Notes under the pieces: model-generated
What the model saw: only the letters and a program-made list of their open reading frames with translations
Databases searched by the model: none
What the model was told of the DNA's origin: nothing
In this document: positions 1 through 64,000 of the stretch, piece after piece
How the letters are laid out: each line of letters starts with the position of its first letter
How positions within the stretch are numbered: the first letter of the stretch is position 1
NCBI GenBank assembly: GCA_013285645.1
Contig: JABDHJ010000002.1
Span: 62,001-126,000, forward strand
Source of the DNA: Verrucomicrobiota bacterium
Lineage (GTDB): Bacteria; Verrucomicrobiota; Verrucomicrobiia; Methylacidiphilales; UBA1321
Length of the DNA stretch: 64,000 nucleotides
Reading direction: 5' to 3'
Made by a program: the position numbers and the translations under genes

Positions 1-477
1 TTCGATGTTATTATTGCTGGCTCCCATGCCGAGTCCACGCACGGTGAAATTGGAACTACCCAGGATGGCTTCCTCCACGGCTCCATTGGCAATGTGATAC
101 ATCTTGCCGTGTAGCAACTGAGCGTGACGAACAGAACGGATGTTCACCTTTTGACGGAACCATTCGGCGCATTCACGAGCTACGCGCTTTTGTTGAAGGC
201 GATTTGCTAATTGGAGGCCGTTGCCATCAAGGATGAACGCCTTCTTTTCAGTCCTTTCTGGGTCCAAGGAGGATATGAAGCGGGGTTCCCCAAAGAGAAA
301 GTCGAGATGCTCAATCTGATCGAGCTTGTCCTTAAGTGCTTCGTAGGCGTAAATCGTGAAATAAGCAGAGACCACTGACAGCCGGGAGCCGGTCTGCACC
401 TTGGCTTTGAGGAAATCAGCGACGTTACCACGGCGATGGTTATCCCTGATGCCGGAATTGTTGGGCTGGGTTGCCAT
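1..477 (-). CDS. PLD-domain helicase-type protein, N-terminal part (cut by window start)
   Basis: The minus-strand frame runs from an ATG at 477 off the left edge, giving 159 residues. It opens with a stretch containing 'RGNVADFLK' and 'LSVVSAYFTIYAYEAL'. It then shows a phospholipase-D-like signature: His and Lys in 'LLHGKMYHIANG', followed by 'LGSSNFTVRGLG'. This layout is what I know from the N-terminus of large restriction-associated SF2 helicases carrying a PLD nuclease domain, where the helicase core follows. That core is outside the window, so the helicase half is inferred. The gene sits in a cluster of nuclease-type genes at the left edge, consistent with a defence role. The start is the first ATG that keeps the conserved N-terminal segment. 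Confidence 0.75.
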   Translation of the reverse strand, partial: MATQPNNSGIRDNHRRGNVADFLKAKVQTGSRLSVVSAYFTIYAYEALKDKLDQIEHLDFLFGEPRFISSLDPERTEKKAFILDGNGLQLANRLQQKRVARECAEWFRQKVNIRSVRHAQLLHGKMYHIANGAVEEAILGSSNFTVRGLGMGASNNNIE

Positions 478-928
478 GGGCCTCCAGCATGGTGCAGAAC
501 TTCATCCGTCAGTTCAAACTGATTGATCGTCATTTTCTCAGTGGCGTTTTGGAGGTCTGTTTGCTGGGCGATAAAAATGAACCCTTCAAAAGCCACTCAG
601 GGTTCATTCTTCCCCGGCATGGACGATGCCGGTTCCGCCAGAGGCATCCTGACGTGACAGGTTAGCGGGCGGGAGATGAGGGCGACCGACGCCAGTACAT
701 TACGCGGCAGGCGTGGACATGGTCGAGTGGACACCACCGGGAGCCATGCCAGCCGAACGAATGACGGCGGAGATGACGCCCCACGACCGGGAGCGATCTG
801 GCGCGGTCAGGTGCTCGGCGCGACGAATGCGCCCACGGCAAGTATTGGTCGCTCGGTGGGGGGGCCGCGAGGATGCGGCAGTGGGCCGCTTGGTCGCGGC
901 GGGGGGAGCACTACTTCCAATGAGAGAT
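478..928. other. Intergenic stretch, no convincing gene
   Basis: Short frames exist on both strands, but none has a recognisable motif or a good start. The segment from about 676 to 925 is strikingly G+C-rich compared with the flanking genes (runs such as nine G at 857-865) and may be a remnant of other DNA. I see no terminator or repeat that explains it. Confidence 0.5.
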
Positions 929-1741
929 CTATCGATAGAGGAAGCTGCGGTCTCCATTCTTTTTGCGCCATCTCTCATATCCATAAAGGTCCGGGCCGCC
1001 CAGATTTATCACGTACTCAACCCCGAAAATCGCAATCACAGCATAAAATTCGCCCCGCACTCCCACTATCGGCTTAACCGGGTCTTCAATCCAAAGAAGG
1101 TTCCATTCATGCAGCATCTGGAATCGTGGATAGAGGTTGTCTGAAAAAGCAAAATCAGCCGGATAAATCCGACGAATGACGACGGGCCAGACGACGCCCG
1201 GGCGACCTTGACGAACATAAGTGCGTATATCGTCGAGTTCGACCTTGTTAACGATTTCTTCATTCCATTTCGGATCATCCATGCCTCTTTGCGCAAGAAT
1301 TTCCAATCCGATCTTTGCGATAAAACGGGATGTTTCGTAGCCAGTTGGAGGAAGCTCGGCAGCAGGAAGGTAGAGGCTTCCCGACTTCTGAGTGCGCAGG
1401 GTCTCAATAAATCGGGCTTCATCTTCTCCCGGGGCTGCCGAAACGCTGAAACTACTATCGTCTTCTCGACGAAGATGTATTTTGGAGCGGCTTGCAGGGT
1501 GCAGGCCCACACCGGGGGTATAGAGGTCTCTCTTGTTTTGAATTCCCATCTCGAAACGGGAATTTTGCCCATACGAAGACTCCAAAAACGGAGCCTCGAC
1601 CTTTCTGGCTAGATAATTGTTACATGCGTCGCAAACCCAACCCGGCGCAAGGATGTGTTCTTTATTCCCCAGCGACTCAGGGATTATATGTTCCTTCGAT
1701 TGACTGGCATCGGAGGGGCACTTGCAGAAAATGCATTTCAT
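929..1741 (-). CDS. HNH endonuclease (HNH_5-like zinc type)
   Basis: A 270-residue protein starting at the ATG at 1741. The frame extends 15 codons further upstream, but the zinc-finger Cys begins immediately after this Met and a GGAGAG lies 13 nt before it. Residues 3-6 form C-x2-C, 'SKEHIIPESLGN' (residues 15-26) supplies the catalytic His, and 'CDACNN' (37-42) gives the second C-x2-C and the Asn. This is the pattern of HNH nucleases with a structural zinc. The remaining 220 residues are unlike anything I recognise and may set specificity. It is transcribed divergently from the GNAT-PIN gene at 1892. Its context of PIN, ASCH and PLD-helicase genes suggests a defence or toxin role, which is inference. 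Confidence 0.75.
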   Translation of the reverse strand: MKCIFCKCPSDASQSKEHIIPESLGNKEHILAPGWVCDACNNYLARKVEAPFLESSYGQNSRFEMGIQNKRDLYTPGVGLHPASRSKIHLRREDDSSFSVSAAPGEDEARFIETLRTQKSGSLYLPAAELPPTGYETSRFIAKIGLEILAQRGMDDPKWNEEIVNKVELDDIRTYVRQGRPGVVWPVVIRRIYPADFAFSDNLYPRFQMLHEWNLLWIEDPVKPIVGVRGEFYAVIAIFGVEYVINLGGPDLYGYERWRKKNGDRSFLYR

Positions 1742-1891
1742 AACCGAAAGCTTCTCTCCAGAGTATGCGATTATTCCAGCGTTCATAATAATTACCAGCT
1801 AGAAACCAGCACTAGGGAACGCGTAATTTGCCTAAGTGGACGGCAGGTTTTATCTGGAGCCTCCCGACGCTTAGATATAGGGTTCACGACC

Positions 1892-3985
1892 ATGGTGACA
1901 CCGGAGGCTAAACCGCAGTGCTCGGTTACCGCGTTGCCTTGGCCCTCGACCGATCTAGCGCCGGTCATGGCCCTGCACGGAGCAAACTCTAAAACGCTCG
2001 GACCCTTCCCGGTGGGGGCATTTGAAGAATATGCCCAAAAGCGACAGATATTAGTGGCATGGAGCCCCTGCGGCGATGTTCTCGGGTATCTCCTGTACCG
2101 GATTTCAAGACAACGGGCGTCAATCGTGCACTTATGCGTCGATCCCGCGCACCGTGCCGGTGGCATCGCGCAGCGTCTCGTTGACGCGCTTAAGATAATC
2201 ACCAAGCACTTAACGGGCGTCGGCCTGCGTTGCCGCCAGGACAATTACGCCAAACTGCTGTGGCCGAGAATGGGTTTTGCGGCCATGGGCAGAAAGCCAG
2301 GCCGAGGACGTGATGGCCACGAGTTGACCTTTTGGTGGTTCGATCACGGTCACCCCGATCTGCTCAGCAATAAACCTACGGAAGATCGACGTAGCTGCGT
2401 TGTCATCGACGCAAATGTTTTTTTCGATCTCAAAGGGAGCGAGGGGCGTAAGGGGGAAGAATCACAGGCCTTGCTCGCCGACTGGGTACAGGGTGCTATC
2501 GAGCTTCACGTCACGAAAGAAACACACAACGAAATCGAACGCGCGACAGACAAGAAAACTCACGCCGAGAGCCGCGCGCACGCAACTCGATACCCGACTC
2601 TCGCTACTGACGATAAGATTTTCCAGCGGATTTGCCAGGAACTGAAGCCCTTGTTCCCCAACAAAAGCAATCTTCGAGACAGCGCGGATCTCCGGCAGAT
2701 TGCCTATGCGATCGCCGGCGGAGCTTTGTTTTTCGCGACCCGAGACGAGACACTGATAAGTCGCTGCGACTCTCTCTACGATACCTATGGCATACACGTC
2801 TTGGCACCGGGAGAACTCATCCGGCGGTTAGACATGTTGGAGCGGGAGGAGGAATACCGCCCCGCTCGCGTTCATGGGTCCCGATTAAGGACTTGCGCGC
2901 TGACAGCGGAGCACTTGGACGACACAGTTAAGGCGTTCGTAAGATGCACAACGGAAAAACAAAACGAGTTCCGACGAGAAGTGCTTCACTGGGTTGGGCG
3001 ACCGCGTAGCGCCCAAACAAATCTCCTCGCCGATAGCGACGGTAAACCGGTTCTACTCACGGTCCTCGACCAGGAATCGCCCGGGGTGCTGGCCGTACCC
3101 TTGTTGCGAACTACTCGCCATCCGCTTTCGGGAACCTTGCTCCGTAGCTTTCTTCGGTCAGCCCTCGACCTTGCAAATAAAGACAAGCGGCTGCTTGTTT
3201 CCATACCCGACGTAGCGGTCGACGATCCGACGCGTGCAGCATTGAGAGAGTTCGCTTTCAGTTTGGAAAACGAGAAATGGGTGAAAATCACCAAGCGTAC
3301 CTTGGGCGATTTCGAATCGCTACATGCTTTAGTTGGTGCGGCGGCGACGCTTGGTTTGGGTAAACAGATAGTGGAAAGTGCCCGGCAGGCGGTCGATGCC
3401 GCCAAAGCAAACGGGGGTGCCGAGAGAACTGCGGTACTCGAATCTTTTTTCTGGCCCGCCAAACTGCTTACGGACTCTTTGCCCGTATTTATTATCCCGA
3501 TTCGCGCTGAGTGGGCACAGCATTTTTTCGACGAGCAACTAGGTTCGGAATTGCTTTTCGGCCTTCGGGAGGAACTGCACTTAGGTGTGGAAGGAGTGTA
3601 CTACCGTTCTCCCAAGCAATCGCACCTTAGCGCCCCCGCCCGCATTTTATGGTATGTAAGCCAAGGGCACGCGAAAAGGGGGTCAAAGAGTATCAAGGCT
3701 TGCTCTCGTCTTGACAGCATTGAGATCGGAGACGCCGAAGAGATATATCGCCGTTATCGACGCTTGGGGGTTTACACTCGGCGCGATGTCCTTAACGCAG
3801 TTAAAGGTAAACCAAGCCGTGATCTCATGGCTCTGCGGTTTTCGATGACTGAACGCTTCACTACCCCGGTAAATGTCCCCAAACTTGACCCTTTGGGTCT
3901 GCGGGGTCCTTTCATGTCGCCGCGGCGAATATCGGCAGAACAGTTTGCATCCATCTACTCAATCGGATTTGATATGGCCCCATGA
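1892..3985 (+). CDS. GNAT acetyltransferase-PIN ribonuclease fusion protein
   Basis: A protein of 697 residues. The N-terminal ~150 residues look like a GNAT acetyltransferase, with an acetyl-CoA loop in 'VDPAHRAGGIAQRLVDAL'. A PIN-type nuclease domain follows from about residue 165: 'VVIDANVFFDL' with its first acidic residue, 'HNEIER', 'SADLRQIAYAI' and 'FATRDETLI'. The C-terminal ~400 residues have no motif I recognise. The frame is open from 1655, but the conserved part starts near the ATG at 1892, which I prefer; the ribosome binding site is weak. The stop overlaps the next start by 4 nt (ATGA), so it is co-translated with the ASCH protein. A GNAT-PIN polypeptide coupled to ASCH suggests an RNA-targeting toxin or RNA-modification system, but no substrate can be read from the sequence. 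Confidence 0.7.
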   Translation: MVTPEAKPQCSVTALPWPSTDLAPVMALHGANSKTLGPFPVGAFEEYAQKRQILVAWSPCGDVLGYLLYRISRQRASIVHLCVDPAHRAGGIAQRLVDALKIITKHLTGVGLRCRQDNYAKLLWPRMGFAAMGRKPGRGRDGHELTFWWFDHGHPDLLSNKPTEDRRSCVVIDANVFFDLKGSEGRKGEESQALLADWVQGAIELHVTKETHNEIERATDKKTHAESRAHATRYPTLATDDKIFQRICQELKPLFPNKSNLRDSADLRQIAYAIAGGALFFATRDETLISRCDSLYDTYGIHVLAPGELIRRLDMLEREEEYRPARVHGSRLRTCALTAEHLDDTVKAFVRCTTEKQNEFRREVLHWVGRPRSAQTNLLADSDGKPVLLTVLDQESPGVLAVPLLRTTRHPLSGTLLRSFLRSALDLANKDKRLLVSIPDVAVDDPTRAALREFAFSLENEKWVKITKRTLGDFESLHALVGAAATLGLGKQIVESARQAVDAAKANGGAERTAVLESFFWPAKLLTDSLPVFIIPIRAEWAQHFFDEQLGSELLFGLREELHLGVEGVYYRSPKQSHLSAPARILWYVSQGHAKRGSKSIKACSRLDSIEIGDAEEIYRRYRRLGVYTRRDVLNAVKGKPSRDLMALRFSMTERFTTPVNVPKLDPLGLRGPFMSPRRISAEQFASIYSIGFDMAP

Positions 3986-4536
3986 CAAACCGGAATGCGC
4001 TGTTTCTTTCGATCCGTCCCCGCTTCGCCGCTCAAATTTTTGCTGGTACTAAAACCGTGGAGTTACGCCGGGTACGTACGCGAATTGAAGAAGGAGGGCT
4101 CGTTATTGTCTACGCGTCGGGAGACACCAAAGCACTGCTGGGAGCCTTTCAGGCGGAGAAGGTAGTTGCGTCCACTCCGAGCGCCATATGGCGCCGGTAT
4201 GGCAATAAAACGGGTCTTACCAAAAGGGAATTCGACGGGTATTACTCCGGTAGCGATACTGCGTTCGCAATTGAAATTGCTTATGCATGGCAACTCGCCG
4301 TTCCAGTCTGCCTTCACACACTCAGGAAGAAACGAGAAGGGTTCCGACCACCCCAAAGCTATCACTACTTGGATACTGACACGGTATTGGACATCGGAGG
4401 AAGTGCTTTGCTCGGGGAGAAATCCCGCCGCTCACCTCGTTCGGCGGCAAGTCCTTCGCCCCGGAAGTCCTACAAGTCGCCTCGTGGCATGGCCGCAAGA
4501 ATGATCACTTTCGAGCTTGGTTGCGCCAAGGAATAG
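3982..4536 (+). CDS. ASCH-domain protein
   Basis: A 184-residue protein. The first 30 residues carry the ASCH hallmark: 'SIRPRFAAQIFAGTKTVELR', that is, a short strand, a helix and the G-x-K-x-x-E-x-R core. ASCH is a PUA-like beta-barrel fold thought to bind RNA or modified nucleotides. Its start overlaps the stop of the GNAT-PIN gene by 4 nt, so the two products are made together and probably act together. After residue ~140 ('PQSYHYLD') the sequence turns into a Ser/Arg/Pro-rich tail that does not look like the family. It may be a non-native C-terminus created by rearrangement near the island boundary. Confidence 0.7.
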   Translation: MTNRNALFLSIRPRFAAQIFAGTKTVELRRVRTRIEEGGLVIVYASGDTKALLGAFQAEKVVASTPSAIWRRYGNKTGLTKREFDGYYSGSDTAFAIEIAYAWQLAVPVCLHTLRKKREGFRPPQSYHYLDTDTVLDIGGSALLGEKSRRSPRSAASPSPRKSYKSPRGMAARMITFELGCAKE

Positions 4537-4588
4537 CGGTGCAACTGTGGCTAGAGAAAGGTCAAAACCGCTCGACTTTGGCCGTCTT

Positions 4589-4631
4589 TGGTGCCAACCT
4601 GCTGCCAAGAATCTGGCAATAATTGGCACCA
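4589..4631. terminator. Stem-loop after the ASCH gene
   Basis: The nine-base arms TGGTGCCAA (4589-4597) and TTGGCACCA (4623-4631) are perfectly complementary. A nested TGCCA/TGGCA pair lies inside them. No T-run follows, so this is a possible transcript-end hairpin or a recombination-site stem rather than a classical terminator. Confidence 0.35.
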
Positions 4632-4688
4632 GATGATCTCTTGGTGGCACAACTCCTCCCAGTTATGAGAGGTAAGCCCCTTCGGGAA

Positions 4689-4719
4689 GGGGAGCGGGTG
4701 ACGAGACTCGAACTCGCGA
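4689..4719. repeat. Left attachment-site repeat of the genomic island (tRNA-Gly 3' end copy)
   Basis: Thirty-one bases are identical to 36062-36092, which hold the discriminator, the 3' acceptor strand and the T-arm of the tRNA-Gly gene. To its left, CCCCTT...AAGGGG (4677-4692) forms the short hairpin expected just downstream of a tRNA. This boundary therefore looks like the original chromosomal side of the tRNA gene displaced by the insertion. An integrase gene starts 128 bp inside. This is the standard picture of integration into a tRNA 3' end. Confidence 0.85.
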
Positions 4720-4793
4720 GTCGGTCTGAGCCCTCTTTCGATTTATAAGTTATTCATAATGAACGTAGGTGAACGTCATGGACAACGGCGGAC

Positions 4794-4815
4794 ATTCTCA
4801 CTATTATTCTCACTT
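4794..4815. repeat. 22-bp inner direct repeat, left copy (probable integrase arm site)
   Basis: This is identical to 36003-36024 at the other end of the island and itself contains TTCTCAC twice (attCTCACTATTATTCTCACtt). It lies 75 bp inside the left attachment repeat, in the leader of the integrase gene. A further pair of GAACGT hexamers 10 bp apart lies at 4761 and 4771. Tyrosine integrases bind such arm sites on both sides of the attP core; the assignment as an arm site is inference. Confidence 0.6.
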
Positions 4816-4846
4816 TGAAGAGACTCGAACTAATTTAGGAGAACAC

Positions 4847-5992
4847 ATGGCAAGCCTTTGGAAACGCAACAATAGTCCGTACTGGGTGTGTTGTTTTACG
4901 GGCCCTGACGGAAGTCAGCTAAAGAAAAGCACGAAGGAATCGAATCGAGGAAAAGCCCTAGCCGTTTGTGTCGAAATTGAGCGCGCTTCACGACTCGGTC
5001 GCCAAGGACAACTGACTGAGGTTCAAGCACGGAAGGTTATTAGCGACATCTATCAGCGTAGTACCGAGGAAAGTCTTCCGTTTGAAGATACCGCTACCTA
5101 TCTGCTTGAATGGGTGAGTTCCAAAGCAGTCACCCGTGCGCCAGGTACAGCTATCCGATACAAACGTATCGTCGAAGAGTTTCTTACGTTTTTGGATAAG
5201 CGAGCAAGTGGGCCACTCTCTGGTATCGTGCCGCGGGACATTACTCGATTCCGGGACGACCAACGACGCCAAGGCAAGAGTGCCGCCAGCGCGAACATGG
5301 CCGTTAAAACACTGCGGGTACCCTTCGCGGTAGCGCGGCGGCACGGACTTATCCTGAGCAGTCCAGCGGAGGCTGTTGAGCTGCTGCCGCCCGACAGCGA
5401 AGTCCGGGAGACCTTCAGCCTCGAGCAACTAACCGCTCTTCTCGCCACGAAGAATATCGAATGGAAAGGAATGATCTTGTTCGGAGCATACTGTGGCCTG
5501 CGCATCGGCGACGCATCTCAACTTACCTGGGCCAACATCGATCTCACAAAGCGTCTCCTGATCTTTCATCCTCAGAAGGTTCAACGATCCAAGCAAAAGA
5601 AAGCTCACGAAGTCCCCCTCCACCCTTCGCTGGAAAAATACCTTCAGGATCTGCCCGGATTGAAAACGCCCAAGGCCCCTATCTTCCCTACCCTCAAGCA
5701 AAAGAAGGTCAGCGGTGTAGGTGGCCTATCTCTGCACTTTCGCAAAGTCATGGTGGCGACTGGAGTGGCCGAAGATGAGAAGGGCGAAAAGAAGGCCGGA
5801 AAGGGGCGACGGTTCTTCGCCCACAGCTTCCACAGCCTTCGCCACACTTTTGTCAGCCTGCTCGCCAACCAAAACGTCTCACGCGAATTGCGCATGAAGC
5901 TCGCCGGTCACACCAGCGATGCTCACGACCGATACACCCACCATGAGATCGAGAATCTCCGGAAATCCATCGAAACCATACCCTCAATTTGA
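4847..5992 (+). CDS. Tyrosine site-specific integrase of the island
   Basis: A protein of 381 residues. The start at 4847 is supported by TAGGAG 6 nt upstream; the frame is open earlier, but that part overlaps the arm-site repeat. Residues 1-60 resemble an arm-binding domain and about 80-180 a SAM-like core-binding domain. The catalytic domain has R219 in 'GAYCGLRIGDASQL', H329-x2-R332 in 'FHSLRHTFVSLL', H355 in 'KLAGHTS' and nucleophile Y363 in 'DRYTHH'. All key residues are present, so the enzyme looks active. It lies next to the tRNA-derived repeat and points into the island, as expected for the integrase that moves this element. Confidence 0.92.
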   Translation: MASLWKRNNSPYWVCCFTGPDGSQLKKSTKESNRGKALAVCVEIERASRLGRQGQLTEVQARKVISDIYQRSTEESLPFEDTATYLLEWVSSKAVTRAPGTAIRYKRIVEEFLTFLDKRASGPLSGIVPRDITRFRDDQRRQGKSAASANMAVKTLRVPFAVARRHGLILSSPAEAVELLPPDSEVRETFSLEQLTALLATKNIEWKGMILFGAYCGLRIGDASQLTWANIDLTKRLLIFHPQKVQRSKQKKAHEVPLHPSLEKYLQDLPGLKTPKAPIFPTLKQKKVSGVGGLSLHFRKVMVATGVAEDEKGEKKAGKGRRFFAHSFHSLRHTFVSLLANQNVSRELRMKLAGHTSDAHDRYTHHEIENLRKSIETIPSI

Positions 5993-6085
5993 TCCCGACC
6001 AGTCGCAGGTTCGATCCATACTTTCGGCGCCAAAGCTCCTTCAAGAAGGCCTTCGCGGAGTTAGTCGCACCATCGAAGCTACCAA

Positions 6086-7036
6086 ATGAAAAGGAAAAAT
6101 CTAAAACGACGATCAAAACCGAAAACGGTTTTATTGGCTCCTGAGTCCTGGTTTAAGCAAGAGGCCGAGCATATAAAGTTAATTCAGGACACGGAACTTT
6201 CTTTGCGTGATAAATCTCCTGCCGCCTTCAAGCTTCACGCGTTTTATGACGCTCGTGGCCTGGAAATCCAAAGGCTCACAAAACTCCGACCTCCGGATTA
6301 CCTGTCTGTTCGAGCGTTAACTCAAGACGAGTGGTGCTTTGAAAGTGTTGAAAACGAGGATTGCCAAGAATGCTTGGAGTACGAAATGTCACGCGAGGTC
6401 TCTTTATGGAGAACAATGGTCTACAACTATCGACAGGTCGATCAACACAGACCGGATAGTGTGCTCAATCTAATCTTGTTTTTCTCGCATCTTTTAGAGC
6501 TTAAAAGTTATCCGGATTGGCCCACAAAGCCATGGTCAGCCCAGAAACACCGACGTCAAAAGAGTCCTGTATCGGACTACACTTCACTTTTTGCAGATCT
6601 CGACGTCCTAGCTGGCGTAGAACCGTCCTTACAGCAAAGGGCCGAATTAAGAGTTAAATACGGCCGCCCTCTCTTACATAGCTATCTGCAAATCGATCTT
6701 TCCCAACCAACGGCACTCCTCGAACGTCAGTTCTCAAGTTGGCTCAAGTCTCAGAGGAAACTCCATCCCGTGAAAATCATTGAAACTAGGGGAACTAACT
6801 CAGCGAAAGCCACTCTTCGCGCATTAGGTGTTTACCGCCTCCTCAGAGTAGTAAGTCAACCAAAAGCACAAATTTTTCTTCAGGAAAAAGGGATTGATGA
6901 ATATCGGCGAGACTCATCGCTCATACATGCTGCGGACAGAGCAAAGTTCGCAATCGCTCGATTTGCTCTTGCTAATGTGCCTCCTCGAGATCCAACTATC
7001 GTGACTCGCCTTAATTCAAAGGGAGCTGTCGGTTGA
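6086..7036 (+). CDS. Hypothetical island protein, 316 aa
   Basis: I do not recognise this protein. It begins with a very basic stretch (MKRKNLKRRSKPK) and is charged throughout, with no membrane segment or signal peptide. There are two Cys in 'EDCQECLEYE' near residue 95. It lies in the same direction as the integrase upstream and ends just before a stem-loop (7065-7095). Codon use and A+T content match the rest of the island. Its position between integrase and excisionase-like gene suggests an element-maintenance protein, but nothing in the sequence names a function. Confidence 0.6.
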   Translation: MKRKNLKRRSKPKTVLLAPESWFKQEAEHIKLIQDTELSLRDKSPAAFKLHAFYDARGLEIQRLTKLRPPDYLSVRALTQDEWCFESVENEDCQECLEYEMSREVSLWRTMVYNYRQVDQHRPDSVLNLILFFSHLLELKSYPDWPTKPWSAQKHRRQKSPVSDYTSLFADLDVLAGVEPSLQQRAELRVKYGRPLLHSYLQIDLSQPTALLERQFSSWLKSQRKLHPVKIIETRGTNSAKATLRALGVYRLLRVVSQPKAQIFLQEKGIDEYRRDSSLIHAADRAKFAIARFALANVPPRDPTIVTRLNSKGAVG

Positions 7037-7064
7037 TTTGAGGTCGAAATTACCTCTTAGCTTA

Positions 7065-7095
7065 TTGTCGGGAAGAATCTTCTTTTTGCCGACAA
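7065..7095 (+). terminator. Stem-loop downstream of the 316-aa gene
   Basis: TTGTCGG (7065-7071) pairs with CCGACAA (7089-7095), with AAGAA/TTCTT pairing inside. A short TTT follows. It lies 29 bp after the stop of the preceding gene and is a plausible intrinsic terminator with a weak T-tract. Confidence 0.45.
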
Positions 7096-7111
7096 TTTCA
7101 CCCAAGAAAAC

Positions 7112-7128
7112 GCGGTATCATTTACCGC
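7112..7128. promoter_or_regulatory. Perfect palindrome abutting the HTH gene start (candidate operator)
   Basis: GCGGTA-TCATT-TACCGC ends one base before the ATG of the small HTH gene at 7129. A perfect 6-bp inverted repeat at that place is a natural site for autoregulation by the HTH protein. Binding is inferred. Confidence 0.4.
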
Positions 7129-7371
7129 ATGAAATCACTGACGATCTCTGGGGTTCAGTTGGGGAGTGTCACCCAATGTGAGCCAGAATTTATTGACGTA
7201 CAAAATGCAACCCGATTTTCGGGTATCGGACGGACGAGCCTCTATTCGTTAATTGGCCAAGGCAAGATTCGGACAATTAATCTTCGTAAACCAGGAGCGA
7301 TTCGAGGACGGAGGCTTATCCATTTGGCCAGCCTTCGGGAGTACCTACTCAGCTACCAGGAAGGAACATAA
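7129..7371 (+). CDS. Small HTH (excisionase-like) DNA-binding protein
   Basis: An 80-residue protein. The core, 'EFIDVQNATRFSGIGRTSLYSLIGQGKIRTINLRK...GRRLIHLASLREYLLSY', has the winged-helix layout of MerR/excisionase-type domains used by mobile elements (the sequence is interrupted here for length). Such proteins act as recombination directionality factors or as repressors. A palindrome lies directly before its start. It is followed after 30 bp by the primase gene, so the two are probably one transcript that switches on element excision or replication. Confidence 0.7.
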   Translation: MKSLTISGVQLGSVTQCEPEFIDVQNATRFSGIGRTSLYSLIGQGKIRTINLRKPGAIRGRRLIHLASLREYLLSYQEGT

Positions 7372-7401
7372 GAGAGGTAAAACTGAACCAAGGGACTCGC
7401 T

Positions 7402-8763
7402 GTGAACCTGAATAAAAGCATTGCGCTCGCAGACTTTTCGTCTCATCAAGACGACCATGAGCAGGAAATTTCTGACATTCCATGCACTGGGCCTCCATCA
7501 AATCTGAAGCAGAACAGTGTATTCGTCGTGGACGGAGATTTGATCAAAGACATCTGGTCCAAGAGAAAAGCGCAGCAGGTGTATCAGCATCTCAGCAATG
7601 ACAACGCTTACTACGTAATGGGATTTCGTAACGAAGAAGGGAATATCATCTATCGTCGGGCGAAAACAAAATCAATTGAGGATGCTATTTCCTGGTCAAT
7701 CAGCACAGCATTCGGCACAGCCAAAAGTCCATTTACAGTTGCCTTCTACGCCAATAATGATGCTGGAAAGTCGCGTTGGGGCGGCTTGGACTTCGACTGC
7801 CACGACGGTGCGTCTGCGGACAGAGCGTACCTATGGTCAAGAGACGCCTTCAGGTTACTCGTGAACGAACCTGGCATGTCCGTAATCTGGGAGTATTCAG
7901 GTCGCGGTTATCATTGTTGGGCCGTCTGCATACATTTTCGTCCGGTTCAACAGTGGATTGCATTTCTCAAACAAATAGCCTTCAGAATTGGCGCTGAGAT
8001 AGGCGAAGGTAAATGCGAAATTTTTCCAGCGGATACCATTGCCAGACAGTATGGACACGCGTTACGCGCTCCCGGATCTTGGAACCCAAAAACCGGCACT
8101 CCCTCGAGAATTTTCTTCGATAACCTTGATCCTCTGCTTGAGTCAACCGTACCGCAGGTTAACGCTAAGGCTTCGAGAAGGCGCCGCAGAGCGTCGTTGT
8201 TGCCAAATGAGTTACATCAACAGTTGCACGATAAGATAGAACAAGTGTTCTCTATACTCCGTGAGGAATCCTCAGAATACATGATTCAGGCCCCAGCGAC
8301 CCGACATCAAAAGCTAAAGAACCTAATTGGCAAAGCGTTCTGGTATGTAGGTCAACAAACGGCCCGCATACTTGTTGCGCACCAGTATGACACCAAGCTT
8401 GTATCGACTGAGGCAAACAGAGATGACCACTTGCACGAATTTGAGAACCTCTGGAAAGGGATGGTAGACCTCTTCATACGGGAGCTCCCGCCCAACATAA
8501 AGGCCTCATACGATGCGCTTGCCACAGAAAACGAACGAGACGCGTTTAGAATTATCCGAAGTTTTGCCCATGGTGCAAATAGTGATAACAAACCCGATTT
8601 TCCCATTGCAGTCGAAAACTTGGGAAAGCGACTCGGGATCACTTACCCAGGTGCCAGCAAGATACGCCAAAAACTTACTGGGCTTGGCGTCATTCACTTA
8701 TCCCAACCTCACATTCCTAATTCAAAAGCCGCGACATACGTTTGGCCAATGGAGCGAGCATGA
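7402..8763 (+). CDS. Archaeo-eukaryotic-type primase (AEP) of a mobile element
   Basis: A 453-residue protein starting at GTG 7402, with AGGGAC about 8 nt upstream. The AEP motifs are visible: D130-x-D132 in 'GGLDFDCHDG', the S-x-H-like motif in 'SGRGYHCW' (H171), and 'CEIFPAD' (205-211) followed by 'GHALRAPGSWNPKTG'. This is the primase type seen in TOTE-like systems and in replication modules of plasmids and integrative elements. The C-terminal ~200 residues resemble a helical DNA-binding region, with 'LGKRLGITYPGASKIRQKLTGLGVI' shaped like a winged helix. It overlaps the next gene by 4 nt. Likely role: priming replication of the excised island. Confidence 0.75.
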   Translation: MNLNKSIALADFSSHQDDHEQEISDIPCTGPPSNLKQNSVFVVDGDLIKDIWSKRKAQQVYQHLSNDNAYYVMGFRNEEGNIIYRRAKTKSIEDAISWSISTAFGTAKSPFTVAFYANNDAGKSRWGGLDFDCHDGASADRAYLWSRDAFRLLVNEPGMSVIWEYSGRGYHCWAVCIHFRPVQQWIAFLKQIAFRIGAEIGEGKCEIFPADTIARQYGHALRAPGSWNPKTGTPSRIFFDNLDPLLESTVPQVNAKASRRRRRASLLPNELHQQLHDKIEQVFSILREESSEYMIQAPATRHQKLKNLIGKAFWYVGQQTARILVAHQYDTKLVSTEANRDDHLHEFENLWKGMVDLFIRELPPNIKASYDALATENERDAFRIIRSFAHGANSDNKPDFPIAVENLGKRLGITYPGASKIRQKLTGLGVIHLSQPHIPNSKAATYVWPMERA

Positions 8764-9170
8764 ACAAAAAACGCACTGATGGCCCTAATAGGCACCACAG
8801 GCTTGTTTGCTGGTACTTAGTTTATCGGATCAACCTCGAGACCAACCTACAAGCAGAGGACGAAACTGCAGCATGTGTTCATTGCCACCTCGATCCATTG
8901 GAATGGAATTTAGTGAAGGCGCAGTGGCCTCGCATTTGGGAAAAGGTGCTGGCCAAGCGTCAACGACGTTTAGATTGGCACCTGAAACACGGGACTGTTC
9001 CCGATGGCTGGACCCCTCCCGATCCCAAGGATCGACGATCAGCCAATAGGCCAATCGCGGCCTATCTTGCGCTTCGAGGAATGACCATCGACGAGTTTGA
9101 TGCCAGAAACGCCTGGCTATCTGGAAGATCCAAAACTGGAGGACATAAACGTCCGTGGGGGCCAAATTGA
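8760..9170 (+). CDS. Small partner of the primase, unknown function
   Basis: A protein of 136 residues that starts at the ATG at 8760, overlapping the primase stop by 4 nt; an in-frame start further upstream at 8742 is less likely. It is rich in Trp, Arg and Lys, with one Cys-x2-Cys ('ACVHCHL') near residue 38 and a helix-like 'LEWNLVKAQWPRIWEKVLAKRQRRL'-type region (shortened). I do not recognise the family. Translational coupling to the primase suggests an accessory replication or DNA-binding factor. Confidence 0.6.
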   Translation: MNKKRTDGPNRHHRLVCWYLVYRINLETNLQAEDETAACVHCHLDPLEWNLVKAQWPRIWEKVLAKRQRRLDWHLKHGTVPDGWTPPDPKDRRSANRPIAAYLALRGMTIDEFDARNAWLSGRSKTGGHKRPWGPN

Positions 9171-9587
9171 ACGAGTTTGCGCATGGCGGGAAGAGCAGTA
9201 AATGCTTTCCTGCAATGAGATGCGATGTGAACAATTCTACATTTTCGCGTGTATAAATTCCAGAGATGTCATTAAGTCCATAGATAATAAGCGGCGAATC
9301 ATGTTGCAACTCACTGTAAGCGAAGCAATTGCAGTTGAAAGGAGTGAAATACGGCGGTGCTTTTTCTCGAATTTTACCCAATATAAACCGATGGTCGCGC
9401 GTGTGCGGGCGCGCACGCGAAGCAATTCGTAAGTGTCGATGATCCACGAGGGTTAGAAGCCACCTGTTCAAATAAAGGGGATGATTTCGTCTCCTCTGAC
9501 GTCCTGCTCAAAACGACCGTCTCATAAAACGGACATTTTCTGTGACGACTGGTTTCCGGTTTGCGGGCCCATCCGTATTGTCTAAAA
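9171..9587. other. Intergenic region upstream of the serine recombinase
   Basis: No gene is seen. Imperfect inverted repeats occur at about 9394-9420 (alternating GCGC/GTGC tracts), and a CCGT-N8-ACGG element lies at about 9517-9532. The latter is in the region where a resolvase would have its recombination site. I cannot show that these are res subsites. Confidence 0.3.
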
Positions 9588-10214
9588 GTGAAGGTCGTCA
9601 TTTATGCCCGTGTATCCACAGACGAGCAAACCGTGGAGCAGCAAATTGAATCGCTCCGCGAAGACTGTCGACGGTATGGCTGGGATATTGTCGCAGAGAT
9701 CGCAGATACCATATCCGGGGGCACGTTCTCTCGGAAGGGGCTGGATCAACTTATGGCCCTAGTGCGCCGCAAGAAGATCGATTTGATCATCTGCCATAAA
9801 CTGGATCGCCTGGGTCGGTCGTTGCCTCACCTGGCGCAAATGATCGGCGAATTTGAATCCCATGGCATCGGGTTGTTTATTCCTGGCCAGGGAATCGACA
9901 CGCGAACCAATAATCCGACCGGAAGGCTCCAAATGCATCTGTTAATGGCATTCGCCGATTTTGAACGGGCTCTCATCTCAGAACGGACGAAATTGAAGCT
10001 GCAGGCGCTCAAGAACGCAGGAGTCCGGCTCGGACGCCCTAAGTTGTCGTCGGAAGCTTTAAAGGGCGCTGTGGTCGCTTGCCGGCGTATCCAGGATCAA
10101 ACTGGTCGATCGCCTAGCTGCCGTGCTTTGGCTCGTGAATTAAGTGTATCCATCGGAACCGCTCACCGCCGGCTGAGGTTGATCGCGAACAAAAAGGACC
10201 AAGAAACGAAATGA
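9588..10214 (+). CDS. Serine recombinase (resolvase/invertase family)
   Basis: A protein of 208 residues from GTG 9588 (a TTG at 9561 is an alternative). The N-terminus 'MKVVIYARVSTDEQ' carries the catalytic Ser10. 'KLDRLGRSLPHL' and 'GRLQMHLLMAFADFER' are the standard resolvase active-site and dimer-helix motifs, and 'LGRP' precedes a C-terminal HTH ('SCRALARELSVSIGTAHRRL'). It is full length for a small serine recombinase. It could resolve element multimers or invert DNA; no typical inverted flanks were recognised. It is the second recombinase of the island besides the tyrosine integrase. Confidence 0.9.
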   Translation: MKVVIYARVSTDEQTVEQQIESLREDCRRYGWDIVAEIADTISGGTFSRKGLDQLMALVRRKKIDLIICHKLDRLGRSLPHLAQMIGEFESHGIGLFIPGQGIDTRTNNPTGRLQMHLLMAFADFERALISERTKLKLQALKNAGVRLGRPKLSSEALKGAVVACRRIQDQTGRSPSCRALARELSVSIGTAHRRLRLIANKKDQETK

Positions 10215-10228
10215 TGAATATATTGCCC

Positions 10229-10678
10229 TCAGTCATCGTTTCGGAACATGTTGTAAATCTCATCGAATTTTTCTGCCTCAGACATACTGGCGATTTCGGC
10301 TTTCGATTTCGCTCTCATCTCTTCAAGTAGCTTTTGTGCGCGCTCCTCGAAGGCCGCTGATTTGATTTTCATGAGTTCTTCCACTCGATTCAGGGTTCTT
10401 GTAACTCGAATTTCACTGACCGGGACGTCCAAGGCGTTAAGTTTCGGCAGTCTTTCCGCTATAATCAACTCCGCAACGGTCTTCGCAAAGTCGTCGAAGG
10501 AAACAGGTCGAAAACCATCACTTGGAGTTTCGAGCATGAACACTAAAAGTTTGTGGCTATACTCTCGCGTGAAATGTCCATACCCGAAAGTTGCTTTTCC
10601 GTCTGGCATCAGAGCGATTGGCGCCAAGTCATCAGAAAGGAAAAACTTGGTTCCGTCCGGGAAGTTCTCAGCATTCAT
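10229..10678 (-). CDS. Hypothetical protein, paralogue 1 of a tandem pair
   Basis: A 149-residue acidic protein. Its first 30 residues ('NFPDGTKFFLSDDLAPIALMPDGKATFG') match the start of the gene at 10771-11193 ('DFPEGTQFFVTGFDVPIALYPDGKAYIC'; both are longer in the genes). Both have a middle section with 'SFDDFAKTVAE' / 'AFAEFDNVIAE', and both end in Asp runs. They are therefore tandem duplicates that have diverged. There are no membrane segments or known motifs. Their place among small unknowns behind recombinase genes is typical for island cargo; function unknown. Confidence 0.6.
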   Translation of the reverse strand: MNAENFPDGTKFFLSDDLAPIALMPDGKATFGYGHFTREYSHKLLVFMLETPSDGFRPVSFDDFAKTVAELIIAERLPKLNALDVPVSEIRVTRTLNRVEELMKIKSAAFEERAQKLLEEMRAKSKAEIASMSEAEKFDEIYNMFRNDD

Positions 10679-10770
10679 ACGTTAAGAACATACTGTCGAG
10701 GAGGGGGTTCGGAAACTGGAGTTGCAGAGAATCGGCCGAAGTTGATCCCGGGGGGGGGTGATTCCCGTTT

Positions 10771-11193
10771 TCAATCGTCATCATCGGATTTGCCAACATC
10801 ATATACATCTGTGGGAACTCCTCCCGCCCGAGCTTTAGCGAGCCAATATTTAACAGAATCTGGATGAGTGGGAATACCGAGGCCAAAACAACCCCATTTA
10901 GCATTAAATGCTTCCAGTTCCGCACGGTCCTCGTCAGAGATGGGATAGGCATCTGCTGCTAGTCTCACCTTGAACGCAATCGATTCGGCAATTACGTTGT
11001 CGAACTCGGCGAAAGCAACGGAATGGAGTCCTTCCTCACTTTTAAACCTATCTATCTCCGCAGCCGAATCACTCAGTTCGGTAGGATTCCCTTCTGAGCA
11101 AATGTATGCCTTGCCGTCAGGATACAATGCGATGGGCACGTCAAATCCAGTGACGAAAAATTGAGTCCCCTCGGGAAAATCCTCGAATCTCAT
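10771..11193 (-). CDS. Hypothetical protein, paralogue 2 of a tandem pair
   Basis: A protein of 140 residues starting at MRFEDFP (a start 9 nt earlier also exists). It shares the N-terminal block F-P-[DE]-G-T-x-F-F ... P-I-A-L-x-P-D-G-K-A with the neighbouring gene at 10229-10678. The two genes also have similar leaders: each is preceded by a GGAAAC-type block and a GGGATCCC or GGGTGATTCCC stretch. The C-terminus ends KSDDDD. No function can be assigned. Confidence 0.6.
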   Translation of the reverse strand: MRFEDFPEGTQFFVTGFDVPIALYPDGKAYICSEGNPTELSDSAAEIDRFKSEEGLHSVAFAEFDNVIAESIAFKVRLAADAYPISDEDRAELEAFNAKWGCFGLGIPTHPDSVKYWLAKARAGGVPTDVYDVGKSDDDD

Positions 11194-11362
11194 ACTAGAC
11201 AATACGGTTGAGAAGAGAGGCCGGAAACCGGAATCGCGAGAATTTTGATAGGATAATGACTCTCGACCCCCGTGGCAGGGGATCCCGCTTTTTTGACGAT
11301 CTAAGCGAAGGCATTTCTGTAATAGAAATATTCATAGATTAGAGTTCCCGGCTAAACCGTAG

Positions 11363-11716
11363 CTAACGTTCAAACTTGCGTGCTGGGGGGCATTCATATT
11401 CTTCATAATCGGGTTTTGAGGCTAAATATTCCCGGCTCTGTCTTCCGTCAAATCGAGCCCACTTTCGCGTCCAGAGCCACTCGATGATTAACCAGGCTGC
11501 CTCAACAGGATCGGACTGCTTTTCAACCATCTCCACCCATTCGCAATTTGTATATTCTTCAAACCCCTCTTCCTCTGGCTGCATAAGGAATTCCAATATG
11601 TTTTCGGGAGTTATCTCAGGTTTGAATAGCTCGGGCACCGACGCAGCCTGAGTATAGCTCGGATCAATGTCCTCGTAATTATCCCTTATGAATCTAATCG
11701 CATCTATGACGGTCAT
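11363..11716 (-). CDS. Small acidic hypothetical protein
   Basis: A 117-residue, strongly acidic protein with several Trp ('WVEMVEKQ', 'AAWLIIEWLWTRKWARF'). No signal peptide or transmembrane helix is seen. It is one of a line of minus-strand small genes from 10229 to 12892. The acidic, Trp-rich make-up is reminiscent of immunity proteins or anti-restriction proteins, but I see no toxin partner nearby. Function unknown. Confidence 0.55.
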   Translation of the reverse strand: MTVIDAIRFIRDNYEDIDPSYTQAASVPELFKPEITPENILEFLMQPEEEGFEEYTNCEWVEMVEKQSDPVEAAWLIIEWLWTRKWARFDGRQSREYLASKPDYEEYECPPARKFER

Positions 11717-11755
11717 ACTAAATGATCCCAGAGCTACTGCTAAATGAACTTGGAT

Positions 11756-12160
11756 TCATTTGCGCAGGCCGGTAAGTCGGTCGAACGTTACTATCCGGTC
11801 GAGTGTGTGATCTTCAATGAAGACGTAGCGTTGGGTTGCGAAAAACAGAAGTAGCCCTGTGAGCACAAATGCAAGACCGCCCACAAGGAGCAGCTTTTTT
11901 TCAAAACTCACGGAAGGCGCCGAGTCGTCTTTCATTATAAAGGCTCGAACAGCGGAAATAACTAGGCATACTAAATAAACCCACGCTTCCCATGGAACCC
12001 CTTCCGAACCAGCGATAATTGGGACTAGGGCGACCAGAAGAAGCGTTAAAGTGATCGTTGCCCAAACGATACCCATGGGGCCGATCAAGAACTCCTTGTA
12101 ACATTGAAGGAGTGGAAAGGCGGATAATCCAAGAACGAAAATAATGTGTTCGATATTCAT
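11756..12160 (-). CDS. Small membrane protein
   Basis: A protein of 134 residues with about four hydrophobic segments: residues 5-20, 29-50, 60-76 and 88-108. A short charged C-terminus ends in 'FDRLTGLRK'. No conserved functional motif. It starts 16 bp after the stop of the secreted-protein gene at 12176-12892 on the same strand, so the two may be co-transcribed. Confidence 0.6.
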   Translation of the reverse strand: MNIEHIIFVLGLSAFPLLQCYKEFLIGPMGIVWATITLTLLLVALVPIIAGSEGVPWEAWVYLVCLVISAVRAFIMKDDSAPSVSFEKKLLLVGGLAFVLTGLLLFFATQRYVFIEDHTLDRIVTFDRLTGLRK

Positions 12161-12175
12161 CCTGGTTAGCTGCGC

Positions 12176-12892
12176 CTAGTGGTATTGAACATTGTAGCTT
12201 GTTCCATCAGAACCTTGGACCGTGGCACCTGTCACATGAGGATGAGCAGCAGATATTCGATCCAGTTCGTCCTGCTTAGCGATTGGATCTCCATACATGG
12301 CCGCTTTTTGCTCATAAACCATTTTGTCTTCGTAGGGCATCGGGGCCCATCGAGACTGTGCGGCCAACTCAGCTTCCGCCTCCGTCATGCCCGCGAAACT
12401 GCCTCCTTGAAGCCGTTGAGGTCCACTACCCTGCAGCTTTTCATAACCCTTACTTTGACTCTTGAGTTCATAGAAAAATACGTGAAACCCCGCAATGCTT
12501 GGCTGCTGTTTCTGGTTGGGTGACGTGGCAGTCGTATCATGGGTAGAAGCGGCAATATTGAGCCTCTTCCGTAACCCGGCATTCTCTTCCTGAAGCTTGG
12601 CTATTTGAGCCAGATACTGTTGCTCCCGCGCGAAGAAGGCCCCTTTTTCGGGATCATAGCCGAATTCTTTCTGTATCTCGGGCGATAGCGAAGTGAAAGC
12701 AATCTTAGCGCCTCCGTCTGCATAGAGTATTGAAATGCCATCTGGCTCAATCACTGCCAATTTAGCTGCGGTATACGTTTTGCCGTCGGTGGTGGTAATG
12801 GTGCCCAAGTCCTGGCCACTTTTGGGAGGTTCTCCCTGAACAGCAGCCACAGCAGTTCCGAAAAAAAATACGGCGAAGCAAAGAAGTTTCAT
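12176..12892 (-). CDS. Secreted protein of a Verrucomicrobiota-type family
   Basis: A protein of 238 residues. The start at 12892 is chosen because it begins a clear signal peptide ('MKLLCFAVFFFGTAVAAVQG'); the frame is open 37 codons further upstream without such a start. After cleavage there is a compact domain, 'TTTDGKTYTAAKLAVIEPDG' then 'KIAFTSLSPEIQKEFGYD', a pattern often seen in exported proteins of planctomycetes and verrucomicrobia. A coiled-coil stretch follows ('QYLAQIAKLQEENAGLRKRL'), then an unknown C-terminal ~110 residues. It is divergent from the XRE regulator at 13061. Confidence 0.65.
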   Translation of the reverse strand: MKLLCFAVFFFGTAVAAVQGEPPKSGQDLGTITTTDGKTYTAAKLAVIEPDGISILYADGGAKIAFTSLSPEIQKEFGYDPEKGAFFAREQQYLAQIAKLQEENAGLRKRLNIAASTHDTTATSPNQKQQPSIAGFHVFFYELKSQSKGYEKLQGSGPQRLQGGSFAGMTEAEAELAAQSRWAPMPYEDKMVYEQKAAMYGDPIAKQDELDRISAAHPHVTGATVQGSDGTSYNVQYH

Positions 12893-13035
12893 ATTATACC
12901 AGTACGGAGCGGGAGTAATTTCGGAAACCGGTTTTTTGGGAATTTCATTTGTAAATTCGACCGTTTGCTCAGGTCCGACCCATTTTGCGACCATCCTCAA
13001 CACATAGACCGTGGAAATTGGGAGACAAGGAGAAA

Positions 13036-13051
13036 GCGCAGCGCACTGCGC
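13036..13051. promoter_or_regulatory. Palindrome before the XRE regulator (candidate operator)
   Basis: GCGCAG-CGCA-CTGCGC is a perfect inverted repeat ending 9 bp before the ATG of the XRE gene at 13061. It could be an autoregulatory operator or a small hairpin in the leader. Confidence 0.3.
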
Positions 13052-13060
13052 CTAACCGCT

Positions 13061-13294
13061 ATGCCGAAAAGCGATAGTTTCCGGGTGACACCTAAAGCGT
13101 TTGGACAAAACGTCTATCGTTTAAGAATGGCGAAAAAACTCACTCAAGCAGTGTTGGCAGACAGAGCTAGCATTAGTCGAAGGCACTTACAGATGATTGA
13201 AGCTGGCAGGGTCAACCCTACGATTGCGATGGTTGGAAAGCTGGGGACTATTTTCAGATGTAGTTGGGACGATCTGTTGGGGCCACTGAGATAG
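13061..13294 (+). CDS. XRE-family transcriptional regulator
   Basis: A protein of 77 residues from ATG 13061. It is a single Cro/C1-type HTH: 'FGQNVYRLRMAKKLTQAVLA' then 'ASISRRHLQMIEAGRVNPTI'. There is no extra domain. It stands divergent to the secreted-protein gene and is the only regulator of this type in the island. It may control the neighbouring minus-strand genes, or act like the small controller proteins of restriction systems. Confidence 0.8.
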   Translation: MPKSDSFRVTPKAFGQNVYRLRMAKKLTQAVLADRASISRRHLQMIEAGRVNPTIAMVGKLGTIFRCSWDDLLGPLR

Positions 13295-13312
13295 GTGGAC
13301 CATCGCCTGTAT

Positions 13313-14041
13313 TCAGACATTCAGGCCTTTGCAGGCTGCGATCCGCTGCAAAAAGATAATTTGGTTTTCGACACCAATTTCCTGCCACTCTGGCTTGCAC
13401 ACTAACTGAAGACGCTCGCCCAAGCGAATCAATAAGCCCCAGCCAGTGGGGACTTCGTGAACTCGTATAACCTCCTCTTCAACGACAAGATAGTGCAAGT
13501 TCGCAATGTGATAGGAAAAGAGGCGATCAAATTTGGTTCCGTGCAATATGCCTCGCTTTGTCATGATAATGTTCTTCACGAGCTTCCGGTAACCTTCATG
13601 CCGATACTCAGGCAAACGGTAATTGTCGAATTCAGGGAACAGTGTTTCCCCCTTAGCTAGGTGAGGAAGATGTACCTGGAGTAGAGTTTCCAACTTGCCC
13701 TTACGTTCTTCGAGCGCCCTTAGCTTTTGTGAAAGCATTTGCCGGCGCTTATTGTCACGGATCAGGTCGCCGCGTACCTGTTTGCATTCAAAGACGGCGG
13801 CAACTTTAAGGACAGATTTAATGCTGACAACGGGGACGCGCGAAGGAACCTTACGCGTCGGAGTGCCCGTGGCGACGTCCACTCGAAATTTTCGATGAGG
13901 AAAGGAGACTTCGGGGGCTGCAATGCACATTCCCTGCTCGCGCGCCCATGCCATTGCCAATGATTTCAGGCTCGCGTGTTTAAGTGTCTCTCCGCGTTTC
14001 GAGGGAATGACGGGCTCGAGGCTGTCGTTTGCCATTGTCAT
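13313..14041 (-). CDS. PD-(D/E)XK nuclease-like protein
   Basis: A protein of 242 residues. 'HASLKSLAMAWAREQGM' leads into 'AAPEVSFPHRKFRVDVATG' and, after a short insertion, 'AAVFECKQVRGDL'. This E ... D-V ... E-C-K order is the core of a PD-(D/E)XK nuclease or MmcB-like fold. The rest has no motif I know. Its start overlaps the stop of the DUF72 gene by 4 nt (genes run 16280 to 13313 on the minus strand), so it is the last gene of a tightly coupled three-gene set. Confidence 0.55.
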   Translation of the reverse strand: MTMANDSLEPVIPSKRGETLKHASLKSLAMAWAREQGMCIAAPEVSFPHRKFRVDVATGTPTRKVPSRVPVVSIKSVLKVAAVFECKQVRGDLIRDNKRRQMLSQKLRALEERKGKLETLLQVHLPHLAKGETLFPEFDNYRLPEYRHEGYRKLVKNIIMTKRGILHGTKFDRLFSYHIANLHYLVVEEEVIRVHEVPTGWGLLIRLGERLQLVCKPEWQEIGVENQIIFLQRIAACKGLNV

Positions 14042-15018
14042 CCCTGCTTCGGTACACTGTCCTCGGCCAAGGCCACTTCAAGCGCGGCAACGATGGTCCA
14101 GGGAGCGCAACCCTCCAAGCGGTTGTTCACGTAAATGTACCTTCGGCGTGCCTTCCCCAAGGCCGACCGGCTCAGTAGCTTCGACAGAGAAAGCCGTGCC
14201 TCTCTGTTGGGTTCTTTGATTTCTGTGTAAGGGGAGAAAGCTTCCACCGCTTGGTTGTAGCTTCTGCCAGGCTTAAGTAGGAATCGGGCCGAGCAAAAGT
14301 CTGCCGTTTCGATTCCGACGATTGCCATTTGCTCGTCAACCGGAGGCATTTGCGTCCAACTGTTGAGCGTATGCGCGACTCGATTCAGGCTTAAGGCTTC
14401 AAAATACCGGGGATGGAGAAAACTCTCATTCCTGATCTCAACCGAATAATCCCATCCCTTGGGAAGCTTATGCAGAAAATCATCCAGGTAGGCCACGAAT
14501 TGCCTTCCTCGTTCCCAATCGTCTGCCCGGAATTGCGAAAACTCAAAGAATAGGGTTCCAATCTGCTCGCGGTAAGGAACCAATGGGGTGAGAAAACTCG
14601 CGACGAACAAATCAACATCGAGAAAGTGCTCATTGAGTTGGCCGGCACGCTTTCCATACCTCGGCAAGTTAGGAAACTTCTTCACCGTGATGTCTTCCGT
14701 CACTTTGATCGACATTCGAAAGTCGGATGGAACCTGCGAGAAATAACCGTCCAAGAGTTTCGCTGTTGGGAACTGGTAAAAGCCAGCATCCAGGCAAACC
14801 GTTTTGAAAGTCTGGGCGTATTCCGCCAGGCAGGTGCGCTGGAAGCGTTCCTTTTGTAGCTTCGGCGGGCTGCCCTTGAAGTAGCGAAGGTACTTCTCGG
14901 GCGAATAGATCAGGCCGAGCCAACCTTCATATTTCCAGGAGGAAGTGCCGATGTAGATGCCTTCTGTTGCCAGCTCGGCTATTCGATTTCTGAGTAGCTC
15001 TTTTGGGAATGTCTCCAT
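14038..15018 (-). CDS. DUF72 (YecE-like) TIM-barrel protein
   Basis: A protein of 326 residues. The start at 15018 is favoured over 15054 because it keeps a 5-bp gap to the upstream gene. 'YIGTSSWKYEGWLGLIY' near the start, 'DFRMSIKVTEDIT', 'FFEFSQFR', 'YSVEIRNESFL' and 'YVNNRLEGCAPWTI' are the ordered motifs of DUF72/YecE proteins. These have a TIM-barrel-like fold and are implicated in iron-sulfur or nucleic-acid-linked chemistry but lack a firm function. It sits between an unknown 418-aa gene and a nuclease-like gene in one operon. Confidence 0.85.
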   Translation of the reverse strand: METFPKELLRNRIAELATEGIYIGTSSWKYEGWLGLIYSPEKYLRYFKGSPPKLQKERFQRTCLAEYAQTFKTVCLDAGFYQFPTAKLLDGYFSQVPSDFRMSIKVTEDITVKKFPNLPRYGKRAGQLNEHFLDVDLFVASFLTPLVPYREQIGTLFFEFSQFRADDWERGRQFVAYLDDFLHKLPKGWDYSVEIRNESFLHPRYFEALSLNRVAHTLNSWTQMPPVDEQMAIVGIETADFCSARFLLKPGRSYNQAVEAFSPYTEIKEPNREARLSLSKLLSRSALGKARRRYIYVNNRLEGCAPWTIVAALEVALAEDSVPKQG

Positions 15019-15023
15019 AACCA

Positions 15024-16280
15024 CTAAAAAAAAACCGGTTTTTCGAATGTCCAATCAAATGGTCCCTTAAAATAGTCCGAGTAATATCGAGAATTAAATG
15101 TTAAGCGGGCTGCGCGTCTTGCTCCTTTTTCAAGTCCCTCCCACCACTTTGGAATGATAACGAAGTGCTCTGAATAGGCTAAGGCAAACCGACAGAGGGC
15201 AGCTGAAAGCTGAACTTGAGGTGTGTCACGAATGGACTCGAGCAGCTGCTGTAGAAGCGCAGACGTTTTAGGTCCAGCGATTAACACAAGGGGTAATCCA
15301 CTTTCAATAGTTATTGTTAGAGAAATCCAATTTTCAAGTCTCGAGGATTTTCGATTAGGTATTGGACGTCCAAGTAAGTCACGAGGGGGAAACAAATTGG
15401 TAGTTGCTAATACGCCTGGAACTCCACTACCTCTCATCCAGCATCCAGATAAAGCTCCATAGCTTTGAGTTTTTATTGACTCATCTAACCAAGGCTTTCC
15501 CATATTGATTTCGCTCAAGTCCAATTCGTTCATCGCATCAAGATTGCGAATGTAATTAACTTGGTCGGCTAGGTTTAGTCGTTCAAATTCTGTAATCATC
15601 TTCTTGAAAAAAGACTTAGAAACCAAACGTACATAGTAGTCTTTGCACAAAGCGCGATAATGGTAGAGAAACACTTGTTCAGGATTTCCAATGAACGGGA
15701 CCGTTTCAATTGGTCTAAATATTGAATTATCGTGGCCGGTACAAAATCCGGTAAAGGTTGTCGCCCTATTCACGCCCAAAAGTTTAAAGTCGGTCAATCC
15801 TTCACTTCGCTCAGCTCTAGGGTTGGGGAAATATACCTTACCGTCTTTGGCGTAAACACGTAACTGAGCTTCTTGTATCGCGTGCGCATGGATAATTCGT
15901 CCTGAACACGGAGTTACCTTTTCTAGGAAACATAGACGAGGAAACGATGTAATGAAATGTCGATGAATTGCTCCCTCGATAGATGGAGCAAGTCTCGAGC
16001 GTTCTTCGTCACTCCTCTTTTGGGTTCCATAAACTCGTCGAAATGTTGTATTACGATTATAAGTAGAGTCTAAGTAGTGAAACTTTTGAAGTATCTTGCG
16101 GATAGGTACGAATCCTTGAACGAACACATCTTCCTCTCCTTGACTTCCAATCAACAGAGGTTTGTCGACATTGAGCGTTTGTCTCTGATCGGCAAAAAAT
16201 GAAAAGAGATGGTTGAGTTCACCTTTCTTCGCCCATCGCTCAATCCGGCGATGCTCTTTCCCCGACAATTTGTGCGCCAT
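15024..16280 (-). CDS. Conserved unknown protein with HAHAIQ / FCTGHD motifs
   Basis: A protein of 418 residues. I recall a widespread family of uncharacterised proteins with this motif order: 'GRIIHAHAIQEAQLR' (residues about 127-141), 'GVNRATTFTGFCTGHDN' and 'IFRPIETVPF' around 175-200, then 'YHYRALCKDYY'. Conserved His, Cys and Asp suggest a metal-dependent enzyme or nucleic-acid-binding protein. It heads the minus-strand operon with the DUF72 and nuclease-like genes, with a 5-bp spacing to the next gene. The DinB-DnaE fusion gene ends 82 bp upstream on the same strand. Function unknown. Confidence 0.6.
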   Translation of the reverse strand: MAHKLSGKEHRRIERWAKKGELNHLFSFFADQRQTLNVDKPLLIGSQGEEDVFVQGFVPIRKILQKFHYLDSTYNRNTTFRRVYGTQKRSDEERSRLAPSIEGAIHRHFITSFPRLCFLEKVTPCSGRIIHAHAIQEAQLRVYAKDGKVYFPNPRAERSEGLTDFKLLGVNRATTFTGFCTGHDNSIFRPIETVPFIGNPEQVFLYHYRALCKDYYVRLVSKSFFKKMITEFERLNLADQVNYIRNLDAMNELDLSEINMGKPWLDESIKTQSYGALSGCWMRGSGVPGVLATTNLFPPRDLLGRPIPNRKSSRLENWISLTITIESGLPLVLIAGPKTSALLQQLLESIRDTPQVQLSAALCRFALAYSEHFVIIPKWWEGLEKGARRAARLTFNSRYYSDYFKGPFDWTFEKPVFF

Positions 16281-16362
16281 AAGCTGTATTCAGTTGAAAA
16301 CCGTGTGCCGAGATTTTTATTTGCTTATTATCGGAGAGAGAATCCTGTTAGGGAAAGAGACT

Positions 16363-19300
16363 TCAGCCTAGTGGAACTGATACCTTAAGAACACGCAAAG
16401 TATAACCCCTACGATTTGCAAACGGCTCAACGAATCCTTCCAGCGCTATAACAGGAGATTTGATCGTCTCCATACCAAAGAACTTGTAGACCGCCGCGAA
16501 AAGCTCGGTCTCCACAAACCCGGTATAATCGCAGAGGGAAACAAATTTCATGGGTTGGCCGTCCTCCTGGTGGGCAACACGATCAGCGAAAGTCAGGCCA
16601 CAGATTGTGACTCGCTCACCAAAGTGTTTATCGAGATCGGCTATTCGGCAATATCTGTCCCATGCAATCGAGGGAAAGAGATCGAGAGGATGGCCGCTCA
16701 CCGTGAATCCGAATAGTTCGTGCTCATCTTTCAGGTAATCCAGAAGCGTCGGTTCTGTCAATGGTGCTGTCGGCACTTGAAGCGGACGATCCGCCGAAGT
16801 AAAAAGCATTCCCTGTCCACCGTCATGGGGCCAATCTGCCAATTGTTGCAGATGCCAAAATTGAGTGGTACGGGGCAGGCCGAAACTATCGAACGCGCCT
16901 GCCCTAATGAGATTTTGTCCCTCGACTTTGGTCGGAACCACCCGCTGATAAAAATCGGCCAGGGACACGAAGGGACACCTTTGTAGCTCCTTTTCGATGC
17001 GTTCCTCTGTGTCATCTGCGAGTTCTTTTACCTTCCAAAGGGGCACGCGGAGGAACGCCTGGCCGTCTCGGTATTCGGGATAGAAGTAGCGGCGTGAGGC
17101 ATTCACATCCGGGGAAAGAAAGCCGACCCCCAACCGACGCACTTCCAAGGTGTAAGCGAGCGGATGGTAGAAGCCCTTTTCATTGGTGAGCACCGCGCTG
17201 AGAAATTCCGCAGGATGATAGCGTTTCAACCAGGCCGCTTGGTATGCCTCCACTCCATAAGCGGTACTATGTGCCCTGCAAAAGGCATATCCGTGGAATC
17301 CGTACAGCAATCCCCAAACCGCCTCGATTTCCAGTTGTGTGCGCTCTTTACGAACAGCGTATTTCCAAAACTCGAGACGCATCTTTTCGATCTCGGTCAC
17401 CTTTTCCTTCACAAGCGCACGACGCAGCATGTCCGCCCTACCTGCTGGCATGTCGGCAAACGCTTCGCAGATTTGAAGGATATGCTCCTCATAGGCCACA
17501 ACACCAAAAGTCGACTTCAACACCTTCTCGAGTGAGGGGTGAGTGTAATCAATTTCCTGAAGCCCTTGGGCACGCAGAGCAAAGTCACTCTTGCGGTTCA
17601 TATTCGCCGCCCCTGGCCGAATTACTGAAACAATCGCAATCAGCACGTCGATGTCCTGGACGTTGCACATCTTTTCCAGCGTAATCATGGCTGGCGATTC
17701 AATGTGATGAACGCCCCTAGCGTTGCCCGTGGCAATCATGTCCCAGACCGCGGGATCTTCCCAAGGCTCCAAGGTTTCCAGATCAACTGCGATGCCTCGC
17801 TCGGCCAACATTGCCTTGGTGTCGCGCATAACAGCCAGGCCGCCTTGGGCGAGAATGTCGAGTTTGACCAAGCCGACCGCTTCAACACTATCCATGTCGA
17901 AATGGGTGGTCGGGTAACCTTTCGCGCTTGTGAAGGTAGGACTGTGCTCACGGATAGCGTCACATGAAAGAACCATCCCGCACGGGTGCATCTTCGGATA
18001 CCGGGGGAAGCCATCCAGCATTGCGGCCAGAGTCACCGCCGTCTTTACAGGCTCTTGAGCAAAATCATCGCCTTGGCTTTCCACGCAGTCAGCGACGGCC
18101 TGGGCTATATAGCTGGCGTTAACGTTTGGTATTTGTTCCGTCAAACGACGGACCTGAAAATCCGAAAGTCCTAATACCTTGCCGATTTCTGCCAAAGCAG
18201 ATCGGGCCTGAAAAGTTGAAAAACCACCCACCACTGAGGCGTATGTGGTTCCGAAACGACGAAAGATCAGATCAACGACGTCGTCTTTCCGATCGTGAGG
18301 AAAATCGAGGTCAATGTCCGGAAGCTTGTTAAGGGCCATCCGGTCGCGATTAAGAAAACGCCGAAAGTAGAGATCGAATCGGACCGGGCAAACGCCGCTG
18401 ATTCCCAGACAATAGCAGACGAGCGAATCCGCTGCGCTTCCTCTAGTGATCCATTCGATGCGTGCCCGCTTACATTCCTGGAGCAGATCCCAGACGGTCA
18501 GGAAATACTCCTCATAACCAACCTCGGCGATGATGGTCAACTCCTCCTCTAATTGACGAGCATGCTTGTCTTGGCGTTGTCCATACCGACGCTGCAGGCC
18601 TTCCGTGGCAAGCCTGCGAAGCATCTGGTGCGGTGTACTGCCATCGTCTGGTCGATATGCGGGAAAACGCAGCTTACCGATCTCGAAACGGAAATCGCAG
18701 GCTTCGATTAACTGTTCCATGGCTCTGGTGTCTGTCGGCCATTCGCTTTTGATCGGGAAATGAAAGGAACCACCACGCTTTTCTGGATGCGGCTCGGCCA
18801 GGAGAGTTCTTGTGCGGATGCTCTGTACGATTTGATAGCCCAGCTTCTCCTTAGGAATTCGATACCGAATGGCTGGAAAAGTGGTGTTAGGCAACAGCCG
18901 CAATCCGGCACGATATTCGGATAGTACAGTTGCGGTGAGTTTGGGTTGCGAGAGCAGAAAGCACAGGTTGCGGTAGCCGTCGGCATTTTCGACATAGGCC
19001 AAATGCTGGACACCGCTCACGACTAATTCAGCCCCGAGAATCGATTTGATTCCTGCAGCGACCGCAGCCTGGTAAAAGGGAATTGCTCCATGCAGGTTGG
19101 GATCTGTTATTGCCACCGCCTTGGCGCCAGTCTCAACTGCCAGCCGGACGATCTCCTCGGGCGACAAGAGCGAGTCACCAAACGAGTAATAGCTCTTACA
19201 ATTCAGTGGATGGAAAACAGGGGCGGGTTTGCGAACTGCTGCCACCGATGTAGTAGTGCGACGGTCAGCGGCGCGGTCCAAATCGTTTCGCGGTTTGCCT

Positions 19301-20460
19301 TCCCTCCTTTTCAGCCAAAGTTCAGGCCCGCGCATGACCGCATTGGTGCCATAACGTGCCCGAAGTTCATCAACTGCTTCCGCTAGTCCCTTTTTTTGCT
19401 GATAGGTGTTGGTGGCTGTCGTTAGAGCCAATTCTTGCCGGAAGACACCGCTGTAAATGTTACTCAGCTTTAAGGAGACCAGTCGCAGGCTCACTCGTCG
19501 CTCCCAAGCCTTGGTGACAAGACCTGCGATGATTGAATAAATATCGGTCTCAATGTCGGTCGGCTCTTCCAAACTTCGACTGCGCATTGATTCGCCGAAA
19601 TCATTGTATCTAAGTTTAACCGTTACCGTGCGGATGGTCTTATCGTCGGCACGTACCTTGGTCATGAGCCGATCGGCCATGCCGTGTAACGTGGCCAGGA
19701 CAAAAGCTTCATCAGTCACGTCCTCCCCGAAGGTTTCCTGCGTACCGTAGCTTTGGGCGTCAGGCGAATCCGGAACAATGGGGCGATCATCAATTCCTTG
19801 AGCAAATTTCCAGAGTTGGGGAGCATAGCCCCCGACGAAATAGGAGAGGAGTTCTGGCGAGGTCAGGGCGATTTGCTCAACCCACTTCAGCCCGGCCGCA
19901 TCCAGTGTTTTACCTGCTTTTGGGCCAATGCTCGGCAACCAGCGATTCGGTAGCGGCGCGAGAAACTTTCCTTCCGTGCCGTCTGGCACTTCGATGAAGC
20001 ACCCGGGCTTTTTGAGCTTGGACGCGACTTGGCTAACCAATTTGTTACTGCCAATGCCAAAGGAGGCCGAGAGCCTCAATGACTGCGCTACCGCAGTTCG
20101 GATCGTGTCGGCGATTTCCCGCGTCGGTTTCTTCGTCTGGGATCGGAGATCGAAGTAGCCTTCGTCAATGCTGCCAATCTCCACCTCGGGAGTGAAATCG
20201 TACGCATAGCTGAACATCATTTTGGAAAAATGCTCATACTTGGAAAAGTCTCCAGGGATAACGATCAGTTTTGGGCAAATGCGCTTCGCCTGCGCCGTTG
20301 GCATTGGGGTGTAAACACCCAGCTTGCGGGCCTCGTAACTGGCCGAGGCGATGATTCCCCGTTTAATGCCACCGACAGCAACAGCTTTACCGCGAAGTCG
20401 TATATCTGCAGCCTGCTCGCATGAAGCGTAGAAAGCGTCGGCATCGAGGTGAATAATCAC
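16363..20460 (-). CDS. Y-family (DinB) + C-family (DnaE-like) DNA polymerase fusion
   Basis: A single open frame of 1365 residues from GTG 20460. Residues 1-~390 form a complete Y-family polymerase: 'HLDADAFYASCE' with the first metal-binding Asp, the second acidic pair in 'GSIDEGYFDL' (D99, E100), HhH region and little-finger domain. A linker (~390-415) leads to a bacterial PolIII-alpha-like part. Its PHP domain starts 'LNCKSYYSFGDS...AITDPN' (metal His and Asp replaced, so probably inactive). The palm has 'PDIDLDF' (714-720) and 'LVKLDILA'; an OB-fold ends the protein. All catalytic Asp of both polymerases are kept. It follows the UmuD-like gene by 9 bp. By analogy with UmuDC and ImuB/ImuC, this is a translesion mutasome in one chain. 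Confidence 0.9.
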   Translation of the reverse strand: MIIHLDADAFYASCEQAADIRLRGKAVAVGGIKRGIIASASYEARKLGVYTPMPTAQAKRICPKLIVIPGDFSKYEHFSKMMFSYAYDFTPEVEIGSIDEGYFDLRSQTKKPTREIADTIRTAVAQSLRLSASFGIGSNKLVSQVASKLKKPGCFIEVPDGTEGKFLAPLPNRWLPSIGPKAGKTLDAAGLKWVEQIALTSPELLSYFVGGYAPQLWKFAQGIDDRPIVPDSPDAQSYGTQETFGEDVTDEAFVLATLHGMADRLMTKVRADDKTIRTVTVKLRYNDFGESMRSRSLEEPTDIETDIYSIIAGLVTKAWERRVSLRLVSLKLSNIYSGVFRQELALTTATNTYQQKKGLAEAVDELRARYGTNAVMRGPELWLKRREGKPRNDLDRAADRRTTTSVAAVRKPAPVFHPLNCKSYYSFGDSLLSPEEIVRLAVETGAKAVAITDPNLHGAIPFYQAAVAAGIKSILGAELVVSGVQHLAYVENADGYRNLCFLLSQPKLTATVLSEYRAGLRLLPNTTFPAIRYRIPKEKLGYQIVQSIRTRTLLAEPHPEKRGGSFHFPIKSEWPTDTRAMEQLIEACDFRFEIGKLRFPAYRPDDGSTPHQMLRRLATEGLQRRYGQRQDKHARQLEEELTIIAEVGYEEYFLTVWDLLQECKRARIEWITRGSAADSLVCYCLGISGVCPVRFDLYFRRFLNRDRMALNKLPDIDLDFPHDRKDDVVDLIFRRFGTTYASVVGGFSTFQARSALAEIGKVLGLSDFQVRRLTEQIPNVNASYIAQAVADCVESQGDDFAQEPVKTAVTLAAMLDGFPRYPKMHPCGMVLSCDAIREHSPTFTSAKGYPTTHFDMDSVEAVGLVKLDILAQGGLAVMRDTKAMLAERGIAVDLETLEPWEDPAVWDMIATGNARGVHHIESPAMITLEKMCNVQDIDVLIAIVSVIRPGAANMNRKSDFALRAQGLQEIDYTHPSLEKVLKSTFGVVAYEEHILQICEAFADMPAGRADMLRRALVKEKVTEIEKMRLEFWKYAVRKERTQLEIEAVWGLLYGFHGYAFCRAHSTAYGVEAYQAAWLKRYHPAEFLSAVLTNEKGFYHPLAYTLEVRRLGVGFLSPDVNASRRYFYPEYRDGQAFLRVPLWKVKELADDTEERIEKELQRCPFVSLADFYQRVVPTKVEGQNLIRAGAFDSFGLPRTTQFWHLQQLADWPHDGGQGMLFTSADRPLQVPTAPLTEPTLLDYLKDEHELFGFTVSGHPLDLFPSIAWDRYCRIADLDKHFGERVTICGLTFADRVAHQEDGQPMKFVSLCDYTGFVETELFAAVYKFFGMETIKSPVIALEGFVEPFANRRGYTLRVLKVSVPLG

Positions 20461-20469
20461 GGCACATCC

Positions 20470-20865
20470 TCATGTCTTGCGGAAAACGGCCACAACGACC
20501 CCTTGAATGACTAATTCCCGCGCGGGAATGATGTCAGGGTATTTCGGATGTTCCGCCCGCAAGAAAGGTATTCCGCGCCTCATGAAGTACCGCTTCAAAG
20601 TCGACTCACCATCAACCAGCGCGGCTACAACCGCACCGTCATGGGCGGGCTTTAATTCGAGAACAACTGTATCTCCATCTAGAATATGCGCTCCAATCAT
20701 GGAATTGCCCCGTACTCGTAGGGCGAACATCCGAGCGGTGGGACTGATACCAATGGTCGAGAGATCGACCGCGATACATTCAGGTTCGATTTCTTCGCTT
20801 CTGGCGGGTAGCCCTGCAACAACTTCGCCACAAATGGAAATAGAAGTAAAATCCCTTTCGAGCAT
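20470..20865 (-). CDS. UmuD-like S24 self-cleaving protein
   Basis: A protein of 131 residues from ATG 20865 (an ATG 9 nt upstream is an alternative). It has no HTH domain, so it is UmuD-like rather than a LexA repressor. The cleavage site A17-G18 lies in 'EVVAGLPA', nucleophile S55 in 'GNSMIGAHILDGD' and general base K91 in 'ESTLKRYF'. It lies 9 bp before the fusion-polymerase gene, whose ribosome site GAGGATG overlaps its end, so both are one operon. Expected role: RecA-activated self-cleavage switches on the polymerase after DNA damage. The frame is open upstream to 21156, but that part runs through the promoter region and carries no motif. Confidence 0.88.
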   Translation of the reverse strand: MLERDFTSISICGEVVAGLPARSEEIEPECIAVDLSTIGISPTARMFALRVRGNSMIGAHILDGDTVVLELKPAHDGAVVAALVDGESTLKRYFMRRGIPFLRAEHPKYPDIIPARELVIQGVVVAVFRKT

Positions 20866-20872
20866 AAAGATC

Positions 20873-20902
20873 ATTATATGGGCGTATAAGTGGCAGATAC
20901 AA
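20873..20902 (-). promoter_or_regulatory. Promoter of the umuD-like / polymerase operon
   Basis: On the minus strand TTGTAT (20897-20902) and TATAAT (20873-20878) are separated by 18 bp. With this -10 box the transcript would start at or next to the ATG at 20865, implying a leaderless mRNA. I could not identify a clear LexA operator; a GTAA-ATG-TTAC palindrome further out (about 20952-20962) is the only dyad seen. Confidence 0.4.
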
Positions 20903-21022
20903 CCAAAAACTTGATTCTGACTGAACCATTTGGCCTGCAATTGATTAACGATGTAAATGTTACTTACCTTGCACTGCCTTCGGCGGCCGTTACCATTTTT
21001 TGATCGCGTCGATTGATGCCAA

Positions 21023-22783
21023 ATGAAATTCGAGCTGCTTACAAACGTTCTGAAGAAGCACGGCCTAAAAGGCCCAACATTTCGTGCACTTGAGCCTGAT
21101 TCGCAAACATACGACATTCTTGCTCTCCAGCCAGGAGGGCGCATTGCGGTTAGCAAAACTTTTATAGGCCATGAAAATTATGTGGAGTCACATGCTAAAC
21201 TGACTTCGTACCTCTCCTTAGCTATTGACCATGAACTTGATTTAGTGCTGTCTCCGGAATATTCCTTGCCTTGGAAGGTCTTCGGTGAATTTATTCAAAA
21301 ACAAAGACTCCCAGCTTTAGGAAAACTCTGGGTATTGGGTTGTGAGTCAATCACACCTGAGGAACTAGAAGCGTTTGTTTTGGCCACCAAGACGATTGTG
21401 AAATGGATATATGAACCAGTGCCTCGAACTTCAGGGCATTTTCTGGATGTGCTCGCTTATGTTATGCAAGTTCCATCTCAGGACGGAACTCCTACGAATG
21501 TCATTTTGCTGCAATTTAAAACCCAAGCCATGGCCGATAAGAGCCAGGCGTTTGAGCGCAATAATCTGATAGTAGGAACAACGACTTATTTAATTAACAA
21601 TGAAGACGACACTATCCGACTAATTTCCTGTATTTGCTCCGATGCCCTTGGATTTCAACCCCCCATTCAGCCCCCCTTTCGACTCGATCTACATCCTTAT
21701 TTGGTATTTCACCCCCAGCTTAATATTGAGCCGAGAAATACTCAGATTCGAGCATATCGACAGCAAATGTTCGCGGGACAAACCAGCGAGCGCGAGGTCA
21801 TCACTTTAAATTGGGCGCGAAACTTTGTCCTTGTTAAAGACGACAAGCACTTGAAAAGCGCATATGGAGGTTCAGCCATTTACTCTCAAGCGGACAATTT
21901 CAATCTCACGGACGAGCGAATCGAATCGAATCATGTAAAGGGGCTCTATTATTGCAACTGGAAGGATCAACGAACACATCTCTGTTATTTCAATTTTGAC
22001 GAGCACGTATTCTATTTCCGCATGCCGAAGGTAAAGCAGTACGTAGCCGGACCTCTCCACAATCGAAGCGGACCCGAAATGATCTCCACTCTTGAGTGGG
22101 ATCAGACCCACTCGGAATGGAAGGAATGCAAGGTCGCCATGGATGGCTACAAAGCCTTTTGCACCGGCTTCCAAGAAGAAAAATGCGATTACTATCTCGA
22201 TAGTAAATATTCTGCTTTAGACAGAGAAAGACTAGTAGCAATTTCAACAGGCACGCTAATCCCCCAAAAGAGATGGTACCATATCAGTGATCTAGATTCT
22301 TACACAGCAGAGTCTGACGAACGATCGAAACGCTTCACTTTCACGCACGAAGAAACCAGAGAGTCTAAAGCATTTCGACGTAAATGCATGTTGCGATTTA
22401 TAGCTCTCCAAAAAGAAATACTTGCCGAGCCTAATCTATTTCCTCCGCAGATCGAAGATCTACGTAACGATTGTGTACTAAAGCCTCCTCAAAAACTAAC
22501 GGACTATCGCATAAACTTGACAAGCAAATCTGGGGCAGCACAGGGCGCTACTGTAATGTTTATTGGAGATGAACAGCAACGGGAGGCGAAGCAATTGCGA
22601 GACAGTCTGATGGCGAAATGGGGAGAAAACGAAAAAGATCCGGAAATGGGAACGCTTATCAGGCGAATTGTGGTTTGGTATCGAGAGAATTCCGCGATCA
22701 AGAGTGTGCATACTCCAACACCAATGATTGATGATACCCTAGAAACGCCTACAACGATAACGAGAGGAAATCCACATGAATAA
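21023..22783 (+). CDS. Nitrilase-superfamily-like protein, partner of an SMC-like ATPase
   Basis: A protein of 586 residues. The N-terminal ~280 residues resemble a nitrilase fold: 'DLVLSPEYSLPW' places Glu79, 'ILLQFKTQA' places Lys166, and 'LISCICSDALGF' places Cys203/Cys205, followed by 'LVFHPQLNIEPRN'. This matches the Glu-Lys-Cys order of C-N hydrolases. The C-terminal ~300 residues are unknown. The stop overlaps the next gene by 8 nt, so the product is made together with a Rad50-like ATPase. The pair is more A+T-rich than its neighbours. A hydrolase effector coupled to an SMC ATPase resembles the layout of Lamassu-type defence systems; function is inferred from that analogy only. Confidence 0.65.
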   Translation: MKFELLTNVLKKHGLKGPTFRALEPDSQTYDILALQPGGRIAVSKTFIGHENYVESHAKLTSYLSLAIDHELDLVLSPEYSLPWKVFGEFIQKQRLPALGKLWVLGCESITPEELEAFVLATKTIVKWIYEPVPRTSGHFLDVLAYVMQVPSQDGTPTNVILLQFKTQAMADKSQAFERNNLIVGTTTYLINNEDDTIRLISCICSDALGFQPPIQPPFRLDLHPYLVFHPQLNIEPRNTQIRAYRQQMFAGQTSEREVITLNWARNFVLVKDDKHLKSAYGGSAIYSQADNFNLTDERIESNHVKGLYYCNWKDQRTHLCYFNFDEHVFYFRMPKVKQYVAGPLHNRSGPEMISTLEWDQTHSEWKECKVAMDGYKAFCTGFQEEKCDYYLDSKYSALDRERLVAISTGTLIPQKRWYHISDLDSYTAESDERSKRFTFTHEETRESKAFRRKCMLRFIALQKEILAEPNLFPPQIEDLRNDCVLKPPQKLTDYRINLTSKSGAAQGATVMFIGDEQQREAKQLRDSLMAKWGENEKDPEMGTLIRRIVVWYRENSAIKSVHTPTPMIDDTLETPTTITRGNPHE

Positions 22784-25700
22784 GTCCTCTACGATCGAAT
22801 TGTTGGAAAAATACTATTCTAACATCGAATATACTACCACCGATGTTGTTAGAGCTGAGAGAAAGTTTAACGAATCGATAATAGCTGTTTCGTACTTTGA
22901 TTTTACTGATTCGCTATCAAATCCAACGTTTAACATTTCCAGCTACGTTCAAAAAACAATCGCGACAGATTTTTATAAGAATGAGGGGTCCCTACAATGG
23001 AATTACTATCTTTATTTTGTTCTCGAATCAGCGGCGTTTCAGCGGATTCGTGCCAAAGGTGTAGTCGATCGCATTGAAAAAGATCGGGCGTTTGCTAGAA
23101 AATTTGTTCGTGAACAAAAAATTCTCAACCACGAGCTCGCACTTCCAGTACTAAACGCTCTTAAGCCGGGTGGATCTGTTCGGGACCTTGCGTCCAAGTG
23201 GACAGAAGAGCTTGCCGAGGCATCCCTAGGAGCAATCGCTGAAGGAAATGAGGCTTACACGCGTGTCATCGATAACTACCTTTCTGCTGAAACGAGCAAA
23301 ACGAGACAAAAACGTGTTTCGGAGCCTCGAACAAGCTCCGTAGCGAATGGAAAATTCATTACTGCCCTAAAGTTGGATACATATAGAGTGCACCCCGCTC
23401 AACGAGCTTTCGAATTCGGAACCGTTAACCTGTTTCGAGGTGTAAATGGGGCGGGCAAAACATCCTTGTTGGAAGCGATCGAGCTTTGCATTTGCGGGGC
23501 CAATCGTCGTAATGCAGACGCTAAAGAAATTGGATCTAAAATAGAGATCACTTTTGATGGAAGTTCAATCCCCGACATTTGTCCCAAGGGTCCACCCAAT
23601 TTATACAGAGAAAGAGATGGCGCATGGTATGGCGGTTATTACCGCCACGGAAACCGACTCTATGATAATTTCGGACGGTTCAATTTCTTTAACTCCGACG
23701 CAGGTTTTGAGCTAACTTTGGCGAAAGACAGTGATTCGGTCGAAAACGCGGTTCAAGCCATGGTGTTGGGAGAATACGCAAATGGAATTCAAGAACGCAT
23801 GCAAAAGTGTCAGACGAAATTCCTTGAAATAACTCGTGATAATGCTCGGCGTAAGTCTGCTTTTGAAAAAGAACTTAAGAGCGCGGTTGAAGGGCTCAAT
23901 CAACTTAAAAAGGTGAAGGATACGCGTGAAGCCCTAACGAGCGAATTGCGACAAAAGGCAAAAGATTGCGGATGGCGACGATTGCCGTCACAGGTTGACT
24001 TTGAGAAATTGACGGTACTGCGAGAGACCGTGGCAGAAATAGAGGCTGGAGGTGAAAGCGATCTTAAGAGGTTGTCTTGGCTTTCCGAAGCTTCCATTTC
24101 ATTTCTCCGACGGGCAGAAAAAAACATTACGGAGCAGCTACGACGTTTTCATTTATTAACAAAGCAGGACCAATCCGCTTCGACCGAGCTTGAGGACTTG
24201 AAAAAGCAACTCGATGGAAACAAAGTCCGCGTTCAAATTTTGGCGCGATTGACCCAATATGCATCAGATTCGTCTGCACAAACTTTGATTGGCCTGCGGG
24301 AACGTCGTTCGTCGTGCCAGACACGATTAACTCAACTAACGGAATGTGCCCGGCTGTTACAAGGCATTGATATTAATAATTATGGAGATATTGCCGGAAC
24401 TTTTACACAAATTATCTCAGCTCTGAAGGTGGAGGTAGCGCAAAGAAAAAAAAGCACACAGAAAGAACAAGAGCGCATGGCAAGCCTTCAAGAACAACTT
24501 GGAGAGCTTCGCTCTCTCGTTCAAGACATCCGAGCCTCAGGCAGACATTTTTGCGCCATTGCGCCTGGCGCCGCTGAATGCCCTCTTTGCGGTAGTACAG
24601 ATGACAACAAAACACTCTTAGCAAGAATCACCTCACTTAAGATTGGTACTGAATTGGAGCAATTATTGCGTGAGCTGAAATCCAAAATTACTCATGATTC
24701 GGGTGAACTCCTAAAGTTAGAGACGCGATTGACTCACTATTTGAGAATTCAAGAGGCTTCAATATTGATCTTTGAAGCCGAAAGCTTACTTGAAACCAGG
24801 GCTAGCGAATTAATTCGTAAGCTTGGAGCAATTCCAAGCGATTTGGAGAAAGAGAAATCATCTTTCGATTCCATGACGATCAAGGAGAAGGAGCTGCGTC
24901 TTAAGGGCTTCACTCAAAATGAGTATGAAAAAATATTGGAAGATGGAAAACGCCTGTTGAAGACTGGTGTTCCCAAATTGATTCAAGTTGCGGAAGTAAA
25001 AAAACTTTTCACTTCGGCGCGTGCATTGGATGTTGAGTCAGCAAAGCAAATCATACTAGTAGAACGAAAACGCGAAGATTTGAAAGTGAGCATCCGGGAA
25101 ATAACCAATCAGTTGATTGGAAGCCGCCGAGTAAGTGATTTTAATGAGATTGAAAAAAGGCCAATTGTTATCCGAGATGTTCTCTCTCAAATAAACCAAC
25201 GGTCCCGTCTTTTTGATGTTAGTGAAACTGAAGACTTATTATCCGCTCAAAACCGTCTTAAGGGATTTGCTAAGACGGTGGAACGCATTCGACAAGCGAT
25301 TAAACAGGTAGATGAGCGAGACGCTTTTGAGGAACATTTTACTGAAGTTGCCAATAAAGCGCGTTCTCAATTGGCAACTATAAGTCGAGAAGCACAATTG
25401 CTTAACCGTGCAAACTCTTGCCTCGAACGCCTACTGTCCCCAGTCTATAAGGACGCATTTCTCGAGTCTATAAATGAAAGCCATAAAACTCAGCTTCAGA
25501 CTATCTTTTCCTATATTCATTCCCCACGAGAATTCGACAGTATATCTCTAGGGCGTCATATAAGTCTCAAGCGTTCTACAGGTACTGCTTCCGAAATTTC
25601 AGAAATAAGCACCGGGCAACGGGCCGCCTTAGCGATGTCGATTTTCCTCAGTCTTAATAGTAGCGTAGTCGAGAAGGCTCCATGGCTCCTTTTTGATGAT

Positions 25701-25880
25701 CCTGTCGCTCATACTGATGATCTCAATATTTTGTCATTTTTGGACATTTTGAGGGATTTGGTGATTGACGGACGGCGTCAATTATTTTTCGCGACCGCGA
25801 ATGCAAAAATCGCTGACCTTTTCTCGAAAAAATTTGATTTTTTAGGGAATAAATTCAAACAGTTTTCACTACAGCGTTAG
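22776..25880 (+). CDS. Rad50/SMC-like ATPase with zinc hook and extra N-terminal domain
   Basis: A protein of 1034 residues, start supported by GAGAGG 8 nt upstream. About 190 N-terminal residues ('QWNYYLYFVLES', 'IEKDRAFARKFV') precede the ATPase and look like the small middle-component domains of ABC-type conflict systems; this is a tentative resemblance. Walker A 'RGVNGAGKTSLLEA' is at 221-234. Long coiled coils flank a zinc hook C602-x2-C605 ('ECPLCGST'). The ABC signature 'ISTGQRAALAMS' is at ~945, and Walker B 'WLLFDDPVAHTDD' at ~970. All ATPase motifs are intact. With the nitrilase-like partner it forms a compact two-gene cassette, probably a DNA-sensing defence system. Confidence 0.82.
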   Translation: MNKSSTIELLEKYYSNIEYTTTDVVRAERKFNESIIAVSYFDFTDSLSNPTFNISSYVQKTIATDFYKNEGSLQWNYYLYFVLESAAFQRIRAKGVVDRIEKDRAFARKFVREQKILNHELALPVLNALKPGGSVRDLASKWTEELAEASLGAIAEGNEAYTRVIDNYLSAETSKTRQKRVSEPRTSSVANGKFITALKLDTYRVHPAQRAFEFGTVNLFRGVNGAGKTSLLEAIELCICGANRRNADAKEIGSKIEITFDGSSIPDICPKGPPNLYRERDGAWYGGYYRHGNRLYDNFGRFNFFNSDAGFELTLAKDSDSVENAVQAMVLGEYANGIQERMQKCQTKFLEITRDNARRKSAFEKELKSAVEGLNQLKKVKDTREALTSELRQKAKDCGWRRLPSQVDFEKLTVLRETVAEIEAGGESDLKRLSWLSEASISFLRRAEKNITEQLRRFHLLTKQDQSASTELEDLKKQLDGNKVRVQILARLTQYASDSSAQTLIGLRERRSSCQTRLTQLTECARLLQGIDINNYGDIAGTFTQIISALKVEVAQRKKSTQKEQERMASLQEQLGELRSLVQDIRASGRHFCAIAPGAAECPLCGSTDDNKTLLARITSLKIGTELEQLLRELKSKITHDSGELLKLETRLTHYLRIQEASILIFEAESLLETRASELIRKLGAIPSDLEKEKSSFDSMTIKEKELRLKGFTQNEYEKILEDGKRLLKTGVPKLIQVAEVKKLFTSARALDVESAKQIILVERKREDLKVSIREITNQLIGSRRVSDFNEIEKRPIVIRDVLSQINQRSRLFDVSETEDLLSAQNRLKGFAKTVERIRQAIKQVDERDAFEEHFTEVANKARSQLATISREAQLLNRANSCLERLLSPVYKDAFLESINESHKTQLQTIFSYIHSPREFDSISLGRHISLKRSTGTASEISEISTGQRAALAMSIFLSLNSSVVEKAPWLLFDDPVAHTDDLNILSFLDILRDLVIDGRRQLFFATANAKIADLFSKKFDFLGNKFKQFSLQR

Positions 25881-26214
25881 ACGCACTTACTCGCAAATGA
25901 GTCGCGGAATAACATGTCTCACGCGACAGCCCGTTGATGAATCTCCTATCGTGCAGAACAAGTTTGTCGACCTCGACAGGTGTAAACACGGCCTGGAAAA
26001 ACCGAAGCGCAGTAAATCCTTTTACGAAATGCGCCTTAGATTTACGCGTTCTTATTGAAGAGTCCACCAATTGGCTGCCTCAAAAGTTTGGTGACTTTTG
26101 CGACTCAGAGCCGAGGAAGGAACTAAATAAGAATGTCAGCTGGAATTGAGGAAATGATAGTTTGAGCCAGATCAACGCATGGACTTAGCGAGTTAGCAAA
26201 CTCAAACAAAGTCT
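25881..26214. other. Intergenic region between the SMC cassette and hsdM
   Basis: A region of 334 bp. Short frames on both strands (25934-26149 plus, 25855-26070 minus) have no motif, no ribosome site and atypical composition. It lies between two convergent units. I see no strong terminator. It may hold remnants of a lost gene. Confidence 0.4.
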
Positions 26215-27828
26215 CTATGGCAATGGGGGTAAATACAGCTCTTCGAGGAATTTATTGTGTAGGGCTTTGGCGGTTTTGATTTCTTCCTCGATGGCCACCA
26301 ACTCGGCGTGAGTCGCTCCCAAAACGATCTCTTCTTCCGTTTGCGCGGTACTGATGTAACGAGAAATGTTCAGGTTGAAATCGTTCCTTTTGATCTCCGT
26401 CATCTCGACCCTGCGGGAGTAGCGGGGCTCTTCATCACGGTTTTGGTAGGTCTTAATGATCTTCTGGATGTGCTCCTTGCTGAGCTGGTTCTGGCGCTTG
26501 CCTTTCTCGAAATGCTCGGCGGCGTTGATGAAGAGCACGTCGTCGGGCTTCTTGCATTTCTTGAGCACGAGGATGCAGACGGGAATGCCGGTGGAATAAA
26601 AGAGATTCGCGGGCAGGCCGATGACAGTGTCGATGTGACCGTCTGTGAGCAGCTTGGTGCGGATGCGTTCCTCGGCACCGCCCCGGAAGAGCACGCCGTG
26701 CGGCAGGATGATCGCCATCACGCCTTCGTCTTTGAGGTAGTGGAAGCCGTGTAGCAGGAAGGCGAAGTCGGCGGCGGACTTGGGGGCCAGCCCGTGGCTT
26801 TTGAATCGCACGTCGTCGGCCAGCGCGTCGGTCGGTTCCCAGCGATAGCTAAAGGGCGGATTGGCGACGATGGCGTCGAAAGAAGGCTTCTTGGCCGGAT
26901 TCGGCTCGCGCATAATGTCCCACTCGTTTAGCAGGGTGTCACCGTGGAAGATTTCGAACTCCGTGTCCTTCAACCCGTGCAGCAGCATGTTCATGCGTGC
27001 GAGGTTGTAGGTGGTGATGTTCTTCTCCTGACCAAAGATTTTGCCGATGGTGCCACCGGCCTTGTTCACCTTCTTGCGGACGTTGAGCAGCAGGGAGCCG
27101 GAGCCGCAGGCGAAGTCCATCACACTTTCCAGCCGCTTCTTCGCCCCGGTCTTCGGTTCCTGGCTGTCGAGTGTCACGATGGCGGAGAGGATGTCGGAAA
27201 TCTGCTGCGGGGTGTAGAACTCGCCCGCCTTTTTGCCTGACCCGGCGGCGAACTGGCCGATCAGATATTCATAGGCATCGCCCAGTGCGTCGATCTGGGT
27301 AGAGAACTCAGCCAGGCCCTCGGCGATCTTCTGGATGATGGTGCAGAGCTTGGCGTTCCGGTCCGGGTAGGTCTTGCCGAGCTTGGGAGAACTCAGATCA
27401 ATCTCGGAGAAAAGGCCCTGGAAGGTGCTCTCGAAGGATTCTGTCTCGATGTATTTGAAGCCCGCTTGCAGCGTGTTCAGCAGGTCCGCGTTCTGAGTGC
27501 GGGCCAGGTTGGCGATGCTGTTCCACAGGTGATCTGGCTTGATGACGTAGTGCGTCTTGCGGCGCATCTGCTTCTCGAACTCCGGGATGTCGTCCCCGTT
27601 GTTGGCATACCAGAGCGATAGCGGTACCTTGCGCGTGTCACCGCCTACATCTGGGTAATCCCGTCCCAGTTCCTTCTTAGCCGCCGTCTCGTAATTGTCG
27701 GAGAGGTAGCGCAGGAAGAGGAAGGACAGCATATAGTCGCGGAAATCGTCCGCATCCATGGCTCCGCGCAGTTGGTCGGCGATGCTCCAGAGGGTGCTGC
27801 CAAGTTGTTTTTGGTTGGTGTCGGTCAT
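26215..27828 (-). CDS. hsdM: Type I restriction-modification methyltransferase subunit HsdM
   Basis: A protein of 537 residues. The N-terminal helical domain ('QLGSTLWSIADQLRGAMDADDFRDY', shortened in the genes' family as the HsdM_N type) precedes the N6-adenine methylase core: 'GEFYTPQQI' (203-211), the SAM loop 'VMDFACGSGSLLLNV' (236-250) and catalytic 'NPPF' (323-326). It adds methyl groups to adenine in the bipartite target read by HsdS. It is the last gene of the minus-strand unit hsdR-hsdS-(PrrC-like)-hsdM and starts 5 bp after the ATPase gene. It is full length, with motifs intact. Confidence 0.95.
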   Translation of the reverse strand: MTDTNQKQLGSTLWSIADQLRGAMDADDFRDYMLSFLFLRYLSDNYETAAKKELGRDYPDVGGDTRKVPLSLWYANNGDDIPEFEKQMRRKTHYVIKPDHLWNSIANLARTQNADLLNTLQAGFKYIETESFESTFQGLFSEIDLSSPKLGKTYPDRNAKLCTIIQKIAEGLAEFSTQIDALGDAYEYLIGQFAAGSGKKAGEFYTPQQISDILSAIVTLDSQEPKTGAKKRLESVMDFACGSGSLLLNVRKKVNKAGGTIGKIFGQEKNITTYNLARMNMLLHGLKDTEFEIFHGDTLLNEWDIMREPNPAKKPSFDAIVANPPFSYRWEPTDALADDVRFKSHGLAPKSAADFAFLLHGFHYLKDEGVMAIILPHGVLFRGGAEERIRTKLLTDGHIDTVIGLPANLFYSTGIPVCILVLKKCKKPDDVLFINAAEHFEKGKRQNQLSKEHIQKIIKTYQNRDEEPRYSRRVEMTEIKRNDFNLNISRYISTAQTEEEIVLGATHAELVAIEEEIKTAKALHNKFLEELYLPPLP

Positions 27829-27833
27829 TAGAT

Positions 27834-28913
27834 TTATGAGTGCAAGGCAAAGTGGTACTTGTCCTGGATTTTGGTGAGGACGTTCTCCAGCATCACGCGT
27901 CTATCGGGCACTAGAAGGTCTGTCTCATAGTAATAGACCTTCTTGTGTGACAGGGTGTTAATGATATCCGCAGTGTCGTTGGGGTCGACGATCCCGATCT
28001 GATCCAGCACATACCCGAACTGCCCTTTGCCCAAGAAGGATGCAATGTTTTCAAGGACTTGCCGGAGCAGTGCAAAATGATAGGCCCGCAAATCGTCCGC
28101 TTTGCGGGCCTGCTCCAGAACTTGTAGCAGGCGCAGGTGGTAAAGCTGAACATCTTTCTTGTCAGTCTCTAACGACAAGCTCCCCGTTTTGCCGCTAAGG
28201 ATGCATATCTTGACGATGTCTTTATATTTTTCTCGCTGATCGCCTTTTCGGAGCCAGCCGCAAAGAATCGAGAATAACCCCACATGATGGGTCGTGATGA
28301 TGATTTTGCGTTTCGGATGATAATTTTCTATCAGCTCGAACAGAGTCTCAGCTGTGATGAAAATGTTGTGGTCATCCAGACTCGAAACAGGGTCATCAAT
28401 GAAAAAGTGACCGGCTTGGTCCTCACCTAACCCCGCAAACTCGAATAGGGCCAGAAAGAAGCACCAGACGAAGATGCGCTCTTCACCTCTTGAAATCTTG
28501 ATCGACGGCTGAAGAACGTCGGGATTCTGGCTTGGAATAAAGAACGAGATCGATTCAATCCCCTTCGCCGGATCATCTTCATATAGATTGAAGCGAAAGC
28601 CAAACTTGGGCTTAAAGGCATTCAATCGATCCCTCACATTGTCTTCCGTGAGGGATGAGTGATACACGCTTAGGCTGCTTATTCGGATGGTAAGTCGTTT
28701 GTTCTGCCCCTCATTATCCTCGTCATTCTCCCAAACAAAAAGATCCTCGCTGTAGGCGTTGTAATAGACTCCCGTGTGGGTCCCGTCCGCTTCTTTTGTC
28801 GCGTCCTTGTAGGCGACGCACAACCGGGTCTTTCCGGTTGTATTGAAGGCGTATGCCAAAACAACCTTCTCGTGACCGGCTTTCAATGCTTCAGCGATCT
28901 CAGCGTGCGTCAT
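27834..28913 (-). CDS. PrrC-like ABC ATPase / putative anticodon nuclease in the hsd operon
   Basis: A protein of 359 residues. 'AYAFNTTGKTRLCVAY' (20-35) is a variant Walker A, 'ISRGEERIFVW' (140-150) an ABC signature, 'HFFIDDPVSSLDDHN' (169-183) Walker B and D-loop, and 'KIIITTHHVGLF' the H-loop. The C-terminal ~110 residues hold R284-x3-E288 ('LLRQVLENIASFLG') and H323 ('TLSHKKVYYYE'), the Arg-Glu-His order of the PrrC/RloC anticodon nucleases. It overlaps hsdS by 4 nt and sits 5 bp before hsdM. In known cases such ATPases stay silent while the restriction enzyme is intact and cut tRNA when phage inhibits it. The nuclease role here is inferred from motif order and place. Confidence 0.7.
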   Translation of the reverse strand: MTHAEIAEALKAGHEKVVLAYAFNTTGKTRLCVAYKDATKEADGTHTGVYYNAYSEDLFVWENDEDNEGQNKRLTIRISSLSVYHSSLTEDNVRDRLNAFKPKFGFRFNLYEDDPAKGIESISFFIPSQNPDVLQPSIKISRGEERIFVWCFFLALFEFAGLGEDQAGHFFIDDPVSSLDDHNIFITAETLFELIENYHPKRKIIITTHHVGLFSILCGWLRKGDQREKYKDIVKICILSGKTGSLSLETDKKDVQLYHLRLLQVLEQARKADDLRAYHFALLRQVLENIASFLGKGQFGYVLDQIGIVDPNDTADIINTLSHKKVYYYETDLLVPDRRVMLENVLTKIQDKYHFALHS

Positions 28914-30250
28914 GAGATGCCCTCCGGGGACGGGAAAAGCTGCTGCATCAGTCCTTTTTTGAGGGTCTTGAGGGCTTCGAGCTTTTTGGTTTCGGCGGTG
29001 ATCATGGCGTCGAGGCTGCTCAGGCAGGAGGCGATTCGTTGTTGTTCGGGCAACGTGGTGGGAACGGAAACGGCAACATCGCCAATTTTTGTCGGCGATG
29101 TGTGGCGCACTTTCAAACCGGATGCTGTGTCATGGATCGCCGTCCGAACGGGCTGGGTGTTGAAGACATGAAAAAAAAACTCGCTTGCCCATGCGATTCC
29201 GGGCTTTTTCATAACAAGGCCGAGTCGTTGGTTGTGCAGAAACTTGTCGGATTCCGGAACGAGAATGGGACTGCCGAGCAAACCGGATGCCTGCTCGGTC
29301 ATGGCTACGAGCATGTCCCCTTGAGCGAGCACGTAGTCGCGTGGAATTTCGCCGGTGTAATACTTCTGTTTCTCGCCTCGGTCGCGGTAGCCGCCTTGCT
29401 CGTAGAAGTTACCGGGCGTGAGGAGCACATAATCGCCTTCGCTGCTGAAGAACTCACTCTCGAATGCGTAGCCGTGTTTAATGTCGCAAAGGTCTGAGAA
29501 AGGCTTCTTCGCCCATTGCTCGGTATTTTGAAATTCAGGGAAGCGGCGGCGTGGTTGGATTTCCCCTTCGGAGGGGAAAAGCTGCTGCATAAGCCCTTTT
29601 TTATGGGCCTTGAGTGCGTCCACTTTTCGCGCTTGCGCAGCCATTAATTCGTCCACCGAACTCAGGCAATCGGCGATTTTTCTTTGCTCGCGAACGGACG
29701 CTATTCCACTCGGCAGCGGCACGGGCAAAGCAAGTAAATCATCCTCCTCGATGCTCAGCGACCCATGAGCGCGTGCGCCGACCTCAATAAAATTCCGCAA
29801 CCACTGCCCATGCAGGTTGCCGAGAAATAAGTAGTTCAGATATTGCGGAACCGGTGACTCGCCCTTGATGCGGAAGCAGGTGAAAATGCTATTTGGCACT
29901 GCGGCAAGCTCGTCGTCGGAATACAACGCAATGAATCCTTCGGGATACTCCTTTGTGGCGCTCTTGTTGTAGGCGAAGTCGTTCTTTTTTAACAGGAGGT
30001 AGTTGGCATAAGAGCTTCCCGCGATGATCCGCCCGAACTTGTCCATCTGGCTGACTAAACCAACGCCCGAGGTGATGCTCATGGGAATGCAGGTGTTATC
30101 GCCCACTTTCTCTGTGCTGATTTTTGCAACTGATCCAAGTGTTTCCGTTTTCCACTCTCCCGCTCCCCGAAACTCCGGAAACCTCAGCTTCGGCACCAAC
30201 GCAGGCTTGTCGTGTTCCTTCATGGCGCCGGTTTTCGTCTTACTGATCAT
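28910..30250 (-). CDS. hsdS: Type I restriction-modification specificity subunit HsdS
   Basis: A protein of 446 residues with two target-recognition halves. Each half ends in the same conserved helix: 'LKAHKKGLMQQLFPS' after the first and 'LKTLKKGLMQQLFPS' at the C-terminus, and each is preceded by an 'REQRKIADCLSSVDELM'-type spacer. Each half reads one part of a bipartite DNA target. The start at 30250 overlaps hsdR by 11 nt with AGGA at a suitable distance; ATG 30223 is possible. The stop overlaps the PrrC-like gene by 4 nt. Confidence 0.93.
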   Translation of the reverse strand: MISKTKTGAMKEHDKPALVPKLRFPEFRGAGEWKTETLGSVAKISTEKVGDNTCIPMSITSGVGLVSQMDKFGRIIAGSSYANYLLLKKNDFAYNKSATKEYPEGFIALYSDDELAAVPNSIFTCFRIKGESPVPQYLNYLFLGNLHGQWLRNFIEVGARAHGSLSIEEDDLLALPVPLPSGIASVREQRKIADCLSSVDELMAAQARKVDALKAHKKGLMQQLFPSEGEIQPRRRFPEFQNTEQWAKKPFSDLCDIKHGYAFESEFFSSEGDYVLLTPGNFYEQGGYRDRGEKQKYYTGEIPRDYVLAQGDMLVAMTEQASGLLGSPILVPESDKFLHNQRLGLVMKKPGIAWASEFFFHVFNTQPVRTAIHDTASGLKVRHTSPTKIGDVAVSVPTTLPEQQRIASCLSSLDAMITAETKKLEALKTLKKGLMQQLFPSPEGIS

Positions 30251-33200
30251 ACGCGCTGAGTCCTGAGATGTCGCGGCCCCGCGCGCGTTTGGTGAGTAGA
30301 GGATGTAACTCCTTCATGAGGGCGAGTTCGGCCTGGGTACGGGTTTTCCAGCCAAGACCAAGCGGAGCGAGCAGGTCGCTTAGTTTTTCCCCATCGAAGA
30401 TCATGCGGTCGAGAATGCCGTCCACGAAGCTTTGCAGGGCGGCGGTCGCGAGGCCGTGCCGCGCGGCAATGGCGGCGAGTTCCTGGGCGTTTTTAACTGC
30501 CAGGAAGCGGGTGTAGCCTTCGCGGATGGCGGTTTCGCTAAGGCCTTCGCCCGCCTGGAGCGTGCCGATGTATTCGGCGATGTCGTCCCCCTCGTTCATG
30601 AACTTGGCATCCGACTGGATGAGGCCGATGAGTTGCTCGCGGGTCATCTTCGACTTGCCCGGGCCGTTGGCTGAGAAGCGGGCGATGAGGCCCATGATGT
30701 AGTCGTAATCAATGACGGCGGAGGCGAAGAGGACAAACTCGAAGTCGATCTGGTCCACATTATCGGGCGCAGGCTTGTCTTTGCTCTTGCCCTGCTGGGC
30801 TTTGAGGCGCTGTGCGGTTTCCAGATACGCACCCCGAAAGCCGCGTAGGTTTTCTTCCGGCAACACTTTGTCGATGGCGGCTTCGTCTTGCGGGGTGAGA
30901 TCGGTGTATTGGTCGAGTTGGGTTTTGAGCCGCTGGATTTCCTTGAAGTGTTCGATGAAGACGGTCTTGGCGGCGTCCCCCTTCAAATTGGGCACGGCGG
31001 ACGGGGCACAGTCGAGACCCTGGGACTTCAGAAAACCTTCCAGCCGGTGCATGGCGGTTTCCAGTTTCTGGATGACGACGGGGGCTTTTTCGACCAACCA
31101 GATTTCCCGAGCTTGCTCGTCGGTCTTTTCGCCGGAGAAGAGGGCGATGGCGGCATCGACGGCGTCTTGTTGCTGGCGGAAGTCGAGGATGTTGCCGTAA
31201 GGTTTCGTGCCGTTGAGCACGCGGTTGGTGCGGGAGAAGGCTTGGATCAAGCCGTGGTGCTTGAGGTTCTTGTCCACGTAGAGCGTGTTCAGGTATTTGG
31301 AATCGAAGCCGGTTAGGAGCATGTCCACCACGATGGTAATGTTGATCTTCTGCGCTGCGGGGAAATCGGCGTTCGGCCACTGTTGGTCTTTAATACGTTT
31401 CTGGACGTCCTGATAGTAGAGATCGAACTCGGATAGACGGTGGTTGGTGCCGTAGCGGGTGTTGTAATCGTCGAGGATGGCCTTGAGAGCTCCCTTTTTC
31501 TTCTCGGGCTCGACCTCGTTGTCCGCCTTTTCCTGGGGAAGGTCTTCCTGAATCTGTTTCACATCGGGATTGCCTTCGGCGGGCGGTGAAAAGACGCAGG
31601 CGAGGTTCAGCGGCTGGAAGTCGGGGTCGGCGGCTTGTTTCTCCGCCTGAATGGTTTTGAAGAGCGCGTAATATTCTATGGCGTCATTGATGGACGCGGT
31701 GGCAAGCAGGGCATTGAAGCGGCGTCCGGCGGTGGCGGCATCGTGCTTGGAAAGAATGGCTTCGATAACGGCTTTCTTGGCGAGCGCCTCGCCGGGTTTC
31801 GGCGGGTTTTTGCCCTCGGGCTTGAAATAGTCGATATGGAACTTGAGGACGTTCCCGTCCTCGATGGCGTGGGTGATGGTATAGGCGTGAAGCTGCTTTT
31901 GGAAGAGGTCTTCCGTGGTGCGCAGGGAGGCCTGCTGCCCTTCGATCTTTTGTTGGGAGGCATTTGCCTCAAAGATGGGCGTGCCGGTGAAACCGAAGAG
32001 CTGGGCCTTGGGGAAGAATTCTTTGATGGCTTTGTGATTTTCGCCGAACTGGGAGCGGTGGCATTCGTCGAAGATAAAGACGACGCGATTGTCCTTCAGG
32101 GCTTCGAGCTGTTCCTTGTAGGTGGGCTGGTCATTCTTTTTTCGCTGCTGGTTGCGCTTGCTGGTTTCGTCTAGGGCGAGACCAAGTTTCTGGATGGTGG
32201 TGACAATGACCTTGTCCGAGTAGTCCTCGGAGAGCAGGCGGCGAACGAGGGTGCCGGTGTTGGTGTTTTCCTCGACACAACCTTCCTGGAAGCGGTTGAA
32301 CTCCTCGCGGGTCTGGCGGTCGAGGTCTTTGCGGTCCACTACGAAGACGCATTTGTGGATGTGGTCGTTTTCCTTGAGAAGCGTGGAGGCCTTGAATGAG
32401 GTGAGAGTCTTGCCGCTGCCGGTGGTGTGCCAGATATAGCCGTTACCGCTGTCGTCCTCGATACACTTCACCAACTGCTGCACGGCGTAGACTTGGTAGG
32501 GCCGCATGATCATGAGCTTCTGCTCGCTGGCGATGAGCACCATGTAGCGGCTGATAGTCCGGCCGAGGTCGCATTTCTTAAGGAAGCGATCGGCGAACTC
32601 GTCGAGGTGGGTGATCTTCTTGTTCTCCTCATCCGCGAACTCGTAGATTGGGAGGAAGCGTTCTTCGGCGTTGAAGGCGAAGTGGCGGGCGTTGTTGTTG
32701 GCGAAGTAGTAGGTGCGGTCGCGGTTGCTGACGATGAAGAGTTGGAGGAAGCAGAGGAGGGTCTTGGAGTAGCCGTTCCCGGGATCATTCTTGTAGTCGA
32801 CGATCTGCTCCATGGCCCGGCGTGGATTCACGCCGAGGGTTTTCAACTCGATTTGCACCACGGGCACGCCGTTGATGAGCAGGAGGACGTCGTAGCGGTG
32901 GTGGCTGTAGTCCGTATTGATGCGGAGTTGGTGAATGACTTCGAAGTGGTTTTTGCACCAGTCCTTGAGGTTGACCAAGGTGTAGTTGAGCGGTGTGCCG
33001 TCGTCGCGCGTAAAGGCATTGATTGTGCGCAGGGTCTTGGAAGCGGTGAAGACGTCCGGCGTGACGATTTCGTCGAGAAGGCGGGAGAATTCCGCGTCGG
33101 TGAGGCGAACGCGGTTGAGGGCCTCGAATTTTTCGCGGAAATTCTGCTCCAGCGCAGCGCGGTCACGGATATCCGCGCGAAGTTCATATTTGAGACTGAG

Positions 33201-33257
33201 CAGCTTCTCGATCAGTCCTTGTTCGAGATCGCGTTCGGAGGAAGCTGTTGCGTTCAT
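30240..33257 (-). CDS. hsdR: Type I restriction endonuclease subunit HsdR
   Basis: A protein of 1005 residues from ATG 33257, with AAGGAACGAG upstream; the frame is open to 33317. The N-terminal nuclease has D123 ('RYDVLLLING') and E137-x-K139 ('VVQIELKTLG'), a PD-(D/E)XK site. The translocase motor follows with Walker A 'WHTTGSGKTLTSF', 'FIFDECHRSQFGE' (DEAD-like box) and 'LFGFTGTPIF'. A C-terminal helical domain would contact HsdM. It cleaves unmethylated DNA after translocation. It is the first gene of the operon and is divergent from the NERD-helicase gene. Confidence 0.95.
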   Translation of the reverse strand: MNATASSERDLEQGLIEKLLSLKYELRADIRDRAALEQNFREKFEALNRVRLTDAEFSRLLDEIVTPDVFTASKTLRTINAFTRDDGTPLNYTLVNLKDWCKNHFEVIHQLRINTDYSHHRYDVLLLINGVPVVQIELKTLGVNPRRAMEQIVDYKNDPGNGYSKTLLCFLQLFIVSNRDRTYYFANNNARHFAFNAEERFLPIYEFADEENKKITHLDEFADRFLKKCDLGRTISRYMVLIASEQKLMIMRPYQVYAVQQLVKCIEDDSGNGYIWHTTGSGKTLTSFKASTLLKENDHIHKCVFVVDRKDLDRQTREEFNRFQEGCVEENTNTGTLVRRLLSEDYSDKVIVTTIQKLGLALDETSKRNQQRKKNDQPTYKEQLEALKDNRVVFIFDECHRSQFGENHKAIKEFFPKAQLFGFTGTPIFEANASQQKIEGQQASLRTTEDLFQKQLHAYTITHAIEDGNVLKFHIDYFKPEGKNPPKPGEALAKKAVIEAILSKHDAATAGRRFNALLATASINDAIEYYALFKTIQAEKQAADPDFQPLNLACVFSPPAEGNPDVKQIQEDLPQEKADNEVEPEKKKGALKAILDDYNTRYGTNHRLSEFDLYYQDVQKRIKDQQWPNADFPAAQKINITIVVDMLLTGFDSKYLNTLYVDKNLKHHGLIQAFSRTNRVLNGTKPYGNILDFRQQQDAVDAAIALFSGEKTDEQAREIWLVEKAPVVIQKLETAMHRLEGFLKSQGLDCAPSAVPNLKGDAAKTVFIEHFKEIQRLKTQLDQYTDLTPQDEAAIDKVLPEENLRGFRGAYLETAQRLKAQQGKSKDKPAPDNVDQIDFEFVLFASAVIDYDYIMGLIARFSANGPGKSKMTREQLIGLIQSDAKFMNEGDDIAEYIGTLQAGEGLSETAIREGYTRFLAVKNAQELAAIAARHGLATAALQSFVDGILDRMIFDGEKLSDLLAPLGLGWKTRTQAELALMKELHPLLTKRARGRDISGLSAYDQ

Positions 33258-33504
33258 TGGCGAATTTTCTCGTTCCTTGTCCTTATAAAAGTACAGCGAA
33301 CTAGTGCCTCTCTGCACCGCGCTGGAATAGAGGCAGCATCCAACGATAACGAGTCCCTCAACCTTGTCAGCTTAAGAATACGGAGGCATCTAGCGCTAAC
33401 ACCTGGTCGAAGCTTGAGACCACTGGACTCTTGAGAACTAAACGAGATAATCTCCTATTGCCCAAAAGTTCAATTGGCGCAACACCGCTACTAAGCCTAA
33501 ATAC

Positions 33505-35358
33505 ATGGCCCAAATTATCCCTCAAAAGCTTCCCAGCAAAGCATCTCAGGGAGAGATTCGGTTGTTTAATGCGCTGGCTCGCTTGCCGGATGATGTCGTC
33601 GTCTACTACGAGCCGATAATCGACAACAGACACCCGGATTTTGTTGTCATCTTACCTCGCTTTGGCGTCTTACTAATCGAGGTGAAGGGTTGGATTTTTC
33701 CCAAGATCAAATCTGCTGATTCGCATTCTGTCCAAGTTCACGATGGCCAACGCCTCGTCGAGCATGCACATCCCTTACGCCAAGTAAGAGACTACAAGTT
33801 TCTTCTCATGGACCGATGCAGGAAAGACAAGCAACTCTCCTCTTTGGTAAATTTTTCGGGCCCTTATACGGGCAAGTTCCAATTCCCGTTTGCGAGCTGT
33901 GCCATTTTTTCCAACATATCGCGAGAGCAGCTGAATACCTGGCCTGAAAGACTTCGAGGCATTTTCCCTAGCAAAACAGTGGCGACAAAAGATCAACTCG
34001 CTAGTTGGGAAGCAATGCATCCCGCCGACTTGATGGAAGTGCTGCAGGGGTACTTCGACACTTTTTTGCCTGACAAGCCGATGTCGAAGAATCAGGTCAA
34101 CATCGTAAAAGCGATCATTCACCCTGAAATTCTGCTTGGCCTCGATTTTGGTAGTGTCACGCAGTCCGAAGAGCCGACTGTCAAAGTGCTTGATGCCAAA
34201 CAAGAGCAGTTAGCTAGACAGGTCGGCGCAGGGCATCGCTTAGTATTCGGAGTGGCAGGATCTGGCAAGACTGTGCTTCTGATCGCGCGAGCCAAACTGG
34301 TCGCCCGGTTGAATCCGTCGGCCCGCGTCTTAGTACTCTGCTATAACTTCATGCTGAGTTCCTACCTGGCCGAAGCCCTTAAGGATCTTCCCTCCGTCAC
34401 CATTCGGCATTTTCATCGCTGGGCAAACGAGAATGGCGTTGGCCACGACATCAAAGATGACTCCGAGATGGGCGATGCTTTTTCCGCCAAGCTCAAGGCA
34501 GTAGGGCCGAAGGCGGAGTACTACGACAGCATCCTAATCGACGAAGCCCAGGATTTCGACAGCACTTGGTTCCCATGTGTCTTGGCGGCGATGAAAGACC
34601 CCGTGGAAGGAGAGCTTTTGATCGTCGGCGATGGCAATCAGGGCCTCTATCGACGCCGCAAGGTGAGCTGGAAAAAGCTCGGGATTCAAGCAGCAGGACG
34701 TACGCAGTACCTTGAACAAAGCTATCGGAACACTCGCCCGATGTTGAGACTTGCCAGGATTTTTGCCGCGACAAAAGTCGAGGCAGACGAGGATGGCTTA
34801 GGGGCACCATGGGTCGATCCCGAACAATGCGTGCGCGTAATGGGCTCATCTCCAGTTCTTCTACATCGCCAAAGCAAACAGAACGAAGTAGACCGAGTCG
34901 TCCGCGTCGTTGGAGACCTGCTTGATGGCCGCTGGTTTGGCGAAACCATCGTCCCCCTAAAGCCCGACCAAATTGGTATCCTTTACAGGATCAAGGACGA
35001 GCGGCACATCAGGGCGCTTTGCCAAAGCCTGACACAAGTTCGGAAAGAATGCCCAGCCGTTTGGCTTTCGGAGAACAAAACTTCACGCGGTCGTTTGGCA
35101 GAACCGGGCGTTAAAGTGCTGACAATGCACAGCTCAAAGGGCCTCCAGTTCAAAGCTGTTATCGTCCTCTTTGCCGACACCTGCCCGACCCAATTCCCGG
35201 ATAGTAACGAGGAGGAGGAACGGTCCCTATTCTATGTTGCCCTGACACGAGCAGAGGATTACCTGGTTATCTCCTGTTCGGGGAGATCCAAGTTTATCGA
35301 CGAAATTGTTGCAGCTGAAGCCGATAAAAGTGATGAGTATCTCTCCCGAAGCGAATAG
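33505..35358 (+). CDS. NERD nuclease-UvrD-like helicase fusion
   Basis: A protein of 617 residues. The N-terminal NERD domain has E17 ('QGEIRLFNAL'), D45 ('HPDFVVIL') and E59-x-K61 ('VLLIEVKGW'), a nuclease core. From ~residue 235 a superfamily-1 helicase follows: 'VFGVAGSGKTVLLIARA' (Walker A), 'ILIDEAQDFD' (Walker B), 'VGDGNQGLYRR', 'LEQSYRNTRPM', 'VLTMHSSKGLQFK' and 'FYVALTRAEDYL' (motifs III-VI). All motifs are intact. It is followed after 6 bp by the 189-aa gene in the same direction. Such nuclease-helicase proteins occur in phage-defence islands; the exact pathway is not known. Confidence 0.9.
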   Translation: MAQIIPQKLPSKASQGEIRLFNALARLPDDVVVYYEPIIDNRHPDFVVILPRFGVLLIEVKGWIFPKIKSADSHSVQVHDGQRLVEHAHPLRQVRDYKFLLMDRCRKDKQLSSLVNFSGPYTGKFQFPFASCAIFSNISREQLNTWPERLRGIFPSKTVATKDQLASWEAMHPADLMEVLQGYFDTFLPDKPMSKNQVNIVKAIIHPEILLGLDFGSVTQSEEPTVKVLDAKQEQLARQVGAGHRLVFGVAGSGKTVLLIARAKLVARLNPSARVLVLCYNFMLSSYLAEALKDLPSVTIRHFHRWANENGVGHDIKDDSEMGDAFSAKLKAVGPKAEYYDSILIDEAQDFDSTWFPCVLAAMKDPVEGELLIVGDGNQGLYRRRKVSWKKLGIQAAGRTQYLEQSYRNTRPMLRLARIFAATKVEADEDGLGAPWVDPEQCVRVMGSSPVLLHRQSKQNEVDRVVRVVGDLLDGRWFGETIVPLKPDQIGILYRIKDERHIRALCQSLTQVRKECPAVWLSENKTSRGRLAEPGVKVLTMHSSKGLQFKAVIVLFADTCPTQFPDSNEEEERSLFYVALTRAEDYLVISCSGRSKFIDEIVAAEADKSDEYLSRSE

Positions 35359-35364
35359 CTCTTT

Positions 35365-35934
35365 ATGTCGAAATACCATCCGAAGGATGAAAAAAGAATC
35401 GTGAGACTGCGACGACTTATGCTGGCTGAACAGTCCATGGTCTTGGTCATTGAAGGATGTAAGAGCGTGATAAATCGCGCCGACATTAGCAGCCACGAAA
35501 GAGCAAATTTTTCAGTAAGTGTAGCAACGCTTTACGCAAGCCCTTTTACAGAAGGCAGGCAATTAGGTGGGCTCGACGAAAAATATGAGGCGTTTGCTGA
35601 TACAAGTCTGAAGCAGACCCATGAAGCGACGCTTGTCTATCGGCACTGCTTTGCGGCTCATCGCGATCTATCGAATTTGGAAGTTAAAGTCCACGCTGGT
35701 GATAAATCAGCACATTTTTATACGCCCATTTTTACGATAAAAGACAAAGGAGAGATTACCCGTCACGTTCCTTTCATGAGTTTTGAGAACAGTCAGTTTC
35801 AAAGAATTCAGGACCTGGCTGAATTTCAGTTAAAGCGGATCAAAGCTAAGGCTGATAAACTCGCGGGTGAGCTAATCCAAAGTAGCCAACTCAAAATGCC
35901 GGGAGAATACATTTTGGGACAAACGTATCCGTAG
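35365..35934 (+). CDS. Unknown protein with HEPN-like R-x5-H motif
   Basis: A protein of 189 residues, mostly helical in appearance, starting 6 bp after the NERD-helicase stop. 'TLVYRHCFAAHRDL' contains R93-x5-H99 with a polar residue after the Arg, the form of the HEPN ribonuclease motif (R-x4-6-H), and belongs to a family style with 'LxxxRxxxxAHxD'. The middle 'HFYTPIF' and the C-terminal helices have no motif I know. It may be an RNA-cleaving effector or a partner of the helicase. It is the last gene before the island end. The HEPN reading is tentative. Confidence 0.5.
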   Translation: MSKYHPKDEKRIVRLRRLMLAEQSMVLVIEGCKSVINRADISSHERANFSVSVATLYASPFTEGRQLGGLDEKYEAFADTSLKQTHEATLVYRHCFAAHRDLSNLEVKVHAGDKSAHFYTPIFTIKDKGEITRHVPFMSFENSQFQRIQDLAEFQLKRIKAKADKLAGELIQSSQLKMPGEYILGQTYP

Positions 35935-36002
35935 TTGTGCCCCAATTTAGACTTCAAAACGTCCCCACATAGCAGCAAACGGCAGCGAATATCGGCGAAC
36001 TT

Positions 36003-36024
36003 ATTCTCACTATTATTCTCACTT
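36003..36024. repeat. 22-bp inner direct repeat, right copy (probable integrase arm site)
   Basis: Identical to 4794-4815 and also preceded by a similar CGGCG-AC block. It lies 38 bp inside the right attachment repeat. The paired placement at both island ends, internal to the tRNA-derived repeats, is what integrase arm sites flanking attP would give after integration. Confidence 0.6.
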
Positions 36025-36061
36025 GAGACCCCAATTCTTTGTAAGTTGTTAATTTACAAAG

Positions 36062-36138
<77 letters not shown>

Positions 36139-36385
36139 ATTTTTGCCAAGAGAGGGACATTAAACAAGGCTGCGGGAGGGTTCAAGTCTTTTCCTGAGAA
36201 GATCGTTAGAGGTGAAAGAGAACAGGAAAGGCCTTTCCCGGGCAAATGAAGATGTCCTTCCTGACGCCTTTGCTGGCAGACTTCCTGCTATTGGGTTACG
36301 ACTTCGTGCCGACTCCAATTTAACCTCGACGCGACTTCTTTTGTCGGCCATTTGTTCCTACGCTTTACCACCCATCCATCCTCCC

Positions 36386-38851
<2,466 letters not shown>

Positions 38852-38853
38852 CA

Positions 38854-38918
38854 GGTAGCCGCCGCAGGCTCGGCGGCGGTTCCCCTATGAGGTAGCCGTC
38901 GCACTCCGTGCGACGGTC
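38854..38918. repeat. Two GTAGCCG-type palindromic repeats (family C)
   Basis: The first unit begins GGTAGCCGCCGCAGGCTCGG (38854 on); the second begins GAGGTAGCCGTCGCACTCCG (38889 on). Each folds on itself (GCCGCCG/CGGCGGT; CCGTCGCA/TGCGACGG). The same 'GTAGCCG' core recurs at 41804, 41942, 42849, 62118 and 62158. Confidence 0.75.
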
Positions 38919-38964
38919 AGCCTTTGTGTCGTCGGATCAAGTTTTATCTGCCAAGCTGTCCTTT

Positions 38965-39351
38965 ATGACAAAGGAGGAGTTCCTGTCTCGTCAGAAGACA
39001 GCCGAACTATGGATCAAAAATAGAAACCATTTCATACCGTGGTTGTCTTTCATGGTCACAATTTCCATGTTTTCGGTCATTCCCTTGTTGGTGGGATTTC
39101 TGTGCTGGACGATCGTTAAAGGCGAACCTGCGTATGGGCTCCTTTGGGAGATTTCCTTCTGCTTGTTTGTCGCAGGCATCACGCATTGTGAACGGCGGTA
39201 TAGCTATAAAAGAACAGTGACGTTCCTCAAGAATCTGGGATTGAGATGTCCTCTTTGTGACAGATCTCCGATTTTTGATAAGGGAAAGATTACAGCAGAA
39301 ACGGGCAAGTGCTGGCACTGTGGAAAGCGATTTTTTGACGTTGATACCTAG
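38965..39351 (+). CDS. Small membrane protein with a zinc-ribbon end
   Basis: A protein of 128 residues from ATG 38965, with AGGAGG just after rather than before the start. Two hydrophobic segments (about residues 24-50 and 58-78) are followed by a C-terminal ribbon: 'LRCPLCDRS' and 'GKCWHCGKRFF', two C-x2-C pairs that should bind zinc. No family name comes to mind. It stands alone between glgP and rnd. Confidence 0.65.
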   Translation: MTKEEFLSRQKTAELWIKNRNHFIPWLSFMVTISMFSVIPLLVGFLCWTIVKGEPAYGLLWEISFCLFVAGITHCERRYSYKRTVTFLKNLGLRCPLCDRSPIFDKGKITAETGKCWHCGKRFFDVDT

Positions 39352-39368
39352 GCCATTGGATTCTCCCT

Positions 39369-39395
39369 CGTTCCCAAGTTGTGGGCTTGGGAACG
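39369..39395. repeat. Short palindrome CGTTCCCAAG ... CTTGGGAACG
   Basis: Perfect 10-bp arms with a 7-base loop in the gap between two plus-strand genes. This is a dispersed-repeat type seen in several bacterial phyla. It could act as a transcript-end hairpin; no T-run follows. Confidence 0.6.
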
Positions 39396-39581
39396 CCCTT
39401 GCCCGCGCAATTCCATTGCTCCCTCTCAGATGCGTTTCTCCCTTCATCAGCTTTCATGTCCCTCATGTCAAAATTCCCCTACCTTCCCCAATCCTGTAAA
39501 TCTTGTTACTCCTGTCCAAACCTCTCCCCTGAAATTCCACTCGCCGCCCTCGACTGAAACCCGCATGATCTCTCCGTCTCT

Positions 39582-40700
39582 ATGTCACAAGTCGAATTCA
39601 TCTGGGTCAACACGCCAAAAGCCCTCGACTACTTCATCACCAGCCTCCGCGGTTACTTTCCGCTAGCGCTCGACACCGAGGCCGACAGCCTCCACCACTA
39701 TCGCGAAAGCGTCTGCCTCATCCAAGTCTCCCACGCCGAGCAACATTTCCTCATCGACCCGCTCCACAGCTTCCCGCTTGATGAACTCTGGCCGCCTACC
39801 AGCCGCCACACGTGGATTCTCCACGGAGCCGACTTCGATCTCCGCATGCTCCGCCGCGCCGGTGCGCCCGAGCCTCAAGCCGTTTTCGACACCATGCTCG
39901 CCGCCCAACTCGTCGGCCAGAAAGCCTTCGGCTACGGCGCGCTCGTCGAGCACTTCTGCGGCATCACTCTTAATAAGGGCAGCCAAAAAGCCGACTGGTC
40001 CCGCCGTCCGCTCTCGCAGACCATGATCGATTACGCGGTGCAGGACACCCAATACCTCGAGCCCATCGCCGAAGCCTTGGGCAAATTGCTCGCCGACAAG
40101 GGCCGTCTCACGTGGCATGAGCAATCATGCGCCCGCGTCGTCGCCTCCAGCCGCATCGTCCGTGAGGACGATCCCGAAAACGACTGGCGCATCTCCGGTT
40201 CCGCGCTCCTCTCGCCGCAAGCGCTCGCCATCGTCCGCGAACTCTGGCTCTGGCGCGAAAAAGAAGCCGAAGCGGTCGACCTGCCTGTCTTCAAAGTGCT
40301 CCATAACGAACTGCTCCTCGATCTCTCGGTCTGGTGCTCGGAGAATCCCAAGATCTCACCTATGGGCGCGCCGCGCTGGCCGCAACGCAGTTCTCCCGCT
40401 CGCGCCGACCGGTTGATCGAAGCCATCGAAAAAGGACGCCTCGCTCCGCCCGTCCCGCGTCCACCGCGCGGTGAACGTCCGCCTCGCGACAAGGATGCTG
40501 AAGTCCGCATGGAAAAGCTCCGTATCCATCGCGACGCCATCGCCGCCGAGCTCGGCCTTGACCCCACCGTCATCGCCCCCAAGTCCACTCTCCAGGAAGT
40601 CGCCCGCAACCCCGACACCGCCGCCGACCGCCTTATCGCCGAGAACCGCTGGTGCCCCTGGCAGTGGGAGCTTCTCAAGCCTGCGATTGCCACGGTCTAG
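39582..40700 (+). CDS. rnd: Ribonuclease D
   Basis: A protein of 372 residues. The DEDDy exonuclease site is complete: D31-x-E33 in 'LALDTEADSL', Asp in 'HGADFDLRML', and 'YAVQDTQYL' with Tyr and Asp. An HRDC domain follows from about residue 205 ('LSPQALAIVRELWLWREKEA'), and a second HRDC-like part near the C-terminus. It trims tRNA and other small RNA 3' ends. No operon partner is evident; the next gene begins 218 bp downstream. Confidence 0.94.
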   Translation: MSQVEFIWVNTPKALDYFITSLRGYFPLALDTEADSLHHYRESVCLIQVSHAEQHFLIDPLHSFPLDELWPPTSRHTWILHGADFDLRMLRRAGAPEPQAVFDTMLAAQLVGQKAFGYGALVEHFCGITLNKGSQKADWSRRPLSQTMIDYAVQDTQYLEPIAEALGKLLADKGRLTWHEQSCARVVASSRIVREDDPENDWRISGSALLSPQALAIVRELWLWREKEAEAVDLPVFKVLHNELLLDLSVWCSENPKISPMGAPRWPQRSSPARADRLIEAIEKGRLAPPVPRPPRGERPPRDKDAEVRMEKLRIHRDAIAAELGLDPTVIAPKSTLQEVARNPDTAADRLIAENRWCPWQWELLKPAIATV

Positions 40701-40918
40701 GGGATGGGCTGGCTTCCAAAAGCTTAAAACACTTAGACCTCTTATTTTTTTAAGAGGACTAGGGTCGCTAAGGTCTCTAAGGCTACCGCCCCGCCACTTT
40801 TTCATGCCATTCTGGCGATATGAAAGGTGCAACCTGTCCGATTCCTGACGAGAAAATCCAATTGCTCGAATTTAACGGGAACAAGAGTGGCACCTCAACC
40901 GTCTCACGATATACTTCC

Positions 40919-43225
40919 ATGATGATCAGGGTTCTTCTCTTTTTTCTGGTCACCGCGAGCCTCGCGGCCCGCGCGTCCGACCCCATTTCCACGCCTTACA
41001 GCGGTGCCAGCGCTACCGTCACTCAGCCGCATGTCACGGCAGAGCTGATTCCCGAGACGAGATCGGTGGAGGCGGGCAAACCTTTCGATGTCATTCTCCA
41101 TCTTCATTCCGATCCCGGTTGGCATACTTATTGGATTAATCCCGGCGATGCGGGGCTGGCGACGACGATTAAGTGGACGCTGCCGGAAGGTTTTACCGCC
41201 GGACCGATCCAATGGCCGACGCCGGAAAAGCACAAGATGGGGCCGCTCGTCACCTACGGGTATGAGGGGGACGTTTATCTGATTACGACGATTAAGGGCC
41301 CTGAGACCCTTGACGGCAAATTGCCCCCACATATCGAGATCAAGGCTCGCGCGAGTTGGCTCGTCTGCCAGGAGGAATGCATCCCCGGCAAAGGCGATTT
41401 TTCCCTCAGCTTTGACACGGGCTCACTGAACCTCCGCCTCCCGATCGATAACAAGGATTTTTTTGATGCCGCCCGCGCACGATTGCCGGCGACGGATGAT
41501 CGGTGGATAGTTAAGGGTGTCTCTGGAAAAGACGGCATCACCTTGCAATTTGTCGATACCGCGAGTTCCTCTCTTCCTGTAAAAGCCCCTCTCTATTTTT
41601 TCCCTGAGCAGCAAAATGTATTAAGCGCTACGGAAGACGTTAGTAAACTAGACCTGCAACATCCTCCCGGTGGCTTTAGTTGGCCGCTTGCATTTCAACA
41701 GAACGGCGAAAAAGCGGACAACCTAAGTGGTGTCCTTGTCTCGGACTCTCCGCTTCTGTTAGGTGGCGCTAAAGCCATCTACCTCGCGCAATTTTCAGTG
41801 ACTTCCGAGGTAGCCGCCGCTGTCCCTAGCGGCGGATCGGCGCCCCCCTCGGGTAGTCCGACAACGACAGGCGCACCCGCAGCGTCCGGATCGCCGCAGG
41901 CGACAGGAGGTAGTCAACCAATAACCGATACTGCAACTGCACCGTCGCTAGGGACAGCGACGGCTACCTCGGAGATTGCAACTCCGGTTCAACCTCTTTT
42001 GTTGGCGGTGTTGGGGGCGGCATTCGTTGGAGGGCTGATTTTGAATTTGATGCCTTGTGTGCTGCCGGTGCTTTCGTTGAAAGTTTTTTCTCTGATCAAG
42101 CATGCCGAGCACGCTCATAGCCAGGCATGGAGACAGGGCGTTGCTTTTACGGTGGGCGTGGTGATTTCGTTTTGGATTCTGGCGGGACTATTGCTGACTT
42201 TGCGCGCGGCAGGAAATCAACTTGGGTGGGGATTCCAGATGCAGTCGCCGGGATTTGTCCTGACGTTGATCTTTATTTTCTTTCTGCTCAGCCTGAATCT
42301 TTTCGGCGTTTTTGAACTGGGAACGTCCTTGGTGGGACTCGATGCGAAGGTGACCGGGCGCCACAACCACGGGCTATTTACATCCTTCCTCAACGGGGCG
42401 CTGGCCACTTTGGCGGCGACGCCTTGCACGGCGCCGTTCATGGGATCGGCGTTGGGATTTGCCGCGCAGCAACCCGCGGTTGTCTCGCTCCTGATTTTTA
42501 CTTTCCTGGCGTTCGGAATGGCAACGCCTTATCTGCTTCTGACAATTTTTCCCGGCGCGTTGAAATTTGTGCCGAAGCCGGGGGCATGGATGGAGGCGTT
42601 CAAGCAGTTCATGGGTTTTCTGCTGATGGCGACGGTGATTTTTCTCATCTATGTTTTTGGCGCTTTAACTGGAGAGGGGCAAATTCCAGGACTGCTGGGT
42701 ACGCTTTTATTTTTCGCTCTGATCGCATGGATATATGGTCGCTGGGGACAGCATGGTTGGATTCGCGTTTTGATTTTTGTTATCGCGGGTATTTATGTTT
42801 TTGCCATGTGGGACGTCATTGCGATGTCAGTTTTAAATGAAGGGGGGACCGTCGCCCGGCGGTCGACGGCTACCACGGAAGATGGCTATCAGCCCTGGTC
42901 GCAGGATGCGGTGCAGAAGGCGCTGGTGGACGGGAGGCCGGTCTTTGTCGATTTTACGGCGGCGTGGTGTCTGAGTTGCAAGGTGAATGAGCGCGTGGCG
43001 TTGGATACCGATGCGGTGCGCAAGGCTTTTGCGGACAAGAAGGTGGTGCTCTTTAAAGCGGATTGGACGCATGCTGATCCGGAGATTTCGAAGGCGTTGC
43101 AGCAATATAATCGGGATGGGGTGCCGCTTTACTTGCTCTATTCGCCGAAGGACCCGACCAAGCCCCAAGTTTTGCCGGAGGTACTTACACCGGGAATTGT
43201 GCTGGAGGCGTTGGGAAAAATTTAG
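40919..43225 (+). CDS. dsbD: DsbD-like thiol:disulfide interchange protein
   Basis: A protein of 768 residues. The start is ATG 40919 (or 40922), which begins a signal peptide ('MMIRVLLFFLVTASLAARAS'). Residues ~25-290 are a periplasmic DsbD-N/'DsbC'-type domain with 'ASWLVCQEECIPGKGDF'. About 360-645 is the eight-helix CcdA-type domain with 'LNLMPCVLPVLSLKVFSL' and 'ATPCTAPFMGSALGFA'. From ~665 a thioredoxin domain follows with 'AAWCLSCKVNE' (C-x2-C). It passes electrons from cytoplasmic thioredoxin to periplasmic proteins. Both interdomain linkers (296-352 and 644-654) are encoded by copies of a genomic palindromic repeat, which is unusual. A secreted redoxin gene follows. Confidence 0.92.
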   Translation: MMIRVLLFFLVTASLAARASDPISTPYSGASATVTQPHVTAELIPETRSVEAGKPFDVILHLHSDPGWHTYWINPGDAGLATTIKWTLPEGFTAGPIQWPTPEKHKMGPLVTYGYEGDVYLITTIKGPETLDGKLPPHIEIKARASWLVCQEECIPGKGDFSLSFDTGSLNLRLPIDNKDFFDAARARLPATDDRWIVKGVSGKDGITLQFVDTASSSLPVKAPLYFFPEQQNVLSATEDVSKLDLQHPPGGFSWPLAFQQNGEKADNLSGVLVSDSPLLLGGAKAIYLAQFSVTSEVAAAVPSGGSAPPSGSPTTTGAPAASGSPQATGGSQPITDTATAPSLGTATATSEIATPVQPLLLAVLGAAFVGGLILNLMPCVLPVLSLKVFSLIKHAEHAHSQAWRQGVAFTVGVVISFWILAGLLLTLRAAGNQLGWGFQMQSPGFVLTLIFIFFLLSLNLFGVFELGTSLVGLDAKVTGRHNHGLFTSFLNGALATLAATPCTAPFMGSALGFAAQQPAVVSLLIFTFLAFGMATPYLLLTIFPGALKFVPKPGAWMEAFKQFMGFLLMATVIFLIYVFGALTGEGQIPGLLGTLLFFALIAWIYGRWGQHGWIRVLIFVIAGIYVFAMWDVIAMSVLNEGGTVARRSTATTEDGYQPWSQDAVQKALVDGRPVFVDFTAAWCLSCKVNERVALDTDAVRKAFADKKVVLFKADWTHADPEISKALQQYNRDGVPLYLLYSPKDPTKPQVLPEVLTPGIVLEALGKI
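41804..41973. repeat. Inverted pair of family-C palindromes inside dsbD
   Basis: TCCGAGGTAGCCGCCGCTGT... (41804-41836) and its inverse ...GACGGCTACCTCGGA (41942-41973) face each other across about 105 bp. Read in frame they encode a linker rich in Ala, Ser, Pro, Thr and Gly between the periplasmic and membrane domains. The repeat core, CCGCTGTCCCTAGCGG, is shared with the intergenic copy at 62158-62189. Confidence 0.85.
42849..42879. repeat. Family-C palindrome inside dsbD, second site
   Basis: CCGTCGCCCGGCGGTCGACG followed by GCTACCACGGA matches the intergenic copy at 62118-62147 with a single difference in the compared part. It encodes about ten residues ('TVARRSTATTE') between the last membrane helix and the thioredoxin domain. 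Confidence 0.85.
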
Positions 43226-43328
43226 ACGGAATTAACGGAATAAGGGAACGCAGAAGAAATGAGCGATGGCTACATAACAGAAAATTAATGAAATAAACCA
43301 GTGCCTCCGGACGTCTTAATAACTACAT

Positions 43329-43958
43329 ATGAAACAATTTCTTTTTTACGCGCTCTGCGCGACCACTTTGCTGACTTTGGCCGTGGCAGCGTCGACGGAT
43401 GCGACTCAATCGGCCGTGGTAGGTCAGCCTGCGCCGAATTTTACGCTGACGGGCGGCGACAGTAAGCCGCATTCGCTGGCTCACTACAAGGGCAAGTACA
43501 TCGTGTTGGAGTGGACGAATCCGGGTTGCCCGTTCGTGCATAAGTTTTATGATTCCGGCACGATGCAGGACCTGCAGAAAAAGGAGACGGCCAAGGGAGT
43601 CGTTTGGCTGCGGATCAATTCAGGTGCGCCGGGCAAGGAAGGCAGCCAGACCGTGGCGGACATTGCTCCCTATGAGAAAGCGAATCATGTGGCCGCGACC
43701 CACACGCTGCTCGATCCGGACGGCAAGGTGGGGCACATGTACGGCGCGCGGAATACGCCACAGATGTTTGTGATCGATCCCAAAGGCGTGCTGATTTATG
43801 CCGGTGGAATCGATGACAAGCCCTCGGCGGATGTGGCGGATATTGCCACGGCGAAGAATTACGTGACGGCGGCGCTGGATGAGTCGATGGCAGGCAAGCC
43901 GGTTTCGACACCGACGGCCAAGCCGTATGGTTGCTCGGTGAAGTACGCGGGAGATTGA
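43329..43958 (+). CDS. Secreted redoxin (thioredoxin-like) protein
   Basis: A protein of 209 residues with a signal peptide ('MKQFLFYALCATTLLTLAVA'). The AhpC/TSA-like fold is shown by 'VVGQPAPNFTLTGGDSKPHSL', 'YIVLEWTNPGCPFVHKFY' (a single active Cys at ~67 instead of C-x2-C) and 'GARNTPQMFVIDPKGVLIYAGG'. A second Cys lies near the C-terminus ('PYGCSVKY'). It is exported and could be a client of the DsbD-like protein 103 bp upstream, which supplies periplasmic reductant. Exact substrate unknown. Confidence 0.85.
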   Translation: MKQFLFYALCATTLLTLAVAASTDATQSAVVGQPAPNFTLTGGDSKPHSLAHYKGKYIVLEWTNPGCPFVHKFYDSGTMQDLQKKETAKGVVWLRINSGAPGKEGSQTVADIAPYEKANHVAATHTLLDPDGKVGHMYGARNTPQMFVIDPKGVLIYAGGIDDKPSADVADIATAKNYVTAALDESMAGKPVSTPTAKPYGCSVKYAGD

Positions 43959-44005
43959 GGGGGAGCTTTTTCCGCAGGGGCGGGGAGCGGTGGCTTTCTT
44001 CTCAG

Positions 44006-45211
44006 TTAATGCATTCCGGGTATCGCGAGGAGAATCCCCGTTAGAACAATGTTGGCGAGGGAGATGGGGAGGATGCATTTCCAGCCGAGGCCCATGAGTT
44101 GGTCGTAGCGGAAGCGGGGGAGGGTCCAGCGCACCCAGATGAAGAGGACGATGAAGAAGCACATCTTGATCAGGAAAACGATGGGGAAGAGAAGGAGGCT
44201 CCATGCGCTGCTCTCCAAGGCGAGGTAGCTCGGAAAGGGCAAACTCCAGCCGCCGAAAAAGAGCGTAACCATGAGGCAGGAGGCGACGATCATGGCGGCG
44301 TATTCGCCGAGGAAGAAGAGGGCGAACTTCATTGCGGAATATTCGGTGTGATAGCCGCCAACGAGTTCGGTTTCGCTCTCGGGTAGGTCGAAGGGAAGGC
44401 GGTTGGTCTCGGCAAAAGCAGAGATGAGGAAAACGGTGAACGAGATCAGCATGGGTATCCAGAGGATGTAGCTTTGCCAGTTATGCAGAGGCCAACCCCA
44501 GACCGCGAAGGGCACCACAGTCCAGCCATTGGCATACTGGTAGTTGATCACTTCAGAGAGATGCAGATCGCCCATGACGAGGAAGACGGGGATGACCGAG
44601 AGGCCCATGGAGACCTCATAGGAGATCATTTGCGCGCTGGAGCGGATGCCGCCGAGGAAGGGATACTTCGAGTTGGAGGCCCAGCCGGCGAGGACGATAC
44701 CGTAGACGCTGAGCGATGAAATCGCGAAGACGAGCAGGACGCCTATGCCGACATCGGCGATGACGCCGGGCGATTGCATGACGTAGCCCCAGGGCAGTGT
44801 GATCGGGTGCGTGCTGGCAAACGGGATGACGCAGATGGTGAGTAGAGCGGGCACCATGGCCATGGCGGGTGCGAGCCAGAAGTAGACTTTGTTGACGTGC
44901 GCGGGAGTGAATTCCTCCTTGAGCATGAATTTGAGCGCGTCGGGAAGAGGTTGGCCGAGGCCATGCAATCTCCATGCGGGCATGGTGAAGAGGCCGAAAA
45001 TGCTGACGCCGCCGAGCGGGATGCCGACGCGGTTCGGGCCGATGCGGTCCTGGATGGCGGCGCTGATGCGGCGCTCGGCCATGACGGTGTAGGAGACGAG
45101 GCCGAGGATGACGTTGACCACGATAAAAATCTTGATCGCGGAGGTGATGACATCGGGTACCCACATGGGGACGATGGCGGGCATGGCGGCGAAGAAGAGG
45201 AGGGAGGTCAT
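44006..45211 (-). CDS. nuoH: NADH-quinone oxidoreductase subunit H
   Basis: A protein of 401 residues with about eight to nine membrane helices. 'ERRISAAIQDRIGPNRVGI' near the N-terminus, 'GWASNSKYPFLGGIRSSAQMISYE' (interrupted) in the middle, 'AFAETNRLPFDLPESETELV' and 'GYHTEYSAMKFALFFLGEY' are the quinone-site and loop motifs of NuoH. It is the last gene of the minus-strand nuo run present here; nuoI to nuoN do not follow, as the next gene is the convergent redoxin. Confidence 0.97.
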   Translation of the reverse strand: MTSLLFFAAMPAIVPMWVPDVITSAIKIFIVVNVILGLVSYTVMAERRISAAIQDRIGPNRVGIPLGGVSIFGLFTMPAWRLHGLGQPLPDALKFMLKEEFTPAHVNKVYFWLAPAMAMVPALLTICVIPFASTHPITLPWGYVMQSPGVIADVGIGVLLVFAISSLSVYGIVLAGWASNSKYPFLGGIRSSAQMISYEVSMGLSVIPVFLVMGDLHLSEVINYQYANGWTVVPFAVWGWPLHNWQSYILWIPMLISFTVFLISAFAETNRLPFDLPESETELVGGYHTEYSAMKFALFFLGEYAAMIVASCLMVTLFFGGWSLPFPSYLALESSAWSLLLFPIVFLIKMCFFIVLFIWVRWTLPRFRYDQLMGLGWKCILPISLANIVLTGILLAIPGMH

Positions 45212-45226
45212 GCGGCGAGGGAAGGT

Positions 45227-45254
45227 TTGACGGAATTAACGGAATTACGGAATT
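45227..45254. repeat. Family-B repeat upstream of nuoH
   Basis: TTGACGGAATTAACGGAATT plus ACGGAATT, three ACGGAATT units in 28 bp. The same sequence lies at 49022, 51967, 52710 and, partly, at 43224, 61960 and 63243. It sits 16 bp before the nuoH start. Confidence 0.85.
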
Positions 45255-45601
45255 TTTTTAACAGGAAAACATGAAGACATGAAATACATGAAAGGAAGGC
45301 AGGAGAGGTTTGGGGGATTAGGGGTAAAGAATTTTTCTTAAGAAGGGGAAGAATCTTTTTTGGGGAGGTCTCGAATCAACCACAGCCAAAAAAAATGGCG
45401 AAAAAAGAAAACAAGGGCGATGGGAATAGTTTCACTCCACACAGGTTGTGAACTGGGAACACGGTTGCCGCATGTTTGAATGAAACGCATCAATTCAATT
45501 AAAATATACGTTTGGCAATAGGATAACCAGAAGCTGTAAAGGTTCGGCAGGAAACCCGCTCCTTTTCTGTACTCCGCGTATTTCATGGTTTCCTGTTAAA
45601 A
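45254..45601. repeat. Fold-back element of family D between nuoG and nuoH
   Basis: The left end TTTTTTAACAGGAAAACATG continues with repeats of CATGAAA (45254 to about 45297). The right end, TATTTCATGGTTTCCTGTTAAAA (given here in two parts: TATTTCATGG, TTTCCTGTTAAAA; 45579-45601), is its inverse. The interior, about 280 bp, holds an 82-codon minus-strand frame (45338-45586) that starts inside the right end. It has no motif and no good ribosome site, so I do not call it a gene. A 107-bp relative lies at 63278-63384. Confidence 0.6.
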
Positions 45602-45609
45602 CTGTGGTT

Positions 45610-47325
45610 TTAAATGGTGGCGTGCGGAGAGGGCGATGCAGTTCGGATTAAAGGAGTATTGAATTTCAGTTCGAGGCCGAGATCGCCGATTTTGCTGAGG
45701 CTTAGGCCGGCGAAAGCGGGCGTGACTTCGGCCATGGCCTTGAAGACTTCTTCGATGGTGTGGATGCCGTTGCCGCCGCCGAGGGCCGCCTTGAGTTGGA
45801 GTAGAATCTGGAAGTCGTCCATGGCGTTGCCGGGGACGGAGATCGCTTTGTTGAGGCGTTGGAGGCGACCCGTGCCGTTGATCATGGAGCCGCGCTTTTC
45901 GGCGAAGCTGGCGCCGGGCAGGACGAAGTCGGCGAGCTCGCTGGTGGGGCAGGGGAGGATTGATTGGACGGCGAGGAGCTTCACGTTTTGGATGCTGGAA
46001 ACCGGCCAGCCTGCTTCGCCCGCGAGATTTTCGTGGAAGACGAGAAGGGCTTCGATGTGACCGGTATCGACGCCGTGCCGAATCTGGCCGAGCGTCTTGC
46101 CGCCATTGGAAAGGCCGAAGAGTTCGACGCCGCGCGTATTGGGATTGAGATCGGCGCTGCGGAGAATGCCGTCGGCTTCGCCCCGGCGCGGAACGATATC
46201 GCAGAGCACGTCGTCGCCGCCGAGCGTCCGTCGAATCTGGCTGAGCAGGAAGGCTTCTTCATTGGTGAGGCGGCCGGAAGCGACAATGGCGATCTTGTCA
46301 GGGCTGAGGCCGCGCAACTGGGTGGCGAGGCTGGGGATCAGTTCGCTCCACGGCGTGGGAAGTTTGCCCTGGCCGATCTTGGCCATCGGTTCGACGAGAC
46401 GGTCGGCGTGGTGAATATAGTGGAAGCCGAGTCGGCCCTGATCGCACATCCACTGGGAATTGACCTCTTCGTTTTCGCGCGGTGTCTGGCGATAGACGAG
46501 TTGCTCGCGGCTACCGATGAGCGTGTTGCAGCCCGTCGCGCAACCGGTGCAGATGCTCTTGGTTTCCTTGAGGAACCAGACGCGCATCTGGAAGCGGAAA
46601 TCCTTGCTGGTGAGCGCGCCGACGGGGCAGATATCGACGGTGTTGAGCGAGTAATTGTTGTCGAGCCTCTTGCCGGGGTGGACGGCAAGAGTGGTGTGAC
46701 TGCCGCGATCGATGAAGCCGAGGACGTCGTCGTGGACCATCTCCTTGGAGAAGCGGATGCAGCGGGAGCACATGATGCAGCGCTCGTCGTCGAGGACGAT
46801 GCGCTCGCCGATATCGACGCGCTTCGGTTTCTTGACCTTGTCGTCGGTGAAGCGGCTGTGATCGTTGCCGTACTGGACGGAGTATTCCTGAAGTTTGCAT
46901 TCACCTGCCTGATCGCAAATGGGGCAGTCGAGCGGATGATTGATGAGCAGGAATTCCATCACGCCCTTGCGGCATTCATCGATTACGGGCGAGATGGTGC
47001 GGACGGCCATGCCCTCGGCCATGAGCGCGGCGCAACCGATTTGCGGGCGAGGCATCCAGGAAATCTCGGGCTTGCCATCGGCGGCGAGGACCGGTTTGCG
47101 GTCGGCGTCGAGCTTGGGCGTGCCGAGCTCGACCAGGCACATGCGGCAATTGCCGGAGATCGAAAGCTTGGGGTGGTAACAGTAGTGAGGGATGAATTTC
47201 TGCGCGCGGCGGGCGACTTCAACAGCGTTGAGGCCCTTGGGAAATTGCATCCAGACGCCATCGACCTGCACGTTAAGCAGGGGCGCGTCTGCCGGAGGAC
47301 TATCGTGATCGAACGGATTTTTCAC
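45610..47325 (-). CDS. nuoG: NADH-quinone oxidoreductase subunit G
   Basis: A protein of 571 residues, short for NuoG. The N-terminal [2Fe-2S] motif has C-x10-C-x2-C in 'PHYCYHPKLSISGNCRMCLV'. 'HPLDCPICDQAGECKLQ' gives the N5-type cluster with His, and 'CIMCSRCIRFSKE' plus 'VDICPVGAL' gives two more. An extra 'CTGCATGCNT' precedes the molybdopterin-oxidoreductase-like part, which ends near 'FAEKRGSMINGTGRLQRLN'. It carries electrons from NuoF towards NuoI in the peripheral arm. Confidence 0.96.
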   Translation of the reverse strand: MKNPFDHDSPPADAPLLNVQVDGVWMQFPKGLNAVEVARRAQKFIPHYCYHPKLSISGNCRMCLVELGTPKLDADRKPVLAADGKPEISWMPRPQIGCAALMAEGMAVRTISPVIDECRKGVMEFLLINHPLDCPICDQAGECKLQEYSVQYGNDHSRFTDDKVKKPKRVDIGERIVLDDERCIMCSRCIRFSKEMVHDDVLGFIDRGSHTTLAVHPGKRLDNNYSLNTVDICPVGALTSKDFRFQMRVWFLKETKSICTGCATGCNTLIGSREQLVYRQTPRENEEVNSQWMCDQGRLGFHYIHHADRLVEPMAKIGQGKLPTPWSELIPSLATQLRGLSPDKIAIVASGRLTNEEAFLLSQIRRTLGGDDVLCDIVPRRGEADGILRSADLNPNTRGVELFGLSNGGKTLGQIRHGVDTGHIEALLVFHENLAGEAGWPVSSIQNVKLLAVQSILPCPTSELADFVLPGASFAEKRGSMINGTGRLQRLNKAISVPGNAMDDFQILLQLKAALGGGNGIHTIEEVFKAMAEVTPAFAGLSLSKIGDLGLELKFNTPLIRTASPSPHATI

Positions 47326-47419
47326 AGGTACGAAGGGAGCGGGTTGACTTCAGAACTACTGGAAAAGACTCCGTTGCGCCGGACCTTGGAAGACCCGACG
47401 CAAAGGTTTTCAGCTTAGC

Positions 47420-47551
47420 TTAGGAATTCGGTTTGACGACTTCCGGGGCTGGTGGTGGTGGCGGAGGGGTTTTATCCGCACACGCGGACAGGAATGCAAC
47501 CGACACGATCACCGTACAAGCGAGTACGAAGAGTTTCGAATATGACTTCAT
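47420..47551 (-). CDS. Tiny lipoprotein between nuoF and nuoG
   Basis: A protein of 43 residues starting at ATG 47551, too short for ordinary gene finders. The signal is 'MKSYSKLFVLACTVIVSVAF' with lipobox L-S-A-C (Cys24), followed by six consecutive Pro and ending 'APEVVKPNS'. After lipidation only about 20 residues would remain, so it is a small proline-rich surface or periplasmic peptide. It lies 94 bp after nuoG's start region and 88 bp downstream of nuoF on the same strand. Function unknown; it could be chance, but the lipobox is textbook. Confidence 0.6.
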   Translation of the reverse strand: MKSYSKLFVLACTVIVSVAFLSACADKTPPPPPPAPEVVKPNS

Positions 47552-47639
47552 AGGATTTATCTGAACTTTGGTATTGGTTTAACTTACTGATATTGACGTT
47601 AGCGGGAAGTTGGTGCAGGGCAAGGCTTCGACTGAAATT

Positions 47640-49007
47640 TTAGACGGGCGCCAATTTGTTGGTCGTCGTTGACTTGGGCTTGGTCGCGAGGGCGTGGTTT
47701 TCGAACTCGTCCTTGAACTTGGTGACGAAGCTTTGGACCGGCCATGCGCAGGCCTCACCGAAGGCGCAGATGGTCTTTCCGGCGATGTTATCGGCGACGT
47801 TCTTGAGGAGGCCGATGTCGTCGGGATGGCCTTTCCCGTTGGCGAGGCGGCTGGTGATCTTTTTCATCCAGAGCGAGCCTTCACGGCAGGGCGTGCATTG
47901 GCCGCACGATTCGTGTGCGTAAAACGTGGCGATGTTGGCGAGGCATTCGACCATGTCGCGCGTCTCGTCCATGACGATGATGCCGCCGCTGCCCGCCATG
48001 GAACCGGCGGCGGCGAGGGTGTCGAAATCGAGGGGGATGTCCATCAGGCCGATTTCTTTTTCCTCCATCGAGCCGTCGGGTTTCTTGGACTTGATCTTGT
48101 AGCGCTCGCCTGCCTTGAGGACCTTGGCGGAGGAGCCGCCGGGGATGAGCGCCTTGAGTTTGCGCCCGCCCTTGATGCCGCCGCAGACGTCGTTGAGGAG
48201 TTCGCCGATGGTGAGCGCGCCGACTTCGAATTCGTAATAGCCGGGTTTCTCGACATCGCCGCTGACGCAGAGGAGTCGCGTGCCGGTGTTGTTGGGCTTG
48301 CCGATCTTGGCGTATTCGGCGCCGCCCATGGCAACGATATGCTTGATGTTACAGAGCGTTTCCACGTTGTTGACGATGGTGGGGCTCATGTAGAGACCGA
48401 GCACGGCGGGGAAGTAGGGCGGTTTGATGCGTGGGTAGGCGCGCTTGCCTTCGAGCGACTCGATGAGGCCGGTTTCCTCTCCGCAGATGTAGGCGCCTGC
48501 GCCGCGATGGATGTAGATTTCGAGATCGTAGGCGGTGCCCGCGATGCCTTTGCCGAGGTAGTTTTTGGCTTTCGCTTCCTCGATGGCTTTTTCAAGGATC
48601 TTTGCGCCCAACGTGAATTCGCCGCGAATATAGATATAGGCGAGGTGAACGTTGTTGGCGTAGCAGGCGATGGCCATGCCTTCGAGGAGTTGGTGCGGGT
48701 CCTTGTAGATGATCTGCTTGTCCTTGAAGGTGCCGGGCTCCGATTCGTCGGCGTTGCAGATGAGGTAGACGGGCTTGGTGTTCTTGGTGGGATCGATGAA
48801 GCCCCACTTCATGCCGGTGGAAAATCCGGCGCCGCCGCGCCCGCGCAGGCCGGAGGTTTTCACTTCCTTGACGATATCGGGGCCCTTCATGGTGAGGGCC
48901 TTCTTGAGGTCCTTGTAGCCGCCTACCTTGAGATAGCAGTCGATATCGATGGTATATCCCGGCTTGTCGATATTCGCGAAGATCAGTCTTTTTTCAGCAA
49001 TGGGCAT
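47640..49007 (-). CDS. nuoF: NADH-quinone oxidoreductase subunit F
   Basis: A protein of 455 residues. The FMN-binding 'GLRGRGGAGFSTGMKW' and 'NADESEPGTFKDKQII', the NADH-site 'GAGAYICGEETGLIESLEGK', and the [4Fe-4S] motif 'ESCGQCTPCREG' with the distal Cys in 'TICAFGEACAWP' are all present. It oxidises NADH and feeds electrons into complex I. The start (MPIAEKR) is preceded by the A/T-rich end of a family-B repeat and has no Shine-Dalgarno sequence. Confidence 0.97.
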   Translation of the reverse strand: MPIAEKRLIFANIDKPGYTIDIDCYLKVGGYKDLKKALTMKGPDIVKEVKTSGLRGRGGAGFSTGMKWGFIDPTKNTKPVYLICNADESEPGTFKDKQIIYKDPHQLLEGMAIACYANNVHLAYIYIRGEFTLGAKILEKAIEEAKAKNYLGKGIAGTAYDLEIYIHRGAGAYICGEETGLIESLEGKRAYPRIKPPYFPAVLGLYMSPTIVNNVETLCNIKHIVAMGGAEYAKIGKPNNTGTRLLCVSGDVEKPGYYEFEVGALTIGELLNDVCGGIKGGRKLKALIPGGSSAKVLKAGERYKIKSKKPDGSMEEKEIGLMDIPLDFDTLAAAGSMAGSGGIIVMDETRDMVECLANIATFYAHESCGQCTPCREGSLWMKKITSRLANGKGHPDDIGLLKNVADNIAGKTICAFGEACAWPVQSFVTKFKDEFENHALATKPKSTTTNKLAPV

Positions 49008-49021
49008 AAGAGGGGAAATTT

Positions 49022-49523
49022 TTGACGGAATTAACGGAATTACGGAATTAGGGGAAAGGGTTAGGAATGAAGATTGGGGGCTGCGTGGGCTTGAGTGTGC
49101 GTTTTAGTCTTGGTTTTGAATTCGAGGCTCTTGGCGCCGAAATTAAGCAACAGACCGAGATCAAGTTTGCTTGCCGCCAGATAATTCACTAGCTGGACGG
49201 AATGAGCTATGGCAAGGGCTTCAACTGCTTTTAGTTCGACAACCAGACGATTCTCGACGAGGAAGTCGGCATCGAAATAACCAATTTCAGTGCCTTCATA
49301 AAAAACATGGAACCGCTTTTCGCGTTCAAATTTGACTCCGTTATTCCGAAGTTCAATTTCCAAGGCGTTGCAATAAATTGATTCCAGAAATCCGCAGCCG
49401 AGCGTGCGATGGACTTTCATTGCAAGTCCGATGATCTGTTTGGCGAGAATATCCTCGCTGTGATCATGTCCATTCAGTCGGCTATTCATTTTTTTAATTC
49501 CGTAATTCCGTCAATTCCGTCAA
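49022..49523. mobile_element. Repeat-framed GxxExxY cassette in the nuo operon
   Basis: The left end TTGACGGAATTAACGGAATT+ACGGAATTA (49022-49050) and the right end (49495-49523) are 29-bp inverted repeats with one mismatch. Between them is almost only the GxxExxY gene. The flanks just outside are AAATTT and AAATTC. The 117-bp element at 51967-52083 has the same ends without the gene. This looks like a transposable or gene-conversion unit; no transposase is encoded in it. Confidence 0.65.
49061..49489 (-). CDS. GxxExxY protein (PD-(D/E)XK-like)
   Basis: A protein of 142 residues. 'LGCGFLESIYCNALEIEL' contains the name-giving G-x2-E-x2-Y motif, and 'YFDADFLVENRLVVELKAV' supplies Asp and E-x-K, the core of a PD-(D/E)XK nuclease. 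GxxExxY proteins are common, often multi-copy, in verrucomicrobia and planctomycetes; their role is unknown. It interrupts the nuo run between nuoE and nuoF, same strand, and is framed on both sides by 29-bp inverted repeats. The residues needed for nuclease activity appear intact. Confidence 0.88.
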   Translation of the reverse strand: MNSRLNGHDHSEDILAKQIIGLAMKVHRTLGCGFLESIYCNALEIELRNNGVKFEREKRFHVFYEGTEIGYFDADFLVENRLVVELKAVEALAIAHSVQLVNYLAASKLDLGLLLNFGAKSLEFKTKTKTHTQAHAAPNLHS

Positions 49524-49531
49524 AAATTCAG

Positions 49532-50107
49532 TCATTTGTATTTGAGGAGCAGTTCGTTGGCGCGCTGGTGGGTGACGTCTTCGTAGAAGTCGTCGTTGAT
49601 CATGATGACGGGGGCGGTGCCGCAGGCGGCGAGGCATTCGACGAATTCGACGGAGTATTTGCCGTCGGGGCTGATGGCGAGGCCGTGGGTATCGGGCTCG
49701 CCGACTTGGCACTTTTCGCGGAAATGTTCGCAGAGCTCATAGCCGCCGCCGAGCGCGCAGGAAAGCGTGCGGCAGACCCTGATCTGGATTTTGCCCGCCG
49801 GATGCTGGCGGAACATCGGGTAGAACGTGACGAGCTCAAGGATGTTGATCGGTTGGAGACCGAGTTTATGGGAGATCCATTCGATGCCCTCGGGCGAGAT
49901 GTAGCCGAAGGTCTCCTGCCAAAGATGGAGGAGAGGAAGCGATGCGCTGCGCTTGGAGACGGGATAGTGCGTGATGATTTCATCGGCTTGCGCCTCGAAG
50001 CCCTTGGGCAGGGCGGCGGCGGGATGATGCGGATCAACCGCGCCGGGATAGACTTTTTCCGGGGAGACGGTTTGAGTGGCGGGATCGACGACGCGGTTGG
50101 TGCTCAT
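49532..50107 (-). CDS. nuoE: NADH-quinone oxidoreductase subunit E
   Basis: A protein of 191 residues. The thioredoxin-like [2Fe-2S] subunit is shown by 'LPLLHLWQETFGYISPEGIEW', then the Cys pattern 'VCRTLSCALGG' and 'VECLAACGTAPVIMIND'. It has an N-terminal extension of about 45 residues. It accepts electrons from FMN side (N1a cluster). Its start overlaps the stop of the 112-aa gene by 4 nt, so it is translated together with the small genes from nuoD onwards. Confidence 0.96.
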   Translation of the reverse strand: MSTNRVVDPATQTVSPEKVYPGAVDPHHPAAALPKGFEAQADEIITHYPVSKRSASLPLLHLWQETFGYISPEGIEWISHKLGLQPINILELVTFYPMFRQHPAGKIQIRVCRTLSCALGGGYELCEHFREKCQVGEPDTHGLAISPDGKYSVEFVECLAACGTAPVIMINDDFYEDVTHQRANELLLKYK

Positions 50108-50442
50108 GTTTTGGGTGTATAGATAGGAAGCGCGGTGCGGAAAATGACTCCATTGACGAAGACAACCTGATAATCTCCTCCGGGCGGGTAGGTCGGGTAA
50201 TGGTAAACGTCGCCCGTAAGGCCGGTTGTTTCCGAATGCTCGATCTGTAGTGGCTGCCCAATGATTTGCTCGACCTGGGCCATCGAAAGGGGCGGTTTTG
50301 TTTCGTTAATTTTTTTGAAGGCAGACATGAATTTCGCTGTTTTCTCCGCCTTCAACACCATCGGAACAAGCCAAATGGCCAAGGCGACTGCGATCAGCCC
50401 CAGAACAAGGACGCCTTTTTTCAGTAGACTCGATAGGCTCAT
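50104..50442 (-). CDS. Membrane-anchored BamE-like small protein
   Basis: A protein of 112 residues. One N-terminal membrane helix ('GVLVLGLIAVALAIWLVPMV') is followed by a domain with 'PPLSMAQVEQIIGQPLQIEH' and 'GDVYHYPTYPPGGDYQVVFV'. This is the layout of SmpA/OmlA (BamE) folds, where a helix-turn precedes a small sheet. It overlaps the gene before and the gene after by 4 nt each, so it is firmly part of the nuo transcript. A role in complex I is not known; it may be an assembly or envelope factor. Confidence 0.7.
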   Translation of the reverse strand: MSLSSLLKKGVLVLGLIAVALAIWLVPMVLKAEKTAKFMSAFKKINETKPPLSMAQVEQIIGQPLQIEHSETTGLTGDVYHYPTYPPGGDYQVVFVNGVIFRTALPIYTPKT

Positions 50443-50708
50443 TGGAAATTCCCCTCCGAGGACATGACCTTGTTATCGAGGAAGGTGATTTTCACGTCGG
50501 CGGACTTGGTGTGGTAGAGGTAGACAGTGCCTTTGAAGCCGAGCATGTCGGCGGTCTGCACATCGGTCGGATTGCCGAGGATGGCCTTCACCTCGTCAAT
50601 GGTCATGCCGCTGTGGATTTTTCTCAGATTCTCATCGTTGAGTTTTGAAGTGCAGGCCACGAGTGCCAGGGCGGCGGCAAGGATCAGGAAGGGGCGTATC
50701 GATTTCAT
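50439..50708 (-). CDS. BamE-like lipoprotein
   Basis: A protein of 89 residues. The start at 50708 makes a 4-nt ATGA overlap with nuoD, which decides it over an ATG 9 nt upstream. The lipobox L-V-A-C is at Cys 19 after 'MKSIRPFLILAAALA'. The mature part, 'LRKIHSGMTIDEVKAILGNP' then 'YLYHTKSADVKITFLDNKVM', is a typical SmpA/OmlA-like domain. It is related in form to the following 112-aa gene, so the two may be an old duplication. Outer- or inner-membrane lipoprotein. Confidence 0.75.
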   Translation of the reverse strand: MKSIRPFLILAAALALVACTSKLNDENLRKIHSGMTIDEVKAILGNPTDVQTADMLGFKGTVYLYHTKSADVKITFLDNKVMSSEGNFQ

Positions 50709-51955
50709 CGGTCGCATTCTCCCATGACGAAGTCGAGGCTGCCAAGGATGGCGACAACATCGCTCATCATATGGCCGGGCAAAAGCTTGCTGAGGATGCT
50801 CAAGTTGACGAAGGACGGGGCGCGAATCTTCAGGCGGTACGGAACGCCGCCGCCCTTGCTATTGATATAGAAGCCGAGTTCGCCCTTTGGATTTTCCGCG
50901 CCGAAATAGATTTCGCCCACGGGCGCCTGAATGCCCTCGGTGACGAGGATGAACTGGTGGATGAGTTCCTCCATCTTGGTCAGCACCTTGTCCTTGTGGG
51001 GGAGGAAGCCCTTGCCATCGACGACGTTGATGGGGCCGCCGGGCAGATTCCGCAAAGCCTGTTCCAGGATGTGGGTGCTCTGGCGCAGTTCCTCGAGCCG
51101 GACGAGATAGCGGTCATAGGCATCGCCAACGGAACCGGTCGGGATCGAGAAGCTGTACTCGGAATAGTTGAGATAGGGGCGGTTCTTGCGGACATCATAG
51201 GAAACGCCGCTGCCGCGCAGATTGGGGCCGGTAAGGCCGAAATCGAGAGCATCTTCCTTCGAGATGATGCCGATGCCCTTGTTGCGATCGACGAAGATTT
51301 TGTTGCGGGTGAGCAACTGGTCGAGTTCCTCAATCTTGCCCTTGAATTGCTCGACGAAGGCCTTGGCCTGCTCGACGAATCCGGGCGGGAGGTCGCGGGT
51401 GAGGCCGCCGATGCGTGTGTAGCTGGTGGTGAAGCGCGCGCCGGTGAGCAGCTCGATCAGGTTGTAGATTTTTTCGCGCTCGGTGAAGATATAGAGGAAG
51501 ACGGTCATCGCGCCGCAATCCATGGCGAGCGCGCCCATGCCGAGGAGATGCGCGGAGATGCGGGCCAACTCGCAGCAGATGACGCGGATGACCTGGCCGC
51601 GCGGCGGGACGGTCCAACCCATGAGCTTTTCGACGGCGAGGGCGTAGGCGACGTTGTTGGCCAGAGGGGCGAGGTAATCGAGCCGGTCCGTGTAGGGCAC
51701 GAACTGGTTGTAGGTCATGTTCTCGGCGATCTTCTCGTCACCGCGATGGAGGTAGCCGATGTCAGGCATCGCGTGGGTGACGATTTCGCCATCGAGCTCC
51801 AGCAAAACGCGCAAAACGCCGTGCGTGCTGGGGTGGGACGGCCCCATGTTGAGCGTGAGTTTCTCGCCCAAAGGTCCGCCTTCGGAACGCGCCTGTTCGT
51901 ATTGCTTCGCCGCGCGCGCGACGCTGTCGGGTGTTTCTAGGATGGTCTCAGGCAT
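50705..51955 (-). CDS. nuoD: NADH-quinone oxidoreductase subunit D
   Basis: A protein of 416 residues. 'LNMGPSHPSTHGVLRVLLEL' and 'IGYLHRGDEKIAENMTYNQF' near the N-terminus, 'GMGALAMDCGAMTVFLYIF', and the C-terminal 'VVAILGSLDFVMGECDR' are the 49-kDa-subunit motifs, including the quinone-site His and Tyr region. The stop overlaps the lipoprotein gene by 4 nt. The start lies 11 bp after a family-B miniature element and lacks a Shine-Dalgarno sequence. Confidence 0.97.
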   Translation of the reverse strand: MPETILETPDSVARAAKQYEQARSEGGPLGEKLTLNMGPSHPSTHGVLRVLLELDGEIVTHAMPDIGYLHRGDEKIAENMTYNQFVPYTDRLDYLAPLANNVAYALAVEKLMGWTVPPRGQVIRVICCELARISAHLLGMGALAMDCGAMTVFLYIFTEREKIYNLIELLTGARFTTSYTRIGGLTRDLPPGFVEQAKAFVEQFKGKIEELDQLLTRNKIFVDRNKGIGIISKEDALDFGLTGPNLRGSGVSYDVRKNRPYLNYSEYSFSIPTGSVGDAYDRYLVRLEELRQSTHILEQALRNLPGGPINVVDGKGFLPHKDKVLTKMEELIHQFILVTEGIQAPVGEIYFGAENPKGELGFYINSKGGGVPYRLKIRAPSFVNLSILSKLLPGHMMSDVVAILGSLDFVMGECDR

Positions 51956-51966
51956 AGGGGGAATTT

Positions 51967-52083
51967 TTGACGGAATTAACGGAATTACGGAATTAGGGAA
52001 AAAGGGTTGGAGCTGAAGGTTGAGGCTTTATTTTGAATCCTGTTACTGATGCTTTAATTCCGTAATTCCGTTAATTCCGTCAA
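51967..52083. mobile_element. 117-bp miniature element with perfect 29-bp terminal inverted repeats
   Basis: 51967-51995 and 52055-52083 are exact inverse copies (each begins or ends TTGACGGAATTAACGGAATT). The 59-bp interior begins GGGAAAAAGGGTTGGAGCTG and contains a TTTTGAATC stretch. It resembles the 3' end of the GxxExxY cassette (GGGTTAGGAATGAAGATTGG ... TTTTGAATTC), so it is probably a deletion derivative. It fills the nuoC-nuoD gap completely. Confidence 0.75.
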
Positions 52084-52087
52084 AATT

Positions 52088-52696
52088 TTAGTGGCTGGCG
52101 GGATGGGCGTGGGGTTCGCGGGTGGTCGTCTGGGCATCGCCGATGGCGGGAGGATGATTGGCCGGCGCGGCGACGAAGGGGCCACCTTCGAGTGGCGCGA
52201 TGCGGCTGAAGCCTTCTTCGCCGGGGAGATCGGTGGAGAGGCCTTCCAGCGGAAAATCCTTCTTGAGCGGATGATAGGGATAGCCCTCCCACATGAGGAT
52301 GCGGCGCAGGTCGGGATGGCCGGTAAAGATGATGCCCATCATGTCGAAGATTTCGCGCTCGTGCCAGTCGGCGCCCTGGAAGACGGTGATGATGGAATCG
52401 ATGGTGAGATCGTCCTCGCTGACTTTGACTTTGATGCGGAGATGCTCTTGGTCGCGCGGGCCGCCGAGGGCGCAGAATTCGTAGACGACTTCGTAGCGCG
52501 GTTCATCGCCGAAGTAATCGACGCTGGTGATGTCCATGAGGAAATTGAAGCTGAGCTCGTTTTTGAGATAGGCGGCGGCGGCGCGGATGATGTCGCGGTC
52601 GATCTCGACGGCCCAGTCGTCGCGGAATTCCTTCCCTTGGCCGACTTTGCCGGGGAATTGTTTTTGGAGGGAGGCGATGGCGTCTTGGGCGGGCAT
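52088..52696 (-). CDS. nuoC: NADH-quinone oxidoreductase subunit C
   Basis: A protein of 202 residues from ATG 52696 (MPAQDAIASL); the frame is open further but runs through a family-B repeat. 'FNFLMDITSVDYFGDEPRYE' and the signature 'FQGADWHEREIFDMMGIIFT' plus 'RRILMWEGYPYHPLKKDFPL' identify the 30-kDa subunit. The C-terminal ~25 residues are rich in Pro, Ala and His ('EPHAHPASH') and unlike the family. It is translated ahead of nuoD on the minus strand. Confidence 0.96.
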   Translation of the reverse strand: MPAQDAIASLQKQFPGKVGQGKEFRDDWAVEIDRDIIRAAAAYLKNELSFNFLMDITSVDYFGDEPRYEVVYEFCALGGPRDQEHLRIKVKVSEDDLTIDSIITVFQGADWHEREIFDMMGIIFTGHPDLRRILMWEGYPYHPLKKDFPLEGLSTDLPGEEGFSRIAPLEGGPFVAAPANHPPAIGDAQTTTREPHAHPASH

Positions 52697-52709
52697 AGGG
52701 AAGAATTTT

Positions 52710-52768
52710 TTGACGGAATTAACGGAATTACGGAATTTTTTAGACGGGATTAACAAGATTAGGGGCGG
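52710..52768. repeat. Family-B repeat plus GATTAACA-type repeat upstream of nuoC
   Basis: TTGACGGAATTAACGGAATT with a further ACGGAATT (52710-52737) is followed by TTTTTAGACGGGATTAACAA (from 52737), which recurs at 61980-62018. It overlaps the 3' end of the preceding membrane-protein gene. Confidence 0.75.
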
Positions 52769-53159
52769 GACGAGGACTGGTAATGGCTGGGTTTTGCGGC
52801 GAACGAATTGCAACCCAGAGTACGCTGACAAGTCCGATGATCTGGATAAGCAAAAATAGTGGTTCAGGGCTCCAGTACGGATAAATAATCCATTCCCGAA
52901 TTCCCCATAAAAAAATGAGTGTCACGCAAGCTCCAAGATAGATTCGGGCATTGATTCGTTCTAATGACCACAGGCATACGATAGCGGCCAATGCAGGCAT
53001 CGGTTGGCAAACTAAAAGGATAGGGCCATTCCCATATCGAAACGACTGTTGGTAGTCCTGCAAACTCAACTCAATAATAACGAGAAGCAGAAAGACCAAG
53101 GCGATGTAAATTCGTGCCACCCAAAGCATCACATGATCGAGCATTTGGAGCGCTTTCAT
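52740..53159 (-). CDS. Small membrane protein between nuoB and nuoC
   Basis: A protein of 139 residues with four hydrophobic stretches (about residues 10-30, 48-65, 72-90 and 100-118). It ends 'SPRPAPNLVNPV', the last residues being encoded by the intergenic repeat at 52740-52760. No motif I know. It lies 16 bp after the stop of nuoB, same strand. It is probably a passenger of the nuo operon; a function in complex I is not supported by any known subunit. Confidence 0.6.
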   Translation of the reverse strand: MKALQMLDHVMLWVARIYIALVFLLLVIIELSLQDYQQSFRYGNGPILLVCQPMPALAAIVCLWSLERINARIYLGACVTLIFLWGIREWIIYPYWSPEPLFLLIQIIGLVSVLWVAIRSPQNPAITSPRPAPNLVNPV

Positions 53160-53175
53160 GTCTCGTGGCCTTCGG

Positions 53176-53727
53176 TTACTTCGCGGCCATTGCCGGGCCC
53201 ATGCTGCCGACGGGCAGGGCGGGCAGGCTTTTCTGGGCCATGACCGATTTCTCGGTCATGATTTTATTTTGGAGGCGCATGAGGCCTTCGAGCAACGCCT
53301 CGGGCCGGGGCGGACAGCCGGAGATGTAGACATCCACTGGCAAAATCTGGTCGATGCCCTGCAGCACCGCGTAGCTGCGGTACATCCCGCCGGTCGAGGC
53401 ACACGCGCCCATGGCGATGACCCATTTCGGATCGGGCATCTGGTCGTAGATGCGCTTGGCGGAGAGCGCCATCTTATATGTGACGGTGCCCGCGACGATG
53501 AGCAGATCGCTTTGGCGCGGGGAAAAGCGCATGACCTCGGCGCCGAACCGGGCGATATCGAAGCGCGCGCAGGAGGCGGCCATGAGTTCGATCGCGCAGC
53601 AAGCCAGCCCCATGGGCATCGGCCACAAAGAATTCTTCCTCATCCAATTGATCGACGCATCGAGCGTCGTCAGGACGATGTTACCCTCAACCTTGGAGTT
53701 GTAGGAAAGGTCGCGGCCATGGACCAT
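53176..53727 (-). CDS. nuoB: NADH-quinone oxidoreductase subunit B
   Basis: A protein of 183 residues. '[23 protein letters not shown]' (in two parts: [23 protein letters not shown]), '[18 protein letters not shown]', '[11 protein letters not shown]' and '[15 protein letters not shown]' carry the four Cys that hold cluster N2, the last cluster before quinone. It is the first nuo gene on this strand. nuoA, which usually precedes it, is not present: upstream is only a fold-back repeat and a plus-strand gene. A C-terminal tail rich in Ala, Pro and Met is extra. Confidence 0.96.
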
Positions 53728-53792
53728 GCGATTACGATAGTCAGCGTCTAGGGGGCGGCAAGGGTAATCTGCGGAAATTTTTTGGCGCAGTT

Positions 53793-53869
53793 TGTAGCGG
53801 CGGTCTATGACCGTCGACCGGTTTGATAGGCCATGTCGCCGAGATCGACGGTCATAGACCGCCGCTACA
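53793..53869. repeat. 77-bp fold-back repeat upstream of nuoB
   Basis: TGTAGCGGCGGTCTATGACC... (53793-53817) and its exact inverse (53845-53869, ending GACCGCCGCTACA) form 25-bp arms with a 27-bp loop. It sits in the divergent gap between nuoB and the 53919 gene, where a promoter would be expected. It is related in composition to the GTAGCCG palindromes. Confidence 0.85.
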
Positions 53870-53918
53870 GGCTGAAGGCTCAGACTTGATCCCCGCGCAA
53901 GGCTGGGTAAAATGCGTC

Positions 53919-54293
53919 ATGGATCGGAAAGGCTTTATTGCGGTTTTTGAAACGGCGCACGACCGCGCGCAAATTTCGGAGTTCGTCGCATCGTGGCTGG
54001 AACGCTTTGAAAAGGTGGAGCAGGTCATCCCCGGAATGGAGGGGACGCTGGAAGTGAAGGAGCCGAGCGAAATCATGTGGGAACCGAATCTCCAGTTTCG
54101 CGTGACGAATGGGCAGCAGTTCGCGTGGGCCTACGTGTCGCTCGAGAAGCGCGCGATGGAAACAACCGGCTTTCAGGATGCCGAGATTTCCTTTTGCCTG
54201 GAGGTCCTGCTGGAGTTGCCGGGTGTGGCCGAGGTGATCGACGAGAAGAACCAGCGCCGGTTGGATGAGCTGGAGAAGGCGAAGATTATTTAA
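53919..54293 (+). CDS. Hypothetical protein, 124 aa
   Basis: A protein of 124 residues from ATG 53919 (MDRKGF); the frame is open upstream but runs through the fold-back repeat. It is a soluble alpha-beta protein with 'FVASWLERFEKVEQVIPGME', 'FAWAYVSLEKRAMETTGF' and a C-terminal charged helix 'DEKNQRRLDELEKAKII'. No motif is recognised. It stands divergent from nuoB and upstream of folC. Confidence 0.55.
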   Translation: MDRKGFIAVFETAHDRAQISEFVASWLERFEKVEQVIPGMEGTLEVKEPSEIMWEPNLQFRVTNGQQFAWAYVSLEKRAMETTGFQDAEISFCLEVLLELPGVAEVIDEKNQRRLDELEKAKII

Positions 54294-54347
54294 AGGCAGA
54301 TTGGCCACAAAAGAACGCAGAGAGCACAAAGAGATTCAAAAAATGCT

Positions 54348-54457
54348 GTCATCCTGAGCTAGTCGAAGGATCAGCTTCCGGTGATTTGGCTGCGAGCAGG
54401 TGGGCTTCGATTTTGAAAGTGCCCCGGAGGCTGATCCTTCGACAAGCTCAGGATGAC
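54348..54457. repeat. 110-bp fold-back element of family A
   Basis: GTCATCCTGAGCTAGTCGAA... (54348-54375) and its inverse (54430-54457) form 28-bp ends with one mismatch. The core CATCCTGAGC-TTGTCGAAGGATCA recurs as a single copy at 56545-56573, in a variant at 60172-60469 and degenerate at 62047. Such elements are widespread non-coding repeats. Confidence 0.85.
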
Positions 54458-54507
54458 GGATTGTTTATAGCGAATAAATGGGCGAACGTATTGGCACCTC
54501 TCTAATC

Positions 54508-55815
54508 ATGACTTATCCCGAAGCCCTTTCTTATCTAGGCGAAGCGCGCCGTTTCGGCATGAAGCTGGGGTTGGAACCGATGCGCGATCTGGCGCGGCGC
54601 TTGGGCGATCCGCAAAAGAAGTTGCGCTTCATTCATTTGGCGGGGACGAATGGCAAGGGATCGACGGCGGCATTTTGCGAATCGTGTTTGCGTACTGCGG
54701 GCTATCGCGTGGGACTTTATACATCACCGCATCTTGTCAGCGTTCGTGAACGGATTCAGATCGATCGCAGTCCTATTTCCGAGGTCGATTTCGCAATAGG
54801 AATGGAAATCGTGCGGCGTGAAATTGAGAAGGCAAAGGATCACGAGGCCACCTTCTTTGAAATCACGACCGCACTGGCGCTCTGGTATTTTGGCCACGAA
54901 AAAGTCGACTGGGTCGTGTGGGAAACCGGGCTCGGCGGGCGGCTTGATGCGACGAACATCGTCGATCCGGAGGTTTGCATCATCACCAACATCGGGCTGG
55001 AGCATCAGCAGTACCTCGGTGGAACGTTAAAAGAAATTGCGGCGGAAAAAGCCGGGATTATTAAAGATCGAGTGCCGGTGGTTAGCGCAGTTGAAATCGG
55101 AGAAGCCGCAGAAGTGATTATAGAACGCGCTCAGGCTGGCGGAAGTCCGTTGACTTTTGTTAATCGAAGTAAGGAAATCGAAGACAAAGGGCTGCATGGC
55201 AGCAAACAGTTGGCGCGAATCGATGGACAGGATTTTGAAATTGGACTCATGGGGCCGCATCAGATTGTCAACGCCGCCTGCGCGGTGAAAGCCATGAAAA
55301 TAATCAGTGCGCCGGATGAGGCCATCGCGCCCGGTTTAAAAAACACGGTCTGGCCGGGCCGCTTCGAAATTCTCTCGGAGAAACCGCTCATTGTGTTGGA
55401 CGGCGCGCACAATCCGGCAGGCATGGGAAAACTCGTCGAAACGTGGCGCTCATTTTTGGCGGAGCGAAAAATCGACGTACTCGCGCATCTGGTTTTTGGT
55501 TCGGTCGCTGAGAAAGATATATCCGAGATAGCGCAATTACTGCGTCCGCTGGCAAGGGAAGTTTCGCTTGTGCGATTGGCGAACGAGCGGACTGCGGAGC
55601 CCGCGGAGTTGGCAAAATCTTTTTCCGGATTGCCCTGCACACTTTACAATTCGGTGACGGAGTTGTGGCAAAAACTGGAACAGGTTGATTCCACGTGTCC
55701 AGTATTAATCACGGGTTCACTTTTTCTTGTTGGAGAAATGCTTGCGCGGCGGCAGGGCGATGCGGGAGAATATCGACTCAATGAACGCTTGGAAAAATTC
55801 TCGGTGAACCGGTAA
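54508..55815 (+). CDS. folC: Folylpolyglutamate synthase / dihydrofolate synthase
   Basis: A protein of 435 residues from ATG 54508 (MTYPEALSYLG), the usual family start; an ATG at 54478 is open too. 'FIHLAGTNGKGSTAAFCES' is the ATP loop, 'LYTSPHLVSVRERIQI', 'WVVWETGLGGRLDATNIV', 'NIGLEHQQYLGGTLKEIAAE' and 'LIVLDGAHNPAGM' are the Mur-ligase-like motifs. It adds glutamate to folates. The HAD gene begins 9 bp after its stop. Confidence 0.94.
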   Translation: MTYPEALSYLGEARRFGMKLGLEPMRDLARRLGDPQKKLRFIHLAGTNGKGSTAAFCESCLRTAGYRVGLYTSPHLVSVRERIQIDRSPISEVDFAIGMEIVRREIEKAKDHEATFFEITTALALWYFGHEKVDWVVWETGLGGRLDATNIVDPEVCIITNIGLEHQQYLGGTLKEIAAEKAGIIKDRVPVVSAVEIGEAAEVIIERAQAGGSPLTFVNRSKEIEDKGLHGSKQLARIDGQDFEIGLMGPHQIVNAACAVKAMKIISAPDEAIAPGLKNTVWPGRFEILSEKPLIVLDGAHNPAGMGKLVETWRSFLAERKIDVLAHLVFGSVAEKDISEIAQLLRPLAREVSLVRLANERTAEPAELAKSFSGLPCTLYNSVTELWQKLEQVDSTCPVLITGSLFLVGEMLARRQGDAGEYRLNERLEKFSVNR

Positions 55816-55824
55816 GGAAGTCGT

Positions 55825-56496
55825 ATGGCTAAGATTCGCGCTGTTGTTTTTGATGTGGGGGGCACCCTGGTTTATACCGCTGATCCGGTGGGGGAAACCT
55901 ATGCCCGCTTTGCCAAGCCGCATGGTGTCAAGTTGTCGGCGGATGCCGCCACGATCGCGTTTCATGAGGCGATGAAAAAATTGCCCCGCGAGAAGGGGAC
56001 GATTCCCACCGACGGCAATGATCGCGCTTGGTGGAAGAAAGTGGTGAGGGCTTCGCTGCCGGAAAGCGCATTTCCCGAGAAGAAGGCATTCGAGAGTTTT
56101 TTCGAGGAGGTTTATCTTTATTTTGCGAAGCCGGAAGCGTGGGGCGTTTATCCCGAGGTTCCGGAGGTCTTGGAAGCGTTGCGAGATCGCGGTGTCGATC
56201 TCGTCGCATTGAGTAATTGGGACGAACGACTCCATGCGGTGCTGGATGGGCATGGTCTGGGGGAATGGCTCTCCCAGCGTTTCATCAGCGCAGAACTCGG
56301 TTGGGAGAAGCCCGACCCGGCGATTTATCGGCATGTGGCGGATGTCATGCGAATCTCACCGGATGCTCTATTAAGTGTGGGCGACGATGCGAAGAACGAT
56401 GTGGAAGGTCCGCGCAAGGCTGGATGGAGGGCCGTGCAGATCGAACGCCCCAAGCATGATCTCTGGGCGGCGGTCCGGGCCCTGACCAAGCGATAG
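55825..56496 (+). CDS. HAD-superfamily hydrolase
   Basis: A protein of 223 residues with a good ribosome site (AAGGAAG). Motif I 'VVFDVGGTLVY' has Asp but Val-Gly in place of the second Asp-x; motif II 'LVALSNWDERL'; motif III Lys in 'GWEKPDPAIYRHV'; motif IV 'LLSVGDDAKNDVEG'. The helical cap between residues 20 and 95 is of C1 type, so it resembles HDHD3/REG-2-like HAD-IA enzymes. The replacement of the usual DxD suggests altered chemistry. Substrate unknown; co-transcribed with folC. Confidence 0.85.
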   Translation: MAKIRAVVFDVGGTLVYTADPVGETYARFAKPHGVKLSADAATIAFHEAMKKLPREKGTIPTDGNDRAWWKKVVRASLPESAFPEKKAFESFFEEVYLYFAKPEAWGVYPEVPEVLEALRDRGVDLVALSNWDERLHAVLDGHGLGEWLSQRFISAELGWEKPDPAIYRHVADVMRISPDALLSVGDDAKNDVEGPRKAGWRAVQIERPKHDLWAAVRALTKR

Positions 56497-56544
56497 CTTT
56501 TTCGTAGCCGTAGAGGCCTCTGTGAACTCTCACATTTATCATTA

Positions 56545-56573
56545 GTCATCCTGAGCTTGTCGAAGGATCAGTT
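56545..56573. repeat. Single family-A repeat end
   Basis: GTCATCCTGAGCTTGTCGAA followed by GGATCAG, the same as one end of the element at 54348-54457. No inverse partner is seen nearby; a short inverted GCTCTTACGAGCGCGG stretch follows. Confidence 0.75.
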
Positions 56574-56720
56574 CCGTCTGCCTTTCTTCTTGGGCGATGG
56601 TCGGTCCACGCTCTTACGAGCGCGGCTACTAATAAGCTGGTGCCCATTTGCCGCAGCCGCGCTTATATTTTTCCTCCATCGTTGACGCACTCCACCTGAA
56701 TTACTAAGGTGATGGCGACT

Positions 56721-57557
56721 ATGTCCTACGCATCTACGCTTCCGAAACAGGCCAAGTTCGGCGAAACGACTCGCTCCGACGTTTGGTGGATGCAACCGCT
56801 CGTCGTCTTTTTGGGCTTCTCCGCGTTCATCGTTTACTCGACTTGGGCGGCGCTTCAGGGCACGGACATCTCGACTTGTTATTATTGGTTTGGCGGGAAC
56901 GGGGCCAATTATCTTTCGCCGTTTTATTCGCCCGCGTTGTTCGGCTCGACTCCTCATCCGGGAATTTTCGGCGTCATGCCCGCATGGTGGCCAGCGTTCC
57001 TTCCCTTTTCACCCGCGTTCTTCATCATGTGGATTCCAGCCGGTTTCCGCTTCACCTGTTACTATTATCGCGGTGCTTATTATAAGGCGTTCTGGCTCGA
57101 CCCCGTGAATTGCGCCGTCGGCGAGCCCCGCAAAAGTTACCTCGGCGAGCGCTACCTGCCGCTCATCCTTCAAAACGTCCACCGCTACTTTATGTATCTC
57201 GCGGTTGTTTTCATCCTTATCCTCGGACGCGATGCTTGGGATGGCCTTTGGTTCAAGGGTGCAGATGGAGGGGAGCATTTTGGTCTCGCGGTTGGATCGC
57301 TGGTCTTGATCGTGAATGTCGTCCTGCTCGGAGGCTACACTCTCGGCTGTCATTCGCTCCGCCATCTGGTCGGCGGTTTCCTCGATTCGTTTTCCAAGAA
57401 CAAAGCGTGTGCGAGCTGTTTTAACGCCGTCACCTGCCTCAACAAAAAGCACATGCTCTGGGCGTGGATGAGTCTCATTTGGGTCGGATTCACCGATGTC
57501 TACATTCGACTCTGCGCCATGGGCATCTGGCACGATTTCCGGTTCTTTACCTTTTAA
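56721..57557 (+). CDS. sdhC: Succinate dehydrogenase cytochrome b subunit
   Basis: A protein of 278 residues, single membrane anchor with about five helices; start at ATG 56721 with AAGG 11 nt upstream (other starts at 56709 and 56712). Haem-ligand candidates are His in 'LQNVHRYFMYLAV' and in 'YTLGCHSLRHLVGG'. 'WWPAFLPFSPAFFIMWIPAG' is an early helix. It is the type with one fused anchor and no separate sdhD. sdhA follows 6 bp after, so the three genes are one operon. Confidence 0.88.
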   Translation: MSYASTLPKQAKFGETTRSDVWWMQPLVVFLGFSAFIVYSTWAALQGTDISTCYYWFGGNGANYLSPFYSPALFGSTPHPGIFGVMPAWWPAFLPFSPAFFIMWIPAGFRFTCYYYRGAYYKAFWLDPVNCAVGEPRKSYLGERYLPLILQNVHRYFMYLAVVFILILGRDAWDGLWFKGADGGEHFGLAVGSLVLIVNVVLLGGYTLGCHSLRHLVGGFLDSFSKNKACASCFNAVTCLNKKHMLWAWMSLIWVGFTDVYIRLCAMGIWHDFRFFTF

Positions 57558-57563
57558 AATACC

Positions 57564-59396
57564 ATGGCTACCAGCTACGAAACATTTGAATACGACGTCC
57601 TCGTCATTGGCGCGGGCGGTGCGGGTCTTCGCGCGGCCATTGAAGCCTCAGCGGCGGGAGTAAGCGTCGGGCTCGTCTGCAAATCACTGCTCGGCAAGGC
57701 GCACACCGTCATGGCCGAGGGCGGCATGGCTGCGGCCATGGGCAACGTCGATGATCGCGATAGCTGGAAAGTCCATTTCGCCGACACGATGCGCGGCGGC
57801 CAGTACGTCAACAACTGGCGCATGGCGGAACTTCACGCGAAGGAAGCGCCGTCCCGCGTGCATGAACTCGAAGCCTGGGGCGCTGTCTTCGATCGCACCA
57901 AGGAAGGCAAGATTTCCCAGCGTAACTTCGGCGGACACCGTTATCCGCGTCTCGCGCACGTGGGCGACCGCACCGGCCTGGAGATGATTCGCACGTTGCA
58001 GGATCACGGCATTCACCAGGGCATCACCGTTCACATGGAGTGGACGATCGTGACGCTGCTCAAGGATGGCGACCGGATCGCGGGCGCATTCGGTTATGAT
58101 CGCGAGCGCGGTCGCTTCAAGATTTTCAAAGCCAAGGCGGTTGTCATCGCGTCCGGCGGTCTCGGTCGCGCTTTCAAGATCACCAGCAATTCGTGGGAAG
58201 GCACCGGCGACGGTCACTCCCTCGCTTATCATGCGGGTGCGGAGCTGGTCGACATGGAGTTCATCCAGTTCCATCCCACCGGCATGATCTGGCCCCCGAG
58301 CGTGCAGGGCATTCTCGTTACCGAGAGCGTGCGCGGTGAAGGCGGCGTCCTGCGGAACAAGGACGGCAAGCGTTTCATGTACGACGACATTCCGGACAAT
58401 TACAAGTCGCAGACCTCGACCGATCCCGAGGAAGGCTGGCGCTATACGCAGAACGACAAGAATGCACGCCGTCCGCCGGAACTACTCACGCGCGATCACG
58501 TTGCCCGCTGTATCAACCGCGAGGTCAAGGCCGGTCGTGGCAGCCCACACGGCGGCGTGTTCCTCGATATTTCCTGGATCAAGGAAAAGATTCCGAATGC
58601 ACCGGAGCACATCAAGAAGAAGCTCCCCAGCATGTACCACCAGTTCATGCAGCTTGCCAATCTGGACATCACCAAGGAACCGATGGAAGTTGGCCCGACG
58701 ACCCACTACGCCATGGGCGGCGTGCGCGTCAACGGCGATACCCAGATGTCGAGCGTGCCCGGTCTCTTTGCCGCAGGCGAATGCGCGGCGGGATTGCACG
58801 GAGCAAATCGTCTCGGCGGAAACTCCCTTTCCGATCTGCTCGTCTTCGGCAAGCGCGCCGGTGAATTCGCGGCGAAGTACGCGAAGGAAAATCCCAACGT
58901 CCAGCTAAACGACGCCCAGATCGAAGAAGCGGCCAAGCACGCGCTCGAGCCGTTTGAGCATGGAGCCGCAGAAGGCGGCAGCGCGGATGGTCCTTATCAG
59001 GTCCAGCATGAATTGCAGAACATGATGCAGGATCTCGTCGGCATTGTTCGTCGCGAAGATGAAATGCAGAAGGCCCTGGAGAATCTCCAAAAGATGAAGG
59101 AACGCGCCAGCAAGGTCGCGGTCTATGGCCATCGCGAATACAATCCCGGCTGGCACACGGCCCTCGACTTGAAGCATCTCCTCACCATTTCCGAGGCAAC
59201 CACGCTCGCGGCCCTTGAGCGCAAGGAAAGTCGCGGCGGTCATTTCCGCGAGGATTTCCCGGATAAAAGCACCGAGGACGCGAAGATGAACATCGTTTTG
59301 AAGAAGGGACCAGACGGCAAGATGCAATTGCGCCGCGAGCCGATTCCGCCGATGCCGGAGGAATTGAAGCAGGTCATCGAGGAGATGTCGAAATGA
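57564..59396 (+). CDS. sdhA: Succinate dehydrogenase flavoprotein subunit
   Basis: A protein of 610 residues. 'VLVIGAGGAGLRAAIEA' is the FAD dinucleotide fold, and the His for covalent FAD is in 'LGKAHTVMAEGGMAAAM'. Active-site motifs are 'QFHPTGM', 'ESVRGEGGVLRNKDGKRFM' and 'THYAMGGVRVN', with 'LFAAGECAAGLHGANRLGGN' near the end. It oxidises succinate to fumarate in the TCA cycle. Its stop overlaps sdhB by 4 nt. Confidence 0.97.
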   Translation: MATSYETFEYDVLVIGAGGAGLRAAIEASAAGVSVGLVCKSLLGKAHTVMAEGGMAAAMGNVDDRDSWKVHFADTMRGGQYVNNWRMAELHAKEAPSRVHELEAWGAVFDRTKEGKISQRNFGGHRYPRLAHVGDRTGLEMIRTLQDHGIHQGITVHMEWTIVTLLKDGDRIAGAFGYDRERGRFKIFKAKAVVIASGGLGRAFKITSNSWEGTGDGHSLAYHAGAELVDMEFIQFHPTGMIWPPSVQGILVTESVRGEGGVLRNKDGKRFMYDDIPDNYKSQTSTDPEEGWRYTQNDKNARRPPELLTRDHVARCINREVKAGRGSPHGGVFLDISWIKEKIPNAPEHIKKKLPSMYHQFMQLANLDITKEPMEVGPTTHYAMGGVRVNGDTQMSSVPGLFAAGECAAGLHGANRLGGNSLSDLLVFGKRAGEFAAKYAKENPNVQLNDAQIEEAAKHALEPFEHGAAEGGSADGPYQVQHELQNMMQDLVGIVRREDEMQKALENLQKMKERASKVAVYGHREYNPGWHTALDLKHLLTISEATTLAALERKESRGGHFREDFPDKSTEDAKMNIVLKKGPDGKMQLRREPIPPMPEELKQVIEEMSK

Positions 59397-60139
59397 GCAC
59401 AGTCACTTTCAAAATCTGGCGCGGTGATAAAGAGAGTGGAAAGCTTGTCGATTACACGACCGAGGCTTCCGAAGGCATGGTTGTGCTCGACGTCGTCCAC
59501 AAGATCCAGGCGACGCAGGCGAACGACATGGCCTGCCGCTGGAATTGCAAGGCGGGCAAGTGCGGTTCGTGCTCGGCGGAAATCAATGGCAAGCCCAGCC
59601 TGATGTGCATGACGCGGCTCGACATGATTCCGATCGACAAGCCGGTGACGATCCAGCCGATGCGCGCGTTCCCCAGCATTCGCGATTTGGTCACCGATGT
59701 CTCATGGAATTTCCGCGTCAAAAAGAAGATCAAGCAGTTCAAGCCCCGGCCGCCGGACGCGCCGGACGGTACCTGGCGCATGCAGCAGGAAGACGTCGAT
59801 CGCGTGCAGGAATTCCGCAAGTGCATCGAGTGTTTCCTTTGCCAGGATGTCTGCCATGTTTTGCGCGATCACCACAAGCACGAGGAATTTATCGGACCGC
59901 GTTATCTCGTTTATACCGCCGCGCTGGAAATGCATCCGCTCGATACGGAGGACCGCATCCCGGAATTGAAGGAAGCGCACGGCATCGGCTATTGCAACAT
60001 CACCAAGTGCTGCACGAAGGTTTGCCCCGAGCACATCACCATCACCGATAACGCGATCATCCCGCTGAAGGAACGCGTCGTGGATGATTTCTACGATCCG
60101 CTCGGCTGGCTCTGGAAGATCCTTCGCCCGAAGGGGTAG
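59393..60139 (+). CDS. sdhB: Succinate dehydrogenase iron-sulfur subunit
   Basis: A protein of 248 residues. The [2Fe-2S] motif 'CRWNCKAGKCGSC' (with distal Cys in 'SLMCMTR'), the [4Fe-4S] motif 'CIECFLCQDVCHV' and the [3Fe-4S] motif 'CNITKCCTKVCPEH' are complete. It passes electrons from SdhA to quinone at SdhC. Overlaps sdhA by 4 nt (ATGA). A long fold-back repeat begins 33 bp after its stop. Confidence 0.97.
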   Translation: MSTVTFKIWRGDKESGKLVDYTTEASEGMVVLDVVHKIQATQANDMACRWNCKAGKCGSCSAEINGKPSLMCMTRLDMIPIDKPVTIQPMRAFPSIRDLVTDVSWNFRVKKKIKQFKPRPPDAPDGTWRMQQEDVDRVQEFRKCIECFLCQDVCHVLRDHHKHEEFIGPRYLVYTAALEMHPLDTEDRIPELKEAHGIGYCNITKCCTKVCPEHITITDNAIIPLKERVVDDFYDPLGWLWKILRPKG

Positions 60140-60171
60140 GTTTTCTCGACGGATATCCACATAAAAACTCC

Positions 60172-60469
60172 GTCATCCTGAGCGAAGGCGAGCCAACGAA
60201 CGTCTTTTTTCAACAGACTTACCCGAGCCGCAGTCGAAGGACCTATTTTCGGAACGGCTCAGCGTGGCGATGGCGTCAAAAGATATTGAATTGGAAGGAA
60301 CGTCTCTCGCTCGTCGCCCATGCGGAAAGCGGGAACTTGCCATTCAAATACGAAGTGCCTTGGCGCAATTGAACGTTTTCTTTGAAGCGGATATAGGTCC
60401 TTCGACTGCGGCTCGAGTGAATCTTGTGATGAAAGCAAATCAACCGGCTCGCCTTCGCTCAGGATGACA
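60172..60469. repeat. 298-bp fold-back element with nested inverted repeats (family A variant)
   Basis: Outer 23-bp ends GTCATCCTGAGCGAAGGCGA... (60172-60194) and the exact inverse at 60447-60469, plus inner 23-bp arms CGAGCCGCAGTCGAAGGACC... (60224-60246) and inverse at 60393-60415. The interior of about 146 bp is unrelated to the ends. A 67-codon frame (60264-60467) lies inside but runs into the right end and lacks a motif. The right end overlaps the last residues of the minus-strand gene at 60459. Confidence 0.8.
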
Positions 60470-60847
60470 AATTGGTAGGTGTGGCATCGCTGGTAGTTTC
60501 GGAGTTTGGGCCATACTTTCTGATTAGATTGCGTGCCGCGTCGAGAGCACGTGGGCGGTAGGTTGCTTCCGCTTTTTGAATTTCAACGTCTTTCTTTTCC
60601 AAGGCATCTTTCGACCAATGTTGCCTGACATCACCTACAGGCAAATGATCGGTTTCGGAATCAATGGCGATGAAAGTTAGAAAATCCGGGTCATCACTAG
60701 CTCGAAACCAAAATCCATATTTCCTAATTTCGCGAGCTGACTCAACTACGGCAACGCGTCCCTCAATAAGTTCATTGGCACGAGCAATGAGTCGACGGCA
60801 CTGCTTATGCCATTGAGCTTCATTTCTTACCCATGAAGGAGGATTCA

Positions 60848-60848
<1 letters not shown>
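60459..60848 (-). CDS. Hypothetical protein coupled to leuB
   Basis: A protein of 129 residues. It starts on the last base of leuB's stop (TAATG, 1-nt overlap), so it is translated after leuB. It is helical, with 'ARANELIEGRVAVVESAREI', 'SDDPDFLTFIAIDSETDHLP' and 'ATYRPRALDAARNLIRKYG', a pattern I have seen in small uncharacterised proteins (DUF2489-like in style). Its final residues 'TPTNLSS' are encoded by the end of a fold-back repeat, so the natural C-terminus may have been replaced. Function unknown. Confidence 0.6.
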
Positions 60849-62189
<1,341 letters not shown>

Positions 62190-62192
62190 AAC

Positions 62193-63236
62193 TTAGGCAT
62201 TGGCCGTGGCTTTGCCTTGCTTCTGTGTCTGCTTGGGGGTGGTTTCCTCTTCGGGCTCCGGCTCGGGTGCGGTGAGGGGAGGGGAGAAGAGGTAGGTCTG
62301 GAAGATGGCTTCGCCGATGCTGTTGAGCTTGATCTGGATTTCGTCCATGTACTTGTGCATGCCGACGGTCTTGATGTCCTCGAGTGCGCTGTAGTTGAGC
62401 TCGGCGACGAGACAGCCGGTGAGCTTTTCGCCCAGGTTGGTGAAGTGCTCGTCCTTGCAGCCGGAGATGCGGCGCAGCGAATAATTGAGCTCTTGCGCGC
62501 AGTAGCGGATCGAGCGCGGGAAGAATTCGTTGAGAATGAGAAATTCGACAACTTTGTCGGGCTCAACCTGCGCGACGTAAAATTTACGATAGGCATCATG
62601 CGAACTGCATGAGCGCAGGATGGCACTCCATTGCAAGGTGCCGCTCGTGTGGGAATTATTGGCCGGACGTTTGATGAAGATTTCGTCGTTGGCATCGAGG
62701 ATGCGTGTGGTCATGTCGGCGCGCTCAAGATATTTGCCGACCTGGATGAAATCCCAGTCCTCGCCGTGGGTCATGGTGCCATCGGTGATGCCCTGGAAAA
62801 GATGCGAGGCATTTTTGACCGCAGTGAAAAATTCGTAGGGCCCTTGGCGCACGATTTTCTTCAGCGTCTGGCTCTTCATCCAGAGATAAGTGCGATTGAT
62901 CTCCTCCCACATCTCGAGGGAAATCTGCTCGCGGACGTGCCGGGCATTTTCGCGCGCGGTCGTAATGCAATTGATGATCGAGTTGGAATTTTTCGGATGG
63001 AGCGTGAGGAAATCGATAACGTTGTCGCTGCTGGTTTCCTTGTAGTGCTTGGAAAAATCCTCATGGTCGCCGGTGCTGCGCAGGACGGGTTCCCAGAGCG
63101 CATTTTGTTCCTCCTCGGAAAGCTTGGGCAGATCGAGCATGAGCTGGAGATTGACGTCAAGGATGCGGGCGATGTTCTCGGCCCGCTCGGCATAACGGCT
63201 CATCCAGTAGAGGGAATCGGCGACGCGGGATAACAT
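62193..63236 (-). CDS. Alpha-E (DUF403) domain protein
   Basis: A protein of 347 residues. It opens 'MLSRVADSLYWMSRYAERAE', the hallmark of alpha-E proteins, and continues all-helical with 'WDFIQVGKYLERADMTTRIL' and 'EFFPRSIRYCAQELNYSLRR'. A C-terminal tail rich in Pro, Glu and Lys is extra. These proteins are nearly always encoded beside a circularly permuted ATP-grasp ligase, as here (63407 onward), and probably act in the synthesis or modification of a small peptide or peptidoglycan-like product. A family-B repeat precedes the start. Confidence 0.9.
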   Translation of the reverse strand: MLSRVADSLYWMSRYAERAENIARILDVNLQLMLDLPKLSEEEQNALWEPVLRSTGDHEDFSKHYKETSSDNVIDFLTLHPKNSNSIINCITTARENARHVREQISLEMWEEINRTYLWMKSQTLKKIVRQGPYEFFTAVKNASHLFQGITDGTMTHGEDWDFIQVGKYLERADMTTRILDANDEIFIKRPANNSHTSGTLQWSAILRSCSSHDAYRKFYVAQVEPDKVVEFLILNEFFPRSIRYCAQELNYSLRRISGCKDEHFTNLGEKLTGCLVAELNYSALEDIKTVGMHKYMDEIQIKLNSIGEAIFQTYLFSPPLTAPEPEPEEETTPKQTQKQGKATANA

Positions 63237-63242
63237 AAATTT

Positions 63243-63384
63243 TTGACGGAATTAACGGAATTACCAAATTAACGGAATTTTTTTAACAGGAAAACATGAA
63301 GGCATGAAAACATGAAAAATGCAGCTTAAACTCAAGAGAGTTACAGCGGGTTCCTTCATGTATTTCATGTCTTCCTGTTAAAAA
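63243..63384. repeat. Family-B repeat followed by a family-D fold-back
   Basis: TTGACGGAATTAACGGAATT (63243 on), a degenerate ACCAAATT and another ACGGAATT are followed by TTTTTTTAACAGGAAAACAT (63278 on). The inverse ...ATGTCTTCCTGTTAAAA ends at 63384. The fold-back of about 107 bp is a short relative of that at 45254-45601. Confidence 0.7.
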
Positions 63385-63406
63385 GCGGCGGAATAAAGAG
63401 AACGGC

Positions 63407-64000
63407 TTAGCTGTCCCCATACAGCACCCAGGTGTCTTTGCTGCCGCCGCCTTGGGAGGAGTTGACGACGAGTGAGCCTTTGCGCAGGGCCACGCGGGTG
63501 AGGCCGCCGGGTACGATGCTGATTTTTTCTCCGCAGAGAATGTAGGGGCGCAGATCGACGTGGCGTCCTTCGAAATTGCCGTCGCAATAGCTGGGATGGC
63601 GCGAGAGATTGAGCGTGGGCTGCGCGATGTAGTTGCGGGGATTTTCGAGGATCTTCTCCTTGAACTCGGCCCGTTGCGTCGCGGTCGAGGCGGGGCCGAC
63701 CAGCATGCCGTAGCCGCCCGATTCATTGGCCGCCTTGACGACCAATTGTTCGAGATGCGTGACGATGTACTCGCGCTCCTTCGGGTCGGAAGCGAGGTAG
63801 GTCGGCACGTTGGCCAGGATCGGTTCCTCGGAGAGGTAGAACTTGATCATGTCGGGCACAAATTTATAGACCACCTTGTCATCGGCGATGCCGGTTCCAA
63901 TGGCGTTGGCGAGGCTGACATTGCCCGCGCGATAAGCCTCGACCAGTCCCGGCACGCCGAGAATCGAATCCTTGCGGAAGACTTTGGGATCGAGGAAATC
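63407..64000 (-). CDS. Circularly permuted ATP-grasp protein, C-terminal part (cut by window end)
   Basis: At least 197 residues; the gene enters from beyond 64000. '[20 protein letters not shown]' (shortened), '[20 protein letters not shown]', '[19 protein letters not shown]', '[15 protein letters not shown]', '[20 protein letters not shown]' and the Gly-rich '[20 protein letters not shown]' are the C-terminal motifs of CP-ATPgrasp type 2 proteins. It is the standard partner of the alpha-E gene that follows on the same strand. The ligase substrate is not known. Confidence 0.9.

Follow-up and report, generated by a model that had tools for sequence, protein, structure and literature searches.

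The window, i.e., the whole 64,000-nucleotide stretch of DNA analysed here, carries a two-gene operon on its minus strand. The upstream gene (20470..20874) encodes a LexA-derived, UmuD-like S24 autoprotease lacking an HTH, and ends 9 nt upstream of a gene for a single-chain PolY-DnaE2 polymerase (16363..20460), which was identified from its ORF, Pfam, alignments and structure models and which reads from a GTG start as one uninterrupted frame of 1365 residues without an internal stop. In Pfam, the Y-family half comprises IMS (5-148) and IMS_C (236-335), and the C-family half a weak PHP (419-507), DNA_pol3_alpha (612-871), finger (875-1038) and HHH_6 (1111-1199), each exceeding its curated cut-off, so that ORF and Pfam agree with the first-pass annotation in describing one chain made of a complete Y-family and a C-family polymerase. 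According to NCBIfam, the front half scores 260 bits for DNA polymerase IV versus 73 bits for UmuC (UmuC cut-off 431), and the back half is a DnaE whose match, in the manner of DnaE2, does not continue past the OB-fold region; no tau-binding C-terminal domain was found in the back half, where the profiles end at about 1045-1052 of about 1150 and nothing follows the OB-fold region. The DinB-type core (residues 1-335; 19456..20460, minus strand) is recognized by Pfam, by its catalytic residues D6, D99 and E100 with the steric gate Y11, and by fold match, while the DnaE2-type part (16363..19227, minus strand) contains a degenerate PHP, the palm motifs PDIDLDF at 714 and KLD at 866, fingers, HHH, QGMLF at 1216 and an OB-fold end.

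Fusions of this kind recur. One genome for each GTDB species was scanned with peptide patterns from the window protein, an approach that could miss distant fusions in other phyla. This yielded 58 loci, and together with related genomes both halves were found in one open frame at 55 distinct loci, 42 of them full-length and stop-free (43 list entries, as L001 and WIN denote one locus). The full-length fusions are 48-61% identical to the window protein, and they include one from the isolate Brevifollis gellanilyticus. Three copies (L015, L024, and L054) occur together in a single MAG, JAIPJY01. All fusion records are labelled Verrucomicrobiota or unclassified/PVC MAGs. One might suspect that two neighbouring genes were joined by an assembly error or a frameshift, since two-gene versions with adjacent or overlapping genes exist (e.g., L096); however, this explanation is refuted by the recurrence of 42 distinct full-length frames in independent assemblies, an isolate genome among them, and by trees that place both halves congruently, and it can practically be dismissed. 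The recurrence rules out a chance frame as well. In an even draw across the phylum, only five of 388 genomes, the window's included, gave a match at E <= 1e-150, and the fusion gene is therefore accessory and patchy in the phylum. Nor is the fused state indispensable, since in one family of the order to which the window belongs PolY and DnaE2 are two genes split by an opposite-strand CrcB-like gene, or PolY occurs alone. Two other origins, from phage and, for the fused form, from plasmids, were considered and rejected: no relative of the full chain was found in viral_contigs, phage records matching the DnaE half only, and a DNA search with the Brevifollis gene returned nothing in plasmids, the protein matches on plasmids being two-gene systems.

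Phylogenetically, the fusions come out as a single lineage for either half, in the PolY tree as in the DnaE2 tree. The DnaE2 half is sister to DnaE2 of Bacteroidota and of a Desulfosarcina plasmid, apart from DnaE1 and from an ImuB-linked DnaE2 (SH-aLRT 99, with few references and long branches). Split members nest within the fusions in the DnaE2 tree (96/94), which suggests that the separate-gene members of the order arose by later splitting of the fusion, although a fusion-only clade was not rejected (p-AU 0.36).

The two polymerases are joined by a linker (residues 392-411; 19228..19287, minus strand) that varies in length and sequence and is predicted to be disordered. AlphaFold2 models were made in two overlapping parts from an input alignment of 35 fusions, giving a mean pLDDT of 86.6 and a pTM of 0.42 for residues 1-640, and a mean pLDDT of 89.4 and a pTM of 0.86 for residues 409-1365; the Y-family model matches DinB/Dpo4/Dbh structures and the C-family model Pol III alpha/DnaE1 structures. 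Because the pLDDT of the linker is about 33-42 and the pTM of the first part is only 0.42, the two halves are predicted to have no fixed mutual placement in the model of residues 1-640. A disordered and poorly conserved linker, together with the split relatives in one family of the order, would fit a chain that is cleaved post-translationally in or near the linker into separate PolY and DnaE2, the fusion then serving only to equalise their amounts. We nevertheless regard such cleavage as quite improbable, as neither a conserved protease site nor an intein is visible in the linker in the alignment of the fusions. An intein was likewise ruled out in the longest ORFs (1500-1590 aa), whose insertions are dispersed loop-length changes with none exceeding about 85 residues at one place.

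Between the Y-family core and the linker lies a RecA-N-terminus-like motif with a conserved tail (residues about 342-386; 19303..19437, minus strand), in which a clamp-like QELAL at 342 is followed by ...LAEAVDELRARYGTNAVMRGPELWL. Residues 356-380, LAEAVDELRARYGTNAVMRGPE, align with LELALQAIAKEYGDGSIMRLGD, the start of RecA in the same genus, and matched the RecA N-terminus profile with a probability of 73.5 (one comparison, E 3e-5), where non-overlapping segments of the same protein reached at most 3.3. A 'RecA-NT' motif is known from PolYs (PMC6511836), and by its sequence the window motif at 356-380 is this described motif, through which the protein may bind RecA. Clamp-like motifs vary among the fusions: QGMLF at 1216 fits the clamp-binding consensus, but the sequence there varies among relatives, and QELAL is the weaker motif of the two. 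Directly after the RecA-like motif follows the conserved tail RGHDLWL, which we propose as a candidate S24-binding tail because it is altered in those Chthoniobacter-type fusions that have no nearby S24 gene.

When the full-length fusions were aligned to E. coli DinB and DnaE, five of the six catalytic acids were invariant. D6 and E100 of the Y-family site are present in 42/42 and D99 in 41/42 (one E), and the C-family residues equivalent to D401, D403 and D555 of E. coli DnaE in 42/42, upholding the earlier claim that the acidic residues of both polymerases are kept. The claim that ImuB lacks catalytic residues also stood, as the ImuB reference in the same alignment carries R, D and G at the Y-family positions and has thus lost two of the three carboxylates. 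The loss of PHP metal ligands, also pointed out in the first-pass annotation, was seen in the window protein as degraded ligands in the alignment to DnaE, but it is not peculiar to this protein, being the general rule among DnaE2 proteins (PMC12926913). Among 14 related pairs (Nei-Gojobori), dN/dS was mostly 0.03-0.10 in the PolY half and 0.07-0.17 in the DnaE2 half, and above both in the tail/linker, so that the constraint on the PolY half equals or exceeds that on the DnaE2 half. These data bear on whether one half alone polymerises, with DnaE2 as the synthesising part and PolY as a clamp- and RecA-binding adaptor in an ImuB-like role, or the reverse, and with the fusion as a device for stoichiometry and recruitment. 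ImuA-ImuB-DnaE2 works in this manner with inactive ImuB as the hub (PMC6511836, PMC12926913), and the location of the RecA-like motif on the PolY half would suit an adaptor. In contrast to ImuB, however, the fusions have kept their Y-family catalytic residues over the range of divergence given above, and a PolY reduced to an adaptor is at odds with the strength of the constraint on that half. Hence, we find it unlikely that only one half is a working polymerase.

For the S24 partner, Pfam places the domain at 20470-20865 (minus strand), and the protein would have 134 aa if started from the ATG at 20872-20874 (MIFMLERD...) or 131 aa from the ATG at 20865; the former is probably the true start because a LexA-box-like palindrome directly abuts it. 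The cleavage site A17-G18 and the dyad S55 and K91 (131-aa numbering), as claimed in the first-pass annotation, are identical in 45/45 S24 partners. The label UmuD-like was right as far as the missing HTH and the retained autoprotease residues are concerned, but it did not hold for ancestry. The best PDB relatives are LexA (51 bits, versus 32 for UmuD'), and in about 20 fusion operons the same position is taken by a complete LexA-type protein that includes the DNA-binding domain of LexA. Since both observations point the same way, the S24 partner is, judged from its sequence, a LexA that lost its DNA-binding domain and not a classical UmuD. The HTH-less form, devoid of the N-terminal winged HTH of the LexA repressor, occurs in about 25 fusion operons including the window. 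The S24 tree needs three changes between HTH-bearing and HTH-less forms, at least two of them on well-supported branches, and the window form groups with a relative that has the HTH, and separately from the Verrucomicrobiaceae forms; the HTH thus appears to have been lost independently at least twice. In the stretch examined, no S24 gene was found near some fusions (L008, L012, L016, L038, L043, L056, and L048 are examples), and the S24 partner can therefore not be essential to all of them. A polyubiquitin match of the S24 protein was discarded as spurious, since it arose from adding up repeats that were each below threshold.

LexA very probably regulates the operon, through a box predicted from promoter comparisons. 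TGTTC-N4-GAACA is said to have been put forward by Erill in 2016 as the LexA motif of V. spinosum. This sequence was found without mismatch, in most cases some 78 bp ahead of the S24 core, upstream of 22/25 HTH-less partners versus 0/20 HTH-bearing ones, counts that leave out the duplicate L091/L117, take L036 as HTH-bearing and are not independent, many loci being close kin. The motif is absent from the window, where its matches lie below chance expectation, and a genus-specific box was therefore looked for. A different palindrome that shares the 5-N4-5 geometry, TRTAC-N4-GTAYA, lies immediately next to the lexA start in 7/7 genomes of the genus, the window's own included, and stands before recA in 6/7; the window genome is 66% complete and recA was not recovered from it. 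At the start of the window operon the sequence reads TTATAC-GCCC-ATATA-ATG (20872-20889), placing the predicted box TATAC-GCCC-ATATA (20875..20888, minus strand), with one mismatch, immediately before the S24 ATG, and the operon of a congener (L114) carries a perfect TATACTTTTGTATA. The window box is the sole site with at most one mismatch within 64 kb (expected 0.18), and random 100-bp stretches contain such a site in 2% of cases. It is this rarity, together with the match to the recA and lexA sites of the genus, that argues for LexA regulation. Neighbours at other fusion loci, namely the SOS-type SRAP in 10 and GIY-YIG protein in six, and DUF72 in seven, point to SOS control likewise.

The same comparison bears on the role of the S24 protein, which might act mainly in the transcriptional control of the operon, as a repressor similar to LexA or a remnant of one, without a UmuD-like role at the polymerase. 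The relatives that retain a full LexA DNA-binding domain, none of which has the TGTTC-N4-GAACA host box, would agree with a regulator. We still consider a mainly regulatory role somewhat unlikely for the window protein, as it and about 24 other partners have no DNA-binding domain but have all kept the autoprotease residues, as repression appears to have been handed to the host where the host box accompanies the HTH-less form, and as the domain was apparently lost more than once.

The surroundings of the operon confirm the mobile context assumed in the first-pass annotation, which had not noticed the attachment repeats at the tRNA-Gly gene. A 31-bp attachment repeat lies within the tRNA-Gly(GCC) gene (36062..36092; gene 36064-36138, minus strand) at the near end of the segment, an identical copy of this tRNA 3' end lies at the far end (4689..4719), and 50 bp from the latter a tyrosine recombinase of the phage integrase family is encoded (4769..5992, plus strand). 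Since the repeat of the tRNA-Gly 3' end is identical and an integrase is present at the other end, the locus is a tRNA-integrated genomic island. The 31.4-kb segment between the repeats contains the operon, a resolvase (9561-10214), a type I restriction system with a PrrC-like gene, an SMC-like pair and a DUF72 protein (14038..15054, minus strand), the last of which is a recurrent cassette neighbour that is also found in the two-gene version on the Desulfosarcina plasmid. The genes at 15024-16280 and 13313-14041 could be assigned to no family and have no relatives among the fusion loci. In contrast to the island, Chthoniobacter-type fusions sit among conserved neighbours, e.g., a gene that is MnmG/GidA-like by its sequence, and hence both chromosomal and mobile forms exist.

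Taken together, the operon probably encodes an SOS-controlled, mobile, single-chain polymerase for translesion synthesis, a fused form of the DnaE2B-PolY mutasome. The first-pass annotation had read it as a translesion mutasome, which remains the most likely reading given the S24 protein, the single-chain DinB-DnaE, the preservation of both active sites and the mobile context. Upon DNA damage, RecA filaments would inactivate the host LexA and the operon would be derepressed from the box at its start. The HTH-less S24 protein, whose Ser/Lys dyad and Ala-Gly site are in place, may then cut itself to yield a UmuD'-like partner. The clamp would bring the polymerase to the stalled primer end, most plausibly via the QxxLF-type motif on the DnaE2 side, which is present in the window and variable in relatives, and a RecA protomer could dock on the RecA-N-terminus-like motif. 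With two intact sites on a flexible tether, the Y-family half might insert opposite the lesion and the non-proofreading DnaE2 half extend, without dissociation. The island, with its restriction and defence-like genes, may carry the polymerase as cargo for adaptive mutagenesis or damage tolerance. With more doubt than confidence, we further propose that both the Y- and the C-family polymerase of the chain are active and perform insertion and extension in cis without exchange, licensed by a UmuD-like S24 factor that is derived, on at least two occasions, from the LexA repressor of the operon.

With a presumed insertion-type and a presumed extension-type polymerase tied in one chain and both sites kept, the two-step model becomes addressable in a single protein, which bears on the open question of how one translesion polymerase gives way to another at a stalled fork. 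The S24 partners, occurring both as full LexA-type repressors and as HTH-less UmuD-like forms, provide a natural series from repressor to polymerase factor, of which the host LexA box, present with the latter form and missing with the former, is a part. Being carried on a tRNA island, a damage-inducible mutator can pass from one lineage to another.

Among known systems, DNA polymerase V (UmuD'2C) resembles the window operon in that a gene for an S24 autoprotease directly precedes that of an SOS-type Y-family polymerase bearing a RecA-N-like motif, but the Y-family half of the window protein is DinB/Pol IV-like rather than UmuC, and a second polymerase replaces the UmuC tail. ImuA-ImuB-DnaE2 likewise pairs a Y-family member with DnaE2 under SOS control; unlike the intact Y-family half of the window, which forms one chain with DnaE2, ImuB has no catalytic activity and contains an ImuB-C domain, and no ImuA gene was found between the examined integrase-side ORFs and the operon. 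The first-pass annotation had taken UmuD2C and ImuB with ImuC/DnaE2 to be the known arrangements, which proved incomplete, as neighbouring Y-family and DnaE2B genes for two apparently active polymerases have already been described (PMC6511836, PMC12926913). The two-gene relatives comprise dinB-dnaE on plasmids of Emticicia, Adhaeribacter and Chryseobacterium, and lexA-DUF72-PolY-DnaE in Desulfosarcina. Plasmid Do28_1 of Desulfosarcina ovata, known as an annotated record, combines a LexA-type S24 gene, DUF72, PolY and DnaE on a mobile replicon as in the window, but with PolY and DnaE as separate genes, at 24-33% identity. The Bacteroidetes two-gene type was pointed out as unusual for its two apparently active polymerases (Timinskas and Venclovas, 2019; PMC6511836 section 17), and the name DnaE2B-PolY-RecA was given to the putative Bacteroidetes mutasome, e.g., of Cellulophaga algicola (Timinskas et al., 2026; PMC12926913 section 20). 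No mention of a PolY-DnaE2 fusion was found in the full texts searched, those of these two papers among them, and neither the single chain nor its LexA-to-UmuD-type partner seems to have been described in this literature. The parts list is not new, as two-gene systems with two apparently active polymerases were already known. Like DnaE2B-PolY-RecA, the window encodes together an intact Y-family site and an intact DnaE2-type C-family polymerase that has a degenerate PHP and groups with DnaE2B, and it has the RecA-NT motif. In contrast, the Bacteroidota system consists of two genes and two chains at about 30% identity, with a LexA-like HTH regulator or SRAP as neighbours, whereas in the window the S24 gene lies directly upstream within the operon. 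Since its polymerases form one chain and not separate subunits, the window protein is a variant of DnaE2B-PolY-RecA rather than a plain member.

The mutasome operon lies within a 31.4-kb tRNA-Gly island (4689-36092) bounded by 31-bp att repeats, and a second pair of 22-bp repeats (4794-4815 and 36003-36024) is located inside both island ends. Adjoining the operon is a divergent gene pair (21023-25880), one member of which encodes a 586-aa protein with no family match, while the other encodes an SMC/RecF-like ATPase of 1034 aa whose matches are LmuB- and ABC-3C-like, and the two may constitute a defence system. The LexA-box-like site is situated in the intergenic region common to the mutasome operon and this pair. 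The island also carries a Type I restriction-modification operon (26215-33317), in which the methylase and specificity genes flank a PrrC-like gene that likely serves as an anticodon-nuclease back-up to restriction. Downstream of the mutasome operon, two genes of 418 and 242 aa (13313-16280) lie on either side of a DUF72 gene; neither gave a family match, and no relatives were found among all loci.

Outside the window, a stand-alone DnaE2 was identified in genome G063 (L113:1789-5271), which shows approximately 40% identity and branches just outside the fusions, and no PolY was found in 8 kb at this locus. In G005, of the window's own genus, the fusion gene (L114:2973-4766) is 88% identical up to a break after PolY residue ~259, past which the frame runs on unbroken into histidine-kinase/receiver-like sequence; this gene is a decayed or misassembled copy.

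A genus-specific LexA box, TRTAC-N4-GTAYA, was inferred at recA and lexA (loci L122-L139). In fusion operons with their own LexA-type partner (L018, L023, L026, L025, L034, L057, and L046), different palindromes of 5-N4-5 form (TGTCCATTTGGACA, TATCCATATGGATA, CGTTCATTTGAACG, TGTACATATGAACA, and TATTCATCTGAATA) are located at the start or close to it, and repressor and operator may possibly have drifted together in these operons. The inferred genus-specific box represents operator drift within the phylum, as TRTAC-N4-GTAYA differs in its letters from TGTTC-N4-GAACA, whereas the 5-N4-5 geometry is common to both.

Follow-up and report, generated by a model that had tools for sequence, protein, structure and literature searches.

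REPs have been described inside open reading frames (ORFs) of many species (Di Nocera et al. 2013, PMC3733652), and among these species the verrucomicrobium Opitutus terrae has the largest number of GTAG cases. These intragenic REPs are single or paired, the pairs encode 20-30 residues, and the host genes are varied, with DNA repair genes and tRNA synthetases among them. The same study reports flanking ORFs that use GTAG as their stop, and finds that two Xanthomonas species carry different REPs at nearly the same position in recB. Its authors propose that flexible linkers tolerate REP insertions, and they equate the intragenic CGTC repeats of R. conorii with the Rickettsia palindromic elements RPE-4 and RPE-6. 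In-frame insertion of REPs into genes, including those of O. terrae, is thus already known.

Here we analyze a 64,000-nucleotide stretch (the window) from the genome of an uncultured verrucomicrobium (3.18 Mb in 100 contigs). Its nearest relatives with a name are metagenome-assembled genomes of Candidatus Methylacidiphilales / Verrucomicrobia. A gene in this window encodes a DsbD-like protein with three GTAG palindromes in frame, and one of its linkers carries REPs in seven of the eight species of the genus that were compared.

Three REPs lie in frame in a dsbD-like gene

The gene was identified by Pfam matches to DsbD_N (residues 83-195), DsbD_TM (396-610) and Thioredoxin_7 (thioredoxin domain, 693-776), and by alignment with 27 homologues. 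Six cysteines that represent all three domains (C183, C187, C413, C536, C717 and C720) are invariant across the 28 proteins, and the gene therefore looks intact. Congeners share the N-terminus MMIR..., which here begins at position 40919, ahead of a signal-peptide-like stretch. Based on this N-terminal comparison, the true start is probably the ATG at 40919 (MMIRVLLFF...) and not the first ATG at 40820. The features of the window are as follows.

40820..43225, + strand: dsbD-like gene
41804..41836, + strand: REP 1, core 41809-41835 GGTAGCCGCCGCTGTCCCTAGCGGCGG, type A, sense, encodes EVAAAVPSGG
41942..41973, - strand: REP 2, core 41942-41968 GGTAGCCGTCGCTGTCCCTAGCGACGG, type A variant, antisense, encodes PSLGTATATS
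42849..42879, - strand: REP 3, core 42849-42874 GGTAGCCGTCGACCGCCGGGCGACGG, type B, antisense, encodes TVARRSTATT
38854..38918, + strand: two tandem intergenic REPs (38854-38879 and 38891-38916), directly 3' of an ORF ending at 38851
62117..62189, - strand: two tandem REPs, a type A core at 62158-62184 and a type B at about 62117-62142, intergenic according to the gene prediction used

Two of the dsbD REPs are placed before transmembrane (TM) helix 1, in what we call linker 1, and the third precedes the thioredoxin domain. In an AlphaFold2 model the last beta strand of the N-terminal domain ends at residue 329 and TM helix 1 starts at residue 392. REP 1 and REP 2 lie within or bordering the low-confidence coil between them (332-391), and REP 3 lies within a second coil (676-689) that leads from the last TM helix to the thioredoxin domain. 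An earlier note on this DNA had proposed that a dispersed genomic palindrome became coding at both domain boundaries of DsbD. The three in-frame copies that it described are present, and the Pfam limits, the AlphaFold2 coils and the genome-wide matches all support its proposal. The copies that it placed between genes (38854-38918 and 62118-62189) are also genuine, and each is a tandem REP pair. A mechanically listed ORF of 147 aa at 38908-39351 has its GTG start inside a REP hairpin, and the ATG at 38965 is the likelier start.

The palindromes belong to a GTAG REP family with RAYT genes

In the REP consensus, a GGTAG head precedes a hairpin (CCGYCG...CGRCGG), and the core measures about 27 nt. 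A search with the strict pattern GGTAGCCGYCGN{7,12}CGRCGG gives 183 matches in the genome and none with the pattern reversed, and in 773 kb searched, hairpins with the GGTAG head number 40, compared with 0-1 for five altered heads. Thus, the palindrome copies in dsbD are not due to chance. The bare heptamer GTAGCCG is uninformative as a search probe (750 matches versus 1501 for its reversal). Stem positions covary, with C-G pairs exchanged for T-A, A-T or G-C and T-A pairs for A-T. Each of seven congeners has 17-101 strict matches; four genomes that represent two other genera of the family have none, and the remaining genomes of the order have 0-2. Metagenome-assembled genomes of this verrucomicrobial genus (L088 and L091) have been deposited as 'Bacteroidetes bacterium' and 'Betaproteobacteria bacterium', and are apparently misnamed. 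Type A is the largest REP group in this genome (G000; 60 copies) and a minority in the congeners G006 (7), G007 (3) and G004 (1), in which it is outnumbered by other types.

With a terminal GTAG, a short imperfect palindrome (20-40 bp), dispersal in high copy number and a mostly extragenic location, these elements are GTAG REPs (PMC3733652). They are also REPINs (PMC3116915), as inverted pairs able to form a hairpin occur at the family level. Neighboring REPs less than 200 bp apart have heads outward in 25 cases, are in tandem in 26 and have heads inward in none. The pair formed by REP 1 and REP 2 has a spacer of 106 nt, compared with 11-41 nt in other outward pairs.

The genome encodes three proteins that score above the NCBIfam cut-off for the REP-associated tyrosine transposase (RAYT; NF047646). 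One RAYT gene (in L013) is closely flanked by two opposed REPs, the first immediately upstream of the gene and the second at the 3' end. We rejected the two strongest Y1 transposase matches (L009 and L010, MAQSLAKILVHTVFSTKDRQP...) as RAYTs. They are IS200-like and similar to each other, and no REP of the GTAG family occurs within about 1.5 kb of either gene. The earlier note had likened the palindromes to the Rickettsia elements; in-frame spread into linkers is indeed seen, but the elements themselves are GTAG REPs in a genome with RAYT genes.

REPs avoid genes, with in-frame exceptions

A census with a slightly relaxed pattern, taken in stretches over 1.15 Mb of this genome, includes 107 REPs, 90 of them intergenic, 14 wholly intragenic and 3 overlapping a gene end; genes were called by a simple codon-usage script, and single intragenic calls may be wrong, although those host genes that can be recognized are clear. 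Only 17 of the 107 touch coding sequence, which makes up 79% of the DNA (binomial P ~4e-44). In 0.37 Mb of the congener G006 there are 47 REPs, 4 wholly intragenic and 1 at a gene end. Individual calls to be treated with caution are a C-terminal intragenic REP in L246, which may be false, and the predicted REP-containing genes at L266 9609-10667 and L248 9388-10281, which are doubtful, may be intergenic and were not used as named hosts. Beyond the window, at C3:36551-36576 of this genome, a predicted membrane-protein gene takes its stop codon from the TAG in a REP head, and at L247 ~16197 a REP head overlaps the end of a second predicted gene.

A search of coding frames, as the earlier note had suggested, over these 1.15 Mb identified in-frame REPs in polX, metH, mutL (two), an ABC exporter, a family 4 glycosyltransferase and a GlcF-like iron-sulfur protein, besides the three in dsbD. 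In G006 the recognizable hosts are valS (a REP pair) and leuS. At least eight genes other than dsbD carry in-frame REPs in these two genomes, and DsbD is not the special target that it had been taken for. The mutL pair (residues ~359-395) lies between DNA_mis_repair (210-326) and MutL_C (453-595), and the insert in the ABC exporter lies between the membrane region, which ends at 288, and the ATPase, which starts at 357. The metH gene has been struck at two sites, the REP pair of the congener G003 being at a different position from the REP of this genome. The G003 pair (L176 2493-2568) fills the linker between S-methyl_trans and Pterin_bind, which reads RDVAPRKLPPPPLTSQYAG in this species and RDVPPRKVAADRRAVDSAGAAEGTTARRSAATQYAG in G003. 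The MetH REP of this species and the REPs of PolX, ValS and LeuS occupy loops within or next to a domain and not textbook domain boundaries.

In five or six congeners, the polX, metH and ABC exporter orthologues have no REP, and the REP-bearing proteins are longer than these orthologues, by up to 19 aa in PolX, 14 aa in MetH and about 5 aa net in the exporter. These REPs are therefore lineage-specific in-frame insertions. A loop of ValS holds a type A pair in G006 (L269) and a type B pair in G001 (L272). It has no REP in G003, G004, G005 and G007, being short in the last three and occupied by a longer non-REP loop in G003. This single tolerant loop was thus struck by different REPs in two species.

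The reading frames used within genes are restricted. One sense frame is closed by a stop in the GTAG head and, in type A, another is closed by a stop in the core, which leaves type A a single open sense frame. All 12 sense-oriented intragenic REPs use the frame VAAAVPSGG or its equivalents in other types, even though a second sense frame is also open in the non-A types. Antisense copies mostly use an Ala/Thr-rich frame (APPLGTAAATS, TVARRSTATT, TAARRAAATT). Although the numbers are small, this pattern fits the loss of insertions that brought stops or unsuitable peptides.

REPs occupy DsbD linker 1 across the genus

Seven of eight species of the genus carry a REP just before TM helix 1, in the same place, strand and frame; no recognizable linker-1 REP occurs in the eighth, G001. 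The element is type A in G000, G007, G006, G002 and G004, type B in G005 and type C in G003, and in the REP-bearing species it ends in GCT ACC (Ala-Thr). The subtype found in the DsbD of G003 is the dominant REP subtype of that genome. Stems are decaying in the linker-1 REPs of G002 and G004. In G007, a further REP head, ACGGCTACCACGG, immediately follows the type A REP, where the REPs of G003 and G005 sit. This arrangement suggests, as far as the sequences go, that type A landed in or beside an older REP.

The linker-1 site differs from all other sites that could be compared. Of 15 testable REP clusters of this genome, 14 have no REP at the corresponding site in congeners, linker 1 being the sole exception, and none of nine testable clusters of G006 is matched by a REP in this genome. 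Within dsbD, REP 1 has no counterpart in the aligned congeners and is private to this species among the eight, and G005 has its own upstream linker-1 REP, of a different type. REP 3 likewise has no equivalent insert in the aligned congeners. The 170-bp insertion that the earlier note had named at 41804-41973 does have REPs at both ends but is a composite of two ages, the 3' REP being old and shared and the 5' REP private. For the same reason, and because its 106-nt spacer far exceeds that of the other outward pairs, we rejected this segment as a single replicative REPIN unit.

Origin of the linker REPs

The REPs are miniature GTAG elements, presumably moved by the RAYT (IS200-like Y1) transposases that this genome encodes, whose match to these REPs is judged by proximity. 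They insert at many genomic sites. Within genes, insertions would be lost unless they kept the frame and fell in a flexible linker or loop, and surviving in-frame REPs would hence be found mostly near domain boundaries, presumably tolerated and not useful. Linker 1 probably gained its REP before the genus radiated, or soon after the radiation began, and has held one in nearly every species since, with the REP type replaced or renewed in some lineages. REP 1 and REP 3 would be later arrivals in the lineage of this species. We consider RAYT-type insertion, followed by loss of all but tolerated in-frame linker insertions such as the old linker-1 REP, to be the best explanation (probability about 0.87).

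The similarity between linkers and palindrome does not come from codon bias. The encoded peptides are low in complexity and linker-like, and Ala/Pro/Gly/Thr-rich linkers in a GC-rich genome might in principle mimic the palindrome, but we reject convergence as virtually impossible given exact matches of 26-27 nt to the genome-wide palindrome, including the GTAG head and the stem, and the complete lack of matches to the reversed pattern. The orthologues with empty sites also argue against it. The earlier note had named as refutation homologues that lack repeats yet keep the linker sequence. This refutation fails, as the congeners with REPs have the linker segment and the sister genus, with a shorter DsbD linker, lacks both segment and REP. 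A more serious alternative is that linker 1 is a tolerant hot spot where REPs arrived independently in several lineages, as they did in the valS loop with its different pairs in two species. The three subtypes at linker 1, the match between the G003 subtype and the REPs dominant in that genome, and the second head that abuts the type A REP of G007 as if one element had landed in or beside another are in line with such repeated arrivals. The type A carriers are also not a clade in the eight-species tree, which is weakly resolved. However, the type A REPs of G000, G006 and G007 share the same codon register and an equal codon distance to the TM helix, a better fit to one old insertion. One old insertion is also favored by the minority status of type A in G006, G007 and G004, which makes fresh insertion from the present REP pool less likely there. 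We regard independent arrivals as possible but somewhat doubtful.

If there was one old insertion, its synonymous sites appear too well kept for plain decay. Over the approximately 10 codons that can be compared in the linker-1 REP, fourfold-degenerate sites are identical in 8/8 cases between G000 and G007, 8/8 between G000 and G006 and 10/10 between G007 and G006, versus fractions of 0.53, 0.35 and 0.36, respectively, in the rest of dsbD. Hairpin constraint, gene conversion with other REPs or repeated insertion at a tolerant hot spot would explain this. The REP could have been kept for a role of the nucleic-acid hairpin, for example slowing translation before TM helix 1, or homogenized with genomic REPs by gene conversion. 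REP 2 carries a compensatory C-G to T-A pair: relative to the common type, two substitutions, both of which change an amino acid, re-establish the base pairing, but this compensated variant is also present elsewhere in the genome and may have been copied in. The linker-1 region of this species folds strongly (z = -7.45), although its strength depends on the private REP 1. The rarity of type A in G004, G006 and G007, which makes recent copying less likely there, and the 14 other testable sites without a congener REP are also consistent with maintenance of one form or another. On the other hand, the decaying stems in G002 and G004 and the absence of the REP in G001 speak against the hairpin being strictly required. 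It is unlikely, in our view, that a hairpin role or gene conversion accounts for the linker-1 REP. That the hairpin, as DNA or mRNA, has been retained and renewed because it is useful, for instance by pausing translation after the periplasmic domain and before TM helix 1, is more improbable still; one stretch would in that case be a protein linker and a nucleic-acid element simultaneously. We thus favor insertion followed by loss of all but tolerated copies for the REPs of dsbD.

Comparison with known systems

The empty sites in relatives document a selfish DNA element that supplies new protein linker sequence, and at one site, linker 1, what becomes of such insertions can be traced through eight species. 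Should the conservation of synonymous sites hold with more genomes, the coding REP would directly exemplify a mobile hairpin used inside a gene.

Like the Rickettsia palindromic elements, the REPs described here are palindromic and have entered many protein-coding genes in frame. They differ from those elements, as these have been described, in the GTAG head, the RAYT genes and the host phylum. Inverted REP pairs, RAYT genes with adjacent REPs and high copy number are shared with the REPIN/RAYT systems (PMC3116915; NF047646); extragenic copies were analyzed there, whereas here a minority is coding. The closest counterparts are the intragenic GTAG REPs of PMC3733652, which are also GTAG palindromes in ORFs, single or paired, encode short peptides and are found in repair genes and tRNA synthetases. 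In contrast to that study, the present case involves a new genus and REP set, with empty sites in congeners and a linker 1 that is occupied in seven of eight species by three subtypes, with conserved synonymous sites. This genus-wide occupation of one DsbD linker by REPs exceeds anything that we found described in the open-access literature.

Follow-up and report, generated by a model that had tools for sequence, protein, structure and literature searches.

Introduction

Two described systems come closest to the locus studied here. In REPIN-RAYT systems a dedicated gene, RAYT, is flanked by its own type of REP sequence and inherited mostly vertically, and the REP doublets fold as hairpins (PMC3116915). 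The intervening sequence (IVS) of Coxiella is a 428 nt unit with a 28-bp terminal stem, in which two or three tandem heptamers precede an S23p ORF (PMC4990558). Intergenic tandem repeats of short units are also on record, namely the heptamers GGGAATC and GGGGAYT of Xanthomonas and Nostoc, those of Xanthomonas frequently paired in inverted orientation (PMC4692102), and TAACTGA of Beggiatoaceae (PMC4679880); the accessible parts of these two reports associate no gene with the repeats, whose 7-nt units are closer to the PF05635 arms described below than to those of GxxExxY genes.

GxxExxY proteins have no described function beyond the domain name. The literature that names them is scarce and none of it deals with repeats, and we found no earlier description of an association between GxxExxY genes and repeat arms, subscription-only papers and preprints aside. 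Here we analysed a stretch of 64,000 nucleotides of a Verrucomicrobiota genome (contig JABDHJ010000002.1; hereafter the window), in which a GxxExxY gene lies between inverted arms inside the nuo operon. We consider that the locus probably represents a widespread, transposase-free repeat element, made of a GxxExxY nuclease and inverted arms of tandem units, with the nuclease driving arm exchange and copying.

Results and Discussion

The Element in the Window

The element occupies the gap between nuoE and nuoF (Table 1). Its two arms, of 34 nt each, are 97% complementary and lie 444 nt apart, and the full unit including both arms measures 512 bp. The single ORF within the arms, oriented as the operon, encodes a GxxExxY protein according to both TIGR04256 (E 1.3e-40, 138.3 bits, curated cut-off 35) and PF13366 (E 1.4e-38, 132.3 bits, curated cut-off 22). 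PF13366 was its only Pfam match, with none to S23p/PF05635, and no Rfam family was found for the element. There is room for GxxExxY only: neither a second gene nor any match to a transposase family was detected between the arms. The initial annotation had described a gene bounded by 29-bp inverted repeats with one mismatch, placed between nuoF and nuoE without breaking the direction of the operon, and had suggested an element devoid of transposase; all of this held except the length of the repeats, which had been taken too short.

Table 1: Features of the element and of related repeats in the window.
Feature	Position	Strand	Evidence
3'-side inverted arm, T-run and three ACGGAATT units (AATTTTTGACGGAATTAACGGAATTACGGAATTA)	49017..49050	+	Inverted-repeat search; matched arms in other genomes
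GxxExxY/PDDEXK_3 protein, 142 aa, predicted RecB/Cas4-like fold	49061..49489	-	ORF, profiles, alignment, model
5'-side inverted arm, one mismatch to the other arm	49495..49528	-	Inverted-repeat search
nuoE, upstream operon neighbour	49532..50107	-	
nuoF, downstream operon neighbour	47640..49007	-	
Gene-less inverted doublet of ACGGAATT arms, nuoC-nuoD gap	51965..52085	.	Hairpin z -9.8
Single arm, nuoG-nuoH gap; adjoins other short-unit repeats framing a small ORF	45230..45254	+	
Single arm near the nuoC start	52713..52737	+	
Partial arm, two units	61965..61981	+	
Variant arm ACGGAATTAACGGAATTACCAAATTAACGGAATT	63246..63279	+	

The arms also stand without the gene, as first proposed, both at other nuo junctions and elsewhere in the same genome (G000). 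The window contains 24 copies of ACGGAATT where 3.05 would be expected, and none of 100 shuffles reached 24; a further partial copy lies near 43226. Pattern searches of the whole genome with up to 3 mismatches gave 32 copies of ACGGAATTNACGGAATTACGGAATT and 0 of its reversed control. The genome has two PF13366 genes only, and the second (C5) is flanked by weaker repeats of a different type, AAAGAACGCAAAGA. The assembly (3.18 Mb, 100 contigs) is 66% complete, so absences in it carry little weight. Short-unit inverted arms were also seen around small ORFs that look membrane-like by eye (window 45338-45586; L020, 1527-1900).

The Protein

The AlphaFold model of the protein (pLDDT 86.6, pTM 0.80) had as its best match among solved folds SSO0001 (4ic1; Z 10.3), a Cas4-type nuclease, followed by restriction enzymes; lambda exonuclease, LHK-Exo and MGME1 were also among the Foldseek matches. 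The GxxExxY motif was invariant in 18 diverse members, as were D75, K87, Q99, and Y103, and E85 was invariant in a 32-row alignment. The pattern D..ExK..QxxxY is that of RecB-type nucleases. By the residues of the family and the modelled fold together, GxxExxY is a RecB/Cas4-like PD-(D/E)XK nuclease, in agreement with the PD-(D/E)XK core suggested at the outset. It shares with Cas4 the match to the SSO0001 fold and the residue pattern; however, it is short and single-domain, lacks the four conserved cysteines of a Cas4 Fe-S cluster, and has no CRISPR genes adjoining it in the window. Since no cysteine was found in the invariant or nearly invariant columns of the 18-member and 32-row alignments, it is not Cas4 proper. 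Identity with a Holliday junction resolvase was weakened by the lower score of Hjc (1gef, Z 6.9 versus 10.3 for SSO0001). Sequence searches of the PDB with protein and profile queries gave no meaningful match, and PADLOC and PHROGs gave weak matches only. In every pair with estimable dS, omega was at most 0.16, which indicates strong purifying selection on the gene.

The likeness to the IVS lies in the anatomy, one short ORF enclosed by terminal inverted repeats that contain short units in tandem, and in a similar size. The IVS, however, is located in 23S rRNA and the present element between protein genes, the protein is GxxExxY and not S23p/PF05635, and the units have a period of 8-10 and not 7-8. 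This anatomy, the maintained complementarity of the arms and the gene running along the operon at nuo would suit an element acting at the RNA level, whose arms would form a stem in the mRNA of the operon for RNase III to cleave, and which would persist as a neutral RNA insertion with an RNA-related protein or one of no role. We regard this as quite improbable, considering that the doublets invert and occupy many intergenic sites (see below), that the fold resembles DNA nucleases and that the gene is selected for.

The nuo Site in Related Genomes

A GxxExxY gene with matched arms was found between nuoE and nuoF in G000, G002, G004, G005, G010, and G011. In G001 the junction holds an inverted pair with no gene, in G006 nested repeats and a remnant of the GxxExxY 3' end, and it is empty in G003, G007, G008, G009, G012, and G013; in a sister genus it is filled too. 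The GxxExxY proteins of this junction group in a single clade (83/79; 99/98 for the genus part), and its branching order shows no conflict with the NuoF/D/G tree. In view of this agreement, the simplest account is an old element passed on vertically and lost in several relatives; a recent insertion was discarded on the same grounds and because of the filled junction of the sister genus. The left and right arms of one element are on average 94% alike versus 50% for orthologous arms between genomes, and therefore both arms change together. A second, related GxxExxY copy lies between nuoC and nuoD in G001, G002, G004, and G005, with arms of the ACAGGATT type or close variants, and at this place G000 has only the gene-less doublet and no GxxExxY gene.

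Empty sites, which the initial annotation had proposed to look for, do exist. Target duplications, proposed for the same check, were not seen at G009/G010, nor at the loci L139, L117, and L305/L335 discussed below; at all of these the compared sequences have already diverged. In G009 the last codons of nuoE differ from those of G010 though the surroundings are 95-96% identical, and no clean excision was seen there. At the empty sites compared, gain or loss of the element rewrites a few neighbouring codons.

Inverted Arms in Other Genomes

In the comparison set each species was represented by a single genome, in many cases a fragmented assembly, and contig ends often lie near repeats. PF13366 was present in 21 of the 60 related genomes, some of which gave as many as 8 matches or more. 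Framing was measured as an alignment score within fixed flank windows: the 250 nt before the gene and the 300 nt after it were compared in inverted orientation and the best match was taken, with a threshold of at least 30. Inverted arms were detected by this measure at 55 of 66 GxxExxY loci in the 21 genomes (median 44.5), against 0 of 30 smpB controls from related genomes (maximum 25). Mismatched flank pairs reached 30 in 19 of 503 cases (4%), shuffled flanks had a maximum of 21, and in direct orientation 12 of the 66 loci attained the threshold. In a wide taxonomic scan (80 matches, from bacteria and one methanogen record) 38 of 78 scorable loci scored at least 30. The co-occurrence of gene and flanks that had been predicted for relatives was thus found, though not everywhere: armless genes exist, among them many Sphingomonadales loci, and so arms are usual but not obligatory. 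The armless Sphingomonadales genes (L206, L207, L209, L215, L223, L226-L230, and others) apparently have a common gene neighbourhood, and are perhaps a domesticated form.

Such genes, together with homologues in just 7 of 72,556 plasmids, none in phages with one query, the vertical inheritance at nuo and the purifying selection, might be explained by a host gene with a house job in DNA repair or end processing, the arms being mere regulatory hairpins or terminators. We find this very improbable in general, since presence is patchy, several divergent copies occur per genome, sites are found empty or exchanged, and matching gene-less arms are spread genome-wide.

Arm Design and Its Relationship with the Gene

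The sequences of the arms are wholly different between loci (ACGGAATT, ACAGGATT, CACGGAT, CGCGGAG, CACGAAG, CACTAAT, GCCGCAAAAGAACGCAAA, and others). Their design is common, often a T/A run and then about 3 tandem units. The unit period was 8, 9, or 10 in 51 of 53 GxxExxY arms of the related genomes, and 8 in 28 of 34 arms of the wide scan. In the same genomes, genes of PF05635, the protein of 23S rRNA intervening sequences, had inverted arms at 22 of 28 loci outside rRNA (L086-L115), with units of 7 or 8 nt in 21 of the 22. PF05635 proteins are four-helix bundles, and their elements have the same design as those of GxxExxY with another period.

Protein identity correlated with arm similarity (Mantel r approximately 0.65; maximum of 5000 permutations 0.16). 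When arms were reshuffled within genomes only, 0 of 5000 permutations reached the observed 0.657 (maximum 0.38); the correlation is partly explained by linkage. As for copies across the genome, three tandem ACGGAATT units are abundant only in G000 (32) and G004 (18), both of which have nuo elements with ACGGAATT arms, and the copies of G030 are of the AAGATGG variant present in the arm of its own GxxExxY gene. On the other hand, no cognate gene was found in G007, with 29 copies of ACAGGATT, nor in G020, with 111 of CACGGAT, which rules out a strict rule of one gene to one repeat. The initial annotation would have been contradicted by repeats evolving independently of the gene; the ACGGAATT counts, highest where GxxExxY arms match, speak for coupling and G007 and G020 against it, and the coupling is valid at genus level. 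Another interspersed repeat (ATGACTCTTGCCCCGACTTTC...; L306, 1691-1871, and L338-L350) is present at many sites of G033, often adjoining doublets.

The main rival explanation takes the arms as the active part, which would spread, flip, and convert as the host replicates or recombines its DNA, through template switching or short-homology exchange, with GxxExxY as one of several small genes often caught inside. Gene-less doublets do greatly outnumber genes, G007 and G020 are rich in repeats with no cognate gene found, and arms also enclose small ORFs and PF05635 genes. Nevertheless we judge it unlikely, taking into account the strong purifying selection on the gene and an arm type that tracks the protein clade even against reshuffling within genomes. 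The arm period is also at odds with it: 8-10 for GxxExxY versus 7-8 for PF05635, and therefore cargo and arm design go together.

Inversion and Exchange

Most CACGGAT copies of G033 and G020 are paired as convergent doublets, the two starts usually being 40-80 bp apart. Hairpins predicted for doublets are strong (z approximately -12.6 for one CACGGAT doublet; Table 1 for that of the window), and a lone arm folds weakly. We compared orthologous CACGGAT doublets between these two genomes (L274-L300, L303-L337), at sites with flanks mostly >90% identical, and in this one genome pair 8 of 14 had the same orientation and 6 of 14 were inverted. At L276/L298 the arms were swapped along with the centre, and one CGCGGAG doublet was also inverted. 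Of about 12 chance hairpins, most of them coding-like and with shorter stems than the doublets, 0 were inverted. Other junctions of this pair have a different doublet (L310/L336), a replaced centre (L316/L330), or presence in one genome and absence in the other with about 50 bp of target lost (L305/L335). The genes of L117 and L139 in G033 are absent from G020, where the junctions hold other gene-less repeats and the neighbouring codons are rewritten. No fixed insertion rule was found at the sites compared.

Whole cassettes are exchanged as well. At L054/L055 the flanks are 97-99% identical and the left arms nearly so, while gene identity is 67% (dS 2.2); at L035/L036 it is 65%, with arms less conserved than in the former pair. 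In both pairs the genes are only 65-67% identical and the outer flanks approximately 96-99%, from which it follows that the site stayed fixed and the cassette in it was exchanged. The junction before gatB, a gene named from its encoded sequence, holds the PF05635 element L088 in G033 and the GxxExxY element L143 in G020, with flanks 97% identical. Three gene-less junctions of G006 keep the 3' end of the GxxExxY gene, its last 18 nt, beside arms, as expected of derivatives by internal deletion.

With MITEs and insertion sequences the element, which itself lacks a transposase, has in common the terminal inverted repeats, the gene-less forms and the remnants of gene ends. Such features would also be seen if an ordinary insertion sequence, with its transposase elsewhere in the genome, had given rise to a non-autonomous form. 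We hold such an origin to be extremely improbable: the ends of the elements are not conserved but wholly different between loci, no target duplication was seen at the compared, already diverged sites, and the usual presence of one protein family inside would be needless for a transposase acting in trans.

Proposed Mechanism

We favour instead a GxxExxY nuclease that would act on, move, copy, or maintain its own arms. The nuclease would recognise them when extruded as a hairpin or cruciform or when single-stranded, and would cut or resect there. Cutting could drive exchange by short homology, with arm conversion, inversion, and cassette exchange as outcomes, and occasionally arms or doublets might be copied to new intergenic junctions. 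The unit at the nuo site is in this reading an old resident kept by selection on the nuclease and no recent jumper.

The relationship of nuclease and arms may be analogous to that of RAYT and REPINs, with other enzyme chemistry. In both cases dispersed intergenic inverted doublets form hairpins and the enzyme gene is flanked by the same repeat; nevertheless, GxxExxY is, as modelled, a PD-(D/E)XK nuclease and RAYT an HUH Y1 tyrosine transposase, and the arms consist of tandem direct units of 8-10 nt where REPs are palindromic. The element would thus work in a RAYT-REPIN-like way, has an IVS-like anatomy, and is a member of neither group.

More tentatively, GxxExxY and its arms could constitute a class of their own among DNA elements, selfish or mutualist, whose members persist and spread because a RecB/Cas4-type nuclease processes their hairpin ends, and which do without transposase, integrase, and reverse transcriptase; PF05635/IVS could be a parallel class with 7-8-nt units; we hold this to be possible, if somewhat less than an even chance. 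If true, the two classes together would explain many of the puzzling short repeats that are interspersed in the genomes of environmental bacteria. The tie to a dispersed repeat family gives GxxExxY proteins a testable role, and provides a candidate maintenance enzyme for many inverted repeats of short tandem units such as ACGGAATT, CACGGAT, and CGCGGAG; it also offers a possible counterpart to RAYT-REPIN with different chemistry. The 7-8-nt design of PF05635 elements bears on the old question of the origin and movement of 23S rRNA intervening sequences.

Other Small Genes of the nuo Operon

Two further gaps of the operon hold small genes. A short lipoprotein-like ORF (MKSY..LSAC..PPPPPP..) lies between nuoF and nuoG (window 47325-47640), is kept across the genus and occupies the same gap in G002-G007. 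Between nuoD and nuoE (window 50104-50717; orthologues L181-L192) there are 1-3 related small secreted or lipoprotein-like genes, whose number varies, with tandem copies in G006.
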